Source of the DNA: Marchantia polymorpha subsp. ruderalis
Taxonomy: Eukaryota > Streptophyta > Marchantiopsida > Marchantiales > Marchantiaceae
Length of the DNA: 64,000 nucleotides
Direction of reading: 5' to 3'
Assembly: GCA_037833965.1 (NCBI GenBank)
Contig: AP031352.1
Coordinates: 1,840,501-1,904,500, forward strand
Notes under the pieces: generated by a model
Database searches by the model: none
Told to the model about the DNA's origin: nothing
The model's input: the letters and a program-made list of their open reading frames with translations, nothing else
Position numbers and translations under genes: made by a program
Part shown: one piece after another, positions 1-64,000 of the stretch
How positions within the stretch are numbered: the first letter of the stretch is position 1
How the letters are laid out: each line of letters begins with the position of its first letter

Positions 1-2
1 AA

Positions 3-2327
3 TGCTACAGTTTCCTAGACGGATTCTCCGGCTACAACCAGGTGTCCATCAGGGAACAGGACAAGGACAAAACCACCTTCACGACCGACTGGGGAACCTA
101 TGCTTATCACAAGATGCCGTTCGGTCTGTGCAACGCGCCAGCAACGTTCCAGCGGATGATGACAAACATTTTCCAAGAACACCTGAGGAAGTTCCTAGAA
201 ATTTTCATCGACGACTTTTGTGTCTTCGGTAAGAGGTCGGAGCACCTTAACCATCTTCGGCAAACGTTCGACAGGTGTAGGGAAAGCAGCTTGTCCTTAC
301 ACCCTGAGAAATGTTTTTTCTTCATGACCAGCGGAATCCTGCTGGGGCACCGAGTTTCGTCCGATGGCATTGCAGTGGATGTAGAGAAGGTGAAGATTAT
401 TCTCGAACTGCAGCCGCCAACGAATCTGCGTGAGTTGAGGGCCTTCCTTGGCCATGTAGGTTATTACAGAAGGTTCATAAATATGTATGCCATCTTGGCA
501 GCCGATCTGACGAAGCTGCTTAAGAAGGATGAACCCTATGTGTGGAGCAAGGAGCAACAGCTGGCCTTTGAAACGCTCAAAGCCAAACTGACGACTGCTC
601 CGGTTCTGAGAAGTCCGGATTGGAACAGACCTTTCCATGTCTATGTAGACACGTCGGCGTTTGCAATAGGGGTGGTTCTCAGTCAGAAGGACGACAACAA
701 GAAAGACTACCCGATTTACTTCGCGAGTCGTCAGTTGTCAGCAGCAGAGAAGAAGTACACGACAACTGAGAGGGAGGCGTTGGGAATGGTGTACTCCTGC
801 AAGAAGTTCCGACATTATTTGATCTGCTATGAGTTCGTGTTTCATGTAGATCATTACGCCTTACAGCACCTGGTGAAGAAGGCGGATCTGTCCGGACGAA
901 TTGCCAGGTGGGTACTACTGCTGCAGGAATTCACCTACACTGTACAGACACGGAAAGGCGTTCACCATGAGAACGCAGACTACCTCTCCCGACTATGGAC
1001 CGAACCCATAGAGGAGGAAGTAGTGGATGATTTTCCCGACGAACAACTTTTTCAGTTGTCCGCCAGCCATGAGTCCAGGTACGCGGACTTATACAGGTTC
1101 CTGCTCACACTCCAATGTCCGGAAGGATTGGATGCAGAGCAGCGCACAGTCTTCGTTCATAAAGCGGGACCTTACCAGCTCCAACAAGGGGTCTTGTTCA
1201 AGAAAATGGCAGACGAGAGGTTGTGCAGATGTCTAGAGGAGTCTGAAGTCCCGCGAGTTGTAAAAGCCATGCACACAGAAGACGCTGGTGGTCACTACGC
1301 CACCAGAAATACAGTGACCAAAATTGTGAATGCAGGATACTGGTGGCCGACGATGTTCAAAGATGTACACGACTACGTTCGCAAATGCGACAGCTGCCAG
1401 AGAACGGGAAGGCCGACTCCGACCACGAGATGGCCTCTTACACCAATAATGCCATTGGCACCATTTGAAAAATGGGGGATCGACTTCGTGGGACCAATAC
1501 AACCTGTCACTAAAGGCACGCGCAGGCGCTACATATTGGTAGCAACAGACTATGCGACCAAGATGGTGGAGGCAGAAGCCACAAGGCACGACGACGCAGC
1601 CGCAGTAGCACGGTTCCTATTCGAATCCATCATCACACGCTACGGGTGCCCCCTAGAAATAGTCAGTGACAGGGGAACGCACTTTCTGAATCAGGTGATA
1701 GAAAGTTTGACGCGGCACTTCCAGATTAAGCATCGGAAGACTACTCCATACAACCCCAAGGCAAATGGTCTGACAGAGAAGTCCAATGGATTACTCTGTA
1801 AGATACTCCTCAAAGTGACTGTAAACCATGCTCATGACTGGGACACCAAGCTACCGGCCGCCTTATGGGCATATAGAACGGCAGAAAAAGTCACCACCAG
1901 GCAAACACCTTACTTCCTAGTTTATGGGCAGCATCCGATCTTACCCATCGAATTCGAGATACCTACCAAGAGGACCTTAGATCAGAGAAGGCTGGACGCG
2001 GAAGAAAGTCAGGCATATCGACTGCAAGAGGTAATGGCACTGGAGGAAAGACGTCAAGAGGCCGAAGATCGAACAAAGCAATTACAACTCAGGCGGAAGG
2101 AGAAGTACGATCGAAGACTCAAACCAGTACTGCTGGAGAAGGGCGATTTGGCTCTGCTATACGATAGCAGACATGCTAGATTTCCAGGCAAGCTCCACTT
2201 GAGGTGGATGGGACCTTACAAGGTGATAGAAGTTTTTCCAAATGGATCCATCCAACTCGCAGATCTCACGGGAGAATGGTTAGGCACCCGCGTGAACGGA
2301 TGGCGTCTGAAGAAATACCACGTGTAA
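3..2327 (+). CDS. E1 pol polyprotein, 5'-truncated by window edge (RT C-terminal half, RNase H, integrase)
   Basis: Reverse transcriptase, RNase H and integrase of a Ty3/gypsy element; it copies element RNA and integrates the cDNA. The frame is open from base 3, so the first ATG (42) is not the real start. Visible in order: RT with MPFGLCNAPATFQ and the catalytic IDDF; RNase H with YVDTSAFAIG and TEREALGMV; an integrase HHCC zinc finger ending CDSC; the integrase core with D (codon at 1482), D in SDRG (1668) and E in LTEK (1776), giving exact DD35E spacing; and a C-terminal GPY module (RWMGPYKV). It stops at KKYHV with no chromodomain, which fits non-chromovirus lineages. It is intact over the visible part. 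A polypurine tract and LTR follow. Lineage below Ty3/gypsy is not determined. Confidence 0.95.
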   Translation, partial: CYSFLDGFSGYNQVSIREQDKDKTTFTTDWGTYAYHKMPFGLCNAPATFQRMMTNIFQEHLRKFLEIFIDDFCVFGKRSEHLNHLRQTFDRCRESSLSLHPEKCFFFMTSGILLGHRVSSDGIAVDVEKVKIILELQPPTNLRELRAFLGHVGYYRRFINMYAILAADLTKLLKKDEPYVWSKEQQLAFETLKAKLTTAPVLRSPDWNRPFHVYVDTSAFAIGVVLSQKDDNKKDYPIYFASRQLSAAEKKYTTTEREALGMVYSCKKFRHYLICYEFVFHVDHYALQHLVKKADLSGRIARWVLLLQEFTYTVQTRKGVHHENADYLSRLWTEPIEEEVVDDFPDEQLFQLSASHESRYADLYRFLLTLQCPEGLDAEQRTVFVHKAGPYQLQQGVLFKKMADERLCRCLEESEVPRVVKAMHTEDAGGHYATRNTVTKIVNAGYWWPTMFKDVHDYVRKCDSCQRTGRPTPTTRWPLTPIMPLAPFEKWGIDFVGPIQPVTKGTRRRYILVATDYATKMVEAEATRHDDAAAVARFLFESIITRYGCPLEIVSDRGTHFLNQVIESLTRHFQIKHRKTTPYNPKANGLTEKSNGLLCKILLKVTVNHAHDWDTKLPAALWAYRTAEKVTTRQTPYFLVYGQHPILPIEFEIPTKRTLDQRRLDAEESQAYRLQEVMALEERRQEAEDRTKQLQLRRKEKYDRRLKPVLLEKGDLALLYDSRHARFPGKLHLRWMGPYKVIEVFPNGSIQLADLTGEWLGTRVNGWRLKKYHV

Positions 2328-2351
2328 ATGTTCGCGTGGGCGCTCACAATT

Positions 2352-2362
2352 GAGGAGGGGGG
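2352..2362 (+). promoter_or_regulatory. E1 polypurine tract
   Basis: The run GAGGAGGGGGG lies two bases before the LTR start. It is the expected plus-strand primer for reverse transcription. The same tract recurs at the E5 LTR (47232-47242). Confidence 0.85.
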
Positions 2363-2730
2363 CATGTGGTAACACGCTTTTTGTTTTTTTGCAGAATTTA
2401 AACAATTTTAGAAAACTAGTACCAAAGCAGTGTTTGTAGCTAGAGAAGGGTACGCTAAATAGAGTGGATTGATGAGATCGTCACGAGGGCACAAAGAATC
2501 ACGTAGTCGGATGTACCAACGCCAACGTCTTCGGCGCCTTCGGCAAAAACTCCTTTTTGAGGTGTCTCTACTCACGCGCCTCTAGCGTATGAGGAAGCTA
2601 CGCTTCCGGCGCAGACACCTCAGGAGGAGGTTTTGCTAAAGACGTCAGGAGAAGGGCCCGGACCTATAAAGGCATCCGACCATGAGTGCGCCTTCGGCGA
2701 AGCGCCGCTAGCGCGGAAAGGGAAAACCTT

Positions 2731-2849
2731 CATAACAATCGGGATACACGGTAGATCCAGTTGGTTGAAGTTGCATTAGGAAGAGCTCGGGACGCTCGTT
2801 CTAACGAGTCCAAGAGCGCCGGAGATGGATCAGGAATGGAGAAGTTATG
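2731..2849. repeat. Dyad module, copy in E1 LTR
   Basis: Runs from CATAAC to GTTATG, with the core AAGAGCTC...CTCGTT-TAACGAG between. The central stem is degraded compared with B copies. Confidence 0.7.
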
Positions 2850-3718
2850 AGCGTCGGAAAACTCGTAGCCGGACATGCGCCGTTCGCGCTAGGGTTCACA
2901 GCCGGAAAGGATTCCCGTACGCCCTCGGCGATGCGCCTTCGGCGGAATCACGCGCTCACAGGAGGAAACCAACTCAGAGTCGGAAGCGCCCTTGGCGGCT
3001 GTTCATGGAAGGAAAGCGCCGGTCGGAGGTACGCCTCCGACGTGGCGCTGACGGCCAGATGCGCTGGCATGAGTTGCGCTGACGGATATGCGCTGGCAGC
3101 AACGGACGAGGCATAAAGGACAAAATAGGCGGTACGACTGCGCGCCGGCGTAATTCGCTCCGGCTGGATGTGCGCCTCCAGCAAGGCGCCGACGGATAAT
3201 GAACGCACCAGCGGCGACACGCCTCCGGAGAAGGGCGGGTTAGGAAAAGACAACAGGGCCGACGTATACCCTGCAGCGGACTCGAGTCCGGAAGGTGGCG
3301 GCGGCGGGAGAATTCAACGTTTAAGCATGCGAATGCGCGCAATGCGGAGACGTGAATTCGCGCATGCAAAGGGCGAACCGTTAAGCCGTATAGCCGGCTG
3401 CGTACGTTGCAACCAGTAAGAACGTTGGACGTTCTTGAAATCGGAGAAGAAAAGACTGCGCTCCAGTCTCATTCTCTCATTCTTGACTTTGCAATTTCCA
3501 GTTCCAAGATTACGCGCAAGGGCGGAGCGACCTGCAGTGAGAGTAGAGAGTGCGGAGACGAGTTGCACAAGGATCTTGGCGGACCTTGAAAGAATTGGGA
3601 GTAGCGATCTTGAACGAGCGCAGAGAGAGTGAGCAGTCAGTGCTTGAGTGGCCGACGCGCAGTGGCGATTGTGAGAGAGTGAGCAAAAGGGAGAACGTTT
3701 GTGTGTGCAGGCAACGCA

Positions 3719-6274
3719 ATGTCGAAGGTTCCCCAACTGCGAGTGTCTCCACTCAGGGTGCCGCAGATCGGTCTACGCGCATTTCAAGATGTGCTGACGA
3801 GGCTGAAGCTCGATTTTCTCCTCTGGGGGTGGAATTGGACATGTCCGGAGATGGTGCGCGAGTATCTGCAAGAGAGACACAAGCCTTCTCGCGGATTTCG
3901 CCCACACCCAGAGAGATGGGAAATTTGCAATTGGGCGCAGGTGTTGGGCAGGTGTGCCGGCGAGGAAGGGGATCTCCTCTTCGAGGCCGACAGCGTGAAA
4001 GTGTCCCAGGAGGAAGAAGTCTCTTACAATGAGCTCTTCAAGGTGGCTAGACATCCCAAGAACGGTTTCCGGACTCGGGATTACAAGGATCGATTGCGGA
4101 GAAATGTCGCGACAGCATTGCTGCAGATATTGCAGCCGACCAAGACCGCTTACATGCATGGTTGGCAGGTAGAGTTCGTGGAGCTAGTGTTGTCAGGAGC
4201 TCCGGTGCATTGGGCACGGCTCCTGTGGAAGGTGACGCGCCAACATGCGCAAGAAGAGAGGGGAGGAACGCTCAATCATCTATCGCCTTACTTAATCGTG
4301 TTTTACCGGGCGATGGGATGTTTGACGAATGCTGAGAAAACTCGGTTTCCGCAGCTGAGTCGGTCTTATCCAGGTAGATATTCGAGGGAGGCCGAAGTAG
4401 ACACGGATCCGGACGAGGAACCTGCCAGTACGCCTCCGGCTCCGGCTCCAGCCAGAGCAGCAGAAGAACGTCGAAGTGAGCGTATTCCGCGCAAGCGGAA
4501 GTGGGATGAGAGACCTGAGGACAAGCAGCCGGAAGTACCAGCTGCGCCGACTCGTGGTCGGCCCACCCCCGAGCCTCATAGTCGACCAAAACAGAGGGCA
4601 CGCAGAATGCCAACTGTTACTGAGGAGACCAGGCGAACTCCGACCCGGCGGAATCTCACACAGGAAGAGATAATTGCTCAGGTCCTAGGGAAGACGGCAG
4701 AAACCTCTGCACAGAAGGCACCACGGCCTTCGGGAGGAGATGGAAGGACTGACAGCCGGCCGACTGCGAGTCGGATGACTGAAGGTCGACAAGCGGAAGG
4801 AAGGCCAAGTGAACGGCGCGTTGAACCGGACAGCAGGCCGGAAGCAGAAGAGAGTTTGGCTGACGAGCCAACAATCCTCAGAGGGTCGTCTTCGGCGGAA
4901 GGCACTTCTGGAAGAACGCCCCCAACAAGCAGGCCAAGTGGAGTCAAGACGCGCAGGGTGTATCCGACTCCCAGTCGGACAACTGCTGGTCGGCCGACTG
5001 CGAGTCGGACAACAGAGAGTCAGCCGGATTCGCCGACTGCGAGACGGATGGAGCCAACAACCAGTGTGCGGACGCCTTCGGCGGACGCACCTTCAGCAAG
5101 GACACCTTCCGCGCAGATTGCGCCGGAAGGACAGGCAGCAGAAGCGGGCGGTGCAAAAGTGACAAAAGTCACTGCGGCGTCGACCCCTTCACAAACCGAA
5201 GATCGAGCCGGAACAGGGGCTCAAGCAGTGGGATCTCCCACTGCCCTGGATATTTTAGCAGGCAGTGGAGCAGCAGTCGCAGCAGAAGCTGCTGCGCGCC
5301 ACAGTTCCAGGGAGTCGCCAAGGGATTCGGTGGCGACTGAGATCCTCGAGACTGAGGATGAGACGAGCTCGGAAGAGCAAGAAGAGGATTCGGTGCAGAA
5401 AACGCCAACAGGGGTGCTGTGCGAACAGATAGTTCCACTCCTGCGATATCTGGATCGCAAGACATCCAAATACGCAAGTGCCTTAAAACCGCAGTCTTAT
5501 GTGGAGACAATCAGGCGAAGGACGAGGAGCAAGGTGGCAAGGTGGGCCTCTAGATGCGGAGTATATGTGGATAGGAACACCGCCCTCCGACAACACCTGG
5601 CGGTCACCCAGAAGCTGTACCAAGCCTTGCAGCAGCAGAAGGAGGATGCGGCGACGAAGAGTCAGGCGGAGGCCGAACTAATACGGGCAAAGATCGAGTC
5701 GGAACTGCAGGAGGAGCGGAGACAGAACAAAGTCCTAGCAGCCGAGCTTGCGCGCCAGACGCGCGCCTTAGAGGAAAGTCAACGAGCCCGCAAGGAGGAT
5801 GAGGAGTTGTTGTGCAACTTGCAAACCGAGTGCTCGGATTTGAGGGCACAACGTGCGGATTTAGAAATGCAGCTGGCAGAGGTGGAGAGCAGCTGCAGGG
5901 CACGAAGAGAGTTGGCGGCACGGGTGACTCGTTGTCTAAACGGATACACCCATTGGGAGGTGGCAGCTCAAGAGAGGGTTACACTCCGGGAGTTCGAGCT
6001 TCGGGCGGCGGCATTGACGGAAGGTGACAGTCGGAGTCGGCGGCGAGTGGCGAGAAAATTAGAAACCTTCTTGTCGGGTGCGCGCGACACTATGGCGCAC
6101 TTGCAGTCGGAAGTCACTGCAGCGCTCCGACGCCTGGGGTTACGCAGCCGGTCGGAAGACTGGCAAGGTAGAGACAGTAAGCGGAGCAGTCCGGCGCGCA
6201 GGAGGCGCAGCACCGGATCTGCTGAGTGCAGTAGAGTAGTTTGGTTTCGCGCAGATGCTGCGAGTGGTAGATAG
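3719..6274 (+). CDS. LTR-encoded protein, subfamily A, 851 aa
   Basis: An intact ORF lies inside the LTR U3. ATG 3719 is chosen because homology with the other A copies begins there (MSKVPQLRV); the frame is open slightly further upstream but without another ATG. Residues ~1-230 form a conserved folded-looking domain with FLLWGWN, MVREYL, RTRDYKDRLRR and LNHLSPYLIVFYR. Residues ~240-560 are Pro/Ser/Thr/Arg-rich and low complexity. An acidic Glu-rich segment is followed by VPLLRYLDRKTSKYA, a long heptad-like coiled coil and a basic tail ending RRRRSTGSAECS. There is no zinc knuckle, protease, RT, signal peptide or clear membrane segment. It could be a distant relative of the accessory 'putative plant transposon protein' type found in Athila/Tat-like elements; that is a weak impression. 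Function unknown. Confidence 0.85.
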   Translation: MSKVPQLRVSPLRVPQIGLRAFQDVLTRLKLDFLLWGWNWTCPEMVREYLQERHKPSRGFRPHPERWEICNWAQVLGRCAGEEGDLLFEADSVKVSQEEEVSYNELFKVARHPKNGFRTRDYKDRLRRNVATALLQILQPTKTAYMHGWQVEFVELVLSGAPVHWARLLWKVTRQHAQEERGGTLNHLSPYLIVFYRAMGCLTNAEKTRFPQLSRSYPGRYSREAEVDTDPDEEPASTPPAPAPARAAEERRSERIPRKRKWDERPEDKQPEVPAAPTRGRPTPEPHSRPKQRARRMPTVTEETRRTPTRRNLTQEEIIAQVLGKTAETSAQKAPRPSGGDGRTDSRPTASRMTEGRQAEGRPSERRVEPDSRPEAEESLADEPTILRGSSSAEGTSGRTPPTSRPSGVKTRRVYPTPSRTTAGRPTASRTTESQPDSPTARRMEPTTSVRTPSADAPSARTPSAQIAPEGQAAEAGGAKVTKVTAASTPSQTEDRAGTGAQAVGSPTALDILAGSGAAVAAEAAARHSSRESPRDSVATEILETEDETSSEEQEEDSVQKTPTGVLCEQIVPLLRYLDRKTSKYASALKPQSYVETIRRRTRSKVARWASRCGVYVDRNTALRQHLAVTQKLYQALQQQKEDAATKSQAEAELIRAKIESELQEERRQNKVLAAELARQTRALEESQRARKEDEELLCNLQTECSDLRAQRADLEMQLAEVESSCRARRELAARVTRCLNGYTHWEVAAQERVTLREFELRAAALTEGDSRSRRRVARKLETFLSGARDTMAHLQSEVTAALRRLGLRSRSEDWQGRDSKRSSPARRRRSTGSAECSRVVWFRADAASGR

Positions 6275-6307
6275 GATAGCGTAGTGCTAGTTAGGATCTT
6301 TTGAGGG

Positions 6308-6336
6308 TATAAAGTAGATCAAGGCGTTTTGCCTTG
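6308..6336 (+). promoter_or_regulatory. E1 LTR TATA box and adjacent hairpin
   Basis: TATAAAG at 6308-6314 is followed by the hairpin CAAGGC-gtttt-GCCTTG at 6320-6336. It lies downstream of the LTR ORF and is conserved at the same place in every LTR here, so it most likely marks the U3/R boundary of the genomic transcript. Confidence 0.75.
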
Positions 6337-9030
6337 GGACTCTTCCAGTTTCGGAAGTGCAGATCAGGAACTCACTTTCTTGGCGTGTTTGTGCATTTTT
6401 GTCCTGGCACCACGTAGAGAAGCTGCAGCATAGCGAAGTTACCGTATGTTGTAGTTGAAGGCCTTCGGCTGAATGTTCAGAGCTAGCACCCGGTTAGAGA
6501 CTTGAGTAGTGCGGATCTGCACCTGCGGGTGATTTCTGATGCTCAGAGCCGGCTGCGAGTTAGATACTTGAACAGTTCCCCCTTACTCCTTCGAGTGACA
6601 TATCCTGATTGTACTCCTACGGGAAGTTTCCCCTGAATGCCAATGTGAAGTTTCATTACTTCGTGTAAACCTTGGTTTGTAATTCAGGTTGTGTGTGTGT
6701 TACTGGATCGTGTTTTCAGTAAGTTCTCAGTCGGGTCTGCACTCCCTGCGTTTTGTGTGATAGTCGAGGGTGACGTCCACGGCGTACGTAGAGGCTTCGT
6801 TCCGAAGTGAGAAGTCCAGTCCGGGTACCCCCGCTAGTTCCTGGCGGAAGGGCAGTAAAAGCCGGAGTGGGAGGCACTTCCTGCAGAACCTCTGAGTGAA
6901 CTTACGAGACACTTTCCTCCTGAAATCCGAAGCGGAGGTCCTGACCGACCTCCGAGTTGTGCTTTTTGCCAGTTTCAGGTGTGTGTGTGTGTGTGTTGAG
7001 TGACCAAGCTGTACCGTGCATCCTCCGAGCATCCTCCGAGTTGAGTTCCTCCTCCGAGTCGAGCCTCCGAGTCGAGCACTACAGTATTTCTGGGAGTGAC
7101 AGTCGCCTAGAATTCAAACTCTACCAAAAGTCTGTTAAACGTGACACTTTTACTCTGTGTGTTGCCTCTGTCCCTGTGGGTTCGATCTTTTTACCACCAT
7201 ACTGCAGTTTTAGCCTTTGGTGGGTTATTACAGTACACAACACCCTGCTATTTCCACATCGATCTCTGGTGGCCCTTGGTCTTCGCTGGCCACTTGGTAC
7301 ACCTGAGAGGATTTGGATGCGCGCGGCTTCCGCGGACGTCGTAACGAAAGCATCAACATCCTTCGATACGTCTTGTTGTCCTCAAGAAGCTGGTTGAACG
7401 TGATGTTCACCTGCCGACTCCCGAGATCTTCAACTAAGTCATAGTGGACGCGTTGGGTCGCAGGGGTCGGGGATGACGCCCTGCGAGGTTCCAAAGTTGC
7501 TGCCAACTTCACCCCAAAGGAGGGTGACAAGTCTGGCTGCGGTGGGTCCTTTTGGGTGCGGATCGCTTCCTTCAACAAGTTCGTTACCTCGTTGCTGATA
7601 TCCGGGGCATAGTCCCGTTTCAGCAAGCGTACTGGCTCATCCTCGACCACTGTCTGGGTGCGCACTGCTGGTGCTTCTCGCGTAACCGAAGACTTTCGTG
7701 GATGCCTTCTCCTTCCCTTTTCCCGTCCGGTCGTCGGCTCTCCGTTCGTGCTTGCGAGTGTCGCGCTCTTGTTCCTTCGATTTCTTGGAACTACGAGTTT
7801 CGACTCGTGCGCACATAACCTCTTCCGCCTGCCATTCTTCGTCTTCGTCATTTCTGTCCGAACCTACTTCGACTTGGTTAACTTGGACGTCCTCCTTGGC
7901 AAGAGTGGTCACAAATCGTACCGATGGCCGAGGAACTGGTGGCTGATCACACTCTGGCGCAGTATGCCCGGACTTCTTGCAGTTACTACATGTAGGGACA
8001 TAATCGTTTCTCCTTTTGGGATGGGGGCACTTAGGTGAAAAGTGTCCAACTTCCCCACAATTATAACAAGCTCGCGGCGGCGGTGGGTCAAACGTCCCTG
8101 GAGGTGCCCTTCGCCTCACGGGTACCGTAGTGGCCCGATCTACCGGATGATACCGTGGAACCTGCATTGCTGAAACTGCAGTAGGGGCGGGGACCGACTG
8201 GACGGCGTAGGCTGTCTCTTCGCTCGCCTCTCCATAGTACTGGGGGTGTTCTCCATAGTACGGTTGTGCCCACTCCACTGCGTTGACTGGATATGACGGA
8301 CGGGTGGTAAGACACTCGGTGTTCGCATGTCCCACCGCCCCGCACGTAGTGCACCACAAGTTCGCTCGCACTCTCCCGGGTGATTTTCGGCGATCATGGC
8401 CGCCTACCACTTGAACTTTGAGGTCGGCGAAGTCCTTCACAAGGGTCTCCATCTTCGAGGCTATGTCTCCCGGCGCTCTGTCCGTAGTCATTCGTCGGGG
8501 GCCCTTCTTCTTCGTTGCCCCATGCTTCTTTCTCTTCTTCTCTTCCTCCGACGAGGAGGTTTCCTCTTCTTCGGATGAGGAACGGTTCTCGTCCGAGGAC
8601 GGTTCTTCCGATGACGGAGTTGCACCTCTGCGTCGTCTTCGCCCTCCCTTCGGTTTCCGCTCCTTTGACTCCCGTCTCTCTCTCCCTCTTCGGTTGAGAG
8701 TGGAAGTTTCGAAGGCTTCGGCCGATGCAATCACATCCTCAATAGTATCGCACTTATTGTGTGGTACCCCACTTTTGGCAATTTTGAGGAAATTAAAACA
8801 TTTTTGGAAAACTGTACCCTGGCAGCATTGTAAATAGCCTTCGGTACATCAAAACAGAGTGAATCCGGAAGATCGCGGGGATTCTCGAGAGATCTTGTAG
8901 AATCTGGGATTTGGGGTGCAGCAGTAAGGACAGGCACCACCCTCCCTGCGAGCTCTGCAGTTAGGATCTCTACGGCGCAAGGCGCAGAACCCGCCTTCGG
9001 AGGTTGCGTCCGCGGCTGTAGGGAAACCCC

Positions 9031-9150
9031 CCGTAATTAGGTCAACCCTCGGGCGCCTTGACCAAGTTAGGGTCCCGTTGGAAAGAGCTCGACGCACTGA
9101 TTCCAACGAGCCCAAGAACGCTTGGAACGGATGAGGACTTAGGGAGTTAT
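9031..9150. repeat. Dyad module, copy in solo B LTR
   Basis: The central stem is CGTTGGAA (9076-9083) with TTCCAACG (9101-9108), around AGAGCTCGACGCACTGA. The module ends in GAGTTAT. Confidence 0.8.
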
Positions 9151-9239
9151 CGCTATTGGAAGAAACGGAGGCGGTCGCCTACGGCGGAAAGAGTTCGCCA
9201 CCGGCGCGAATTCCGCCTACGCGGAAGGGGGAATCAAGT

Positions 9240-9745
9240 TTTGTCCTATGCGCGGACGAAGGCGTTCGCCTGTGCACAGGCGAAGTAGGGTTAGGGGAGG
9301 CGCGAAGTCCGCCTACGCACAGGCGCTCGCCTGTGCACAGGCGCTTCGGCGTCGGCGGAAAATCCGCCTTGGGCCCTAGAAATGCGCCTTGTGAGGTAGA
9401 AGTGTACGGCGCCTTCCGCGCCAGCGCGGCGCCGCGTACGTCGGAAGAGCCGCCAGAGTAATCAAATCGGTACGGACCATGCGGACGGGAAGGGTGGATG
9501 CGCTCTTGGACGGACGGAGTTGCGGCGGCGGAAGCGCCGACGAAGAGACAAGGAACGGACAGACTGGACGGAGACGGCTGACCACGGTCAACGCCTTCCG
9601 CGCCAGCGCGACGTAGCGCACGGAATTCGCCTGCGCACAGGCGAACGCCTGTGCACAGGCGAACGCCTGTGCACAGGAGGATGAAGTTCCGTGCCGGCGG
9701 AGAATCCGCCGAGGCTCCTGCCTGCGCACAGGCGGGAGTTGAACT
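9240..9745. repeat. Cluster of 16-bp palindromes CGCCTGTGCACAGGCG
   Basis: Perfect and near-perfect copies occur at 9267-9282, around 9310-9345, 9628-9680 and 9718-9740. Variants such as CGCCTGCGCACAGGCG and CGCCTACGCACAGGCG change mostly the central bases. This is the non-coding 5' part of the B LTR. Equivalent clusters lie near 15330-15460, 15745-15840, 47660-47790, 48080-48175, 59660-59760 and 60040-60180. Confidence 0.85.
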
Positions 9746-10020
9746 TTTGTCCGACATGCGGACACACGCGTCAAGGCAGAGGGGGATTGGCCGAGGGGCG
9801 GTACGAACAAGTGTACCGCGCAAGGCGGAAAACTCGCCTTCTGCGTTACGCCCCCATGTCCGCAGGGTGACACGCTCGCGGAGTTCAAATCCGCCAATTC
9901 GAGCGTGAGAGTTTAATCGACGACGGCGGAGCGTGAAGCCGCGCTTGAGAGCGAAGACCGTTCCAGCGTACAGCCGGCGCGGCCATCAAGTGAGACGTTC
10001 TTCACGACCAAGAGCCGACC

Positions 10021-13000
10021 ATGACCTTCGACCGGGCGGCGGAGAACGTCCCATTCTTGAATTCGCGATTCCAATCTCTTGTGCGCGCTGCGCGCATCCA
10101 TCTGCTGGCTGCGGAACATTCTCGACGTCGTCGCACAGGAGATTTCTTGTTGATTGAGGGAGAAGTGAGTGCGCGTGATTTGGAATTGAGGGCGATTAGA
10201 GTTTGCCGAGAGAGAAAGAAGCGCGGGCAGTGCGGAAGTAGAATGAGCGGGCGAGCGAACCCCAGGAACGCAATGACGAGACCGAGCAGATTGCGGATGG
10301 TGCCACTTCGCCTACCGCAGAACGGGCTGCGCGCTTTTGAGGAGCGCTTAATAGCAAGAAAGCTCGATTTCTTGCTATGGGGATGGAATTACATCTGTGC
10401 GAATATGGTGCGCGAGTGGCTAGAGCCACAGGGACCACCCTCGCGCGGATTGCGTCCGCATGTTGACCGGTGGACAGTCCAAGATTGGGCACAGGCGTTG
10501 GGAAGATGTGCTCGCATGCCAGGGCATCTCCTTTTCGACAGTGAGAGCATCAAGGTGACCAAGCAAGAAGAGGCGCAATTTGTGGAGCTGTTCAAGACCG
10601 GGAGGTCTACCAAGAATGGGTACAGGACCCGTGATTACAAGGATCGATTTCGCCGGACTTTGTCCGCGGCGCTGATGCAATTACTGCAGCTGCACCGCGC
10701 CTGCTACATCACATTGTGGCAGGTCTCTTTTGTGGAGTGCGTCATCGAGGGAACTCCAATTCACTGGGCGAGCATCCTGCACAGGGTGATGCGACAGCAC
10801 GCGTTTGAGGAGAAGGGGGGAACTCTAAACCATCTTTCTCCTTTCCTCATCAATTTTTATCGACAGCGGAATTGTTTGACAGCGGCGGAGCTTGAACATT
10901 TTCCGCCATTGTCCATCGACCATCCCGGGAAGTATGTGCGGGAGAACGAGGTCGACACTGATGCAGAGGAGTCACCGACTTCTACCCCATCAAGACGGAG
11001 GGACGAAGGGAGACATACTCCTGCAGCACGAGTGCCGCGGAAGCGGCGATGGAGGGAAGAGTCTGAAGAGGAGCAGCATCAAGAACCCTCTGCTCCCATT
11101 CGACCGCGGCCGCTGTGCGAGCCATACAGCCGGCCGAAGCAGAAGGCACGCAGACTGGTGTTACCAGCTGACAGTGCGGACACGGCGACAATTGCGACGG
11201 AGATAGGAAGTGCGTCGCCAGAGAGGCATGAGGAAGCGCGGACGACCGCAGGAGCGACGGGCCACGCTGCAACCTCGACGGGAGAAAGGCCGCCTACGGG
11301 CCAAGAGCCTCCGGAGTTACCACGTGCGATGCGGACAGATGTTCCGTTTGCGCACGGACGAGCCTCCGCGGACGGACGAGCCTCCGCGGACCGGCGAACA
11401 CAAGTGGACGTGGATCTACGCTTACGCGTGGGAAGGAGCAGTCCGCCTGTGCACAGGCGCTCGCCTGTGCATAGGTCGCCTGTGCACAGGTCGCCTGTGC
11501 ACAGGACACCTCCACACGTGCCGCCTGTGCACAGGCAAGAATCACCCCCGTTCCAACGTAGGAAGGGGAAGGAGCCGGCGGAAGAACCGCCTACGAGACA
11601 CCGGCCCTCGGTGCCAGACCCTCCGGCGCACCACGCGCCGCAATTTGCGCCTTCGGCGCCAGGGCCTTCGAGCCGAGGAGATACGAGCAGAGAGCGTGCG
11701 GAGGCCGCACCATCGGCGGGAAGTCCGCCGATAGATGCGCCTTCGGCGGTAGGGCCTATAGGCCAAGGAACATCGGGCGTGCGGCCCCCGGCCATGTCGC
11801 CTTCGGCGATAGATGTCCGCGGCGCTACGCCTGCGGCGGACAAGGCGCCGGCAAATGCGCCTGCGCACGGGCCGGGCACAGCCCCCACGGACCGATCAAG
11901 GGAGCAGCAGACGGAGGAGCGGAGTGACTGTCCGCGGGATGAAATCTCGATGCGCGATGCGCAATCAAACCCCGCGCAGCCACCTTCCGCTCGATCGCCT
12001 TCAGCGGCGGACGACGGCGGCAGAGAGGATGCGGTAGACAATCAACAAGCGAGAGACGGGGATGCCGCACGGGTACATTCGCCTTCCGCCTTAGACCTTT
12101 TGGCGACGAGCAGCGAGGCTGCAGCCGTGCCTTCGCAGGCAGCACACGTCGACGACGTGCAGCCCCACTCGGGGCAGTCGCCGACGCAATCAATGGCGAC
12201 TGAAATTCTCCACTCGGATGATGACGACGGAGGCTCCACGGAAGAAATGTCAGGAGCAAAAGACACCGAGGAGGAGGAGGAGGAAATTGTTGGAGCGCCG
12301 GCGGCGGCGCTCTCTGAGCAGGTGATTCCGTTGCTGCGGTACTTGGATCGCAAGGTCGATAAATACGCCGACCCACTCCAGCCGGGATCTTACATCGAGT
12401 TAGTGCGCAGGCGGACTCGCACTAAAGTCCACACCAGCAAGCTATTAGCTAGAGTGGACCAGGAGTTGAGGGACTTGAAGGAGAAGCATGAGTGCTTGTG
12501 GGGACAGTACAAGCTTAATCAGAAATTCTACAAGCACTCCGAGAAGATGAAGGATGAGAAACTGGGCGAGCTCACCAAAGAGCAGGTGAAGGTCAAGGAA
12601 GCACTCAACTCTGAGCAGGCCCAGAATCGGATTTTGTCAGAGGAGCTCGTGCGACAGACGCGGTTGTTGGAACAATGTCAGCTCGCACGGCAGGCGGATG
12701 AAGAGTTAATCCGCAGGTTACAGTCAGAGTGTGGCGAATTGAGAGCGCAACGTGCTGAAGCCGAATCGCAATTAGTGATAATTGAAGAGGATCGCAGGAA
12801 GGAGGCGGATCGCACGAAGGTGGAGACGGCGAGGCGAGTCGCCCACTGTCTCAAGGGCTACGCCCACTGGGAAGTGAAGGCGCAGGAGAAACTCACACTG
12901 CGTGAGTTTGAATTGCGCGCAGCCGGGTTGTTGTCAGGCGACAGTAGGAGTCGGCGGAAGGTAGCGAAGAAGCTCGATGCCTTTCTGTCGAAGGCACAGG

Positions 13001-13173
13001 ATACCATGTCCGCCCTCGAAGGGGAGGTGTCCGCGGCGTTGCAGAGGTTGGGACTGCGCAGTCGAGCGGAAGATTGGCAGGGTAGGGAGTTAGTGCGCGG
13101 CAGTCGGCCGCGCAGGAGACGTAGTACAGGTTCCGCGGAGTGTAGTGTAGCGTGGTTCCGTGCAGGCGTGTAG
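10021..13173 (+). CDS. LTR-encoded protein, subfamily B, 1050 aa, intact
   Basis: ATG at 10021 starts MTFDRAAEN, and the same ATG context opens the B copies at 16121, 48458 and (antisense) 59383. After about 90 residues comes the domain shared with subfamily A: PLRLPQNGLRAF, KLDFLLWGWNYIC, RTRDYKDRFRR, GTPIHWASILHRVMRQHAFEE and LNHLSPFLINFYR. A Pro/Ser/Ala/Arg-rich repeat region follows (many PSA and PVHR units, made from palindromic DNA repeats). Next are an acidic block (SDDDDGGSTEE, EEEEEEIVGAP), VIPLLRYLDRKVDKYADPLQPGSY, a coiled coil of about 200 residues and a basic Arg/Ser tail. No enzymatic motif or membrane segment is visible. It lies upstream of the LTR TATA box, so it needs either its own promoter in 8760-10020 or expression from the 3' end of genomic RNA. 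Confidence 0.88.
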   Translation: MTFDRAAENVPFLNSRFQSLVRAARIHLLAAEHSRRRRTGDFLLIEGEVSARDLELRAIRVCRERKKRGQCGSRMSGRANPRNAMTRPSRLRMVPLRLPQNGLRAFEERLIARKLDFLLWGWNYICANMVREWLEPQGPPSRGLRPHVDRWTVQDWAQALGRCARMPGHLLFDSESIKVTKQEEAQFVELFKTGRSTKNGYRTRDYKDRFRRTLSAALMQLLQLHRACYITLWQVSFVECVIEGTPIHWASILHRVMRQHAFEEKGGTLNHLSPFLINFYRQRNCLTAAELEHFPPLSIDHPGKYVRENEVDTDAEESPTSTPSRRRDEGRHTPAARVPRKRRWREESEEEQHQEPSAPIRPRPLCEPYSRPKQKARRLVLPADSADTATIATEIGSASPERHEEARTTAGATGHAATSTGERPPTGQEPPELPRAMRTDVPFAHGRASADGRASADRRTQVDVDLRLRVGRSSPPVHRRSPVHRSPVHRSPVHRTPPHVPPVHRQESPPFQRRKGKEPAEEPPTRHRPSVPDPPAHHAPQFAPSAPGPSSRGDTSRERAEAAPSAGSPPIDAPSAVGPIGQGTSGVRPPAMSPSAIDVRGATPAADKAPANAPAHGPGTAPTDRSREQQTEERSDCPRDEISMRDAQSNPAQPPSARSPSAADDGGREDAVDNQQARDGDAARVHSPSALDLLATSSEAAAVPSQAAHVDDVQPHSGQSPTQSMATEILHSDDDDGGSTEEMSGAKDTEEEEEEIVGAPAAALSEQVIPLLRYLDRKVDKYADPLQPGSYIELVRRRTRTKVHTSKLLARVDQELRDLKEKHECLWGQYKLNQKFYKHSEKMKDEKLGELTKEQVKVKEALNSEQAQNRILSEELVRQTRLLEQCQLARQADEELIRRLQSECGELRAQRAEAESQLVIIEEDRRKEADRTKVETARRVAHCLKGYAHWEVKAQEKLTLREFELRAAGLLSGDSRSRRKVAKKLDAFLSKAQDTMSALEGEVSAALQRLGLRSRAEDWQGRELVRGSRPRRRRSTGSAECSVAWFRAGV
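11441..11536. repeat. In-frame array of the 16-bp palindrome inside the LTR ORF
   Basis: Five to six copies of CGCCTGTGCACAGG(CG) are spaced 12-18 bases apart and encode SPVHR units. They are the same palindrome found in the non-coding LTR part. Other copies of the ORF have different numbers of units (compare 17540-17590, 49858-49925 and 57885-57960). Confidence 0.85.
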
Positions 13174-13209
13174 CGTAGTGCAGTGTAGTGCTAGGTAGGA
13201 CTTAGAAGG

Positions 13210-13238
13210 TATAAAATAGTTCCAGGCGTTTTGCCTGG
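13210..13238 (+). promoter_or_regulatory. Solo B LTR TATA box and hairpin
   Basis: TATAAAA 13210-13216, then the hairpin CCAGGC-gtttt-GCCTGG 13222-13238. Compared with CAAGGC/GCCTTG in subfamily A, one base pair has changed on both sides, so pairing is kept. Confidence 0.75.
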
Positions 13239-14775
13239 GGTTCTTTCCCATCAGAAGTGCAGATCAGGAACCCATTTCCTTTGCGTGTTTGTGTCCTTGA
13301 GTTCTGTCACCACGCACGAGGAGTTACAACTTAGCGTTCCGCATTTTGTAGCTGAAGGCCTTCGGCCGAATGTTCAGAGCTAGTACATTGGTTAGAGACT
13401 TGAGTAGTTCGGATCTGTACCTGCGGGTGACTGCCGATGCTCAGAGCCAGTGACTAGTTAGATACTTGAACAGTTTCGCCCCTACACCTTCGAGTGTTTC
13501 TTTCTGATTGTACTCCTTGGGATTTTTCCCCTGAATGCCAAAGTGAAGTTTTGCTACTTCGTGTAAGCCTTGGTTGTAAATTCAGGTTACGCTGCAGCAG
13601 GTGCCTTGAGGGTAACCCCTGTAGTATTTCTGGGAATGACAAGTGCCTGAGAATTCAAACTCTTCAATAGACTGTTGTTGTGTTACTGGAATGTTTCTCA
13701 GTGAGTCCTTCAGTGCGGACTTGTGTTCTCTGCGCGTTTTGTGAGTTGAGAGTGTTGTTCACCGCGTCTGAGTGACTTCGATCCGAAGTAGGTAGTCCAA
13801 ACCGGGTTTCCTACACTAGTAGCAAGCTAGTGGAAGCGTTGTAAAAGCCGGAGTTGGAAGTCACTGCCCGCAGCTTTGCCGAGTGTGCTCGTGAGAGACT
13901 TTCCCCCTGAAATCTTGAAGTAGAGGTCCTAACGGATCTCTGGGTTGTGTTTCTGTAGTTTCAGGTGTGTGTGTGTGTGTGTTACGCTGCACTGTGCGAC
14001 CTCCGAGTGCGCTCCGAGTGGACACTTGCAGTATTTCTGGGAGTGACAGTCGCCTGAGAATTCAAACTCCTCAATAGTCTGTTAAAACGTGACACTTTGT
14101 ACCCTGTGTGTTCCTCTGTCCCTGTGGGTTCGACCTTTCTACCACTATATTGCAGTTTTAGCCTTTAGTGGGTTATTACATATTGCGTCGGCAAAAAGTC
14201 TCCATCTCCCGAGTTAAGCCGGTCACGTACCAATCCATAGCTTGCTGTACCGAGAAAGGGGACCCTGGTCCTGTTTTCGGTATTCTGTCAAGGAGGTCCA
14301 GAAATCTCTCGGTGTAGTCCCGCAGACTCTCCTTCTTCTCCCGCTGCAGGTTACGCAACTTTGTCAATACCCGACTGTCGTAGCCGAGCTCGCGGAAGCG
14401 TCGAAGGAACTTCTCCTTCAGCTGAGCCCATGTTGTCAACCCAGTCGGATCGATGCTCTCGTGATTGTACCAACTTCTTGCCTTCTTCCGCAGAAGACTT
14501 GGAAAGATCCGTAGTCGGTCCTCGTCTTGGATCTCGCGATTAGCAATGGACACCGATTCGAACAACTTGATGTAGGAATCTGCATCGTCGTCATCCCCAC
14601 TCCCTTTATACTTTGGGTAGGAGTGTTTAGTAATCGGCTGAGGTAGCCGCACATTGGCTTGTCCGTCCGCCATCGGTGTGTCTGTTGACGGTTCTCGGGC
14701 GGTCGGTTCTAAATCACGAGGGAGCTCCGTGCAAGGAATATCTAGTAGAACTGTAAGCACCAGGTTTGGTTCCGA

Positions 14776-14916
14776 GTAGAAAGGTAGAACCCACAAGGAC
14801 AGAGGAACACACAGGGTACAAAGTGTCACGTTTAACAGACTATTGAGGAGTTTGAATTCTCAGGCGACTGTCACTCCCAGAAATACTGCAAGTGTCCACT
14901 CGGAGCGCACTCGGAG
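14776..14916 (-). mobile_element. U5 end fragment of the E2 LTR
   Basis: Reverse complement of the B LTR 3' end (GTATTTCTGGGAGTGACAG block). At ~14776 it is fused to gag by a deletion. At 14912-14916 it ends in CGGAG, the target duplication of E3. It resumes at 27025. Confidence 0.88.
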
Positions 14917-15184
14917 TGTGGTACCCCACTTTTGGTAATTTTGAGGAAATTAAAACATTTTTGGAAAACTGTACCCTGTCAGCAATGTAAATAGCCTTCG
15001 GTGCATCAAAACAGAGTGAATTCGGAAGATCGCAGAGATTCTCGAGGGACCTCGTAGAATCTAGGAGTTGGGTGCAGCGGTAAGGACGGGCATCACCCTC
15101 CCTGCGAACTCTGCAGCTAGGATCCCTACGGCGCAAGGCGCAGAACCCGCCTTCGGAGCTGCATTTGCGGCGGTAGGGAAATCC

Positions 15185-15305
15185 TTCATATTTAGGTCAA
15201 CCCCGGACGCCTTGACTTAGTTAGGATCTCGTTGGAAAGAGCTCAACGCATTGATTCCAACGAGCCCAAGAACGCCAACAACGGATGAGGACTCCGGGAG
15301 TTATG
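15185..15305. repeat. Dyad module, copy in E3 LTR
   Basis: Perfect 10-bp stem CTCGTTGGAA (15228-15237) with TTCCAACGAG (15255-15264), enclosing AGAGCTCAACGCATTGA. Confidence 0.85.
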
Positions 15306-16120
15306 AAGGTTGTAAGATACTCAGCTTTCCGCCTACGCACAGGCGAAGAAGTTTTGTCCTATGCGCGGACGAAGGAAGTTCGCCTGCGCACAGGCGAGAT
15401 AGGGTTTTTGAGGTAGGCGCGAAGTTCGCCTACGCACAGGCGTCCGCCTGTGCACAGGCGCTTCGGCGTCGGCGGGAAATCCGCCTTGGGCCCTAGAAAT
15501 GCGCCTTGTGAGGTAGAAATTGTACGGCGCCTTTTGCGCCAGCGCAGCGCCGCGGACGAGCAAGGAGCCGCCAGAATAGTAAAATCCGTATGGACCGTAC
15601 GGACGGGACGGATTGATGCGCTCTTGGACGGACGGAGTTGCGGCGGCGGAAGCGCCGACGAAGAGACAAGGAACGGACAGTCTGGACGGAGTCGGTTGAC
15701 CGCGGTCAACGCCTTCCGCGCTAGCGCATCGCCGCGGACGGACCTCGCCTGCGCACAGGCGAGCGCCTATGCACAGGAGGGTGAAGTTCCGCGCCGGCGG
15801 AGAATCCGCCGAGGAGTCCGCCTACGCGCAGGCGAGAGTTGAACTTTTGTCCGACATGCGGACACACGCGCCGAGGCAGAAGAGGATTGGGTGAGGAGCG
15901 GTACGAATGAGTGTACCGCGCAAGGCGGAAAATCCGCCTTCGGCGCTGCGCCCCCAGGTCCGCGGCGTAGTACGCTCGCGGAGTTCAAATTCGCCAATTC
16001 GAGCGTGAGAGTTTAATCGGCGACGGCGGAGCGTGAAGCCGCGCGTGAGAGCGGAGACCGTTTCAGCATAGAGCCGGCGCGGCCATCAATTGAGACGTAC
16101 TCCACGAGCAAGAGCCGACC

Positions 16121-19100
16121 ATGACCTTCGACCGGGCGGCGGAGAGCGTCCCATTCTTGAATTCGCGATTCCATTCTCTAGTGCGAGCTGCGCGCGTCCA
16201 TCTGCTGGCTGCTAAGCATTCTCGACATCGCCGCGCAGAGGATTTCTTGGTGATTGAGGGAGAAGTGAGTGCGCGTGATTTGGAATTGAGGGCGATTAGA
16301 GTTTGCCGAGGAAGAAAGGAGCTCGAGCGGAGCGGAAGTAGAATGAGCGGGCGGGCGAACTCCAAGAACGCAATGACGAGACCGGGCCGATTGCGGATGC
16401 TACCGCTCCGTCTACCACAGAACGGGCTGCGCGCTTACGAGGAGCGCCTGATAGCAAGGAAGCTCGATTTCTTGCTATGGGGATGGAACTACATCTGTGC
16501 GGATATGGTGCGCGAGTGGCTAGAGCCACAGGGACCACCCTCGCGTGGATTGCGTCCGCATGTTGATCGGTGGACAGTCCAAGATTGAGCGCAGGCATTG
16601 GGGAGATGTGCCGGCATGCCAGGGCACCTCCTCTTCGACAGTGAGAGCATCAAGGTGACCAAGCAGGAAGAGGCGCAATTTGTGGAGTTGTTCAAGAACG
16701 GGAGGTCTACCAAGAATGGGTACAGGACCCGCGATTACAAGGATCGATTCCGCCGGACTTTGTCTGCGGCGCTGATGCAATTACTGCAGCCACACCGCGC
16801 CTGCTACATCACATTGTGGAAGGTCTCTTTTGTGGAGTGTGTCATCGAGGGAACTCCAATTCACTGGGCGAGCATCCTGCACAGGGTGATGCGACAGCAC
16901 GCTTTTGAGGAGAAGGGGGGAACTCTAAACCATCTCTCTCCTTTCCTCATCAATTTTTATCGACAGCGGAATTGTTTGACAGCGGCGGAGCTTGCGCGTT
17001 TTCCGCCGTTGTCCGTCGACCATCCCGGGAAGTATGTGCGGGAGAATGAGGTCGACACTGATGCAGAGGAGTCACCGACTTCTACTCCGTCAAGGCGGAG
17101 GGACGAAGGGAGGAACACTCCTGCAGCACGAGCGCCGCGGAAGCGGCGATGGAGAGAGGAGTCCGAAGAGGAGCAGCATCAAGAACCCTCTGCTCCCATT
17201 CGACCGCGGCCGTTGTACGAGTCATACAGCCGGCCGAAGCAGAAGGCACGCAGGCTAGTGTTACCAGCCAACAGCGCGGACACGGCGACGATTGCGACGG
17301 AGAAAGGAAGTGCGTCGCCAGAGAGGAACGAGGGAGCGCGGACGTCCGCAGGAGCAACGGACCGCACTGCACCCTCGACGGACGAGAGGCCGCCTACGGG
17401 CGGAGGGCCTCCGGAGTTACCACGTGCGTTGCGGACAGGTGTTCCGTTTGCGCACAGGCGAGCCTCCGCGGACGGACGAGACTCCGCGGACGGACGACCA
17501 CAAGCGGACGTAGACCTACGCCTACGCGTGAGAAGAAGCAGTCCGCCTGTGCGCAGGTCACCTCCACACGTGCCGCCTGTGCACAGGCAGGAATCACCCC
17601 CATTCCAACGTAGGAAGGGGAAGGAGCCGGCGGAGGATCCGCCTACGAGACACCGGCCTTCGGGGCCAGACCCTCCGGCGCACAACGCGCCGCGATTTGC
17701 GCCTTCGGCGCCAGGGCCTTCGAGCCAAGGAGATACGAGCAGGGAGCGTGCGGAGGCCGCACCATCGGCGGGTAATCCGCCGGTAGATGCGCCTTCGGCG
17801 GTAGGGCCTCAGGGCCAAGGGACATCGGGCGAGCGGCCCCCGGCCATGTCGCCTTTGGCGGTGGACGTCCGCGGCGCTACGCCTGCGGCGGACAAGGCGC
17901 CGGCATTTGCGCCTGCGCACAGGCCAAGCACAGCCCCCGCGGACTGATCGAGGGAGCAGCAACAGACGGAGGAGCGGAGTGACTGTCCGCGGGATGAAAT
18001 TTCGGTGCGCGATGCGCAATCAAACCCCGCGCAGCCACCCTCCGCTCGATCGCCTTCGGCGGCGGACGTCGGCGGCAGAGAGGATACGGTAGAAGACCAA
18101 CACGCGGGCGGCGGGGATGTAGCACGGGCACATTCGCCTACCGCCTTAGACATTTTGGCGAAGAGCAGCGAGGCTGCAGCAGTGCCTTCGCAGGCAGCAC
18201 ACGTCGACGACGTGCAGCCCCACTCGGGTCAGTCGCCAACGCAATCAATGGCGACTGAAATTCTCCACTCGGATGATGACGACGGAGGCTCCACCGAAGA
18301 AATGTCAGGAGCAGAGGATACCGAGGAGGAGGAGGAGGAAATTGTTGGAGCGCCGGCGGCGGCGCTCTCTGAGCAGGTGATTCCGTTGCTGAGGTACTTG
18401 GATCGCAAAATCGATAAATACGCCGACCCACTTCAGCCGGGATCTTACATCAAATTAGTGCGCAGGCGGACTCGCACTAAAGTCCACACCAGCAAGCTAC
18501 TAGCTAGAGTGGACCAGGAGTTGAGGGAATTGAAGGAGAAGCATGAATGCTTGTGAGGTCAGTATAAACTCAATCAGAAATTCTACAAGTACTCCGAAAA
18601 GGTGAGGGATGGGAAACTGGAAGAGCTCACCAAGGAGCAGGTGAAGGTCACGGAAGCACTAATTTCTGAGTAGACCCAGAATCGGATTTTGTCAGAGGAG
18701 CTCGTGCGACAGACGCGGTTGTTAGAGCAGTGACAAGCGGATGAGGATCTAATCCGCAGGCTAGAGTCAGAGTGTGGCGAATTGAGATCGCAGCATGCTG
18801 AGGCCGAATCGCAATTAGTGGTAATTGAAGAGGATCGCACGCCAGAGGCAGATCGCACGAAGGAGGAGACGGCAAGGCGTGTCGCCCACTATCTCAAGGG
18901 CTACGCCCACTGGGAAGTGGCGGCGCAGGAGAAACTCACACTACGTGAGTTTGAACTTCGCGCAGCCGGGTTGTTGACAGTCGACAGCAGGAGTCGGCGG
19001 AAGGTAGCGAAGAAGCTCGATGCTTTTCTGTCGAAGGCGCGGGACACCATGTCCACCCTCGAAGTGGAGGTGTCCGCGGCGTTGCAGCGATTGGGACTGC

Positions 19101-19216
19101 GCAGTCGAGCGGAAGACTGGCAGGGTAGGGAGTTAGTGCGCGGCAGTCCGTCGCGCAGGAGACGTAGCACAGGTTCCGCAGAGTGTAGTGTAGCGTGGTT
19201 CCGTGCAGGCGTGTAG
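16121..19216 (+). pseudogene. LTR-encoded protein, subfamily B, broken by in-frame stops
   Basis: Colinear with the intact ORF at 10021-13173 and in one frame throughout, but with stops at 16586 (TGG to TGA), 17945 (CGA to TGA), 18554 (TGG to TGA), 18671 (CAG to TAG) and 18731 (beside a 12-base deletion). Four of the five are C-to-T or G-to-A transitions, the pattern expected from methylated cytosine decay. The N-terminal domain, acidic block and coiled coil are all recognisable. Confidence 0.9.
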
Positions 19217-19252
19217 CGTAGTGCACTGTAGTGCTAGTTAGGACTTAGAAGG

Positions 19253-19281
19253 TATAAAATAGTTCCAAGCGTTTTGCCTGG
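19253..19281 (+). promoter_or_regulatory. E3 5' LTR TATA box and hairpin
   Basis: TATAAAA at 19253-19259 with the downstream hairpin region CCAAGC-gtttt-GCCTGG. One pair is weakened here, unlike the solo B LTR. It would drive E3 genomic RNA. Confidence 0.7.
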
Positions 19282-20253
19282 GGTTCTTTCCCAAACTCAG
19301 AAGTTCAGATCAGGAACCCATTTCCTCTGCGTGTTTGTGTCCTTGAGTTCTGTCACCACGCACGAGGAGTTACAACTTAGCGTTCCGCATTTTGTAGCTG
19401 AAGGCCTTCGGCCGAATGTTCAGAGCTAGTACATTGGTTTGAGACTTGAGTAGTTCGGAATTGCACCTGCGGGTGACTGCCGATGCTCAGAGCCAGTGAC
19501 TAGTTAGATACTTGAACAGTTTCGCCCCTACACCTTCGAGTGTTTCTTTCTAATTGTACTCCTTTGGGATTTTTCCCCTGAATGCCAAAGTGAAGTATTG
19601 CTACTTCGTGTAAGCCTTGGTTGTAAATTCAGGTTACGCTGCAGCAGGTGCCTTTGGGGTAACCCCTGTAGTATTTCTGGGAATGACAAGTGCCTGAGAA
19701 TTCAAACTCTTCAATAGACTGTTGTTGTGTTACTGGAATGTTTCTCAGTGAGTCCTTCAGTGCGGACCTGTGTTCTCTGTGCGTTTTGTGAGTTGAGAGT
19801 GTTGTTCACCGCGTACGAGTGACTTCGATCCGAAGTAGGCAGTCCAAACCGGGTTTCCTACACTAGCAGCAAGCTAGTGGAAGTGTTGTAAAAGCCGGAG
19901 TTGGGAGTCACTGCCCGCAGCTTTGCCGAGTGTACCCTCGCGAGAGACTTTCCCCCTGAAATCTTGAGTAGAGGTCCTAACGGATCTCTGGGTTGTGTTT
20001 CTGTAGTTTCAGGTGTGTGTGTGTGTGTGTGTGTTACGCTGCACTGTGCGACCTCCGAGTGCGCTCCGAGTGGACACTTGCAGTATTTCTGGGAGTGACA
20101 GTCGCCTGAGAATTCAAACTCCTCAATAGTCTGTTAAACGTGACACTTTGTACCCTGTGTGTTCCTCTGTCCCTGTGGGTTCGACCTTTCTACCACTATA
20201 TTGCAGTTTTAGCCTTTAGTGGGTTATTACATAAGAAGCCGACAACTTCTTTT

Positions 20254-20271
20254 TGGCGCCGCTGCCGGGGA
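20254..20271 (+). promoter_or_regulatory. E3 primer-binding site, tRNA-Asp type
   Basis: TGGCGCCGCTGCCGGGGA matches the complement of the 3' end of plant tRNA-Asp(GUC), as I recall it, with one difference. Unusually it starts 22 bases after the LTR end; the spacer can form the stem AAGAAG...CTTCTT. Position and sequence fix the LTR boundary and the orientation of the element. Confidence 0.8.
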
Positions 20272-20317
20272 CAGTTGCGTCAACACCGGGGTTTTTACGA
20301 GCAGCCATGCTCGGTGA

Positions 20318-23300
20318 ATGTCGACAGGAGCTAGCGGGAGCAACCTAAGTGCGAGAGCTGCCCGCAGGTTCCGACGAGATTTAGAGAAGGCCGTGGAAGA
20401 GACACGGCGTCAAAACAAGAAAACACCAAAAAGAGTACCTAAGCCCAGTTCGGCCGACATCCTTGGGGACCCTACCCCCAGTGACTTGGAACCAAACTTG
20501 GTGCTTACAGTTCTACTAGATATTCCTTGCACGGACTTCCCTCGTGATTTAGAACCGACCGCCCGAGAACCGTCGACAGACACACCGATGGCGGACGGAC
20601 AAGCCAATGTGCGGCTACCTCAGCCGATTACTAAACATTCCTACCCAAAGTATAAAGGGAGTGGGGATGACGACGATGCAGATTCATACATCAAGTTGTT
20701 CGAATCGGTGTCCATTGCTAATCGCGAGATCGCAGACGAAGACCGACTAAGGATCTTTCCAAGTCTTCTGCGGAAGAAAGCAAGAAGTTGGTACAATCAC
20801 GAGAGCATCGATCCGACTAGGTTGACAACATGGGCCCAGCTGAAGGAGAAGTTCCTTCGACGCTTCCGCGAGCTCGGCTACGACAGTCGGGTATTGACAA
20901 AGTTGCGTAATCTGCAGCGAGAAAAGAAGGAGAGTCTGCGTGACTACACTGAGAGATTTCTGGACCTCCTTGACAGAATACCAAAAACAGGACCAGGGTC
21001 CCCTTTCTCGGTACAGCAAGCTGTGGATTGGTACGTGACTGGCTCAACTCGGGAGATGGAGACCTTTTGCCGACGCAGCAAGTGCGATACTATTGAGGAT
21101 GTGATTCCATCGGGCGAAGCCTTCGAGACTTCCACTCTCAACCGAAGAGGGAGAGAGAGACGTGAGTCAAAGGAGCAAAAACCGAAGGGAGGGCGAAGAC
21201 GACGCAGGGGTTCAACTCCGTCCTCGGAAGAACCGTCCTCGGACGAGAACCGTTCCTCATCCGAAGAAGAGGAAACCTCATCGTCGGAGGAAGAGAAGAA
21301 GAGAAAGAAGCATGGGGCAGCGAAGAAGTGTGGTAACCCACTTTTTGTTTTTCGCCGGAACTAAAACATTTTTGATTAGTAAGTACCGTGGTAGCAGCTG
21401 TAAATAGTAATCGGTACGCAAAGCCAGAGTAAAAAGAGGATCGAGGACAGTCAAGGGGTTTTGGGCTTAGGCCACAGTGGAACGCTTGGAATGGAACGGG
21501 CGGTTCACGCTGCAGGACTCGCTTCGAGCACCTTTGGCGGTAGATCACTCATAACTTCCTCAATTCTTAGCGCCTTGAGTTACTTAGGGTCTTGTTGAAA
21601 AGAGCTCGACGCGTTCGTTCTAACGAGCCCAACAACGCCTGGAACGGATGAGGACTCAGGGAGTTGTGACTGTCGGAAGATGCGAAGGAGAACGCCTACG
21701 GATAGGCGGAAGGAGTTCGTCGTCGGCAGAATATCCACCTTCGGCCCTGGATGTTCGCCTTCCGCGACGGACGTCTTCGGGTCAACTTCAAGTCGGCAAA
21801 CTCGGAGTCGGAGAACTCGGGGTCGGCGAACTCGAGGTCGGAGAACTCGGAGTTGGCAAACTTGAGGTCGGCGAACTCGAGGTCAAAGAACTTCAAGTCG
21901 GCAAACTCGGAGTCGGCAAACTTGAGGTCGGCGAACTCGAGGTCGGCGAACTTCAAGTCAGCAAACTCGGAGTCGGCAAACTTGAGGTCGGCAAACTCAA
22001 GGTCAAAGAACTTCAAGTCAGCAAACTCGGAGTCGGCAAACTTGAGGTTAGAGAACTCGGAGTCGGCGAAACATCGTGCGGGCGCCTTCGGCGATAACAG
22101 ATAACAAGCCTTCGACAGTGTGCCTTCGGCGAAGGATAAAACCGGCATAACTCTTTCAACTCGTAACGGTTTGACTCAATTAGGGTCTCGTTAGAAAGAG
22201 CTCGACGCGCTCGTTCCAACGAGCCCAAGAACTCTTGAAACGGATCAAGGATCTGTGAGTTATGGGTGTCGGGAGTGACTGTTACAAATAGGCAAAGGTG
22301 CGGAAGTGCGTCTTCGGCGGTCAACGCCTTCGGAGAACTCGGAGTCGGCGAACTTGAGGTCGGCGAACTCGAGGTCGGCGAATTTCTAGTCGGCAAACTC
22401 GGAGTCGGCGAACTCGAGGTCGGCAAACCGGATGCGGTTCAGAGATCTTGCGGAGTCCATATCTTTGCGATGGACGGTCGGATGGATGTGAAATTTGGTG
22501 GGGCCGTTGATCTCAGTCGGCCACGCATGCCTGCAAATATTCAGCCTCAGATCTCGGATGTAAAGACGCTGGCGGCTCTGTACAGTAGGCTTAGGATTCA
22601 GATTTAGGGTTAGGGTTAGATTTGGGTTGTAAGTTAGAGGGGAAGGTAGCCGCCGACTCCTCAGGTGTAGGATCTGTTGCGGCTCGCACCCTAGCGGGTA
22701 GCGTAGTGTTAGTTAGGACCTTAGAGAGTATAAAGTAGTTCAAGGCGTTTTGCCCTGGGACTCTTCCAATTTCGGAAGTGCAGATCAGGAACTCACTTTC
22801 TTGGCGTGTTTGTGCATTTTGGTCCTGGCACCACGTAGAGAAGCTGCAGCATAGCGAAGTTACCGTATGTTGCAGTTGAAGGCCTTCGGCTGAATGTTCA
22901 GAGCTAGCACCCGGTTAGAGACTTGAGTAGTGCGGATCTGCACCTGCGGGTGATTTCTGATGCTCAGAGCCGGCTGCGAGTTAGAGACTTGAACAGTTCC
23001 CCCTTACTCCTTCGAGTGACATATCCTGATTGTACTCCTACGGGAAGTTTCCCCTGAATGCCAAAGTGAAGTTTTATTACTTCGTGTAAGCCTTGGTTTG
23101 CAATTCAGGTTGTGTGTGTGTTACTGGATTGTGTCTCGGTTAAAGTTCTCAGTCGGGCCTGCACTTCTTGCGTTTGGTGTGAGTCGAGGGTGACGTCCAC
23201 GGCGTATGAAGAGGCTTCGTTCCGAAGTGGGAAGTCCAGTCCGGGTACCCTACGCTAGTTCCTGGCGGAAGGGCAGTAAAAGCCGGAGTGGGAGTCACTA

Positions 23301-25359
23301 CCTGCAGAACCTCTGAGTGAACTTTTGAGACACTTTCCCCCTGAAATCCGAAGCGGAGGTCCTGACCGACCTCCGAGTTGTGCTTTTGCCAGTTTCAGGT
23401 GTGTGTGTGTGTGTTGAGTGACTACGCTGTACTGTGCATCCTCCGAGCATCCTCCGAGTCGAGATCCTCCTCCGAGTCGAGCCTCCGAGTCGAGCACTGC
23501 AGTATTTCTGGGAGTGACAGTCGCCTGAGAATTCAAACTCTACAAAAGTCTGTTAAACGTGACACTTTTACTCTGTGTGTTGCCTCTGTCCCTGTGGGTT
23601 CGATCTTTTTACCACCATACTGCAGTTTTAGCCTTTGGTGGGTTATTACAAGAAGAAGGGCACCCGACGAGTGATTACGGACAGAGCGCCGGGAGACATA
23701 GCCTCGAAGATGGAGACCCTTGTGAAGGACTTCGCCGACCTCAAAGTTCAAGTGGTAGGCGGCCATGATCGCCGAAAATCACCCGGGAGAGTGCGGGCGA
23801 ACTTGTGGTGCACTACGTGCGGAGCGGTGGGACATGCGAACACCGAGTGTCTTACCACCCGTCCGTCATATCCAGTTAACGCAGTAGAGTGGGCACAACC
23901 GTACTATGGAGAACACCCCCAGTACTATGGAGAGGCGAGCGAAGAGACAGCCTACGCCGTCCAGTCGGTCCCCACCCCTACTGCAATGCAAGTTCCACGA
24001 TATCATCCGGTGGATCGGGCCACTACGGTATCCGTGAGGCGGAGAGCACCTCCAGGGACGTTTGACCCACCGCCACCGCGAGCTTGTTATAATTGTGGGG
24101 AAGTTGGACACTTCTCACCGCAGTGCCCCCATCCAAAAAGGCGAAACGATTATGTCCCGACATGTAGTAACTGCAAGAAGACCGGGCATACTGCGCCAGA
24201 GTGTGATCAGCCACCAGTTCCTCGGCCATCGGTACGATTTGTGACCACTCCTGCCAAGGAGGACGTCCAAGTTAACCAGGTCGAAGTAGGTTCGGACGGA
24301 AATGACGAAGATGAAGAATGGCCGGCTGAAGAGGTTATGTGCGCACGAGTCGAAACTCGTAGTTCCAAGAAATCGAAGGAACAAGAGCGCGACACTCGCA
24401 AGCACGAACGGAGAGCCGACGACCGGACGGGAAAAGGGAAGGAGAAGGCATCCACAAAAGTCTTCGGTTACGCGAGAAGCACCAGCAGTGCGCAGGAAGC
24501 GATCCGCACTCAAAAGGACCCACCGCGGCCAGACTTGTCACCCTCCTTTGGGGTGAAGTTGGCAGCCACTTTGGAACCTCGCAGGGCGTCGTTCCCGACT
24601 CCTGCGACCCAACGCGTCCACTATGACTTAGTCGAAGATCTCGGGAGTCAGAAAGTGAACATCACGTTCAACCAGCTTCTTGAGGACAACAAGACGTATC
24701 GAAGGATGTTGATGCTTTCGTTACGACGTCCGCGGAAGCCACGCGCATCCAAATCCTCTCAAGTGTATCAAGTGGCCAGCGAAGACCAAGGGCCACCAGA
24801 GATCGATGTGGAAATAGCAGGGTGTTGTGTGCGCAGGGTACCAGTAGACTCTGGGTCAGGAGTCAACATAATGACGAAGGACACCGCAAGAGCCTTGGGG
24901 TTCAGTCAATACGAACCCTCGAGGCGTGTGCTGAGATTAGCGGATCAGACGAGGAGAATGCCTGCAAGTATGCTGCGCAATGTCAAAACGATCATCGGTG
25001 GTGCAGACTTTTGGTTGACTTATATCATCCTTCAACCGATGATGAAGCAAGGCTATGACGTTCTGCTCGGGCGACCATGGCTGTATGGCGCACAAGTCCG
25101 ATGTGACTGGCGTAGACATCGCCTTAAGTTTCCCCATCCTTCGGAGCCGACCAAGACCATCACGGTGCCCTGGAATAAGGTCCGACACGAAGGAGAGACC
25201 CCATCAACAAGTGCGGGTTACACATCGGGTGTGGACAGTGATTCGACCGCGCGATCGGATTCCAGTGACACTGAATCCGATTATTTCGTGGGATTCGTTG
25301 CCTTCTGTTCGGTGGAAGAAGAAGAAGAGCCGGAAGCTATTCAGCCGGAGGACGAATAG
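20318..25359 (+). CDS. E3 gag-protease ORF, interrupted by solo C LTR
   Basis: ATG 20318 (MSTGASGS) begins about 45 bases after the primer-binding site; a 13-codon overlapping upstream ORF starts at 20307. Coding parts are 20318-21328 and 23656-25359. The insertion plus duplicated target adds 2327 bases, and frames match once it is removed (about 904 aa). Order: capsid-like retrotransposon gag region (~100-280); a charged Ser/Glu linker; three CCHC zinc knuckles (CTTCGAVGHANTEC, CYNCGEVGHFSPQC, CSNCKKTGHTAPEC); and an aspartic protease with DSGSGVNIM and a LLGRPW flap-distal motif. Gag packages the RNA and the protease matures the polyprotein. Compared with E2, 88 bases are missing between the knuckles and the protease at about 24492. 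The ORF ends with TAG in a readthrough-like context. Confidence 0.9.
21549..21669. repeat. Dyad module, first copy in C LTR
   Basis: CATAACTTCCTC ... TTGTTGAAAAGAGCTCGACGC ... GTTCTAACGAG ... GAGTTGTGA. The stem has mismatches. Confidence 0.75.
21784..22070. repeat. 15-bp tandem array with 60-bp higher-order period
   Basis: About 19 units of the type CTCGGAGTCGGCAAA / CTTGAGGTCGGCGAA, with a four-unit (60-bp) super-repeat in the middle. Because 15 is a multiple of three, every frame is repetitive. The antisense frame is open from ATG at 22148 to 21696 and reads as five-residue units of the form ADLKF/ADSEF. Confidence 0.9.
22146..22265. repeat. Dyad module, second copy in C LTR
   Basis: CATAACTCTTTC to GAGTTATGG. 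Stem TCGTTAGAA/TTCCAACGA around AGAGCTCGACGCGCTCG. Confidence 0.8.
22331..22432. repeat. Second 15-bp tandem array in C LTR
   Basis: About six units of the same CTCGGAGTCGGCGAA type as at 21784-22070, just after the second dyad module. Confidence 0.85.
22729..22757 (+). promoter_or_regulatory. Solo C LTR TATA box and hairpin
   Basis: TATAAAG 22729-22735 and CAAGGC-gtttt-GCCCTGG starting at 22741, in the same relative position as in A and B LTRs. Confidence 0.7.
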
Positions 25360-25365
25360 CAATTA
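25357..25365 (+). promoter_or_regulatory. UAG-CAA-UUA readthrough-type stop between gag-protease and pol
   Basis: The stop TAG is followed by CAA TTA, matching the CAR-YYA leaky context known from tobacco mosaic virus. The next codons stay in the same frame with no stop until pol (recognisable RT from about 25560), so a single readthrough would give Gag-Pro-Pol. Functional readthrough is inferred. Confidence 0.7.
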
Positions 25366-26822
25366 ACGGTAGGACTGGGAAGGAGTGAGACGAGTCACAC
25401 CGAGGGCATTGTCGACCCTAGTGACTGTCACGAAGTACAACTCAGTCCCGACAAGTGCTTGAAGGTATCAAGCACAGTGAGAGGAGACGAGCTAAGGGAG
25501 GTACAGGCATTCCTTAGCCATTATGTCGACGTCTTCGCCTGGAAGATCGAAGACATGAAGGGGATACCTGCACGGTATGGGGAACACCGTATCGATTTAC
25601 TGGACGAAGCGTACGTCATACGTAGGACCATACGTCAGCGCCAGTATCGCCTCAACCCAAAATACTCCTTGCTAGTTAAGGAGGAGATAGATAAGTACCT
25701 GAGCGCTGGTATTATTTACCCAGTGCTCAGCAGTGAATGGGTATCGCCGATTGTTATCGTACCCAAGAAGTTGACGGGTAAGATACGAGTGTGTCAGGAT
25801 TTCCGGAAGTTGAATGCAGCAACACGCAAAGATCATCACCCGTTGCCGTTCACGGATGCCATTTTAGACCATGTCGCAGGACATGAATGCTATAGCTTCC
25901 TGGACGGGTTCTCAGGTTACAATCAGGTGTCTATCCGGGAACAGGACAAGGATAAAACTACGTTCACAACCGACTGGGGAACTTACGCATACCACAAGAT
26001 GCCCTTCGGTCTGTGCAACGCACCTGCCACCTTTCAGCGGATGATGACCAATATCTTTCAGGAGCAACTGAGGAAGTTCTTGGAAATATTCATAGATGAC
26101 TTCTGTGTCTTTGGGAAGCGGTCTAAACACCTAAGTCACCTGAAGCAGACCTTTGATAAATGTAGGGAGAGCAGTTTATCGCTGCATCCCGAGAAGTGCT
26201 TTTTCTTTATGACTAGTGGGATCTTGTTGGGCCATCGGGTCTCGGCAGACGGCATTGCGGTGGACATCGAGAAGGTCAAGGTTATACTCGAGCTTGAGCC
26301 ACTCACGAATCTAAGAGAGCTACGAGCATTCCTGGGTCATGTGGGCTACTACCGAAGATTCATACACCTGTATGCAACACTGGCGGCCGACCTGACCAAG
26401 TTGTTGAAGAAGGACGAGCCGTATGCTTGGAGTGCGAACCAGCAGTCAGCATTCGAGGCTCTTAAAGCAAAACTCACGACTGCTCCAGTGCTAAGGAGTC
26501 CAGACTGGAATCGACCATTCCATGTTTACGTCGACACATCTGCATTCGCCATCGGTGTAGTACTGAGCCAAAAGGATGACAACAAAAAGGACTATCCGAT
26601 CTATTTCGCGAGCCGTCAGCTCTCTCTAGCAGAGAGGAAGTACACCACGACGGAGAGAGAAGCGTTGGGGATGGTGTACTCCTGTAAAAAGTTCCGACAC
26701 TACCTAATCTGCTACGAGTTTGTGTTCCATGTGGATCACTACGCATTGCAACACCTAGTCAAGAAAGCCGATCTACCCGGTCGGATAGCGAGATGGGTGC
26801 TGTTGCTACAAGAGTTCACCTA
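25360..26822 (+). pseudogene. E3 pol, RT and RNase H only (3' deleted)
   Basis: Continuous with gag-protease except for the UAG. RT shows RVCQDFRKLNAATRKDHHPLPF, MPFGLCNAPATFQ and catalytic IDDF. RNase H shows YVDTSAFAIG, TEREALGMV and WVLLLQEFT. The protein is colinear with E1 pol, including the part of RT missing at the window edge. After TTCACCTA (26822) the sequence jumps into LTR sequence, so integrase is lost. There is no internal stop before that point. Confidence 0.93.
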
Positions 26823-27024
26823 AGTGTTACGCTGCACTGTGCGACCTCCGAGTGCGCTCCGAGTGGACACTTGCAGTATTTCTGGGAGTGACAGTCGCCT
26901 GAGAATTCAAACTCCTCAATAGTCTGTTAAACGTGACACTTTGTACCCTGTGTGTTCCTCTGTCCCTGTGGGTTCGACCTTTCTACCACTATATTGCAGT
27001 TTTAGCCTTTAGTGGGTTATTACA
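26823..27024 (+). mobile_element. E3 3' LTR remnant (202 bp)
   Basis: Starts at GTGTTACGCTGCACTG, just after the GT microsatellite of the intact LTR, and runs to GGGTTATTACA. It is followed by the CGGAG duplication, so it is the true right end of E3. Confidence 0.9.
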
Positions 27025-28736
27025 CGGAGGTCGCACAGTGCAGCGTAACACACACACACACACACACCTGAAACTACAGAAACACAACCCAGAGATCCGT
27101 TAGGACCTCTACTCAAGATTTTAGGGGGAAAGTCTCTCAAGAGTACACTCAGCGAAGCTGCGGGTAGTGACTTCCAACTCCGGCTTTTACAACGCTTCCA
27201 CTAGCTTGCTGCTAGCGTAGGAAACCCAGTTTGGACTGCCTACTTCGGATCGAAGTCACTCATGCGCGGTGAACAACACTCTAAACTCACGAAACGCGCA
27301 GAGAACACAGGTTCGCACAGAAGGACTTACTGAGAAATATTCCAGTAACACAATAACAGTCTATTGAAGAGTTTGAATTCTCAGGCACTTGTCATTCCCA
27401 GAAATACTACAGGGGTTACCCTGAAGGCACCTGCTGCAGCGTAACCTGAATTTACAACCAAGGCTTACACGAAGTAACAAAACTTCACTTTGGCATTCAG
27501 GGGAAAAATCCCGAAGGAGTACAATCAGAAAGAAACACTCGAAGGTGTAGGGGCGAAACTGTTCAAGTATCTAACTAGTCACTGGCTCTGAGCATCGGCA
27601 GTCACCCGCAGGTGCAGATCCGAACTACTCAAGTCTCTAACCAATGTGCTAGCTCTGAACATTCGGCCGAAGGCCTTCAGCTACAAAATGCGGAACGCTA
27701 AGTTGTAACTCCTCATGCGTGGTGACAGAACTCAAGGACACAAACACGCAAAGGAAATGGATTCCTGATCTGCACTTCTGAGTTTGGGAAAGAACCCAAG
27801 GCAAAACGCCTTGAACTATTTTATACCTTCTAAGTCCTAACTAGCACTACACTGTACTACGCTACACGCCTGCACGGAACCACGCTACACTACACTCCGC
27901 GGAACCTGTGCTACGTCTCCTGCGCGACGGACTGCCGCACACTAACTCCCTACCCTGCCAGTCTTCCGCTCGACTGCGCAGTCCCAACCGCTGCAACGCC
28001 GCGGACACCTCCACTTCGAGGGTGCACATGGTATCCCGCGCCTTCGACAGAAAAGCGTCGAGCTTCTTTGCTACCTTCCGCCGACTCCTGCTGTCGCCTG
28101 TCAACAACCCGGCTGCGCGAACTTTAAACTCACGTAGTGTGAGTTTCTCCTGCGCCGCCACTTCCCAGTGGGCGTAGCCCTTGAGACAGTGGGCGACACG
28201 CCTCGCCGTCTCCTCCTTCGTGCGATCTGCCTCTCGCCTGCGATCCTCTTCAATTACCACTAATTGCGATTCGGCCTCAGCACGCTGCGATCTCAATTCG
28301 CCACACTCTGACTGTAGCCTGCGGATTAAATCCTCATCCGCCTGCCGTGCGAGCTGACACTCCGCCAACAACCGCGTCTGTCGCATGAGCTCTTCTGACA
28401 GAATCTGATTCTGAGTTTTCTTAGACATCAATTCCTGCGTGGTCTGCAACACATCCCTGGTGAGCTCTTCCACTCTATCCTTCCGCCGCTTGTCGAGGGC
28501 GTGCGCTTTCCTCTCAAGGTTGTACTGCCCCCATAAACAGGCATGCCTCTCCTTCAATTCCCTCAACTCCTGGTCCACCCTAGCTAGTAGCTTGCTGGTG
28601 TGGACTTTAGTGCGAGTCCGCTTGCGCACTAATTCGATGTAAGATCCCGGCTGAAGTGGGTCGGCGTATTTATCGATTTTGCGATCCAAGTACCTCAGCA
28701 ACGGAATCACCTGCTAAGAGAGCGCCGCCGCCGGCG
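27025..28736 (-). mobile_element. E2 LTR segment (R-U5, TATA, C-terminal part of ORF)
   Basis: Continues the antisense LTR broken at 14916: microsatellite, duplicated leader units, promoter at 27797-27825 and the coiled-coil part of the LTR ORF. It ends at the CGGCG duplicated by E4. Confidence 0.92.
27797..27825 (-). promoter_or_regulatory. E2 LTR TATA box and hairpin (antisense)
   Basis: TTTTATA 27819-27825 is TATAAAA on the minus strand, with the hairpin CAAGGC-aaaac-GCCTTG at 27797-27813. This B-type LTR carries the A-type stem pair, another paired change. Confidence 0.75.
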
Positions 28737-28971
28737 TGTGAGCACAAAATTGTGCTCACATGTCTTTTTAACCTTGTGAGAGTTAAAGTTTTAGATTTAA
28801 GCTCTTGCAAAATTATGCTCGGAGTTTTCTGGAAGTTTTGGTAAGATTAGGAGTTGGTGTAATAGCTAGTAGGCAAAGGTCCGGAACGGGGCTTTCAGGG
28901 CAGGGTCTCCGGCGAAGAGCCTTCGGTGAAGTTCCTTCGGGGAAAGGCCTTCGGCGAAACAGTGAAACCCT

Positions 28972-29710
28972 CATAACGTTTTCAATGTGTGACTCCTTGA
29001 CTCAATTAGTGTCTCCTTGGAAAGAGCTCGCAACGCTCGTTCCAACGAGACCAAGAACTCTTCAAACGGATGAGGAATCACTGAGTTGTGAGTGTCGGAA
29101 GTTACTGATGGAAAGGGTTGAGGCAAGTCCGGCTGCGAACGTCTCCGGCTGCGAACGTCTTCGGCTCCGGACGTCTCCGGCTGCGAACGTCTTCCGCTCC
29201 GGACGTCTCCGGCTTCGGACGACTTCGCGACAATTGCGAGCAGGCCTTCGGCGAACTCGGGGTCGGCGGACTCCGAGCCGGTGAACATCGTGCAAGGGCC
29301 ATCGGCGAAACAGTAAACTCGGCATATCTTTTTCATTTGTTAACGGTTTGATTTGATTACGGTCTTGTTGGAAAGAGCTCGCGACGCTCGTTCCAACGAG
29401 ACCAAGAACTCTACAAACGGATAAGGCGTCACTGAGTTATGAGCGTCGAAAGCGGCAGATAGGGTAGGACAACATCCAACCGGAAGACATCAAACCGGAA
29501 GACATCAAACCGGCGAACATTGTGCCGGCGCCTTCGGCGATAACAGGTAACAGGCCTTCGGCGGTGTGCCTTCGGCTAAGGGTAAAACAGGCATAACTTT
29601 CTCAATTCATAACGGTTTGACCCAGTTAGGGTCTCGTTGGAAAGAGCTCAACCTGGTCGTTCCAACGAGCCCACGAACTTGTGAAACGGAGCTAGGATCT
29701 GTGAGTTATG
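28972..29710. repeat. Three dyad modules in E4 5' LTR
   Basis: Copies at 28972-29092, 29323-29443 and 29592-29710. Each has TTGGAAAGAGCTC, then GTTCCAACGAG, and ends in GAGTTATG/GAGTTGTG. The third has the stem CTCGTTGGAA/TTCCAACGAG. This family is otherwise unrelated to the A/B/C LTRs. Confidence 0.85.
29125..29222. repeat. 16-bp tandem array in E4 5' LTR
   Basis: Units GGCTGCGAACGTCTCC / GGCTCCGGACGTCTTC, about six copies. The 3' LTR array has one unit more. Confidence 0.85.
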
Positions 29711-30655
29711 GGTGTCGGGTGTGACTGTTATGGATAAGCAAAGGTGTGGTCGTGCGTCTTTGGCGGGTGGATGCCTTCGGCGGTGCGCGGAAGAGGATTC
29801 CCTCCGGCGGAGATCGGGTGGTCTGGAATGTAGAACGTGCAGGTGTGGCAGCGGCGGCGGCGTGAAGTCAAGTGGGGAAGGCAAGACGACGGTGCATGTA
29901 GTCGCGCAAGGGGAGTAGGCAGCTACCCATCATTGCGAGTGTTGCATTTCAGGTGGGCTGTGTGTGTCTCGGCCTTGAACTTCGAAGTGGGGAGTTCGGC
30001 CTGGGAACGGAGAGCTGGTGGTGTGCGTGTGTGGAGACGGAAGTGGTGAGAATTAGGAGGGGAGTGTGGAGAGTTCGAAGTAGGAGGAAGCAAACTCTCG
30101 TGGGTGGAGAGTCGTATCAGAGAGTGAAATTTGAGTGGGATCTGAGATTGAAGTGTAACATCTGTGAGTGGGATCTGAGATCAGAGTGGAAGATCTGAGA
30201 ATGGGAGCTGAGAGTGAAGTGAAATCTGAGACTGAGATCTGACAGTCGGAATCTGAATTTGACACTGAAAAGGCAAAGTTGAATATGAGAGAGGAATCTG
30301 GTGGGGTCTGAAGGTGGAAGCTGAGAAATCGACACTGCGGTCTGAGTAAGAATTGGGAGTGGGACTGGGATCTAGGATAGACCACAGCGGCTGTGGTGTT
30401 GAAAAAGTCACCCAGAGTTGAGTTAGATCTTTATGTAACAAAGAGTTTGTCTGCTGCCCTTGTGGAGATAGCAGACAGCAAGTTATCATTTTCCGTTCTG
30501 GATAATTGTCTGTGAACGAGCAAGTGTTTATGATCTTGTTGTCTTGGATACACTTTGAGCACATGGCTTGCGATCAGAGAAGTTAGATTATGGGAGTTCG
30601 AACCCCCACCCGGACTACAAACGCTGAAGGGTGGGAAGGTTTGGCTCACATAAAA

Positions 30656-30673
30656 TGGTGCGTCTGCCGGGAG
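30656..30673 (+). promoter_or_regulatory. E4 primer-binding site, tRNA-Gly(UCC) type
   Basis: TGGTGCGTCTGCCGGGAG starts five bases after the LTR. Its complement fits, from memory, the 3' end of plant tRNA-Gly(UCC). It differs from the tRNA-Asp site of E3, confirming a separate family. Confidence 0.75.
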
Positions 30674-30686
30674 CCTGATCTTGTAA

Positions 30687-33600
30687 ATGCAGAATAGGAC
30701 TAGATCGCACAAACCAAACCTGGAGCCAGGATTGGAGAAACCTGTTTGCAGTAGGAAGAAACCTGAGAATAAGGAAATCGAGGAAGAAATTAAACTTGAG
30801 ATATTTCTGAACGTAGACCCTGTTGATGAGTCTTTGTTAGAAGGTTTAGAGATTGTAGAACCTGACAGTGAGAGGTTGGTGGAGGAATCTGCTAGCATGG
30901 CTGACGATGGAGGGAGAGCAGGACCTCCTTCTAGTCCTCCCATAGACCCACTCGTGAGGCCAAGAGGCCTTCCTATTCAGGTTCCACAGAACTTGGCAGC
31001 TGTGGTCATGCCACCCAATCTGTCTAAGTTCTATGGGACGAAGGATGAGGATCCTTCAAGGCACATGGAAAGATATGTTGAGAGGCTAGCCAGCTCTCTG
31101 ATTACAGATCTAGGGTATTTTTTGGTCTGGTTTCCTACTACCCTGGAAGGTGAGGCGTATGAGTGGTATAGGGATCATTCTGAAGGTCATTTTGGGGGAT
31201 GGGATCAGATGCAAAGGGAGTTCTTGAATGAGTTTAGGCCTGAGGTGGGGCAAGGTTCTGCATTGAGAGCTTTGGCATCGTTAAAACAGGGAAGGGAAGA
31301 GGAAATCTCAGCTTACATTAGAAGATTTGATCTGGTTTGTGCGCGTTTTGTGGGTACAATGCTCAATGACGATACGCTGAGACAATTTTTTATCCAAGGC
31401 TTTTTCAAATCTGGGACCATCCGAGGGGTGCTGGAGAGAAGCCCTCAAACTCTTGCTGAGGCCAAGATGGCTGCCAGGGAGATAGAGAATATTGACAAGG
31501 ACTATGATAGATTGTGGAGGAAGGAGGATGAATCCATTCCTCAGTTCATCCCAATTCGTCCAAGAGCAATTGAAGGAGACTCAGGTAGGCATAGGGGTCA
31601 AGCTCCCTATTCTCTCAGTGAGTCAATTTCGCAGACCAGAGAGCCAGCACCTGTTTTAGCATTGCCAGCCCCTACTGTAGATCCTAACCTGGCAGATGTA
31701 GAGAAAAGATTAAATGCTAGCCAAGTGGGCTTTCAAGAGACCATGATGAAGCAAATGCAAAATATTACAGATCAGATGGCCTTGATGATCAGGAGTCAAC
31801 AGCCAGGGCCTCCTCCTCCAGTCGAGTCAGGTAGACATTCATCAAGCATGTGGTGTGTCCAGTGTGGTCAATCTGGTCATACCAGGCAATTTTGTAGGGT
31901 GGTGCCAAACCGTGACAACAGAATGAGCGGTGGCCCACCTGTGCAACACCAAAGGGGCCAAGGACCAAATTACCAAGGTCAAAACGGGTACAGAGTACCT
32001 CCTAGGGGTCAGGTTGGTCAGAACATGGAGAGAAAAGAATTACATGCATTTTGTGGTAGGTGGCACTATCCAGGTCAGTGTTGGTCTGAGGTTGGGGTTA
32101 ATGGGTGTAGTAATTGTGGAGGTAGTCATCCCTCTGACCAATGTCGGCAGCCAGATAAAGTTATTAGGATGCCTCAGCCTACTGTTAGTCCTTACCAGGC
32201 GAGAGAAAATATGAGGGGTGCAAGACCGCAGAATGAGCATTCTAACAATCTTAGACCTTCTAACTTGTATTATGATCATGAGAACGGCAAACAGACATTC
32301 AATCCACCTGTTGGACTGCAGACAGTGAACAGATATATTCCCATCCAGAGTGAACCACGAGATGAACCTCGTAGTGACAACAGAAAACAGGTTTCTTTTG
32401 CAGATCCATGTTCTTCAAACTCTCAAGATGCTAGGTTTGCAAACGATGATGGAGATGTCCAACGTAGTAGTTCTGATCTTGGTAAGGGGATAGTCGAACA
32501 AGGGCAGAATCAGTGGCCTCCACATACTAACCTGATTACTTATAAGTTGAAAAATTCGGATGATGTGATTATGCATGAAGCTCCGGCCCTTGCTGTCACC
32601 ACCAGAGCTGTGCATCGCAAGATGCAAACTGAGAAAAATGAAGATGAGCAAGGGGAGACTTCATCTGAGGAGCCTCCTCATCTCTCTGATCTTGAGAGAG
32701 TGGCGAGGAGAGCAAGGAGGATTACAAGGGCAGAGGAGAAAAGAGATGAGGTTCTACATGATGCAGAGGTGCCACCTGTCACGCAAGATTCAGAAAGCAA
32801 TCAATCACGAGAGTGGGAAGGACCGGGGATTCCCATGAAAGAGTGGGAGAACATGAGAGGTCAGAGAAGGAGAGAGTCGGAGAAGTACAATTTGTGGTCA
32901 GATCTGAGTTCGCTGAAGGCAGACATTACTTTTGGTCAGCTGCTGGAAATATCTCCCATTGCTCGTAAGACTTTGAAGGAGGGCATTCCAGTGCATAGAA
33001 GGAGTAGAAAGACGAAGACTAGAGTCGCTGCTAGAGTTCATTTGCAAAAAGGAAGTCAGGATGTCAAACCTGTGGAGATAGAGGTGGTAGTGGTAGACAA
33101 GGTGATTCCCAATGTATTAGTTGATGGGGGTAGTGCTTTGAACATCCTACCTGAACACACCATGAGAAAGTTAGGTTTGAATCTGACAGGCCCCTCACCT
33201 TTCATTATCAATATGGCCAATCAGACTTCAGCTGTACCAGTGGGGATGATTAAAGATTGCAGGTTGTCCACTGGTGGTGAGGAGTACATTGTCACATTTC
33301 ATGTGATTAAGATGCATTCGAACAGGGACACCTTTCCCATTCTATTGGGCAGACCTTGGTTGAGAATGGCTAATGCAATTGTGGATTGGGGAGGACTGAA
33401 GCCATCAATCACATATGGTTCTCATGATAACAGAGTCAAGGTGTCAATAGGGTCATTAGGTGGAAGGGTGAGAGAGGACCCTGAGTTATCTTCAGGGAAG
33501 GAAGAAGAGAAAAACGAGGCCAAGTGTGATGACACTTTAGTGGGAGTGGTTCATTTGAATGACAGAAAAAATAGATTAGATGTAGGATCAGGTAGCTTGG

Positions 33601-36600
33601 GCCCTAGTTTTTACAGCAGAAGCGATGATGGAGAGTTTGCTCAGTGGTTGAGAGATTATCCTGAGTCAGGTTGTGACGCCATGATGATTTCTCATCACAA
33701 AATTTTTGAGAAGGAGGTGATCAGTTCACAGCGAGAAGAGTATCTGTTGCTAGAACCATGTGACGTTCTTATGGAGGAAGAGTGGATACATGGAGGTCTC
33801 ACTCCATGGTTGGACGAGTTGGATATTACTGAGGTGGATTCGGTGCATGTTGATGGAACTCAAGAGGAGGAGACTACTGTGAAAAATGCGAAGTTGGAGG
33901 AACCCTTGCATTTCAGGACTACATCAACCGGAATTGTGGTGGGCCAAGACGTCAGAGATTATCCTCAGGTCCCTCCAGATTGGTATCAAAGCTCGGAGGA
34001 ACAAACTCATGTGGCAGAAGAAGACTGGAAATATGTGGAGGTGTCCATCAGAGGAGGAGAACTGAAGCAAATGAAGATGGGTTCCAAGCTAGGAGAGGAT
34101 GAGATACAGAAGTATGGTGAGTTGGTGGACGAATTCAGTGATACCTTTGCTTGGTCGTATGATGAGTTGAAGGGAGTACCTCGTGAAATGGTGGAGCATC
34201 GGATTTCGCTGGTCCCTGGAGCTAAGCCTATTAGACAGAAGGAGAGAAGGATGAACCCACAGTTACAGTTGTTAGTTCGAGCAGAATTGGAGAGATTACT
34301 CAAAGCTGGATTCATCAAGCCTGTAGAGATCACGGATTGGGTTTCTCCTATGGTTTTGGTCAAGAAGAAGAATGGGAAACTTAGAGTGTGTGTGGATTAT
34401 AGGAAGCTGAATGCCTGTACTGAGAAGGATCACTTTCCTTTACCTTTTATCACGCTGCTTTTGGAGGAAGTTGAGGGTCATGCGAGGTACACATTCATGG
34501 ATGGATATGCTGGCTACAATCAGATTTCCATAGCTGTACAGGATGTTCACAAGACGGCCTTCACAACTCCGTGGGGAACTTTTGTATGGGTTGTTATGCC
34601 TTTCGGACTGTGCAATGCACCAGCCACATTCCAAAGGTTGGTGATGTATGTTTTCACGGATCTGTTATACAAGTCTATGACAGTTTTTGTGGACGATTTT
34701 AGCACTCAGTCAAGTGCTGGAGAGCATCTGCAGTGTGTTAGACAAGCTCTCATTAGATGTAGAAGAATGCAGCTAGCACTGAATCCTGAGAAGACTTTCC
34801 TAGGTGTTCAGAGAGGAGTTCTTTTGGGTTATGTCGTGAGTGAGAAGGGAAGAGAACCGGATCCTGATAAGATTGCAGTCATTGAAGGATTGGCAACTCC
34901 CACGAATGCTAAGGGTGTAGCCAAGTTATTGGGACATGTAGGGTGGTATAGAGAGTTGATTCCTGACTTTGCCAAGATTGTAGTGCCTATTACTCAATTG
35001 TTGAGGAAGGAGAATAGGTTCGAGTGGACAGATGCCTGTGAGGAAGCCTTTGAAGAGTTGAAGTCCAGGTTGAGTACTTATCCGGTGTTGAGGCCTCCTG
35101 ACTGGAGCATGCCTTTTCACGTTTTCTGTGATGCAAGTAGTGTAGCAGTGGGTAGTGCGCTGTGTCAGTCCACGGGGGAGAAGGGAAAGGACCTGCCAAT
35201 CGCTTATGCCAGTAGGCAGTTGAATCCAGCAGAGAGGAACTATTCTACTACCGAGAGGGAGTGCTTGGCCATGGTTTTTTCAGTCAAGAAGTTTAGACAT
35301 TATCTGATCTGCAATCCAGTGGTTTTCTTCGTTGATCATATGGCAATCAAATATCTGGTGAACAAGGCGGAGCTTAGTGGAAGATTGGCCAGGTGGGTTT
35401 TATTGCTGGAGGAATTTGATTACACGGTGGAGTATAAACCTGGTCGCATGCACTTGCAGGCCGACCATCTATCTAGGTTGTCGGAGGATGTAGGGGCCAG
35501 TCCATTAGATGATAGGTTGATAGATGATAGTCTTTTTGTAGTCACAGCTCAGCCAGAATGGTACGCTGGAATAGTAGAGTTTTTGACAACTCAGCAGTTG
35601 TCAGGTGATTGGACTAAGGAGGAAAGGAGGAAGGTGAGAGTCAACAGTAGACATTTTGCAGTGATTGGCCACAGATTATTTAGAAGGGGAGCTGATGGTG
35701 TTCTGAGAAGATGTGTGTCAGAAGTGGAGGTTCCCGCAATTTTAGAGGCTTGCCACGACAGTGCTTGTGGGGGACATTTCTCTGGCCAACTTACAGGTCA
35801 GAAAATACTTAGAGCGGGATACTTCTGGCCTAGGTTGTTTAGGGACTCTCATGAATATGTGAAGCGCTGTGATGCCTGTCAGAGGTATGCTAGGAATGAC
35901 CTTCGAATGGAGATGCCTCTACACGTTTCATTGCCACTTGTACCTTTTGAAAAATGGGGAATTGATTATATCGGTGAGATTCATCCTCATTCGTCAAAAG
36001 GCATGGCTTACATCATAGTTGCGACAGAATACTTGACAAAGTGGGCGGAAGCGAAGGCAGTGAAGACAAATACGGCTGCTCATGCTGCCACATTCATGTA
36101 CGAAAACATCATTTCAAGGTTTGGATGTCCCAAGATTCTGATTAGCGATAGGGGCAGGCACTTCTTGAATGAGATGTTTCAAGAATTAACAGATAGGTTT
36201 GAGATAGATCACAGAAAAACTACTCCATATCATCCACAAACCAATGGTCAGACAGAGCGAGTCAATGGGACTCTGGTGAGTATTCTTCGCAAAACGGTGG
36301 TTGACTCAAAAAGGGATTGGGACACCAAGCTGACAGCAGCATTGTGGGCTTATCGGACAACTTTCAAGGTGACAACCCAGGCAACGCCGTTTTCGTTAGT
36401 GTATGGATTGGAGGCCACTCTTCCCATCGAATTCGAGGTGGAATCACTCCGAGTTGCAGTGCAGTCACGGCTTACAAACAGTCAGTCATTAAGGAATAGG
36501 CTTACGACATTAGAAGAGCTTGATGAGAGGAGGAGAATGAGTGCTCAACATATTGAGGCCATTCAACGGAGGAGAAAAATCACCTTTGACAAGAAGCATA

Positions 36601-36806
36601 AGAAAAGGACGCTGAGGCCAGGTATGATGGTGATGCTCCAGGATGGTAGGAAGCTTGAGTTCCCAGGAAAGTTTGATGCAGTATGGTTAGGGCCTTATCT
36701 GATTCTTGAGGTATTTCCAAACAACTCAGTGCAGTTGGAAACGTTGAATGGAGAAGTTTTCCCCACACGCACTGCGGGAAGTAGATGCAAGCAGTACCGG
36801 ATTTGA
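30687..36806 (+). CDS. E4 gag-pol polyprotein, 2039 aa, intact
   Basis: ATG 30687 follows the primer-binding site by 13 bases. Domains: capsid-type gag (~110-270, with EGEAYEWYRDHSEGHFGGW); a CCHC knuckle CVQCGQSGHTRQFC (~390) and a second Cys/His cluster CSNCGGSHPSDQC (~480); aspartic protease with VDGGSALNIL (~810) in place of the usual DSG/DTG; RT (~1170-1390) with FVDDF (~1334); RNase H (~1475-1600, DASSVAVGSAL, TERECLAMV); an integrase zinc finger ending CDAC; and DD35E at D1760, D1821, E1857. It ends with a GPY module and no chromodomain. Unlike E3 there is no stop between gag and pol, so relative levels must be set some other way. Base composition is clearly less GC-rich than the surrounding LTRs. 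Confidence 0.96.
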   Translation: MQNRTRSHKPNLEPGLEKPVCSRKKPENKEIEEEIKLEIFLNVDPVDESLLEGLEIVEPDSERLVEESASMADDGGRAGPPSSPPIDPLVRPRGLPIQVPQNLAAVVMPPNLSKFYGTKDEDPSRHMERYVERLASSLITDLGYFLVWFPTTLEGEAYEWYRDHSEGHFGGWDQMQREFLNEFRPEVGQGSALRALASLKQGREEEISAYIRRFDLVCARFVGTMLNDDTLRQFFIQGFFKSGTIRGVLERSPQTLAEAKMAAREIENIDKDYDRLWRKEDESIPQFIPIRPRAIEGDSGRHRGQAPYSLSESISQTREPAPVLALPAPTVDPNLADVEKRLNASQVGFQETMMKQMQNITDQMALMIRSQQPGPPPPVESGRHSSSMWCVQCGQSGHTRQFCRVVPNRDNRMSGGPPVQHQRGQGPNYQGQNGYRVPPRGQVGQNMERKELHAFCGRWHYPGQCWSEVGVNGCSNCGGSHPSDQCRQPDKVIRMPQPTVSPYQARENMRGARPQNEHSNNLRPSNLYYDHENGKQTFNPPVGLQTVNRYIPIQSEPRDEPRSDNRKQVSFADPCSSNSQDARFANDDGDVQRSSSDLGKGIVEQGQNQWPPHTNLITYKLKNSDDVIMHEAPALAVTTRAVHRKMQTEKNEDEQGETSSEEPPHLSDLERVARRARRITRAEEKRDEVLHDAEVPPVTQDSESNQSREWEGPGIPMKEWENMRGQRRRESEKYNLWSDLSSLKADITFGQLLEISPIARKTLKEGIPVHRRSRKTKTRVAARVHLQKGSQDVKPVEIEVVVVDKVIPNVLVDGGSALNILPEHTMRKLGLNLTGPSPFIINMANQTSAVPVGMIKDCRLSTGGEEYIVTFHVIKMHSNRDTFPILLGRPWLRMANAIVDWGGLKPSITYGSHDNRVKVSIGSLGGRVREDPELSSGKEEEKNEAKCDDTLVGVVHLNDRKNRLDVGSGSLGPSFYSRSDDGEFAQWLRDYPESGCDAMMISHHKIFEKEVISSQREEYLLLEPCDVLMEEEWIHGGLTPWLDELDITEVDSVHVDGTQEEETTVKNAKLEEPLHFRTTSTGIVVGQDVRDYPQVPPDWYQSSEEQTHVAEEDWKYVEVSIRGGELKQMKMGSKLGEDEIQKYGELVDEFSDTFAWSYDELKGVPREMVEHRISLVPGAKPIRQKERRMNPQLQLLVRAELERLLKAGFIKPVEITDWVSPMVLVKKKNGKLRVCVDYRKLNACTEKDHFPLPFITLLLEEVEGHARYTFMDGYAGYNQISIAVQDVHKTAFTTPWGTFVWVVMPFGLCNAPATFQRLVMYVFTDLLYKSMTVFVDDFSTQSSAGEHLQCVRQALIRCRRMQLALNPEKTFLGVQRGVLLGYVVSEKGREPDPDKIAVIEGLATPTNAKGVAKLLGHVGWYRELIPDFAKIVVPITQLLRKENRFEWTDACEEAFEELKSRLSTYPVLRPPDWSMPFHVFCDASSVAVGSALCQSTGEKGKDLPIAYASRQLNPAERNYSTTERECLAMVFSVKKFRHYLICNPVVFFVDHMAIKYLVNKAELSGRLARWVLLLEEFDYTVEYKPGRMHLQADHLSRLSEDVGASPLDDRLIDDSLFVVTAQPEWYAGIVEFLTTQQLSGDWTKEERRKVRVNSRHFAVIGHRLFRRGADGVLRRCVSEVEVPAILEACHDSACGGHFSGQLTGQKILRAGYFWPRLFRDSHEYVKRCDACQRYARNDLRMEMPLHVSLPLVPFEKWGIDYIGEIHPHSSKGMAYIIVATEYLTKWAEAKAVKTNTAAHAATFMYENIISRFGCPKILISDRGRHFLNEMFQELTDRFEIDHRKTTPYHPQTNGQTERVNGTLVSILRKTVVDSKRDWDTKLTAALWAYRTTFKVTTQATPFSLVYGLEATLPIEFEVESLRVAVQSRLTNSQSLRNRLTTLEELDERRRMSAQHIEAIQRRRKITFDKKHKKRTLRPGMMVMLQDGRKLEFPGKFDAVWLGPYLILEVFPNNSVQLETLNGEVFPTRTAGSRCKQYRI

Positions 36807-36863
36807 AGCTGTCTAGCCTGCAGAGCTAGGATTCTGGAATCTTCCCCTGATGGTCGCCAATGA
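36807..36863 (+). other. E4 pol-LTR spacer without an obvious polypurine tract
   Basis: Fifty-seven bases between the pol stop and the 3' LTR. No purine run abuts the LTR (the last bases are GGTCGCCAATGA). A short inverted repeat CTAGC...GCTAG is present. The primer for plus-strand synthesis is not apparent. Confidence 0.6.
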
Positions 36864-37112
36864 TGTGAGCACAAAATTGTGCTCACATGTCTTTTTAACC
36901 TTGTGAGAGTTAAAGTTTTAGATTTAAGCTCTTGCAAAATTATGCTCGGAGTTTTCTGGAAGTTTTGGTAAGATTAGGAGTTGGTGTAATAGCTAGTAGG
37001 CAAAGGTCCGGAACGGGGCTTTCAGGGCAGGGTCTCCGGCGAAGAGCCTTCGGTGAAGTTCCTTCGGTGAAGTTCCTTCGGGGAAAGGCCTTCGGCGAAA
37101 CAGTGAAACCCT

Positions 37113-37867
37113 CATAACGTTTTCAATGTGTGACTCCTTGACTCAATTAGTGTCTCCTTGGAAAGAGCTCGCAACGCTCGTTCCAACGAGACCAAGAACT
37201 CTTCAAACGGATGAGGAATCACTGAGTTGTGAGTGTCGGAAGTTACTGATGGAAAGGGTTGAGGCAAGTCCGGCTGCGAACGTCTCCGGCTGCGAACGTC
37301 TTCGGCTCCGGACGTCTCCGGCTGCGAACGTCTCCGGCTGCGAACGTGTTCGGCTCCGGACGTCTCCGGCTTCGGACGACTTCGCGACAATTGCGAGCAG
37401 GCCTTCGGCGAACTCGGGGTCGGCGGACTCCGAGCCGGTGAACATCGTGCAAGGGCCATCGGCGAAACAGTAAACTCGGCATATCTTTTTCATTTGTTAA
37501 CGGTTTGATTTGATTACGGTCTTGTTGGAAAGAGCTCGCGACGCTCGTTCCAACGAGACCAAGAACTCTACAAACGGATAAGGCGTCACTGAGTTATGAG
37601 CGTCGAAAGCGGCAGATAGGGTAGGACAACATCCAACCGGAAGACATCCAACCGGAAGACATCAAACCGGCGAACATTGTGCCGGCGCCTTCGGCGATAA
37701 CAGGTAACAGGCCTTCGGCGGTGTGCCTTCGGCTAAGGGTAAAACAGGCATAACTTTCTCAATTCATAACGGTTTGACCCAGTTAGGGTCTCGTTGGAAA
37801 GAGCTCAACCTGGTCGTTCCAACGAGCCCACGAACTTGTGAAACGGAGCTAGGATCTGTGAGTTATG
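37113..37867. repeat. Three dyad modules in E4 3' LTR
   Basis: Copies at 37113-37233, 37480-37600 and 37749-37867, counterparts of those in the 5' LTR. Confidence 0.85.
37266..37379. repeat. 16-bp tandem array in E4 3' LTR
   Basis: About seven units of GGCTGCGAACGTCTCC type, one more than in the 5' LTR, a replication-slippage difference. Confidence 0.85.
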
Positions 37868-38808
37868 GGTGTCGGGTGTGACTGTTATGGATAAGCAAAG
37901 GTGTGGTCGTGCGTCTTTGGCGGGTGGATGCCTTCGGCGGTGCGCGGAAGAGGATTCCCTCCGGCGGAGATCGGGTGGTCTGGAATGTAGAACGTGCAGG
38001 TGTGGCAGCGGCGGCGGCGTGAAGTCAAGTGGGGAAGGCAAGACGACGGTGCATGTAGTCGCGCAAGGGGAGTAGGCAGCTACCCATCATTGCGAGTGTT
38101 GCATTTCAGGTGGGCTGTGTGTGTCTCGGCCTTGAACTTCGAAGTGGGGAGTTCGGCCTGGGAACGGAGAGCTGGTGGTGTGCGTGTGTGGAGACGGAAG
38201 TGGTGAGAATTAGGAGGGGAGTGTGGAGAGTTCGAAGTAGGAGGAAGCAAACTCTCGTGGGTGGAGAGTCGTATCAGAGAGTGAAATTTGAGTGGGATCT
38301 GAGATTGAAGTGTAACATCTGTGAGTGGGATCTGAGATCAGAGTGGAAGATCTGAGAATGGGAGCTGAGAGTGAAGTGAAATCTGAGACTGAGATCTGAC
38401 AGTCGGAATCTGAATTTGACACTGAAAAGGCAAAGTTGAATATGAGAGAGGAATCTGGTGGGGTCTGAAGGTGGAAGCTGAGAAATCGACACTGCGGTCT
38501 GAGTAAGAATTGGGAGTGGGACTGGGATCTAGGATAGACCACAGCGGCTGTGGTGTTGAAAAAGTCACCCAGAGTTGAGTTAGATCTTTATGTAACAAAG
38601 AGTTTGTCTGCTGCCCTTGTGGAGATAGCAGACAGCAAGTTATCATTTTCCGTTCTGGATAAATTGTCTGTGAACGAGCAAGTGTTTATGATCTTGTTGT
38701 CTTGGATACACTTTGAGCACATGGCTTGCGATCAGAGAAGTTAGATTATGGGAGTTCGAACCCCCACCCGGACTACAAACGCTGAAGGGTGGGAAGGTTT
38801 GGCTCACA

Positions 38809-39977
38809 CGGCGCTCCAACAATTTCCTCCTCCTCCTCCTCGGTATCCCCCGCTCCCGACATTTCTTTGGTGGAGCCTCCGTCGTCATCATCCGAGTGGA
38901 GAATTTCAGTCACCATTGATTGCGTCGGCGACTGACCCGAGTGGGGCTGCACGTCGTCGACGTGTGCTGCCTGCGAAGGCACCGCTGCAGCCTCGCTGCT
39001 CTTTGCCAAAATGTCTAAGGCGGTGGGCGAATGTGCCCGTGCTACATCCCCGTCGCCCGCTTGTCGGTCTTCAATCGCGTCCCTTCTGCCGCCGACGTCC
39101 GCCGCCGAAGGCGATCGAGCGGAGGGTGTCTGCGCGGGGTTCGATTGCGCATCGCGCACCGAAATCTCGTCCCGCGGACAGTCAATCCGCTCCTCCGTTA
39201 GGTGCTGCTCCCTCGCTCGGTCCGCGGGGGCTGTGCCTGGCCTGTGCGCAGGCGCAAATGCCGGCGCCTTGTCCGCCGCAGGCGCAGCGCCGCGGACGTC
39301 CATCGCCAAAGGCGACATGGCCGGGGGCCGCTCGCCCGATGTCCTTTGGCCCTGAGGCCCTACCGCCGAAGGCGCATGTACCGGCGGATTACCCGCCGAT
39401 GGTGCGGCCTCCGCACGCTCTCTGCTCGCATCTCCTCGGCCCGAAGGCCCTGGCGCCGAAGGCGCAAATTGCGGCGCGTTGTGCGCCGGAGGGTCTGGCC
39501 CCGAAGGCCGGTGTCTCGTAGGCGGATCTTCCGCCGGCTCCTTCCCCTTCCTACGTTGGAACGGGGGTGATTCCTGCCTGTGCATAGGCGGCACGTGTGG
39601 AGGTGACCTGTGCACAGGCGGACTGCTTCTTTCCACGCGTAGGCGTAGGTCCACATCCGCTAGTGGTCGTCTGTCCGCTGATGCTCGTCCGTCCGCGGAG
39701 GCTCGCCTGTGCGCAGGCGGAACACCTGTCCGCAACGCACGTGGTAACTCCGGAGGCCCTTGGTCCGTAGGCGGCCTCTCGTCCGTCGAGGGTGCAGCGC
39801 GGTCCGTTGCTCCTGCGGACGTCCGCGCTCCCTCGTTCTTCTCTGGCGACGCACTTCCTTTCTCCGTCGCAATTGTCGCCGTGTCCGCGCTGTTGGCTTG
39901 TAACACAAGCCTGCGCGCTTTCTGCTTCGGCCGGCTATATGACTCGTACAACGGCCGCGGTCGAATGGGAGCAGAGG
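38809..39977 (-). mobile_element. E2 LTR segment (middle of LTR ORF)
   Basis: Antisense B LTR between E4 and the solo A LTR. It carries the acidic block, PSA repeats and PVHR palindromes (39590-39725), and ends with AGAGG (39973-39977), duplicated at 44854. Confidence 0.92.
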
Positions 39978-40345
39978 TGTGGTAACACACTTTTTGTTTT
40001 TTTTGCAGAATTTAAACAATTTTAGAAAACTAGTACCGAAGCAGTGTTTGTAGTTAGAAACGGGTACGTTAAATAGAGTGGATTGATGAGATCGTCACGA
40101 GGACACGAAGAATCACGTAGTCGGATGTACCAACGCCAATGTCTTCGGCGCCTTCGGCAAAAGCTCCTTTTCTGAGGTGTCTCTACTCACGCGCTTCCAG
40201 CGTATAAGGGAGCTACGCTTCCGGCGCAGACACCTCAGGAGGAGGTTTTGCTAAAGACGTCAGGAGAAGGGCCCGGACCTTTGAAGGCGTCCGACCATGA
40301 GTGCGCCTTCGGCGATGCGCCGCTGGCACGGAAGGGGAAAACCTT

Positions 40346-40465
40346 CATAACGATCAGAATACACAGAAGATCCAGTTGGTTGAAGTCGCATTAGAAAGAG
40401 CTCGACACGCTCGCTCTAACGAGCCCAAGAGCGTCGGAGATGGATCAGGGACGGAGAAGTTATGA
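40346..40465. repeat. Dyad module, copy in solo A LTR
   Basis: CATAACGATC ... TTAGAAAGAGCTCGACACGC ... GCTCTAACGAG ... GTTATGAGCG. Confidence 0.75.
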
Positions 40466-41337
40466 GCGTCGGAAAACTCGTAGCCGGACATGCGCCGTTC
40501 GCGCTAGGGTTCACAGCCGGAAAGGATTCCCGTACACCCTCGGCGATGCGCCTTCGGCGGAATCACGCGCTCATAGGAGGAAACCAACTCAGAGTCGAAA
40601 GCGCCTTTGGCGGCTGTTCATCGAAGGAAAGCGCCGGTCGGATGTACGCCTCCGACGTGGCGCTGACGGCCGGATGCGCTGGCATGAGTTGCGCTGGCGG
40701 ATATGCGCCGTCAGCAATGGACGAGGCATAAAGGACAAAATAAGCGGTACGACTGCGCGCCGGCGTAATTCGCTCCGACTAGATGTGCGCCTCCAGCAAG
40801 GCGCCGACGGATAAGGAACGCACCAGCGGCGACACGTCTCCGGTGAGGGACGGGTTAGGAAAAGACAACATGGCCGACGTATACCCTGCGGCGGACTCGA
40901 GTCCGGAAGGTGGCGGCGGCGGGAGAATTCAACATTCACGCATGCGAATGCGCGCAGTGCGGAGACGTGAATTCGCGCATGCAAAGGGCGAACCGTTAGG
41001 CCGTATAGCCGGCTGCGTACGTTGTAACCAGTAAGAACGTTGGACGTTCTTGAAATCGGAGAAGAAAAGACTGCGCTCCAGTCTCATTCTCTCATTCTTG
41101 ATTTTGCGATTTCCAGTTTCCAAGATTACGCGCAAGAGCGGAGCGACCTGCAGTGAGAGGAGAGAGTGCGGAGACGAGTTGCGCAAGGATCTTGACAGAC
41201 CTTGGAGAGAATTGCGAGTAGCGAACTTGAGCGTGAGCGCAGAGAGAGTGAGCAGTCAGTGCTTGAGCGGCCGACGCGCAGTGGCGATTGTGAGAGAGCG
41301 AGCGAAAGGGAGAACGTTTGTGTGTGCAGGAAACGCA

Positions 41338-43893
41338 ATGTCGAAGGTTCCCCAGCTGCGAGTGTCTCCACTCAGGGTGCCGCAGATCGGTCTACGCGCA
41401 TTTCAAGATGTGCTGCTGGGGCTGAAGCTCGATTTTCTCCTGTGGGGGTGGAACAGGACATGTCCGGAGATGGTGCGCGAGTATCTGCAGGAGAGACACA
41501 AGCCCTCTCGCGGATTCCGTCCACATCCAGAAAGATGGGACATTTGCAACTGGGCGCAGGTGTTGGGCAGGTGTGCCGGCGAGGAAGGGGATCTCCTCTT
41601 CGAGGCCGATAGCGTGAAGGTGTCCCAGGAGGAAGAAATCTCCTACAATGAGCTCTTCAAAGTTGCCAGGCATCCCAAGAACGGTTTCCGGACACGAGAT
41701 TACAAAGATCGATTGCGGAGAAATGTCGCGACTGCATTGCTGCAGATATTGCAGCCGACCAAGACCGCTTACATGCATGGTTGGCAAGTAGAATTTGTGG
41801 AGCTAGTGTTGTCAGGAGCTCCAGTGCATTGGGCACGGCTCCTGTGGAAGGTGACGCGCCAACATGCGCAAGAAGAGAAAGGAGGAACCCTCAATCATCT
41901 ATCACCTTACTTGATCGTGTTTTATCGGGCGATGGGATGTTTGACAAATGCTGAGAAAACACGGTTTCCGCAGCTGACCCGGAGCTATCCAGGTAGATAT
42001 TCGAGGGAGGCCGAAATAGACACGGATCCGGACGAGGAACCTGCCAGTACGTCTCCGGCTCCGGCTCCAGCAAGAGCAGCAGAAGAACGTCGAAGTGAGC
42101 GCATTCCGCGAAAGCGGAAGTGGGATGAGAGACCTGAGGACAGGCAGCCGGAAGTGCCAGCTGCGCCGACTCGTGGTCGGCCCACCCCCGAGCCTCACAG
42201 TCGACCAAAACAGAGGGCACGCAAAATGCCAACTGGTACTGAGGAGACCGGGCGTACTCCGATCCGGCGGAATCTCACACAGGAGGAGATAATCGCGCAG
42301 ATTCTAGGGAAGACGACAAATACCTCTTCACAGAAGGCACCAATGCCTTCGGGAGGAGATGGACGGACTGACAGTCGGCCGACTACGAGTCGGACGACTG
42401 AAGGCCGACAAGCGGAAGGAAGGCCAACTGAACGGCGCGTTGAACCGGACCGCAGGCCGGAAGCAGAAGAGAGTTTGGCTGACGAGCCCACAATCCTCAG
42501 AGGGTCGTCCTCGGCGGAAGGCACTTCTGGGAAAACGCCACCAGCAAGCAGGCCAAGTGGAGTCAAGACGCGTAGAGTGTATCCGACTCCCAGTCGGACA
42601 ACTGCTGGTCGGCCGACTGCGAGTCGGACAACAGAGAGTCGGCCGGATTCGCCGACTGCGAGACGGACGGGGCCGACGACTAGTGTGCGGACGCCTTCGG
42701 CGGACGCACCTTCAGCGAAGACACCTTCCGCGCAGATAGCGCCGGAAGGGCATGCAGCAGAAGCGGGCGGTGCAAAAGTGACAAGAGTCATTGCGGCGTC
42801 GACCCCTTCGGAGACCGAAGATCGAGCCAGAACAGGGGCTGAAGCAGTGGGATCTCCCACTGCCCTGGATATTTTAGCAGGCAGTGGAGCAGAAGTCGCA
42901 GCGGAAGCTACTGCGCGCCACAGTTCCAGGGAGTCGCCAAGGGATTCGGTGGCGACTGAAATCCTCGAGACTGAGGAAGAGACGAGCTCGGAAGAGCAGG
43001 AAGCGGATTCGGTGCAGAAAACGCCAACAGGGGTGTTGTGCGAACAGATAGTTCCACTCCTGCGATATCTGGATCGCAAGACATCCAAGTACGCGGATAC
43101 TGGAAAACCGCAGTCTTATGTGGAGACTATCAGGCGAAGGACGAGGAGCAAGGTGGCAAGGTGGGCCTCTAGGTGCCAAGTATATGTGGATAGGAACACC
43201 GCCCTCCGACAACACCTGGCGGTCACACAGAAGCTATACCAAGCCTTGCAGCAGCAGAGGGAGGATGCGGCGACGAAAAGTCAGGCGGATGCCGAGCTAA
43301 TGCGGGCAAAGATCGAGTCGGAATTGCAGGAAGAGCGGAGACAAAACCACGTCCTAGCAGCCGAGCTTGCGCGCCAGACGCGCGCCTTAGAAGAAAGTCA
43401 AAGAGCCCGCAAGGAGGATGAGGAGTTGTTGCGCAACTTGCAATCCGAGTGCTCGGATTTGAGGGCACAACGTGCGGAAGCGGAAATGCAGCTAGCCGAG
43501 GTGGAAAGCAGCTGCAGGGCGCGAGGAGAGTTGGCGACACGGGTGACTCGTTGTCTAAAAGGATACGCCCATTGGAAGGTGGCAGCTCAAGAGAGTATCA
43601 CACTCAGGGAGTTCGAGCTTCGGGCGGCGGCATTGACGGAGGGTGACAGTCGGAGTCGGCGGCGAGTGGTGAGGAAATTAGAAACCTTCTTGTCGGGTGC
43701 GCGCGACACTATGGCGCACTTAGAGTCGGAAGTCACTACAGCGCTCCGACGCCTGGGGTTGCGCAGCCGGTCGGAAGACTGGCAAGGTAGAGACAGCGAG
43801 CGGAGCAGTCCGGCGCGCAGGAGGCGCAGCACCGGATCAGCCGAGTGCAGTAGAATAGTTTGGTTTCGCGCAGATGTTGCGAGTAGTAGATAG
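41338..43893 (+). CDS. LTR-encoded protein, subfamily A, 851 aa, intact
   Basis: Second uninterrupted A copy, colinear with 3719-6274 and closely similar throughout. ATG 41338 gives MSKVPQLRV. The frame is also open for 96 codons upstream, back to 41050, as in the antisense A copy (to 55492), but it is not open in E1, so the upstream extension is doubtful. Same layout: N-terminal domain with FLLWGWN and LNHLSPYLIVFYR, Pro/Ser/Thr/Arg-rich middle with PTASRTTE repeats, acidic segment, PLLRYLDRKTSKYA, coiled coil, Arg-rich tail. It stays open although it is in a solo LTR with no gag-pol attached. Function unknown. Confidence 0.87.
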   Translation: MSKVPQLRVSPLRVPQIGLRAFQDVLLGLKLDFLLWGWNRTCPEMVREYLQERHKPSRGFRPHPERWDICNWAQVLGRCAGEEGDLLFEADSVKVSQEEEISYNELFKVARHPKNGFRTRDYKDRLRRNVATALLQILQPTKTAYMHGWQVEFVELVLSGAPVHWARLLWKVTRQHAQEEKGGTLNHLSPYLIVFYRAMGCLTNAEKTRFPQLTRSYPGRYSREAEIDTDPDEEPASTSPAPAPARAAEERRSERIPRKRKWDERPEDRQPEVPAAPTRGRPTPEPHSRPKQRARKMPTGTEETGRTPIRRNLTQEEIIAQILGKTTNTSSQKAPMPSGGDGRTDSRPTTSRTTEGRQAEGRPTERRVEPDRRPEAEESLADEPTILRGSSSAEGTSGKTPPASRPSGVKTRRVYPTPSRTTAGRPTASRTTESRPDSPTARRTGPTTSVRTPSADAPSAKTPSAQIAPEGHAAEAGGAKVTRVIAASTPSETEDRARTGAEAVGSPTALDILAGSGAEVAAEATARHSSRESPRDSVATEILETEEETSSEEQEADSVQKTPTGVLCEQIVPLLRYLDRKTSKYADTGKPQSYVETIRRRTRSKVARWASRCQVYVDRNTALRQHLAVTQKLYQALQQQREDAATKSQADAELMRAKIESELQEERRQNHVLAAELARQTRALEESQRARKEDEELLRNLQSECSDLRAQRAEAEMQLAEVESSCRARGELATRVTRCLKGYAHWKVAAQESITLREFELRAAALTEGDSRSRRRVVRKLETFLSGARDTMAHLESEVTTALRRLGLRSRSEDWQGRDSERSSPARRRRSTGSAECSRIVWFRADVASSR

Positions 43894-43925
43894 GATAGCG
43901 TAGTGCTAGTTAGGATCTTTGAGGG

Positions 43926-43954
43926 TATAAAGTAGATCAAGGCGTTTTGCCTTG
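43926..43954 (+). promoter_or_regulatory. Solo A LTR TATA box and hairpin
   Basis: TATAAAG 43926-43932, hairpin CAAGGC-gtttt-GCCTTG 43938-43954. Confidence 0.75.
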
Positions 43955-44853
43955 GGACTCTTCCAGTTTCGGAAGTGCAGATCAGGAACTCACTTTCTTG
44001 GCGTGTTTGTGCATTTTGGTCCAGGCACCACGTAGGGAAGCTGCAGCATAGCGAAGTTACCGTATGTTGTAGTTGAAGGCCTTCGGCCGAATGTTCAGAG
44101 CTAGCACCCGGTTAGAGACTTGAGTAGTGCGGATCTGCACCTGCGGGTGATTTCTGATGCTCAGAGCCGGCTGCGAGTTAGATACTTGAACAGTTCCCCC
44201 TTACTCCTTCGAGTGACATATCCTGATTGTACTCCTACGGGAAGTTTCCCCTGAATGCCAATGTGAAGTTTTATTACTTCGTGTAAACCTTGGTTTGTAA
44301 TTCAGGTGGTGTGTGTGTTACTGGATCGTGTTTCAGTAAGTTCTCAGTCGGGTCTGCACTCCCTGCGTTTGGTGTGATAGTCGAGGGTGACGTCCACGGC
44401 GTATGAAGAGGCTTCGTTCCAAAGTGGGAAGTCCAATCCGGGTACCCTCCGCTAGTTCCTGGCGGAAGGGCAGTAAAAGCCGGAGTGGGAGGCACTACCT
44501 GCAGAACCTCTGAGTGAACTTTTGAGACACTTTCCTCCTGAAATCCGAAGCGGAGGTCCTGACCGACCTCCGAGTTGTGCTTTTGCCTGTTTCAGGTGTG
44601 TGTGTGTGTGAGTGTGTTGAGTGACCACGCTGTACCGTGCATCCTCCGAGCATCCTCCGAGTTGAGATCCTCCTCCGAGTCGAGCCTCCGAGTCGAGCAC
44701 TGCAGTATTTCTGGGAGTGACAGTCGCCTAGAATTCAAACTCTACAAAAGTCTGTTAAAACGTGACATTTTTACTCTGTGTGTTGCCTCTGTCCCTGTGG
44801 GTTCGATCTTTTTACCACCATACTGCAGTTTTAGCCTTTGGTGGGTTATTACA

Positions 44854-46465
44854 AGAGGGTTCTTGATGCTGCTCTTCTTCGGACTCCTCTCTCCATCGCC
44901 GCTTCCGCGGCGCTCGTGCTGCAGGAGTATTCCTCCCTTCGTCCCTCCTCGTTGACGGAGTAGAAGTCGGTGACTCCTCTGCATCAGTGTCGACCTCATT
45001 CTCCCGCACATACCTCCCGGGATGATCGACGGACAACGGCGGAAAACGAGCAAGCTCCGCCGCTGTCAAACAATTCCGCTGTCGATAAAAATTGATGAGG
45101 AAAGGAGAGAGATGATTTAGAGTCCCCCCCTTCTCTTCAAAAGCGTGCTGTCGCATCACCCTGTGCAGGATGCTTGCCCAGTGAATTGGAGTTCCCTCGA
45201 TGATGCACTCCACAAAAGAGACCTGCCACAATGTGATGTAGCAGGCGCGGTGTGGCTGCAGTAATTGCAGCAACGCCGCGGACAAAGTCCGGCGGAATCG
45301 ATCCTTGTAATCGCGGGTCTTGTACCCATTCTTGGTAGACTTCCCCTTCTTGAACAGCTCCACAAATTGCGCCTCTTCCTGCTTGGTCACCTTGACGCTC
45401 TCACTATCGAAGAGGAGGTGCCCTGGCATGTCGGCACATCTCCCCAATGCCTGCGCCCAATCTTGGACTGTCCACCGATCAACATGCGAACACAATCCGC
45501 GCGAAGGTGGACCCTGTGGCTCTAGCCACTCGCGCACCATATCCCCACAGATGTAGTTCCATCCCCATAGCAAGAAATCGAGCTTTCTTGCTATCAGGCG
45601 CTCCTCGAAAGCGCGCAGCCCGTTCTGTGGTAGTCGGAGCGGCAGCATCCGCAATCGGCCCAGTCTCGTCATTGCGTTCTTGGAGTTCGCCCGCTCGCTC
45701 ATTCTACTTCCGCTCCGCTCGAGCTCCTTTCTTCCTCGGCAAACTCTAATCGCCCTCAATTCCAAATCACGCGCACTCACTTCTCCCTCAATCACCAGGA
45801 AATCCTCTGCGTGGCGATGTCAAGAATGCTTAGCAGCCAGCAGATGGACGCGCGCAGCTCGCACTAGACAATGGAATCGCGAATTCAAGAATGGGACAGG
45901 ATGGGACAAGAATTCAAGAAGCGCCTGTGCACAGGCGCACGCCTGTGCGTAGGCGAACTTTGCGCCTATCTCAAAACCCTATTTCGCCTGTGCGCAGGCG
46001 AACTTCCTTCGTCCGCGCATAGGACAAAACTTCTCCGCCTGTGCGCAGGCGAAGAGCTGAGTATCTTACAACCTTCATAACTCCCGGAGTCCTCATCCGT
46101 TGTGGGCGTTCTCGGGCTCGTTGGAATCAGCGCGTCGAGTTCTTTCCAACGAAACCCTAACTAAGTCAAGACGTTACGGGGTTGACCTAAATATGAAGGA
46201 TTTCCCTACCGCCACGGACGCAGCGCCGAAGGCGGGTTTTGCGCCTTGCGCCGTAGGGATCCTAACTGCAGAGCTCGCAGGGAGGGTGGTGCCCTTCCTT
46301 ACCGCTGCACCCAACTCCTAGATTCTACGAGGTCCCTTGAGAATCTCTGCGATCTTCCGAATTCACTCTGTTTTGATGCACCGAAGGCTATTTACATTGC
46401 TGCCGGGGTACCGTTTTCCAAAAATGTTTTAATTTCCTCAAAATTACCAAAAGTGGGGTACCACA
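44854..46465 (-). mobile_element. E2 LTR segment (5' end of the LTR)
   Basis: Antisense B LTR from the conserved N-terminal domain to the LTR start at 46465 (GTGGGGTACCACA in plus-strand view). About 0.68 kb present in other copies is missing near 45898-45920, with short filler made of nearby sequence. Palindromes persist at 45921-46060. Confidence 0.9.
46075..46200. repeat. Dyad module, copy in E2 LTR (antisense)
   Basis: CATAACTCCCGG ... CTCGTTGGAATCAGCGCGTCG ... TTTCCAACGA ... ATATGAAGG. Confidence 0.8.
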
Positions 46466-47207
46466 CTCGATTACATCCGCAAATGCGATAGTTGCCAGAG
46501 GACGGGGAGACCAACGCCTACAACATGATGGCCCCTGACTCCCATCATGCCTCTAGCACCTTTCGAAAAGTGGGGCATCGACTTTGTAGGGCCGATACAA
46601 CCAGTGACTAGGAACACACGAAGGCGCTACATTCTGGTAGCTACGGACTACGCCACCAAAATGGTGGAGGCCAAGGCCACAAGAAAAGATGATGCAGCCA
46701 CAGTGGCAGCCTTCTTGTTCGAGTCGATCATCACGCGCTACGGGTGTCCCTTAGAGCTCGTCAGCGACCGGGGCACGCATTTTCTGAACCAGATCATCGA
46801 AGATCTGACACGATATTTCCACATCAAGCACCGGAAGACTACCCCATACAATCCCAAGGCGAATGGATTGACGGAGAAGTCCAATTGTCTGTTGTGTAAA
46901 ATACTACTCAAGGTCACGGTAAACCACACTTACGACTGGGATACGAAGTTAGCAGCCGCTCTATGGGCGTACCGGACAGTTAATGAATGGGTGATTATTC
47001 ATTAATTATGAATAATGAATGGGTGATTTGGCACTGCTCTACAACAGCAGGCATGCCAGATTCCCAGGCAAACTGCACCTAAGATGGATGGGACCTTACA
47101 GGGTTGTCGAAGTCTTCTCAAATGGATCCATCCAACTTGCGGACCTGGCCGGCGATTTGTTAGGCACCCGAGTGAACGGGTGGTGGTTGAAGAAATATCA
47201 CATGTGA
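46466..47207 (+). pseudogene. E5 pol, C-terminal integrase fragment
   Basis: Resumes inside the integrase zinc finger (YIRKCDSCQRTGR), where E2 inserted. A CGA-to-TGA stop interrupts it before WPLTPIMP near 46526. The core has GIDFVGPI, VSDRGTHF and LTEKSN. After AYRTV (46979) about 270 bases present in E1 are replaced by about 40 bases of AT-rich filler. The GPY module (RWMGPYRV) and the C-terminus KKYHM then follow. It is inactive. The upstream part of E5 lies left of the window, beyond E2. Confidence 0.92.
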
Positions 47208-47231
47208 GTGTTCGCGTGGGCGCTCACAATT

Positions 47232-47242
47232 GAGGAGGGGAG
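47232..47242 (+). promoter_or_regulatory. E5 polypurine tract
   Basis: GAGGAGGGGAG just before the LTR at 47245, matching the E1 tract in place and sequence. Confidence 0.85.
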
Positions 47243-47514
47243 CATGTGGTAGCCCACTTTTGGTAATTTTGAGGAAATTAAAACATTTTTGGAAAACTGT
47301 ACCACGGCAGCAATGTAAATAGCCTTCGGTGCATCAAAACAAAGTGAATTCGGAAGATCGCAGAGATTCTCGAGGGACCTCGTAGAATCTAGGAGTTGGG
47401 TGCAGCTGTAAGGAAGGGCACCACCCTCCCTGCGAGCTCTGCAGTTAGGATCCCTACGGCGCAAGGCGCAAAATCCGCCTTCGGCGCTGCGTCCGCGGCG
47501 GTAGGGAAATCCTT

Positions 47515-47637
47515 CATATTTAGGTCAATCCCCAAACGTCTTGACTTAGTTAGGGTCTCGTTGGAAAGAGCTCAACGCGCTGATTCCAACGAGCCCAAGA
47601 ACGCCAACAACGGATGAGGACTCCGGGAGTGATGAAG
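47515..47637. repeat. Dyad module, copy in E5 LTR
   Basis: CATATTTAGGTC ... CTCGTTGGAAAGAGCTCAACGCGCTGATTCCAACGAG (perfect 10-bp stem) ... GATGAAGG. Confidence 0.85.
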
Positions 47638-50534
47638 GTTGTAAGATACTCAGCTCTTCACCTGTGCACAGGCGGAGAAGTTTTGTCCTATGCGCGGACG
47701 AAGGAAGTTCGCCTGCGCACAGGCGAAATAGGGTTTTGATGTAGGCGCGAAGTTCGCCTACGCACAGGTGTGCGCCTGTGCACAGGCGCTTCGGCGTCGG
47801 CGGGAAATCCGCCTTGGGCCCTAGAAATGCGCCTTGTGAGGTAGAAATTGTACGGCGCCTTCTGCGCCAGCGCAACGCCGCGGACGAGCAAGGAGCCGCC
47901 AGAATAGTAAAATCCGTACGGACCGTACGGACTGTACGGACGGGGCGGTAGGATGCGCTCTTGGACGGACGGAGTTGCGGCGGCGAGAGCGCCAACGGAG
48001 AGACAAGGAACGGACAGTCTGGACGGAGTCGGTTGACCGCGGTCAACGCCTTCCGCGCCAGCGCATCGACGCGGACGGACTTCGCCTCCGCACAGGCGAG
48101 CGCCTGTGCACAGGAGGGTGAAGTTCCGCGCCGGTGGAGAATCCGCCGAGGAGTCCGCCTGCGCGCAGGCGGGAGTTGAACTTTTGTCCGACATGCGGAC
48201 ACACGCGCCGAGGCAGAGGAGGATTGGCTGAGGAGCGGTACGAACGAGTGTACCGCGCAAGGCGGAAAATCTGCCTTCGGCGCTGCGCACCCGTGTCCGC
48301 GGCGTAGTACGCTCGCGGAGTTCAAATTCGCCAATTCGAGCGTGAGAGTTAAATCGGCGTCGGCGGAGCGTGAAGCCGCGCGTGAGAGCGGAGACCGTTT
48401 TAGCGTAGAGCCGGCGCGGCCATCAATTGAGTCGTCCTTCACGAGCAAGAGCCGACCATGACCTTCGACCGGGAGGCGGAGAGCGTCCCATTATTGAATT
48501 CGCGATTCCATTCTCTAGTGCGAGCTGCGCGCGTCCACCTGCTGGCTGCTAAGCATTCTCGACATCGCCGCGCAGAGGATTTCTTGGTAATTGAGGGAGA
48601 AGTGAGTGCGCGTGATTTGGAATTGAGGGAGATTAGAGTTTGCCGAGGAAGAAAGGAGCTCGAGCGGAGCGGGAGGAAAATTTGCGAGCAGGCGAACTTC
48701 AAGAACGCAATGACGAGACTGGGCCGATTGCGGATGCTGCCGCTCCGACTACCACAGAACGGGCTGCGCGCTTTCGAGGAGCGCCTGATAGCAAGAAAGC
48801 TCGATTTCTTGCTATGGGGATGGAACTACATCTGTGTGGATATGGTGCGCGAGTGGCTAGAGCCACAGGGACTACCTACGCGCGGATTGCGGCCGCATGT
48901 TGATCGATGGACGGTCCAAGATTGGGCGCAGGCATTGGGGAGATGTGCCGGCATCCCAGGGCACCTCCTCTTCGATAGTGAGAGCGTCAAAGTGTCCAAG
49001 CAGGAAGAGGCGCAATTTGTGGAGCTGTTCAAGCGGGGGAAGTCTACCAAGAATGGGTACAAGACCCGCGATTACAAGGATCGATTCCGCCGAACTTTGG
49101 CTACCGCGCTACTGCAATTACTGTAGCCGCACCGCGCCTGCTACATCACATTGTGGCAGGTCTCTTTTGTGGAGTGCATCATCGAGGGAACTCCAATTCA
49201 CTGGGCGAGCATCCTGCACAGGGTGATGCGACAGCACGCTTTTGAGGAGAAGGGGGGAACTCTAAATCATCTCTCTCCTTTCCTCATCAATTTTTATCGA
49301 CAGCGAAATTGTTTGACCGCGGCGGAGCGTGCTCGTTTTCCGCCGTTGTCCGTCGACCATCCCGGGAGGTATGTGCGGGAGAATGAGGTCGACACTGATG
49401 CAGAGGAGTCGCCGACTTCTACTCCGTCAAGGCGGAGGGACGAAGGGAGGAATACTCCTGCAGCAAGAGTGCCGCGGAAGCGGCGATGGAGAGAGGAGTC
49501 CGAAGAGGAGCAACATCAAGAACCCACGGCTCCCATTCGACCGCGGCCGTTGTACGAATCGTACAGCCGGCCGAAGCAGAAGGCGCGCAGGCTTGTGTTA
49601 CCAGCCAGCAGCGCGGACACGGCAACGATTGCGACGGAGAAAGGAAGTGCGTCGCCAGAGAAGAACGAGGGAGCGCGGACGTCTGCAGGAGCAACGGACC
49701 ACGCTGCACCCTCGACGGACGAGAGGCCGCCTACGGGCCAAGGGCCTCCGGAGTTACCACGTGCGTTGCGGACAGGTGTTCCGCCTGCGCACAGGCGAGC
49801 CTCGACGGACGGGCGAGCACAAGCGGACGTGGACCTACGCCTACGCGTGGGAAGAAGCAGTCCGCCTGTGCACAGGCGCTCGCCTGTGCACAGGTCGCCT
49901 CAACACGTGCCGCCTGTGCACAGGCAGGAATCACCCCCGTTCCAACGGAGGAAGGGGAAGGAGCCGGCGGAAGATCCGCCTACGGGACACAGGCCTTCGG
50001 GGCCAGACCCTCCGGCGCACAACGCGCCGCGATTTGCGCCTTCGGCGCCAGGGCCTTCGGGCCGAGGAGATGCGAGCAGGGAGCGTGCGGAGGCCGCACC
50101 ATCGGCGGGTAATCCGCCGGTAGATGCGCCTTCGGCGGTAGGGCCTACGGGCCAAGGGACATCGGGCGAGCGGCCCCGGCTATGTCGCCTTTGGCGATAG
50201 ACGCCTTCGGCGCAGCGCCTGCGGCGGACATGGCGCCGGCATTTGCGCCTGCGCACAGGCCAGGCACAACCCCCGCGCAGGACCGATCGAGGGAGCAGCA
50301 CCTGACGGAGCGGCGCCAAAAAGAAGTTGTCGGCTTCTTATGTAATAACCCACTAAATGCTAAAACTGCAATATAGTGGTAGAAAGGTCGAACCCACAGG
50401 GACAGAGGAACACACAGGGTACAAAGTGTCACGTTTAACAGACTATTGAGGAGTTTGAATTCTCAGGCAACTGTCACTCCCACAAATACTACAAGTGTCC
50501 ACTCGGAGCGCACTCGGAGGTCGCACAGTGCAGC

Positions 50535-50565
<31 letters not shown>

Positions 50566-51297
50566 GCCTGAAACTACAGAAACACAACCCAGAGATCCGT
50601 TAGGACCTCTACTCAAGATTTCAGGGGGGAAAGTCTCTCGAGAGTACACTCAGCGAAGCTGCGGGCAGTGGCTTCCAACTCCGGCTTTTACAACACTTCC
50701 ACTAGCTTGCTGCTAGTGTAGGAAACTCGGTTTGGACTGCCTACTTCGGATCGAAGTCACTCCTACGCGGTGAACAACACTCTCAACTCACAAAACGCGC
50801 AGAGAACACAGGTCCGTACTGAAGGACTCACTGAGAATCATTCCAGTAACACAATAACAGTCTATTGAAGAGTTTGAATTCTTAGGCACTTGTCATTCCC
50901 AGAAATACTACAGGGGTTACCCTCAAGGCACCTGCTGCAGCGTAACCTGAATTTACAACCAAGGCTTACACGAAGTAGCAAAACTTCACTTTGGCATTCA
51001 GGGGAAAAATCCCAAAGGAGTACAATTAGAAAGAAACACTCAAAGGTGTAAGGGCGAAACTGTTCAAGTATCTAACTAGTCACTGGCTCTAAGCATCGGC
51101 AGTCACCCGCAGGTGCAGATCCGAACTACTCAAGTCTCTAACCAATGTACTAGCTCTGAACATTCGGCCGAAGGCCTTCAGCTACAAAATGCGGAACGCT
51201 AAGTTGTAACTCCTCGTGCGTGGTGACAGAACTCAAGGGCACAAAAACGCATAGGAAATGGATTCCTGATCTGCACTTCTGAGTTTGGGAAAGAACC

Positions 51298-51326
51298 CCA
51301 GGCAAAACGCCTGGAACTATTTTATA
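51298..51326 (-). promoter_or_regulatory. E6 LTR TATA box and hairpin (antisense)
   Basis: TTTTATA 51320-51326 (TATAAAA on the minus strand), hairpin CCAGGC-aaaac-GCCTGG 51298-51314. Confidence 0.75.
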
Positions 51327-52587
51327 CCTTCTAAGTCCTAACTAGAACTACACTGCACTACGCTACACGCCTGCACGGAACCACGCTACACTATACTCCG
51401 CGGAACCTGTGCTACGTCTCCTGCGCGACGGACTGCCGCGCACTAACTCCCTACCCTGCCAGTCTTCCGCTCGACTGCGCAGTCCCAATCGCTGCAACGC
51501 CGCGGACACCTCCACTTCGAGGGCGGACATGGTATCCCGCGCCTTCAACAGAAAAGCGTCGAGCTTCTTTGCTACCTTCCGCCGACTCCTGCTGTCGCCT
51601 GACAACAACCCGGCTGCGCGAAGTTCAAACTCACGTAGTGTGAGTTTCTCCTGCGCCGCCACTTCCAAGTGGGCGTAGCCTTTGAGACTGTAATAACCCA
51701 CCAAAGGCTAAAACTGCAGTATGGTGGTAAAAAGATCGAACCCACAGGGACAGAGGCAACACACAGAGTAAAAGTGTCACGTTTAACAGACTTTTGTAGA
51801 GTTTGAATTCTAGGCGACTGTCACTCCCAGAAATACTGTAGTGCTCGACTCGGAGGCTCGACTCGGAGGAGGATCTCGACTCGGAGGATGCTCGGAGGAT
51901 GCACGGTACAGCGTGATCACTCAACACACACACACATACACACACCTGAAACTGGCAAAAGCACAACTCGGAGGTCGGTCAGGACCTCCGCTTCGGATTT
52001 CAGGAGGAAAGTGTCTCAAAAGTTCACTCAGAGGTTCTGCAGGTAGTGACTCCCACTCCGGCTTTTACTGCCCTTCCGCCAGGAACTAGCGTAGGGTACC
52101 CGGACTGGACTTCCCACTTCGGAACGAAGCCTCTTCATACGCCGTGGACGTCACCCTCGACTCTCACACCAAACGCAGGGAGTGCAGACCCGACTGAGAA
52201 CTTAACTGAGACACGATCCAGTAACACACACACAACCTGAATTGCAAACCAAGGCTTACACGAAGTAATAAAACTTCACATTGGCATTCAGGGGAAACTT
52301 CCCGTAGGAGTACAATCAGGATATGTCACTCGAAGGAGTAAGGGGGAACTGTTCAAGTCTCTAACTCGCAGCCGGCTCTGAGCATCAGAAATCACCCACA
52401 GGTGCAGATCCGCACTACTCAAGTCTCTAACCGGGTACTAGCTCTGAACATTCAGCCGAAGGCCTTCAACTACAACATACGGTAACTTCGCTATGCTGCA
52501 GCTTCTCTACGTGGTGCCAGGACCAAAATACACAAACACGCCAAGAAAGTGAGTTCCTGATCTGCACTTCCGAAACTGGAAGAGTCC

Positions 52588-52616
52588 CAAGGCAAAACGC
52601 CTTGATCTATTTTATA
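52588..52616 (-). promoter_or_regulatory. Antisense solo A LTR TATA box and hairpin
   Basis: TTTTATA 52610-52616 and CAAGGC-aaaac-GCCTTG 52588-52604. Confidence 0.75.
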
Positions 52617-52648
52617 CCCTCAAAGGTCCTAACTAGCACTACGCTATC

Positions 52649-55204
52649 CTATCTACTACTCGCAACATCTGCGCGAAACCAAACTATACTACTGCACTCG
52701 GCGGATCCGGTGCTGCGCCTCCTGCGCGCCGGACTGCTCCGCTCGCTGTCTCTACCTTGCCAGTCTTCCGACCGGCTGCGCTACCCCTGACGTCGGAGGG
52801 CTGCAGTGACTTCCGACTCTAAGTGCGCCATAGTGTCGCGCGCACCCGACAAGAAGGTTTCTAATTTCCTCGCCACTCGCCGCCGACTCCGACTGTCACC
52901 CTCCGTCAATGCCGCCGCCCGAAGCTCGAACTCCCTGAGTGTGATCCTCTCTTGAGCTGCCACCTCCCAATGGGCGTATACTTTTAGGCAGTGAGTCAAC
53001 CGCGTCGCCAACTCTTCTCGCGCCCTGCAGCTGCCTTCCACCTCTGCTAGCTGCATTTCCGCTTCCGCACGCTGCGCCCTCAAATCCGAACACTCGGATT
53101 GCAAGTTGCGCAACAACTCCTCATCCTCCTTGCGGGCTCTTTGACTTTCTTCTAAGGCGCGCGTCTGGCGCGCAAGCTCGGCTGCTAGGACGCGGTTTTG
53201 TCTCCGCTCTTCCTGCAATTCCGACTCGATCTTTGCCCGCATTAGCTCGGCATCCGCCTGACTTTTCGTCGCCGCATCCTCCCTCTGCTGCTGCAAGGCT
53301 TGGTATAGCTTCTATGTGACCGCCAGGTGTTGTCGGAGGGCGGTGTTCCTATCCACATATACTTGGCACCTAGAGGCCCAAATGGCCACCTTGCTCCTCG
53401 TCCTTCGCTTGATAGTCTCCACATAAGACTGCGGTTTTGCAGTACCCGCGTACTTGGATGTCTTGCGATCCAGATATCGCAGGAGTGGGACTATCTGCTC
53501 GCACAACACCCCTGTTGGCGTTTTCTGCACAGAATCCGCTTCTTGCTCTTCCGAGCTCGTCTCATCCTCAGTCTCGAGGATTTCAGTCGCCACCGAATCC
53601 CTTGGCGACTCCCTGGAACTGTGGCGCGCAGCAGCTTCCGCTGCGACTGCTGCTCCACTGCCTGCTAAAATATCCAGGGCAGTGGGGGATCCCACTGCTT
53701 GAGCCCCTGTTCCGGCTCGATCTTCGGTCTCCGAAGGGGTCGACGTCGCAGTGACTCTTGTCACCTTTGCACCGCCCGCTTCTGCTGCCTGCCCTTCCGG
53801 CGCAATCTGCGCGGAAGGTGTCTTCGCTGAAGGTGCGTCCGCCGAAGGCGTCCGCACACTGGTCGCCGGCCCTGTCCGTCTCGCAGTCGGCGAATCCGGC
53901 CGTCTCTCTGTTGACCGACTCGCAGTCGGCCGACCAGCAGTTGTCCAACTGGGAGTCGGATACACCCTGCGCGTCTTCACTCCACTTGGCCTGCTTGCTG
54001 GTGGCGTCTTCCCAGAAGTGCCTTCCGCCGAAGACGACCTTCTGAGGGTTGTTGGCTCGTCAGCCAAACTCTCTTCTGCTTCCGGCCTGCTGTCCGGTTC
54101 AACGCGCCGTTCAGTTGGCCTTCCTTCCGCTTGTCGACCTTCAGTCGCCCGGCTCGTAGTCGGCCGACTGTCAGTCCGTCCATCTCCTTCCGAAGGCATT
54201 GGTGCCTTCTGCGCAGAGGTATTTGTCGACTTCCCCAGAATCTGCGTGATTATCTCCTCCTGCGTGGGATTACGCCGGAGCGGAGTACGCCCGGTCTCCT
54301 CAGTACTAGTTGGCATTTTGCGTGCCCTCTGTTTTGGTCGACTGTGAGGCTCGTGGGTGGGCCGACCACGAGTCGGCGCAGCTGGCACTTCCGGCTGCCT
54401 GTCCTCAGGTCTCTCATCCCACTTCCGCTTTCGCGGAATGCGCTCACTTCGACGTTCTTCTGCTGCTCTTGCTGGGGCCGGAGCCGGAGACGGACTGGCA
54501 GGTTCCTCGTCCGGATCCGTGTCTACTTCGGCCTCCCGTGAGTATCTACCTGGATGGCTCTGGGTCAGCAGCGGAAACCGTGTCCGCTCTGAACTTGTCA
54601 AACATCCCATCGCCCGATAAAACACAATCAAGTAAGGCGAAAGATGATTGAGGGTTCCTCCTCTCTCTTCTTGCGCATGTTGGCGCGTCACCTTCCACAT
54701 GAGCCGTGCCCAATGCACTGGAGCTCCTGACAACACTAGCTCCACAAATTCTACCTGCCAACCATGCATGTAAACGGTCTTGGTCGGCTGCAATATCTGC
54801 AGCAATGCAGTCGCGACATTTCTCCGCAATCGATCTTTGTAATCCCGTGTCCGGAAACCGTTCTTGGGATGCCTGGCAACTTTGAAGAGCTCATTGTAGG
54901 AGATTTCTTCCTCCTGGGACACCTTCACGCTATCGGCCTCGAAGAGGAGATCCCCTTCCTCGCCGGCACACCTGCCCAACACCTGCGCCCAGTTACAAAT
55001 GTCCCATCTTTCTGGATGTGGACGGAATCCGCGTGAGGGCTTGTGTCTCTCCTGCAGATACTCGCGCACCATCTCCGGACATGTCCAGTTCCACCCCCAT
55101 AGAAGGAAATCGAGCTTCAGCCCGAGCAGCACATCTTGAAATGCGCGTAGACCGATCTGCGGCACCCTGAGTGGAGACACTCGCAGCTGGGGAACCTTCG
55201 ACAT
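52649..55204 (-). pseudogene. LTR-encoded protein, subfamily A, nonsense and frameshift
   Basis: Starts at 55204 (MSKVPQ). A CAG-to-TAG stop at 53312-53314 follows RQHLAVT. The coiled coil continues in the same frame to about 52790, where an indel shifts the frame (RRQG then stop) just before the conserved C-terminus. Otherwise very like the two intact A copies, with the upstream frame open to 55492. Confidence 0.9.
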
Positions 55205-56077
55205 TGCGTTTCCTGCACACACAAACGTTCTCTCTTTCGCTCGCTCTCTCACAATCGCCACTGCGCGTCGGCCGCTCAAGCACTGACTGCTCACTCTCTC
55301 TTCGCTCTCGCTCAAGTTCGCTACTCGCAATTCTCTCCAAGGTCTGTCAAGATCCTTGCGCAACTCGTCTCCGCACTCTCTCCTCTCACTGCAGGTCTCT
55401 CCGCCTTTGCGCGTAATCTTGGAAGCTGGAAATCGCAAAATCAAGAATGAGAGAATGAGACTGGAGCGCAGTCTTTTCTTCTCCGAATTCAAGAACGTCC
55501 AACGTTCTTACTGGTTACAACGTACGCAGCCGGCTATACGGCCTAACGGTTCGCCCTTTGCATGCGCGAATTCACGTCTCCGCACTGCGCGCATTCGCAT
55601 GCGTGAATGTTGAATTCTCCCGCCGCCGCCGCCTTCCGGACTCAAGTCCGCCGCAGGGTATACGTCGGCTATGTTGTCTTTTCCTAACCCGTCCATCACC
55701 GGAGGCGTGTCGCCGCTGGCGCGTTCCTTATCCGTCGGCGCCTTGCTGGAGGCGCACATCCAGTCGGAGCGAATTACGCCGGCGCGCATTTGTACCGCTT
55801 ATTTTGTCCTTTATGCCTCATCCATTGCTGATGGCGCATATCCGCCAGCGCAAATCATGCCAGCGCATCCGGCCGTCAGCGCCACGTCGGAGGCGTACAT
55901 CCGACCGGCGCTTTCCTTCCATGAGCAGTCGCCAAAGGGGCTTCCGACTCTGAGTTGGTTTCCTCCCATGAGCGCACGATTCCGCCGAAGGCGCATCGCC
56001 GAGGGCGTACGGGAGTCCTTTCCGGCTGTGAACCCTAACGCGAACGGCGCATGTCCGGCTACGAGTTTTCCGACGCT

Positions 56078-56196
56078 CATAACTTCTCCGTCCCTGATCC
56101 ATCTCCGACGCTGTTGGGCTCGTTAGAACGAGCGTCCCGAGCTCTTTCTAATGCGACTCCAACCAACTGGATCTACTGTGTATTCCGATCGTTATG
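56078..56196. repeat. Dyad module, copy in antisense solo A LTR
   Basis: CATAACTTCTCC ... CTCGTTAGAACGAGCG ... CTTTCTAATGCG ... GTTATGAAGG. Confidence 0.75.
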
Positions 56197-59100
56197 AAGG
56201 TTTTCCCTTCCGCGCTAGCGGCGCATCGCCGAAGGCGCACTCATGGTCGGACGCCTTCAGAGGTCCGGGCCCTTCTTCTGACGTCTTTAGCAAAACCTCC
56301 TCCTGATGTGTCTGCGCCGGAAGCGTAGCTTCCTTATACGCTGGAAGCGCGTGAGTAGGGACACCTCAGAAAAGGAGCTTTTGCCGAAGGCGCCGAAGAC
56401 GTTGGCGTTGGTACATCCGACTACGCGATTCTTCGTGACCTCGTGACGATCTCATCAATCCACTCTATTTAACGTACCCTTTTCTAACTACAAACACTGC
56501 TTCGGTACTAGTTTTCTAAAATTGTTTAAATTCTGCAAAAAAAACAAAAAGTGTGTTACCACAGAGACAGTGGGCGACACGCCTCGCCGTCTCCACCTTT
56601 GTGCGATCTGCCTCCTGCCTGCGATCCTCTTCAATTACCACTAATTGCGATTCGGCCTCAGCACGTTGCGCTCTCAATTCGCCACACTCTGACTGTAGCT
56701 TGCGGATTAAATCCTCATCCGCCTGTCGGGCGAGCTGACACTGCTCTAACAACCGCGTCTGTCGCACGAGCTCCTCTGACAAAATCCGATTCTGGGCCTG
56801 CTCAGAAATTAGTGCTTCAGTGACCTTCACCTGCTCCTTGGTGAGCTCTTCCAGTTTCCCATCCCTCACCTTTTCGGAGTACTTGTAGAATTTCTGATTG
56901 AGTTTATACTGACCCCACAAGCATTCATGCTTCTCCTTCAATTCCCTCAACTCCTGGTCCACTCTAGCTAGTAGCTTGCTGGTGTGGACTTTAGTGCGAG
57001 TCCGCCTGCGCACTAATTCGATGTAAGATCCCGGCTGAAGTGGGTCGGCGTATTTATCGATTTTGCGATCCAAGTACCTCAGCAACGGAATCACCTGCTC
57101 AGAGAGCGCCGCCGCCGGCGCTCCAACAATTTCCTCCTCCTCCTCCTCGGTATCCCCTGCTCCTGACATTTCTTCGGTGGAGCCTCCGTCGTCATCATCC
57201 GAGTGGAGAATTTCAGTCGCCATTGATTGCGTCGGCGACTGACCCGAGTGGGGCTGCACGTCGTCGACGTGTGCTGCCTGCGAAGGCACTGCTGCAGCCT
57301 CGCTGCTCTTCGCCAAAATGTCTAAGGCGGTAGGCGAATGTGCCCGTGCTACATCCCCACCGCCCTCTTGTTGGTCTTCTACCGTATCCTCTCTGCCGCC
57401 GACGTCCGCCGCCGAAGGCGATCGAGCGGAGGGTGGCTGCGCGGGGTTTGATTGCGCATCGCGCACCGAAATTTCATCCCGCGGACAGTCACTCCGCTCC
57501 TCCGTCTGTTGCTGCTCCCTCGATCGGTCCGCGGAGGCTTTGCTTGACCTGTGCGCAGGCGCAAATGCCGGCGCCTTGCCCGCCGCAGGCGTAGCGCCGC
57601 GGACGTCCACCGCCAAAGGCGACATGGCCGGGGGCCGCTCGCCCGATGTCCCTTGGCCCTGAGGCCCTACCGCCGAAGGCGCATCTACCGGCGGATTACC
57701 CGCCGATGGTGCGGCCTCCGCACGCTCCATGCTCCTATCTCCTCGGCTCGAAGGCCCTGGCGCCGAAGGCGCAAATCGCGGCGCGTTGTGCGCCGGAGGG
57801 TCTGGCCCCGAAGGCCGGTGTCTCGTAGGCGGATCCTTCGCCGGCTCCTTCCCCTTCCTACGTTGGAATGGGGGTGATTCCTGCCTGTGCACAGGCGGCA
57901 CGTGTGGAGGTGACCTGTGCACAGGCGACCTGTGCATAGGCGAGCGCCTTTGCACAGGCGGACTGCTTCTTCCTACGCGTAAGCGTAGGTCTACGTCCGC
58001 TTGTGGTCGTCTGTCCGCGGAGTCTCGCCTGTCCGCGGAGGCTCGTCCGTGCGCAAACGGAACACCTGTCCGCAACGCACGTGGTAACTCCGGAGGCCCT
58101 TGGCCCGTAGGCGGCCTCTCGTCCGTCGAGGCTGCAGCGTGGTCCGTTGCTCCTGCGGACGTCCGCGCTCCCTCGTTCTTCTCTGGCGACGCACTTCCTT
58201 TCTCCGTCGCAATCGTCGCCGTGTCCGCGCTGTTGGCTGGTAACACCAGTCTGCGCGCCTTCTGCTTCGGCCGGCTGTATGATTCGTACAACGGCCGCGG
58301 TCGAATGGGAGCAGAGGGTTCTTGATGCTGCTCCTCTTCGGACTCCTCTCTCCATCGCCGCTTCCGCGGCGCTCGTGCTGCCGGAGTGTTCCTCCCTTCG
58401 TCCCTCCGCCTTGACGGAGTAGAAGTCAGTGACTCCTCTGCATCAGTGTCGACCTCATTCTCCCGCACATACTTCCCGGGATGGTCGACGGACAACGGCG
58501 GAAAACGCGCAAGCTCCGCCGCTGTCAAACAATTCCGCTGTCGATAAAAATTGATGAGGAAAGGAGAGAGATGGTTTAGAGTTCCCCCCTTCTCCTCAAA
58601 AGCGTGCTGTCGCATCACCCTGTGCTGGATGCTCGCCCAGTGAATTGGAGTCCCCTCGATGACGCACTCCACAAAAGAGACCTGCCACAATGTGATGTAG
58701 CAGGCGCGGTGTGGCTGCAGTAATTGCATCAGCGCCGCGGACAAAGTCTGGCGGAATCGATCCTTGTAATCGCGGGTCCTGTACCCATTCTTGGTAGACC
58801 TCCCGGTCTTGAACAGCTCCACAAATTGCGCCTCTTCCTGCTTGGTCACCTTGATGCTCTCACTGTCGAAGAGGACGTGCCCTGGCATGCCGGCACATCT
58901 CCCCAATGCCTGCGCCCAATCTTGGACTGTCCACCGATCAACATGCGGACGCAATCCGCGCGAGGGTGGTCCCTGTGGCTCTAGCCACTCGCGCACCATA
59001 TCCGCACAGATGTAGTTCCATCCCCATAGCAAGAAATCGAGCTTTCTTGCTATCAAGCGCTCCTCAAAAGCGCGCAGCCCGTTCTGTGGTAGACGGAGCG

Positions 59101-60197
59101 GCAGCATCCGCAATCGGCCCGGTCTCGTCATTGCGTTCTTGGAGTTCGCCCGCCCGCTCATTCTACTTCCGCTCCGCTCGAGCTCCTTTCTTCCGCGGCA
59201 TACTCTAATCGCCCTCAATTCCAAATCACGCGCACTCACTTCTCCCTCAATCACCAAGAAATCCTCTGCGCGGCGATGTCGAGAATGCTTCGCAGCCAGC
59301 AGATGGACGCGCGCAGCTTGCACTAGAGAATGGAATCGTGAATTCAAGAATGGGACGCTCTCCGCCGCCCGGTCGAAGGTCATGGTCGGCTCTTGCTCGT
59401 CGAGGACGTCTCAATTGATGGCCGCGCCGGCTCTATGCTGAAACGGTCTCCGCTCTCACGCGCGGCTTCACGCTCCGCCGTCGCCGATTAAACTCTCACG
59501 CTCGAATTGGCGAGTTTGAACTCCGCGAGCGTACTACGCCGCGGACCTGGGTGCGCAGCGCCGAAGGCGGATTTTTCGCCTTGCGCGGTACACTCGTACG
59601 TACCGCTCCTCAGCCAATCCTCTTCCGCCTCGGCGCGTGTGTCCGCATGTCGGACAAAAGTTCAACCCCCGCCTGCGCGCAGGCGGACTCTCGGCGGATT
59701 CTCCGCCGGTTCGGAACTTCACCCTCCTGTGCACAGGCGCTCGCCTGTGCGCAGGCGAAGTCCGTCCGCGGCGATGCGCTGACGCGGAAGGCGTTGACCG
59801 CGGTCAACCGACTCCGTCCAGACTGTCCGTTCCTTGTCTCTTCGTCGGCGCTTCCGCCGCCGCAACTCCGTCCGTCCAAGAGCGCATCCATCCGTCCCGT
59901 CCGTACGGTCCGTACGGATTTTACTATTCTGGCGGCTCCTTGCTCGTCCGCGGCGATGCGCTGGCGCAGAAGGCGCCGGACAATTTCTACCTCACAAGGC
60001 GCATTTCTAGGGCCCAAGGCGGATTTCCCGCCGACGCCGAAGCGCCTGTGCACAGGCGGACGCCTGTGCGTAGGCGAACTTCGCGCCTATCTCAAAAACC
60101 CTATCTCGCCTGTGCGCAGGCGAACTTCCTTCGTCCGCGCATAGGACAAAACTTCTCCGCCTGTGCGCAGGCGAAGAGCTGAGTATCTTACAACCTT

Positions 60198-60318
60198 CAT
60201 AACTCCCGGAGTCCTTATCCGTTGTTGGCGTTCTTGGGCTCGTTGGAATCAGTGCGTCGAGCTCTTTCCAACGAGACACTAACTAAGTCAAGGCGTCCGG
60301 GGGTTGACCTAAATACGA
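60198..60318. repeat. Dyad module, copy in E6 LTR (antisense)
   Basis: CATAACTCCCGG ... CTCGTTGGAA (60240) ... TTCCAACGAG ... AAATACGAAGG. Confidence 0.85.
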
Positions 60319-61878
60319 AGGATTTCCCTACCGCCGCGGACGCAGCTCCGAAGGCGGGTTTTGCGCCTTGCGCCGTAGGGATCCTAGCTGCAGAGTTCGC
60401 AGAGAGGGTGGTGGCCGTCCTTACCGCTGCACCCAACTCCTAGATTCTACGAGATTCCTTGAGAATCTCTGCGATCTTCCGAATTCACTCTGTTTTGATG
60501 CACCGAAGGCTATTTACATTGCTGCCAGGGCACAGTTTTCCAAAAATGTTTTAATTTCCTCAAAATTACCAAAAGTGGGGTACCACAGGAGCGGATTGAC
60601 TGTCCGCGGGACGAAATTTCGGTGCGCAATGCGCAATCAAACCCCGCGCAGACACCCTCCGCTCTATCGCCTTCGGCGGCGGACGTCGGCGGCAGAGAGG
60701 ATACGATTGAAGACCGACAAGCGGGCGGCGGGGATGTAGCACGGCCACATTCGCCCACCGCCTTAGACATTTTGGCGAAGAGCAGCGAGGCTGCAGCGGT
60801 GCCTTCGCAGGCAGCACACGTCGACGACGTGCAGCCCCACTCGGGACAGTCGCCAACGCAATCAATGGCGACTGAAATCCTCAACTCGGATGATGACGAC
60901 GGAGGCTCCACCGAAGCAATGTCGGGAGCAGGGGATACCGAGGAGGAGGAGGAGGAAATTGTTGGAGCGCCGGCGGCGGCGCTCTCTGAGCAGGTGATAC
61001 CGTTGCTGAAGTACTTGAATCGCAAATTTGATAAATACGCCGATCCACTTCAGCTGGGATCTTACATCGAATTAGTGCGCAGGCGGACTCGCACTAAAGT
61101 CCACACTAGCAAGCTACTAGCTAGGGTGGATCAGGAGTTGAAGGAATTGAGGGAGAAGCATGCCTGTTTATGGGGGCAGTACAAGCTTGAGAGGAAATTG
61201 CACGCCCTCGACAGGATGTGGAAGGAGAGATTGGAAGAGCTCACCAGGGATGTGGTGCAGACCACGCAGGATTTGATGTCTGAGAAAACTCAGAATCAGA
61301 TTCTGTCAGAGGAGCTCGTGCGACAGACACGTTTGTTGGCGGAGTGTCAACTCGCACGGCACGCGGATGAGGATTTAATCCGCAGGCTACAGTCAAAGTG
61401 TGGCGAATTGAGAGCGCAGCGTGCGGAAGCCGAATCGCAGTTAGTGGTAATTGAAGAGGATCGCAGGCGAGAGGCAGATCGCACGAAGGAGGAGATGGCG
61501 AGGCGTGTCGCCCACTGTCTCAAGGGCTACGCCCACTGGGAAGTGGCGGCGCAAGAGAAACTCACACTGCGTGAGTTTGAACTTCGCGCAGCCGGGTTGT
61601 TGGCAGGCGACAGCAGGAGACGGCGGAAGGTAGCGAAGAAGCTCGACGCTTTTCTGTCGAAGGCGCGGGATACCATGTCGACCCTCGAGGTGGAGGTGTC
61701 CGCGGCGTTGCAGCGGTTGGGACTGCGCAGTCGAGCGGAAGACTGGCAGGGTAGGGAGTTAGTGCGCGGCAATCCGTCGCGCAGGAGACGTAGCACTGGT
61801 TCCGCGGAGTGTAGTGTAGCGTGGTTCCGTGCAGGCGCATAGCGTAGTGTAGTGTAGTGCTAGTTAGGATTTAGAAGG

Positions 61879-61907
61879 TATAAAATAGTTCAAGGCGTCT
61901 TGCCTTG
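61879..61907 (+). promoter_or_regulatory. E5 LTR TATA box and hairpin
   Basis: TATAAAA 61879-61885 and CAAGGC-gtctt-GCCTTG 61891-61907; the loop differs but the stem is intact. Confidence 0.75.
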
Positions 61908-62848
61908 GGTTCTTTCCCAATTTCGGAAGTGCAAATCAGGAACTCATTTTCTCTGCGTGTTTGTGTCCTTAGTTCTGTCACCACGCAAGAGGAGCTACAA
62001 CTTGGCGTTCCGCATTTTGTAGCTGAAGGCCTTCGGCCGAATGTTAAGAGCTAGTACATTGGTTAGAGACTTGAGTAGTTCGGATTTACACCTGCGGGTG
62101 ATTGCCGATGCTTAGAGCCAGTGACTAGTTAGATACTTGAATAGTTTCGGCCCTACACCTTCGAGTGTTTCTTCCTGGTTGTACTCCTTCGGGATTTTTC
62201 CCCTGAATGCCATAGTGAAGTTTTGTTACTTCGTGTAAGCCTTGGTTGTAAATTCAGGTTACGCTGCAGCAGGTGCCTTTGGGGTAACCCCTGTAGTATT
62301 TCTGGGAATGACAAGTGTCTGAGAATTCAAACTCTTCAATAGACTGTTATTGTGTTACTGGAATGTTTCTCAGTGAGTACTTCAGTGCGGACCTGTGTTC
62401 TCTGCGCGTTTTGTGAGTTGAGAGTGTTGTTCACCGCGTATGAGTGACTTCGATCCGAATTAGGCAGTCCAAACCGGGTTTCCTACACTAGCAGCAAGCT
62501 AGTGGAAGTGTTGTAAAAGCCGGAGTTGGAAGTCACTACCCGCAGCTTCGTTGAGGGTGCTCGCGAGAGACTTTCCCCCTGAAATCTTGAGTAGAGGTCC
62601 TAACGGATCTCTGGGTTGTGTTTCTGTAGTTTCAGGTGTGTGTGTGTGTGTTACGCTGCACCGTGCGACCTCCGAGTGCGCTCCGAGTGGACACTTGCAG
62701 TATTTCTGGGAGTGACAGTCGCCTGAGAATTCAAACTCCTCAATAGTCTGTTAAACGTGACACTTTGTACCCTGTGTGTTCCTCTGTCCCTGTGGGTTCG
62801 ACCTTTCTACCACTATATTGCAGTTTTAGCCTTTAGTGGGTTATTACA

Positions 62849-63209
62849 TCAGTACAACCTTGTGAGGAAATCGCACGCCCTCGACAGGATGAAGAAGGAG
62901 AGACTGGAAGAGCTCACCAGGGATGTGGTGAAGACCACGACAGATTTGATTTCTGAGAAAACTCAGAATCAGATTCTGTCAGAGGAGCTCGTGCGACAGA
63001 CGCGGTTGTTGGTGGAGTGTCAGCTCGCACGGCAGGCGGATGAGGATTTAATCCGCAGGCTACAGTCGGAGTGCGGGGAATTGAGAGCGCAGCGTGCGGA
63101 GGCCGAATCGCAGTTGGTGGTAATTGAAGATGATCGCAGGCGAGAGGCAAATCGCACGAAAGAGGAGATGGCGAGGCGTGTCGCCCACTGTCTCAAGGGC
63201 TACGCCCAC
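62849..63209 (+). pseudogene. E7, B-type LTR fragment with coiled-coil part of the LTR ORF
   Basis: Begins TCAGT at the right end of E5, so E5 inserted here. It encodes QYNLVRKSHALDRM through RRVAHCLKGYAHW in one frame, equivalent to about 61170-61540 of the E5 copy. It is cut at 63209 by unrelated AT-rich DNA. The rest of E7 lies outside the window. Confidence 0.9.
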
Positions 63210-64000
63210 TGGTAGAAGTGAATATAATTCACTTCTACCACAATATAATTATTTAAGAAGTTAAAAAGTCTATGCTACAAGATTTGAATGAGGTTTTTAC
63301 TCATGGGAAGTTCTTCTTATTTACTCTCCACGTTATACTTTTGAAACGGATTACTCATTTGCTTTATCAAGAATTCTTCAAATTTATTTTATTGAATTCT
63401 TGTCAGACATATGTTTGGCAACGTTAAAGGTGAAGTTTCATGACATCTCATCACATTGGACGTGTAATTTCACTCATCTCTTTTGAATTCCAAAATCATA
63501 GCAATAAAAGAATCATAATTTTATGATTTATATATATATTTTTTTGCAAAAGAATTATAACTCATATTGTCTTCATATATATATTTTTTACTTTATCTTG
63601 CAAACGAACTCTACAATTTTAAGCTCTGTACTTAGTTCATTGTGTAGCGCTGGTACATACTTCTACATTATTAAGTTTTAATAGTGATTTATATCCTCTA
63701 GAATTCACCCACTATTCACCCACTACTGCTTCATGGCAAGAAATAAATGAATCTTCCTTAAAACATACAAATTAGGGAGTATGTTTTGTCAAGATTGTCT
63801 CAGAGTGAGCTTTTATATCCCATTTATAAGTAAGGAGTAACAAAGAAGACATATTTATTTATGAACGTAGATTAAATCCATGGATGATTTCACTCGTCAA
63901 AAACTGTTTGAAAGTCTAGATTTCACACTTTCAATCGTTCATATCAGTCTCAAACCTTTTACGCTCTGCTCAAAACTGCGATAAAATTCATCTCTTGACT
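63210..64000. mobile_element. E8, AT-rich sequence starting with a palindrome, probable LTR of another family
   Basis: At 63210 the GC-rich LTR ORF breaks abruptly. The new sequence starts with a perfect palindrome 63210-63240 (arms TGGTAGAAGTGAAT and ATTCACTTCTACCA) and is AT-rich to the window end, with no ORF of note. Starting with TG and a palindrome resembles E4 and many copia-type LTRs. A TATA-like TTTTATATCCC lies near 63810. The left flank CCCAC would be the target duplication. The other end is not visible, so identity is uncertain. Confidence 0.5.

What the first reader, a model, noticed from the sequence alone, without database searches (positions are those of the whole stretch)
8760..14180. 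Retrotransposon LTRs of ~5 kb that each contain a full-length gene in U3
Seen: this LTR is bounded by TG...CA and a TATTG duplication and contains a 1050-codon ORF (10021-13173) upstream of its TATA box. The same arrangement holds for six other giant LTRs here. Known: mouse mammary tumour virus encodes a protein in its LTR, but plant LTRs normally carry no gene; large LTRs of non-autonomous plant elements are usually described as non-coding. Inferred: since transcription starts after the ORF, genomic RNA carries this gene once, as the 3'-terminal cistron, and reverse transcription then duplicates it into both LTRs.
Basis: partly seen in the sequence, partly recalled or inferred. Interest (0 to 1): 0.92.

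Follow-up and report, generated by a model that had tools for sequence, protein, structure and literature searches.

The report
Retrotransposon repeats carrying their own gene
In a liverwort, a family of jumping elements carries a large, selectively maintained protein gene inside its end repeats, a part that in plants is normally considered non-coding, so each new insertion ends up with two copies of that gene.

Summary
The LTR at 8760-14180 is real: TG..CA ends, a TATTG duplication, and an unfilled relative of its insertion site. It holds a 1,050-codon ORF (10021-13173) ending 36 bases before a TATA box. The window has eight such giant LTRs in two subfamilies, each with this ORF intact or as a relic. 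The genome is very probably Marchantia polymorpha. Two elements with two LTRs each were read there; all four LTRs hold the ORF, and one element has a matching 5-bp duplication. Between the LTRs lie gag-protease and RT-RNaseH-integrase. Spacing suggests dozens more. The ORF behaves as a gene: pN/pS is 0.26 in frame against 0.60-1.01 in the adjacent U3, and 18 of 19 indels are multiples of three. The protein evolves much faster than pol, has basic clusters and no membrane segment, reaches no Pfam cut-off, and its named relatives found are all Marchantia. If the TATA box is used, the genomic RNA carries the gene once, near its 3' end, and reverse transcription copies it into both LTRs. Expression and function remain inference; I favour a nuclear accessory protein acting on the element's own expression. 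My searches found no described plant counterpart; MMTV sag is the closest analogue.

The parts
8760..14180 (+). LTR A1 (5,421 bp), TGTGGTAC...TTATTACA, inserted in an antisense Ty3/gypsy gag
8755..8759 (.). left target-site duplication TATTG
14181..14185 (.). right target-site duplication TATTG
8760..10020 (+). U3 leader upstream of the ORF, GC 0.60, 8 ATGs, no TATAWA (TGTAAATAG near its start, where subfamily D has TATAAATAG), inverted repeats CGCC-n-GGCG
10021..13173 (+). U3 ORF, 1,050 codons plus stop; pN/pS below 0.5 in all four segments tested
10273..11010 (+). N-terminal conserved domain (residues 85-330), pN/pS 0.10; five NCBI gene models of Marchantia (P0006-P0009, P0015) align from residue 85 with their first residue
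12256..13170 (+). C-terminal Glu/Arg/Gln-rich, coiled-coil-like domain and basic tail (residues 746-1050), pN/pS 0.21
   Evidence: 'coiled-coil-like' is my reading of the sequence
13210..13219 (+). TATA box of the presumed LTR promoter
13222..13238 (+). hairpin CCAGGC-GTTTT-GCCTGG just after TATA; CAAGGC...GCCTTG in C1 and C2 (one compensatory change), mismatch in older copies A2 and C4
13239..14180 (+). R-U5 (U3/R boundary inferred, not mapped), alignable between A and C
14917..20231 (+). LTR A2 (a 5' LTR: followed by TAAGA, the start of the internal region); ORF relic 16121-19213, 5 stops
27022..46466 (-). LTR A4, split by LTR C2 and a 10-kb element; ORF pieces 45897-44836, 39975-38776, 28734-27865
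47245..62848 (+). LTR A3/6 (preceded by the polypurine-tract end, so a 3' LTR), split by A5; ORF pieces 48458-50176 and 60586-61836
50341..60587 (-). LTR A5 nested in A3/6 and split by C3; ORF pieces 59383-56558 and 51692-51366, no stop in either
2365..7232 (+). LTR C1 (4,868 bp), 3' LTR of an element reaching past the left edge of the window; ORF 3719-6274, 851 codons, no stop
3..2327 (+). end of pol (RT, RNase H, integrase) of the element whose 3' LTR is C1
39978..44853 (+). LTR C2, TSD AGAGG on both sides; ORF 41338-43893, 851 codons, no stop
51689..56563 (-). LTR C3, TSD GTCTC on both sides; ORF relic 55204-52652, 2 stops

Best explanation
SHOWN BY SEQUENCE: A group of Ty3/gypsy retrotransposons (subfamilies A and C, and D seen in one LTR), very probably of Marchantia polymorpha, has LTRs of about 4.9-5.4 kb whose U3 holds a protein gene of 851-1,050 codons ending 32-36 bases (66 in D) before a TATA box. 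The two A elements read have it in both LTRs, beside gag-protease and RT-RNaseH-integrase domains, and it has been held by purifying selection. INFERRED FROM RETROTRANSPOSON BIOLOGY: RNA starts at the TATA box after the ORF in the 5' LTR and ends in R of the 3' LTR, so the genomic RNA carries the gene once, near its 3' end; reverse transcription copies U3 into both new LTRs. INFERRED, WEAKER: the protein is made from a separate mRNA (spliced, or from a second U3 promoter) that ends at the poly(A) site of the same LTR. SPECULATIVE (about 0.35): the protein is a nuclear accessory factor that acts on the element's own LTRs or on host silencing.
For: Two-LTR elements: C3:2473808-2490395 has CCTGT on both sides and ORFs of 1,054 and 1,059 codons (stop to stop); its LTRs differ at 10 of 5,388 sites. 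C4:14483002-14499533 has ORFs of 1,044 and 1,049; its LTRs differ at 6 of 5,359 sites. Of 14 LTR copies read, 11 are open over 1,043-1,059 codons. Of 114 scored genome matches to the A ORF start, 90 are open over >=1,000 codons; 16 same-strand neighbours lie 11.05-11.21 kb apart and in 14 of the 16 both frames are >=1,000. Subfamily C: 90 of 150 open >=880; 22 neighbours 10.62-10.67 kb apart, 17 with both >=880. Selection: variable sites by codon position 113/119/226; ORF indels 18 multiples of three to 1, outside 31 to 40; pN/pS 0.26 in frame (11 copies against A1), 1.40 and 1.39 in the other sense frames, 0.60-1.01 in the U3 leader; by segment 0.24, 0.10, 0.41, 0.21. A against C: 47% protein identity, dN/dS about 0.22 with dS saturated. 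Same order in D. Basic clusters PRKR(K/R)W and RPKQ(K/R)AR(K/R) in A, C and P0001; highest 19-residue hydropathy mean 1.14 in A and 1.21 in C.
Against: No transcript or peptide was available, so the start site, splicing and translation are unproven. Genome matches were ranked by similarity to the query, so the share of intact ORFs is biased to young copies. The D LTR has a second TATA-like box, TATAAATAG, 71 bases into the LTR, upstream of the ORF; the same place reads TGTAAATAG in 14 of 15 A copies and TGTATATAG in one. Three of 15 A copies also have a TATAWA inside the ORF region, and C1 has one in its leader. The antisense frame that shares third positions has pN/pS 0.30; I take it as a mirror of the sense frame because the longest antisense frame there is 320 codons. 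The fold prediction failed (mean pLDDT 43.9), so the function has no structural support.
Confidence: 0.81

Rival explanations
1. The ORF is a chance open frame in GC-rich repeat DNA.
For: The region is GC 0.60, and long antisense frames occur.
Against: Simulated maximum 406 codons; in-frame pN/pS 0.26; 18 of 19 ORF indels are multiples of three; the ORF aligns with C at 47% identity over 908 residues, while the A and C leaders share no match of 150 bases or more (A and D do share the first 430 bases at 71%).
Confidence: 0.01
2. Transcription starts upstream of the ORF, so the ORF lies in R/U5 and the genomic RNA carries it at both ends as a leader gene.
For: No start site is mapped. Subfamily D has TATAAATAG 71 bases into the LTR; a further TATAWA exists in 4 of 15 A copies and in the C1 leader. 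Because of the D site I raised this from 0.06 to 0.08.
Against: A TATA box directly follows the ORF in 15 of 15 A copies, C1, C2 and D, with a hairpin and an alignable R-U5 after it in A and C; in A1 and C2 it is the only TATAWA of the LTR. The D-like upstream box is TGTAAATAG in 14 of 15 A copies and not kept in C1-C3.
Confidence: 0.08
3. The gene has its own promoter in the U3 leader and the poly(A) site in R of the same LTR, so every LTR, solo ones included, is a stand-alone gene; its place at the RNA's 3' end is incidental.
For: Leaders of 1.23-1.36 kb with 8-20 ATGs before the ORF argue against scanning from upstream; D has a TATA-like box near the LTR start. A review reports that maize Grande gene23 is transcribed from a promoter of its own (PMC7264820, text read), and MMTV sag has several promoters, one inside U3 (PMC4667437, passage).
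Against: No TATAWA in the A1, A2 or C2 leader; no transcript data. A spliced mRNA explains the leader equally well.
Confidence: 0.45
4. The protein is an envelope-like or movement protein, as proposed for other 3' sense ORFs of plant elements.
For: It is a sense ORF downstream of pol, the usual place of env-like ORFs (PMC7264820).
Against: No strongly hydrophobic 19-residue stretch in A or C, conserved basic clusters; no Pfam match above a curated cut-off.
Confidence: 0.07
5. A host gene was recently captured by the element (transduction).
For: The ORF is large and outside gag-pol.
Against: Shared by subfamilies A, C and D, with 47% protein identity between A and C. All named homologues found are Marchantia hypothetical proteins; the one located in the genome, P0001, lies in an LTR of subfamily D. 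The others were not located.
Confidence: 0.05

Closest known systems
Mouse mammary tumour virus and related betaretroviruses: sag in the U3 of the LTR (PMC4667437, passages read)
   Same: Accessory protein encoded mostly in U3, so the provirus has it in both LTRs; the paper states that LTRs are ordinarily non-coding.
   Different: No homology tested directly; no Pfam match here. Vertebrate retrovirus; this ORF is 851-1,050 codons and lies wholly inside the LTR, ending before the TATA box.
Plant LTR retrotransposons with additional ORFs: Athila, SIRE, Retrosat2/RIRE3/RIRE8, Grande, RIRE2, Retand (PMC7264820, two of three parts read; PMC6317226, section 13 and passages; PMC3485330, passages)
   Same: Accessory ORF that evolves faster than pol, often with long LTRs; Grande gene23 is reported nuclear.
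   Different: Those ORFs are described as lying in the internal region; here it is inside the LTR. The Pfam families named for them (PF10536, PF04195, PF03078) were not matched here.
Large LTR elements of plants: non-chromoviruses with LTRs up to about 5 kb (PMC6317226, section 13 read); LARDs (recalled)
   Same: LTR size; no chromodomain found; PBS for a tRNA other than tRNA-Met.
   Different: LARDs are described as non-coding and non-autonomous (recalled); these elements encode gag and pol and the LTR is coding.
VANC anti-silencing proteins of Arabidopsis VANDAL transposons (PMC10398659, abstract read)
   Same: Proposed functional parallel only: fast-evolving protein plus fast-changing short repeats in the element's own regulatory DNA.
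   Different: DNA transposons (recalled), no homology shown; no binding or demethylation data here.

Membership tests
Ty3/gypsy LTR retrotransposon | gag, then protease, RT, RNase H, integrase in that order | tested here: met
   A element L009/L010: Retrotrans_gag, Ty3_capsid, zinc knuckles, aspartyl protease; RVT_1; RT_RNaseH, Integrase_H2C2, rve. C1 element, pol end: RVT_1, RNase H, integrase
Ty3/gypsy LTR retrotransposon | two LTRs with TG..CA ends and a 5-bp target duplication | tested here: met
   C3:2473808-2490395, CCTGT on both sides; single LTRs A1 TATTG, C2 AGAGG, C3 GTCTC
Ty3/gypsy LTR retrotransposon | primer site for a host tRNA and a polypurine tract beside the LTRs | tested here: met
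   TGGCGCCGCTGCCGGGGA matches the 3' end of tRNA-Asp(GTC) in 4 of 4 genes found by pattern, plus the CCA added to tRNAs, but 22-23 bases away from the LTR; PPT GAGGAGGGG(A/G)GCA
Chromovirus | chromodomain at the end of pol | tested here: not met
   no chromodomain match at E<=0.01 in two pol ends
Tat clade | additional RNase H domain (aRH) | tested here: not met
   no second RNase H family at E<=0.01 in gag-protease, the start of pol or the two pol ends
Athila / OTA superclade | position in the RT-RH-INT tree | not tested
   no reference set at hand; tRNA-Asp primer and lack of chromodomain fit a non-chromovirus (PMC6317226)
Athila ORF-1, plant mobile domain, Transposase_28 accessory ORFs | match to PF03078, PF10536 or PF04195 | tested here: not met
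   not among matches up to E 10 in 22 proteins (HMMER's filters drop most weak matches) or up to E 1 in the full ORFs; remote homology by fold not testable
Plant internal-region additional ORF (aORF/eORF) | ORF between LTR and gag or between pol and 3' LTR | tested here: not met
   pol ends 37 bases before the 3' LTR in both elements read; the ORF starts 1,261 bases inside the LTR
LARD | no coding capacity of its own (recalled) | tested here: not met
MMTV-like LTR-encoded accessory gene (way of working) | ORF in U3, present in both LTRs | tested here: met
   both LTRs; U3 placement by TATA box only:
MMTV-like LTR-encoded accessory gene (way of working) | separate mRNA for the LTR gene | not testable with these tools
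   no RNA data

The most novel reading that the evidence does not exclude
Each LTR is a complete gene unit: a promoter in the U3 leader, the ORF, and the poly(A) site in R. Loss of the body by LTR-LTR recombination, normally the end of an element, would then leave a working helper gene. Its protein would be a sequence-specific nuclear anti-silencing or activating factor that recognises the fast-changing inverted repeats (CGCC-n-GGCG; in A also CCTGTGCACAGG) enriched in U3 and not seen in the R-U5 and pol stretches examined, so solo LTRs would keep sibling elements active.
Probability: 0.18. Interest if true: 0.93.

Novelty: new variant of a known kind. Interest (0 to 1): 0.8.

Why it matters
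LTRs are generally treated as regulatory, non-coding DNA; a review of additional ORFs in plant elements places them in the internal region (PMC7264820). A conserved gene of up to 1,050 codons in U3 of a plant element that also encodes gag and pol shows that an MMTV-type arrangement exists outside vertebrate retroviruses, explains at least one group of giant LTRs, and means that solo LTRs may still be coding. It also makes testable why an element would place a gene where reverse transcription doubles it. The probable host is a model plant, so expression can be checked.

Tried and rejected
Pfam: no match of the ORFs above a curated cut-off; weak matches in low-complexity or coiled-coil stretches, such as Extensin_1 (best E 1.9e-4, 1 of 22 proteins) and CENP-K (best 0.0018, 2 of 22), were not followed. 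PDB sequences (A1 ORF only) and Rfam: nothing. AlphaFold2 on the N-terminal domain with 22 sequences: mean pLDDT 43.9, not used for fold searches. A closely spaced LTR pair (C3:30601851/30608229) looked like a spliced-RNA copy; the 2 kb read (L029) show nested LTR insertions, no splice-like junction. CCTGTGCACAGG as a universal binding site: 8 in A1 (2-8 in 15 A copies), 0 in C2 and in the D copy, so at best subfamily-specific. Enrichment tests used first-order simulations only. A genome search with P0007 did not complete. Homology searches reached only Marchantia; each time only the 8,000 candidates sharing most words were scored, so absence elsewhere is not shown.
Full report
What was checked. 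The LTR at 8760-14180 has TG..CA ends and the duplication TATTG. It interrupts, in antisense, a gypsy gag stretch whose 96%-identical relative is continuous at 20484-21328 of the same window. The ORF 10021-13173 is present as described. Simulated LTRs of the same first-order composition never gave a stop-free run above 406 codons in 300 trials. Window self-comparison and protein comparison show eight giant LTRs: A1, A2, A3/6, A4, A5 and C1, C2, C3 (about 4.9 kb), several nested in one another; all eight hold the ORF or its relic.

Where it is from. The window lies in an unnamed 241,466,482-base genome with 9 sequences. MarpolBase gives 241,484,302 bases in 9 sequences for M. polymorpha Tak-2 v7.1 (PMC13078153, passages). 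One NCBI protein of M. polymorpha, P0001, matches one place at 98% (residues 81-710) and 94% (1-90). So the host is very probably M. polymorpha; this is inference.

Full-length elements. The two read do. Twenty 10-kb stretches around 20 of the 40 best-scored LTR ends were fetched. Fourteen LTR copies were read; six stretches (L013, L014, L015, L018, L023, L028) were left out because the LTR is deleted, in pieces or cut there. Of the 14, 11 are open over 1,043-1,059 codons stop to stop; the other three (L022, L024, L021) have longest frames of 886, 740 and 633 codons. Two pairs are two-LTR elements: C3:2473808-2490395, flanked by CCTGT on both sides, and C4:14483002-14499533, whose first LTR is itself preceded by a polypurine-tract end, so it seems to sit in a tandem. 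Their LTR pairs differ at 10 of 5,388 and 6 of 5,359 sites. Internal regions are about 5.8 kb: gag-protease, a UAG stop, then RT-RNaseH-integrase in the same frame. In L009 and L010 both frames are open; in L011 gag-protease is broken by a stop. The remaining two-LTR copies are inferred from spacing: 16 neighbouring pairs 11.05-11.21 kb apart among 114 scored matches for A (14 with both frames >=1,000 codons) and 22 pairs 10.62-10.67 kb apart among 150 for C (17 with both >=880). In separate searches of LTR ends there were 8 such spacings among 40 of 43 matches for A and 12 among 40 of 41 for C; the short leftover matches were dropped. Runs of three or four count as two or three pairs. All these searches rank by similarity to the query, so young copies are over-represented.

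Coding evidence. In 15 aligned LTR copies (A1, A2 and 13 of the 14; L021 left out for a large deletion) the variable sites in the ORF fall 113/119/226 on codon positions 1/2/3, and indels in the ORF are multiples of three in 18 of 19 cases against 31 of 71 outside (counted per copy against A1, so shared indels count repeatedly). With 11 copies against A1 (A2, L022 and L024 also left out) pN/pS is 0.26 in frame, 1.40 and 1.39 in the two other sense frames, 1.58, 0.30 and 1.45 in antisense, and 0.60-1.01 in six frames of the U3 leader. By segment: residues 1-84 0.24, 85-330 0.10, 331-745 0.41, 746-1050 0.21. Single dN/dS comparisons of 11 open copies with A1 range from 0.20 to 0.31, except 0.80 for the nearly identical L016. 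Among window copies pN/pS is 0.31, 0.31 and 0.43 (A1, A2, A5) and 0.26, 0.26 and 0.35 (C1, C2, C3). A against C: 426 of 908 residues identical, dN/dS about 0.22 with dS saturated. Over the same A-C split, 640 codons of pol keep 89% identity, pN 0.064 against 0.38 for the U3 ORF: a fast-evolving accessory protein under constraint.

Promoter and U3. A TATA box lies 36 (A1), 33 (C1), 32 (C2) and 66 (D) bases after the ORF. After it comes a short hairpin in which one pair changes on both sides between A and C, though older copies A2 and C4 carry mismatches, then an alignable R-U5. A third subfamily, D, read at C2:26892600-26900599, repeats the order LTR start, leader, ORF (two in-frame TAG, at 2226 and 2586), TATA, hairpin, R-U5 until an inverted A LTR cuts it. 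Against my reading, D also has TATAAATAG 71 bases into the LTR; A has TGTAAATAG there in 14 of 15 copies, C1-C3 have neither. The U3/R boundary is inferred.

The protein. It has a conserved N-terminal part, a Pro/Ser/Ala-rich middle, and a charged C-terminal part that looks like a coiled coil. It carries two conserved basic clusters and no strongly hydrophobic stretch. It reaches no Pfam cut-off and matches no PDB sequence. Relatives: 2, 19 and 3 proteins in three overlapping searches; every named one is a hypothetical protein of M. polymorpha, one (P0020) is unnamed.

How it likely works. With the promoter after the ORF, the genomic RNA would run R-U5-gag-pol-U3(ORF)-R; reverse transcription then puts the ORF into both LTRs. 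Because 8 to 20 ATGs stand between the LTR start and the ORF in the four copies counted, the protein should come from a spliced or separately initiated mRNA. Its function is unknown from data. Basic clusters, speed of evolution and inverted repeats in U3 make a nuclear factor acting on its own LTRs my first guess, at about 0.35. The repeats CGCC-n-GGCG number 8, 6 and 6 in the A1, C2 and D leaders against 1.2, 0.5 and 0.5 in simulations (maxima 7, 3, 3); 7 and 6 in the A1 and D ORFs against 1.8 and 0.9 (maxima 8, 5); 1 in the C2 ORF against 0.8; 1 in gag against 0.6; 1 in an unrelated 1.9-kb LTR against 0.15; none in three R-U5 and two pol stretches.

Novelty. Ten library searches were made, nine of which bear on this (open-access papers only). 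In their listings, and in the passages read, I saw no plant LTR that encodes a conserved protein. I cannot exclude a description in a subscription paper or a database entry. MMTV sag is the closest in layout. I file it as a new variant of LTR retrotransposon, not a new kind.

A TATA-like box in D moved the rival of an upstream start from 0.06 to 0.08 and the main confidence from 0.82 to 0.81.

Noticed in passing
L009:9080-9088, L011:9113-9121: gag-protease and pol are separated by UAG CAA UUA (L009) or UAG CAG UUA (L011), the CARYYA context of tobacco mosaic virus readthrough (motif recalled); the context is kept despite a silent change, suggesting programmed stop readthrough.
   Followed up: partly
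L009:6162-6183, L011:6197-6219: The exact tRNA-Asp primer site starts 22-23 bases after the LTR end instead of next to it; the spacer can form the hairpin AAGAAG-CCGACAA-CTTCTT. At C1:388460, beside a C LTR end at C1:388500, the distance is about 22. How the U5 end is trimmed is unexplained.
   Followed up: partly
G000 C4:14586174-14619744, C3:20847444-20880720, C4:20818876-20852474 and others: Runs of three or four LTRs at constant spacing (11,190; 11,092; 11,198-11,200 bases), known from coordinates only: probably tandem LTR-internal-LTR arrays, perhaps by unequal recombination.
   Followed up: partly
window 28737-38808: A 10-kb gypsy element with 1.9-kb LTRs 97.9% alike and a single 2,039-codon open frame with gag, protease, RT, RNase H and integrase matches, inserted in LTR A4; TSD CGGCG; its PBS-like site lies 5 bases after the LTR.
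   Followed up: partly
L040 (C2:26892600-26900599): Old subfamily D LTR in AT-rich DNA matching the annotated protein P0001 at 98% over residues 81-710 with no stop in that match; two in-frame TAG lie further upstream in the frame. The next 23 matches by score each carry one or more stops.
   Followed up: partly
LTR position about 71 in subfamilies A and D: TATAAATAG in D, TGTAAATAG in 14 of 15 A copies: perhaps an old or weak second promoter of the U3 gene.
   Followed up: partly
window 22696-26823: Remnant of another element of this group: the 3' part of an LTR, then gag-protease and RT-RNaseH frames, cut off by an A LTR end at 26824-27024 whose neighbour is in the opposite orientation.
   Followed up: no
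G000, whole genome: The 17-base tRNA-Asp primer complement (either of two variants) occurs 1,240 times (597 + 643), backward control 0, hinting at over a thousand internal regions with this primer site.
   Followed up: no
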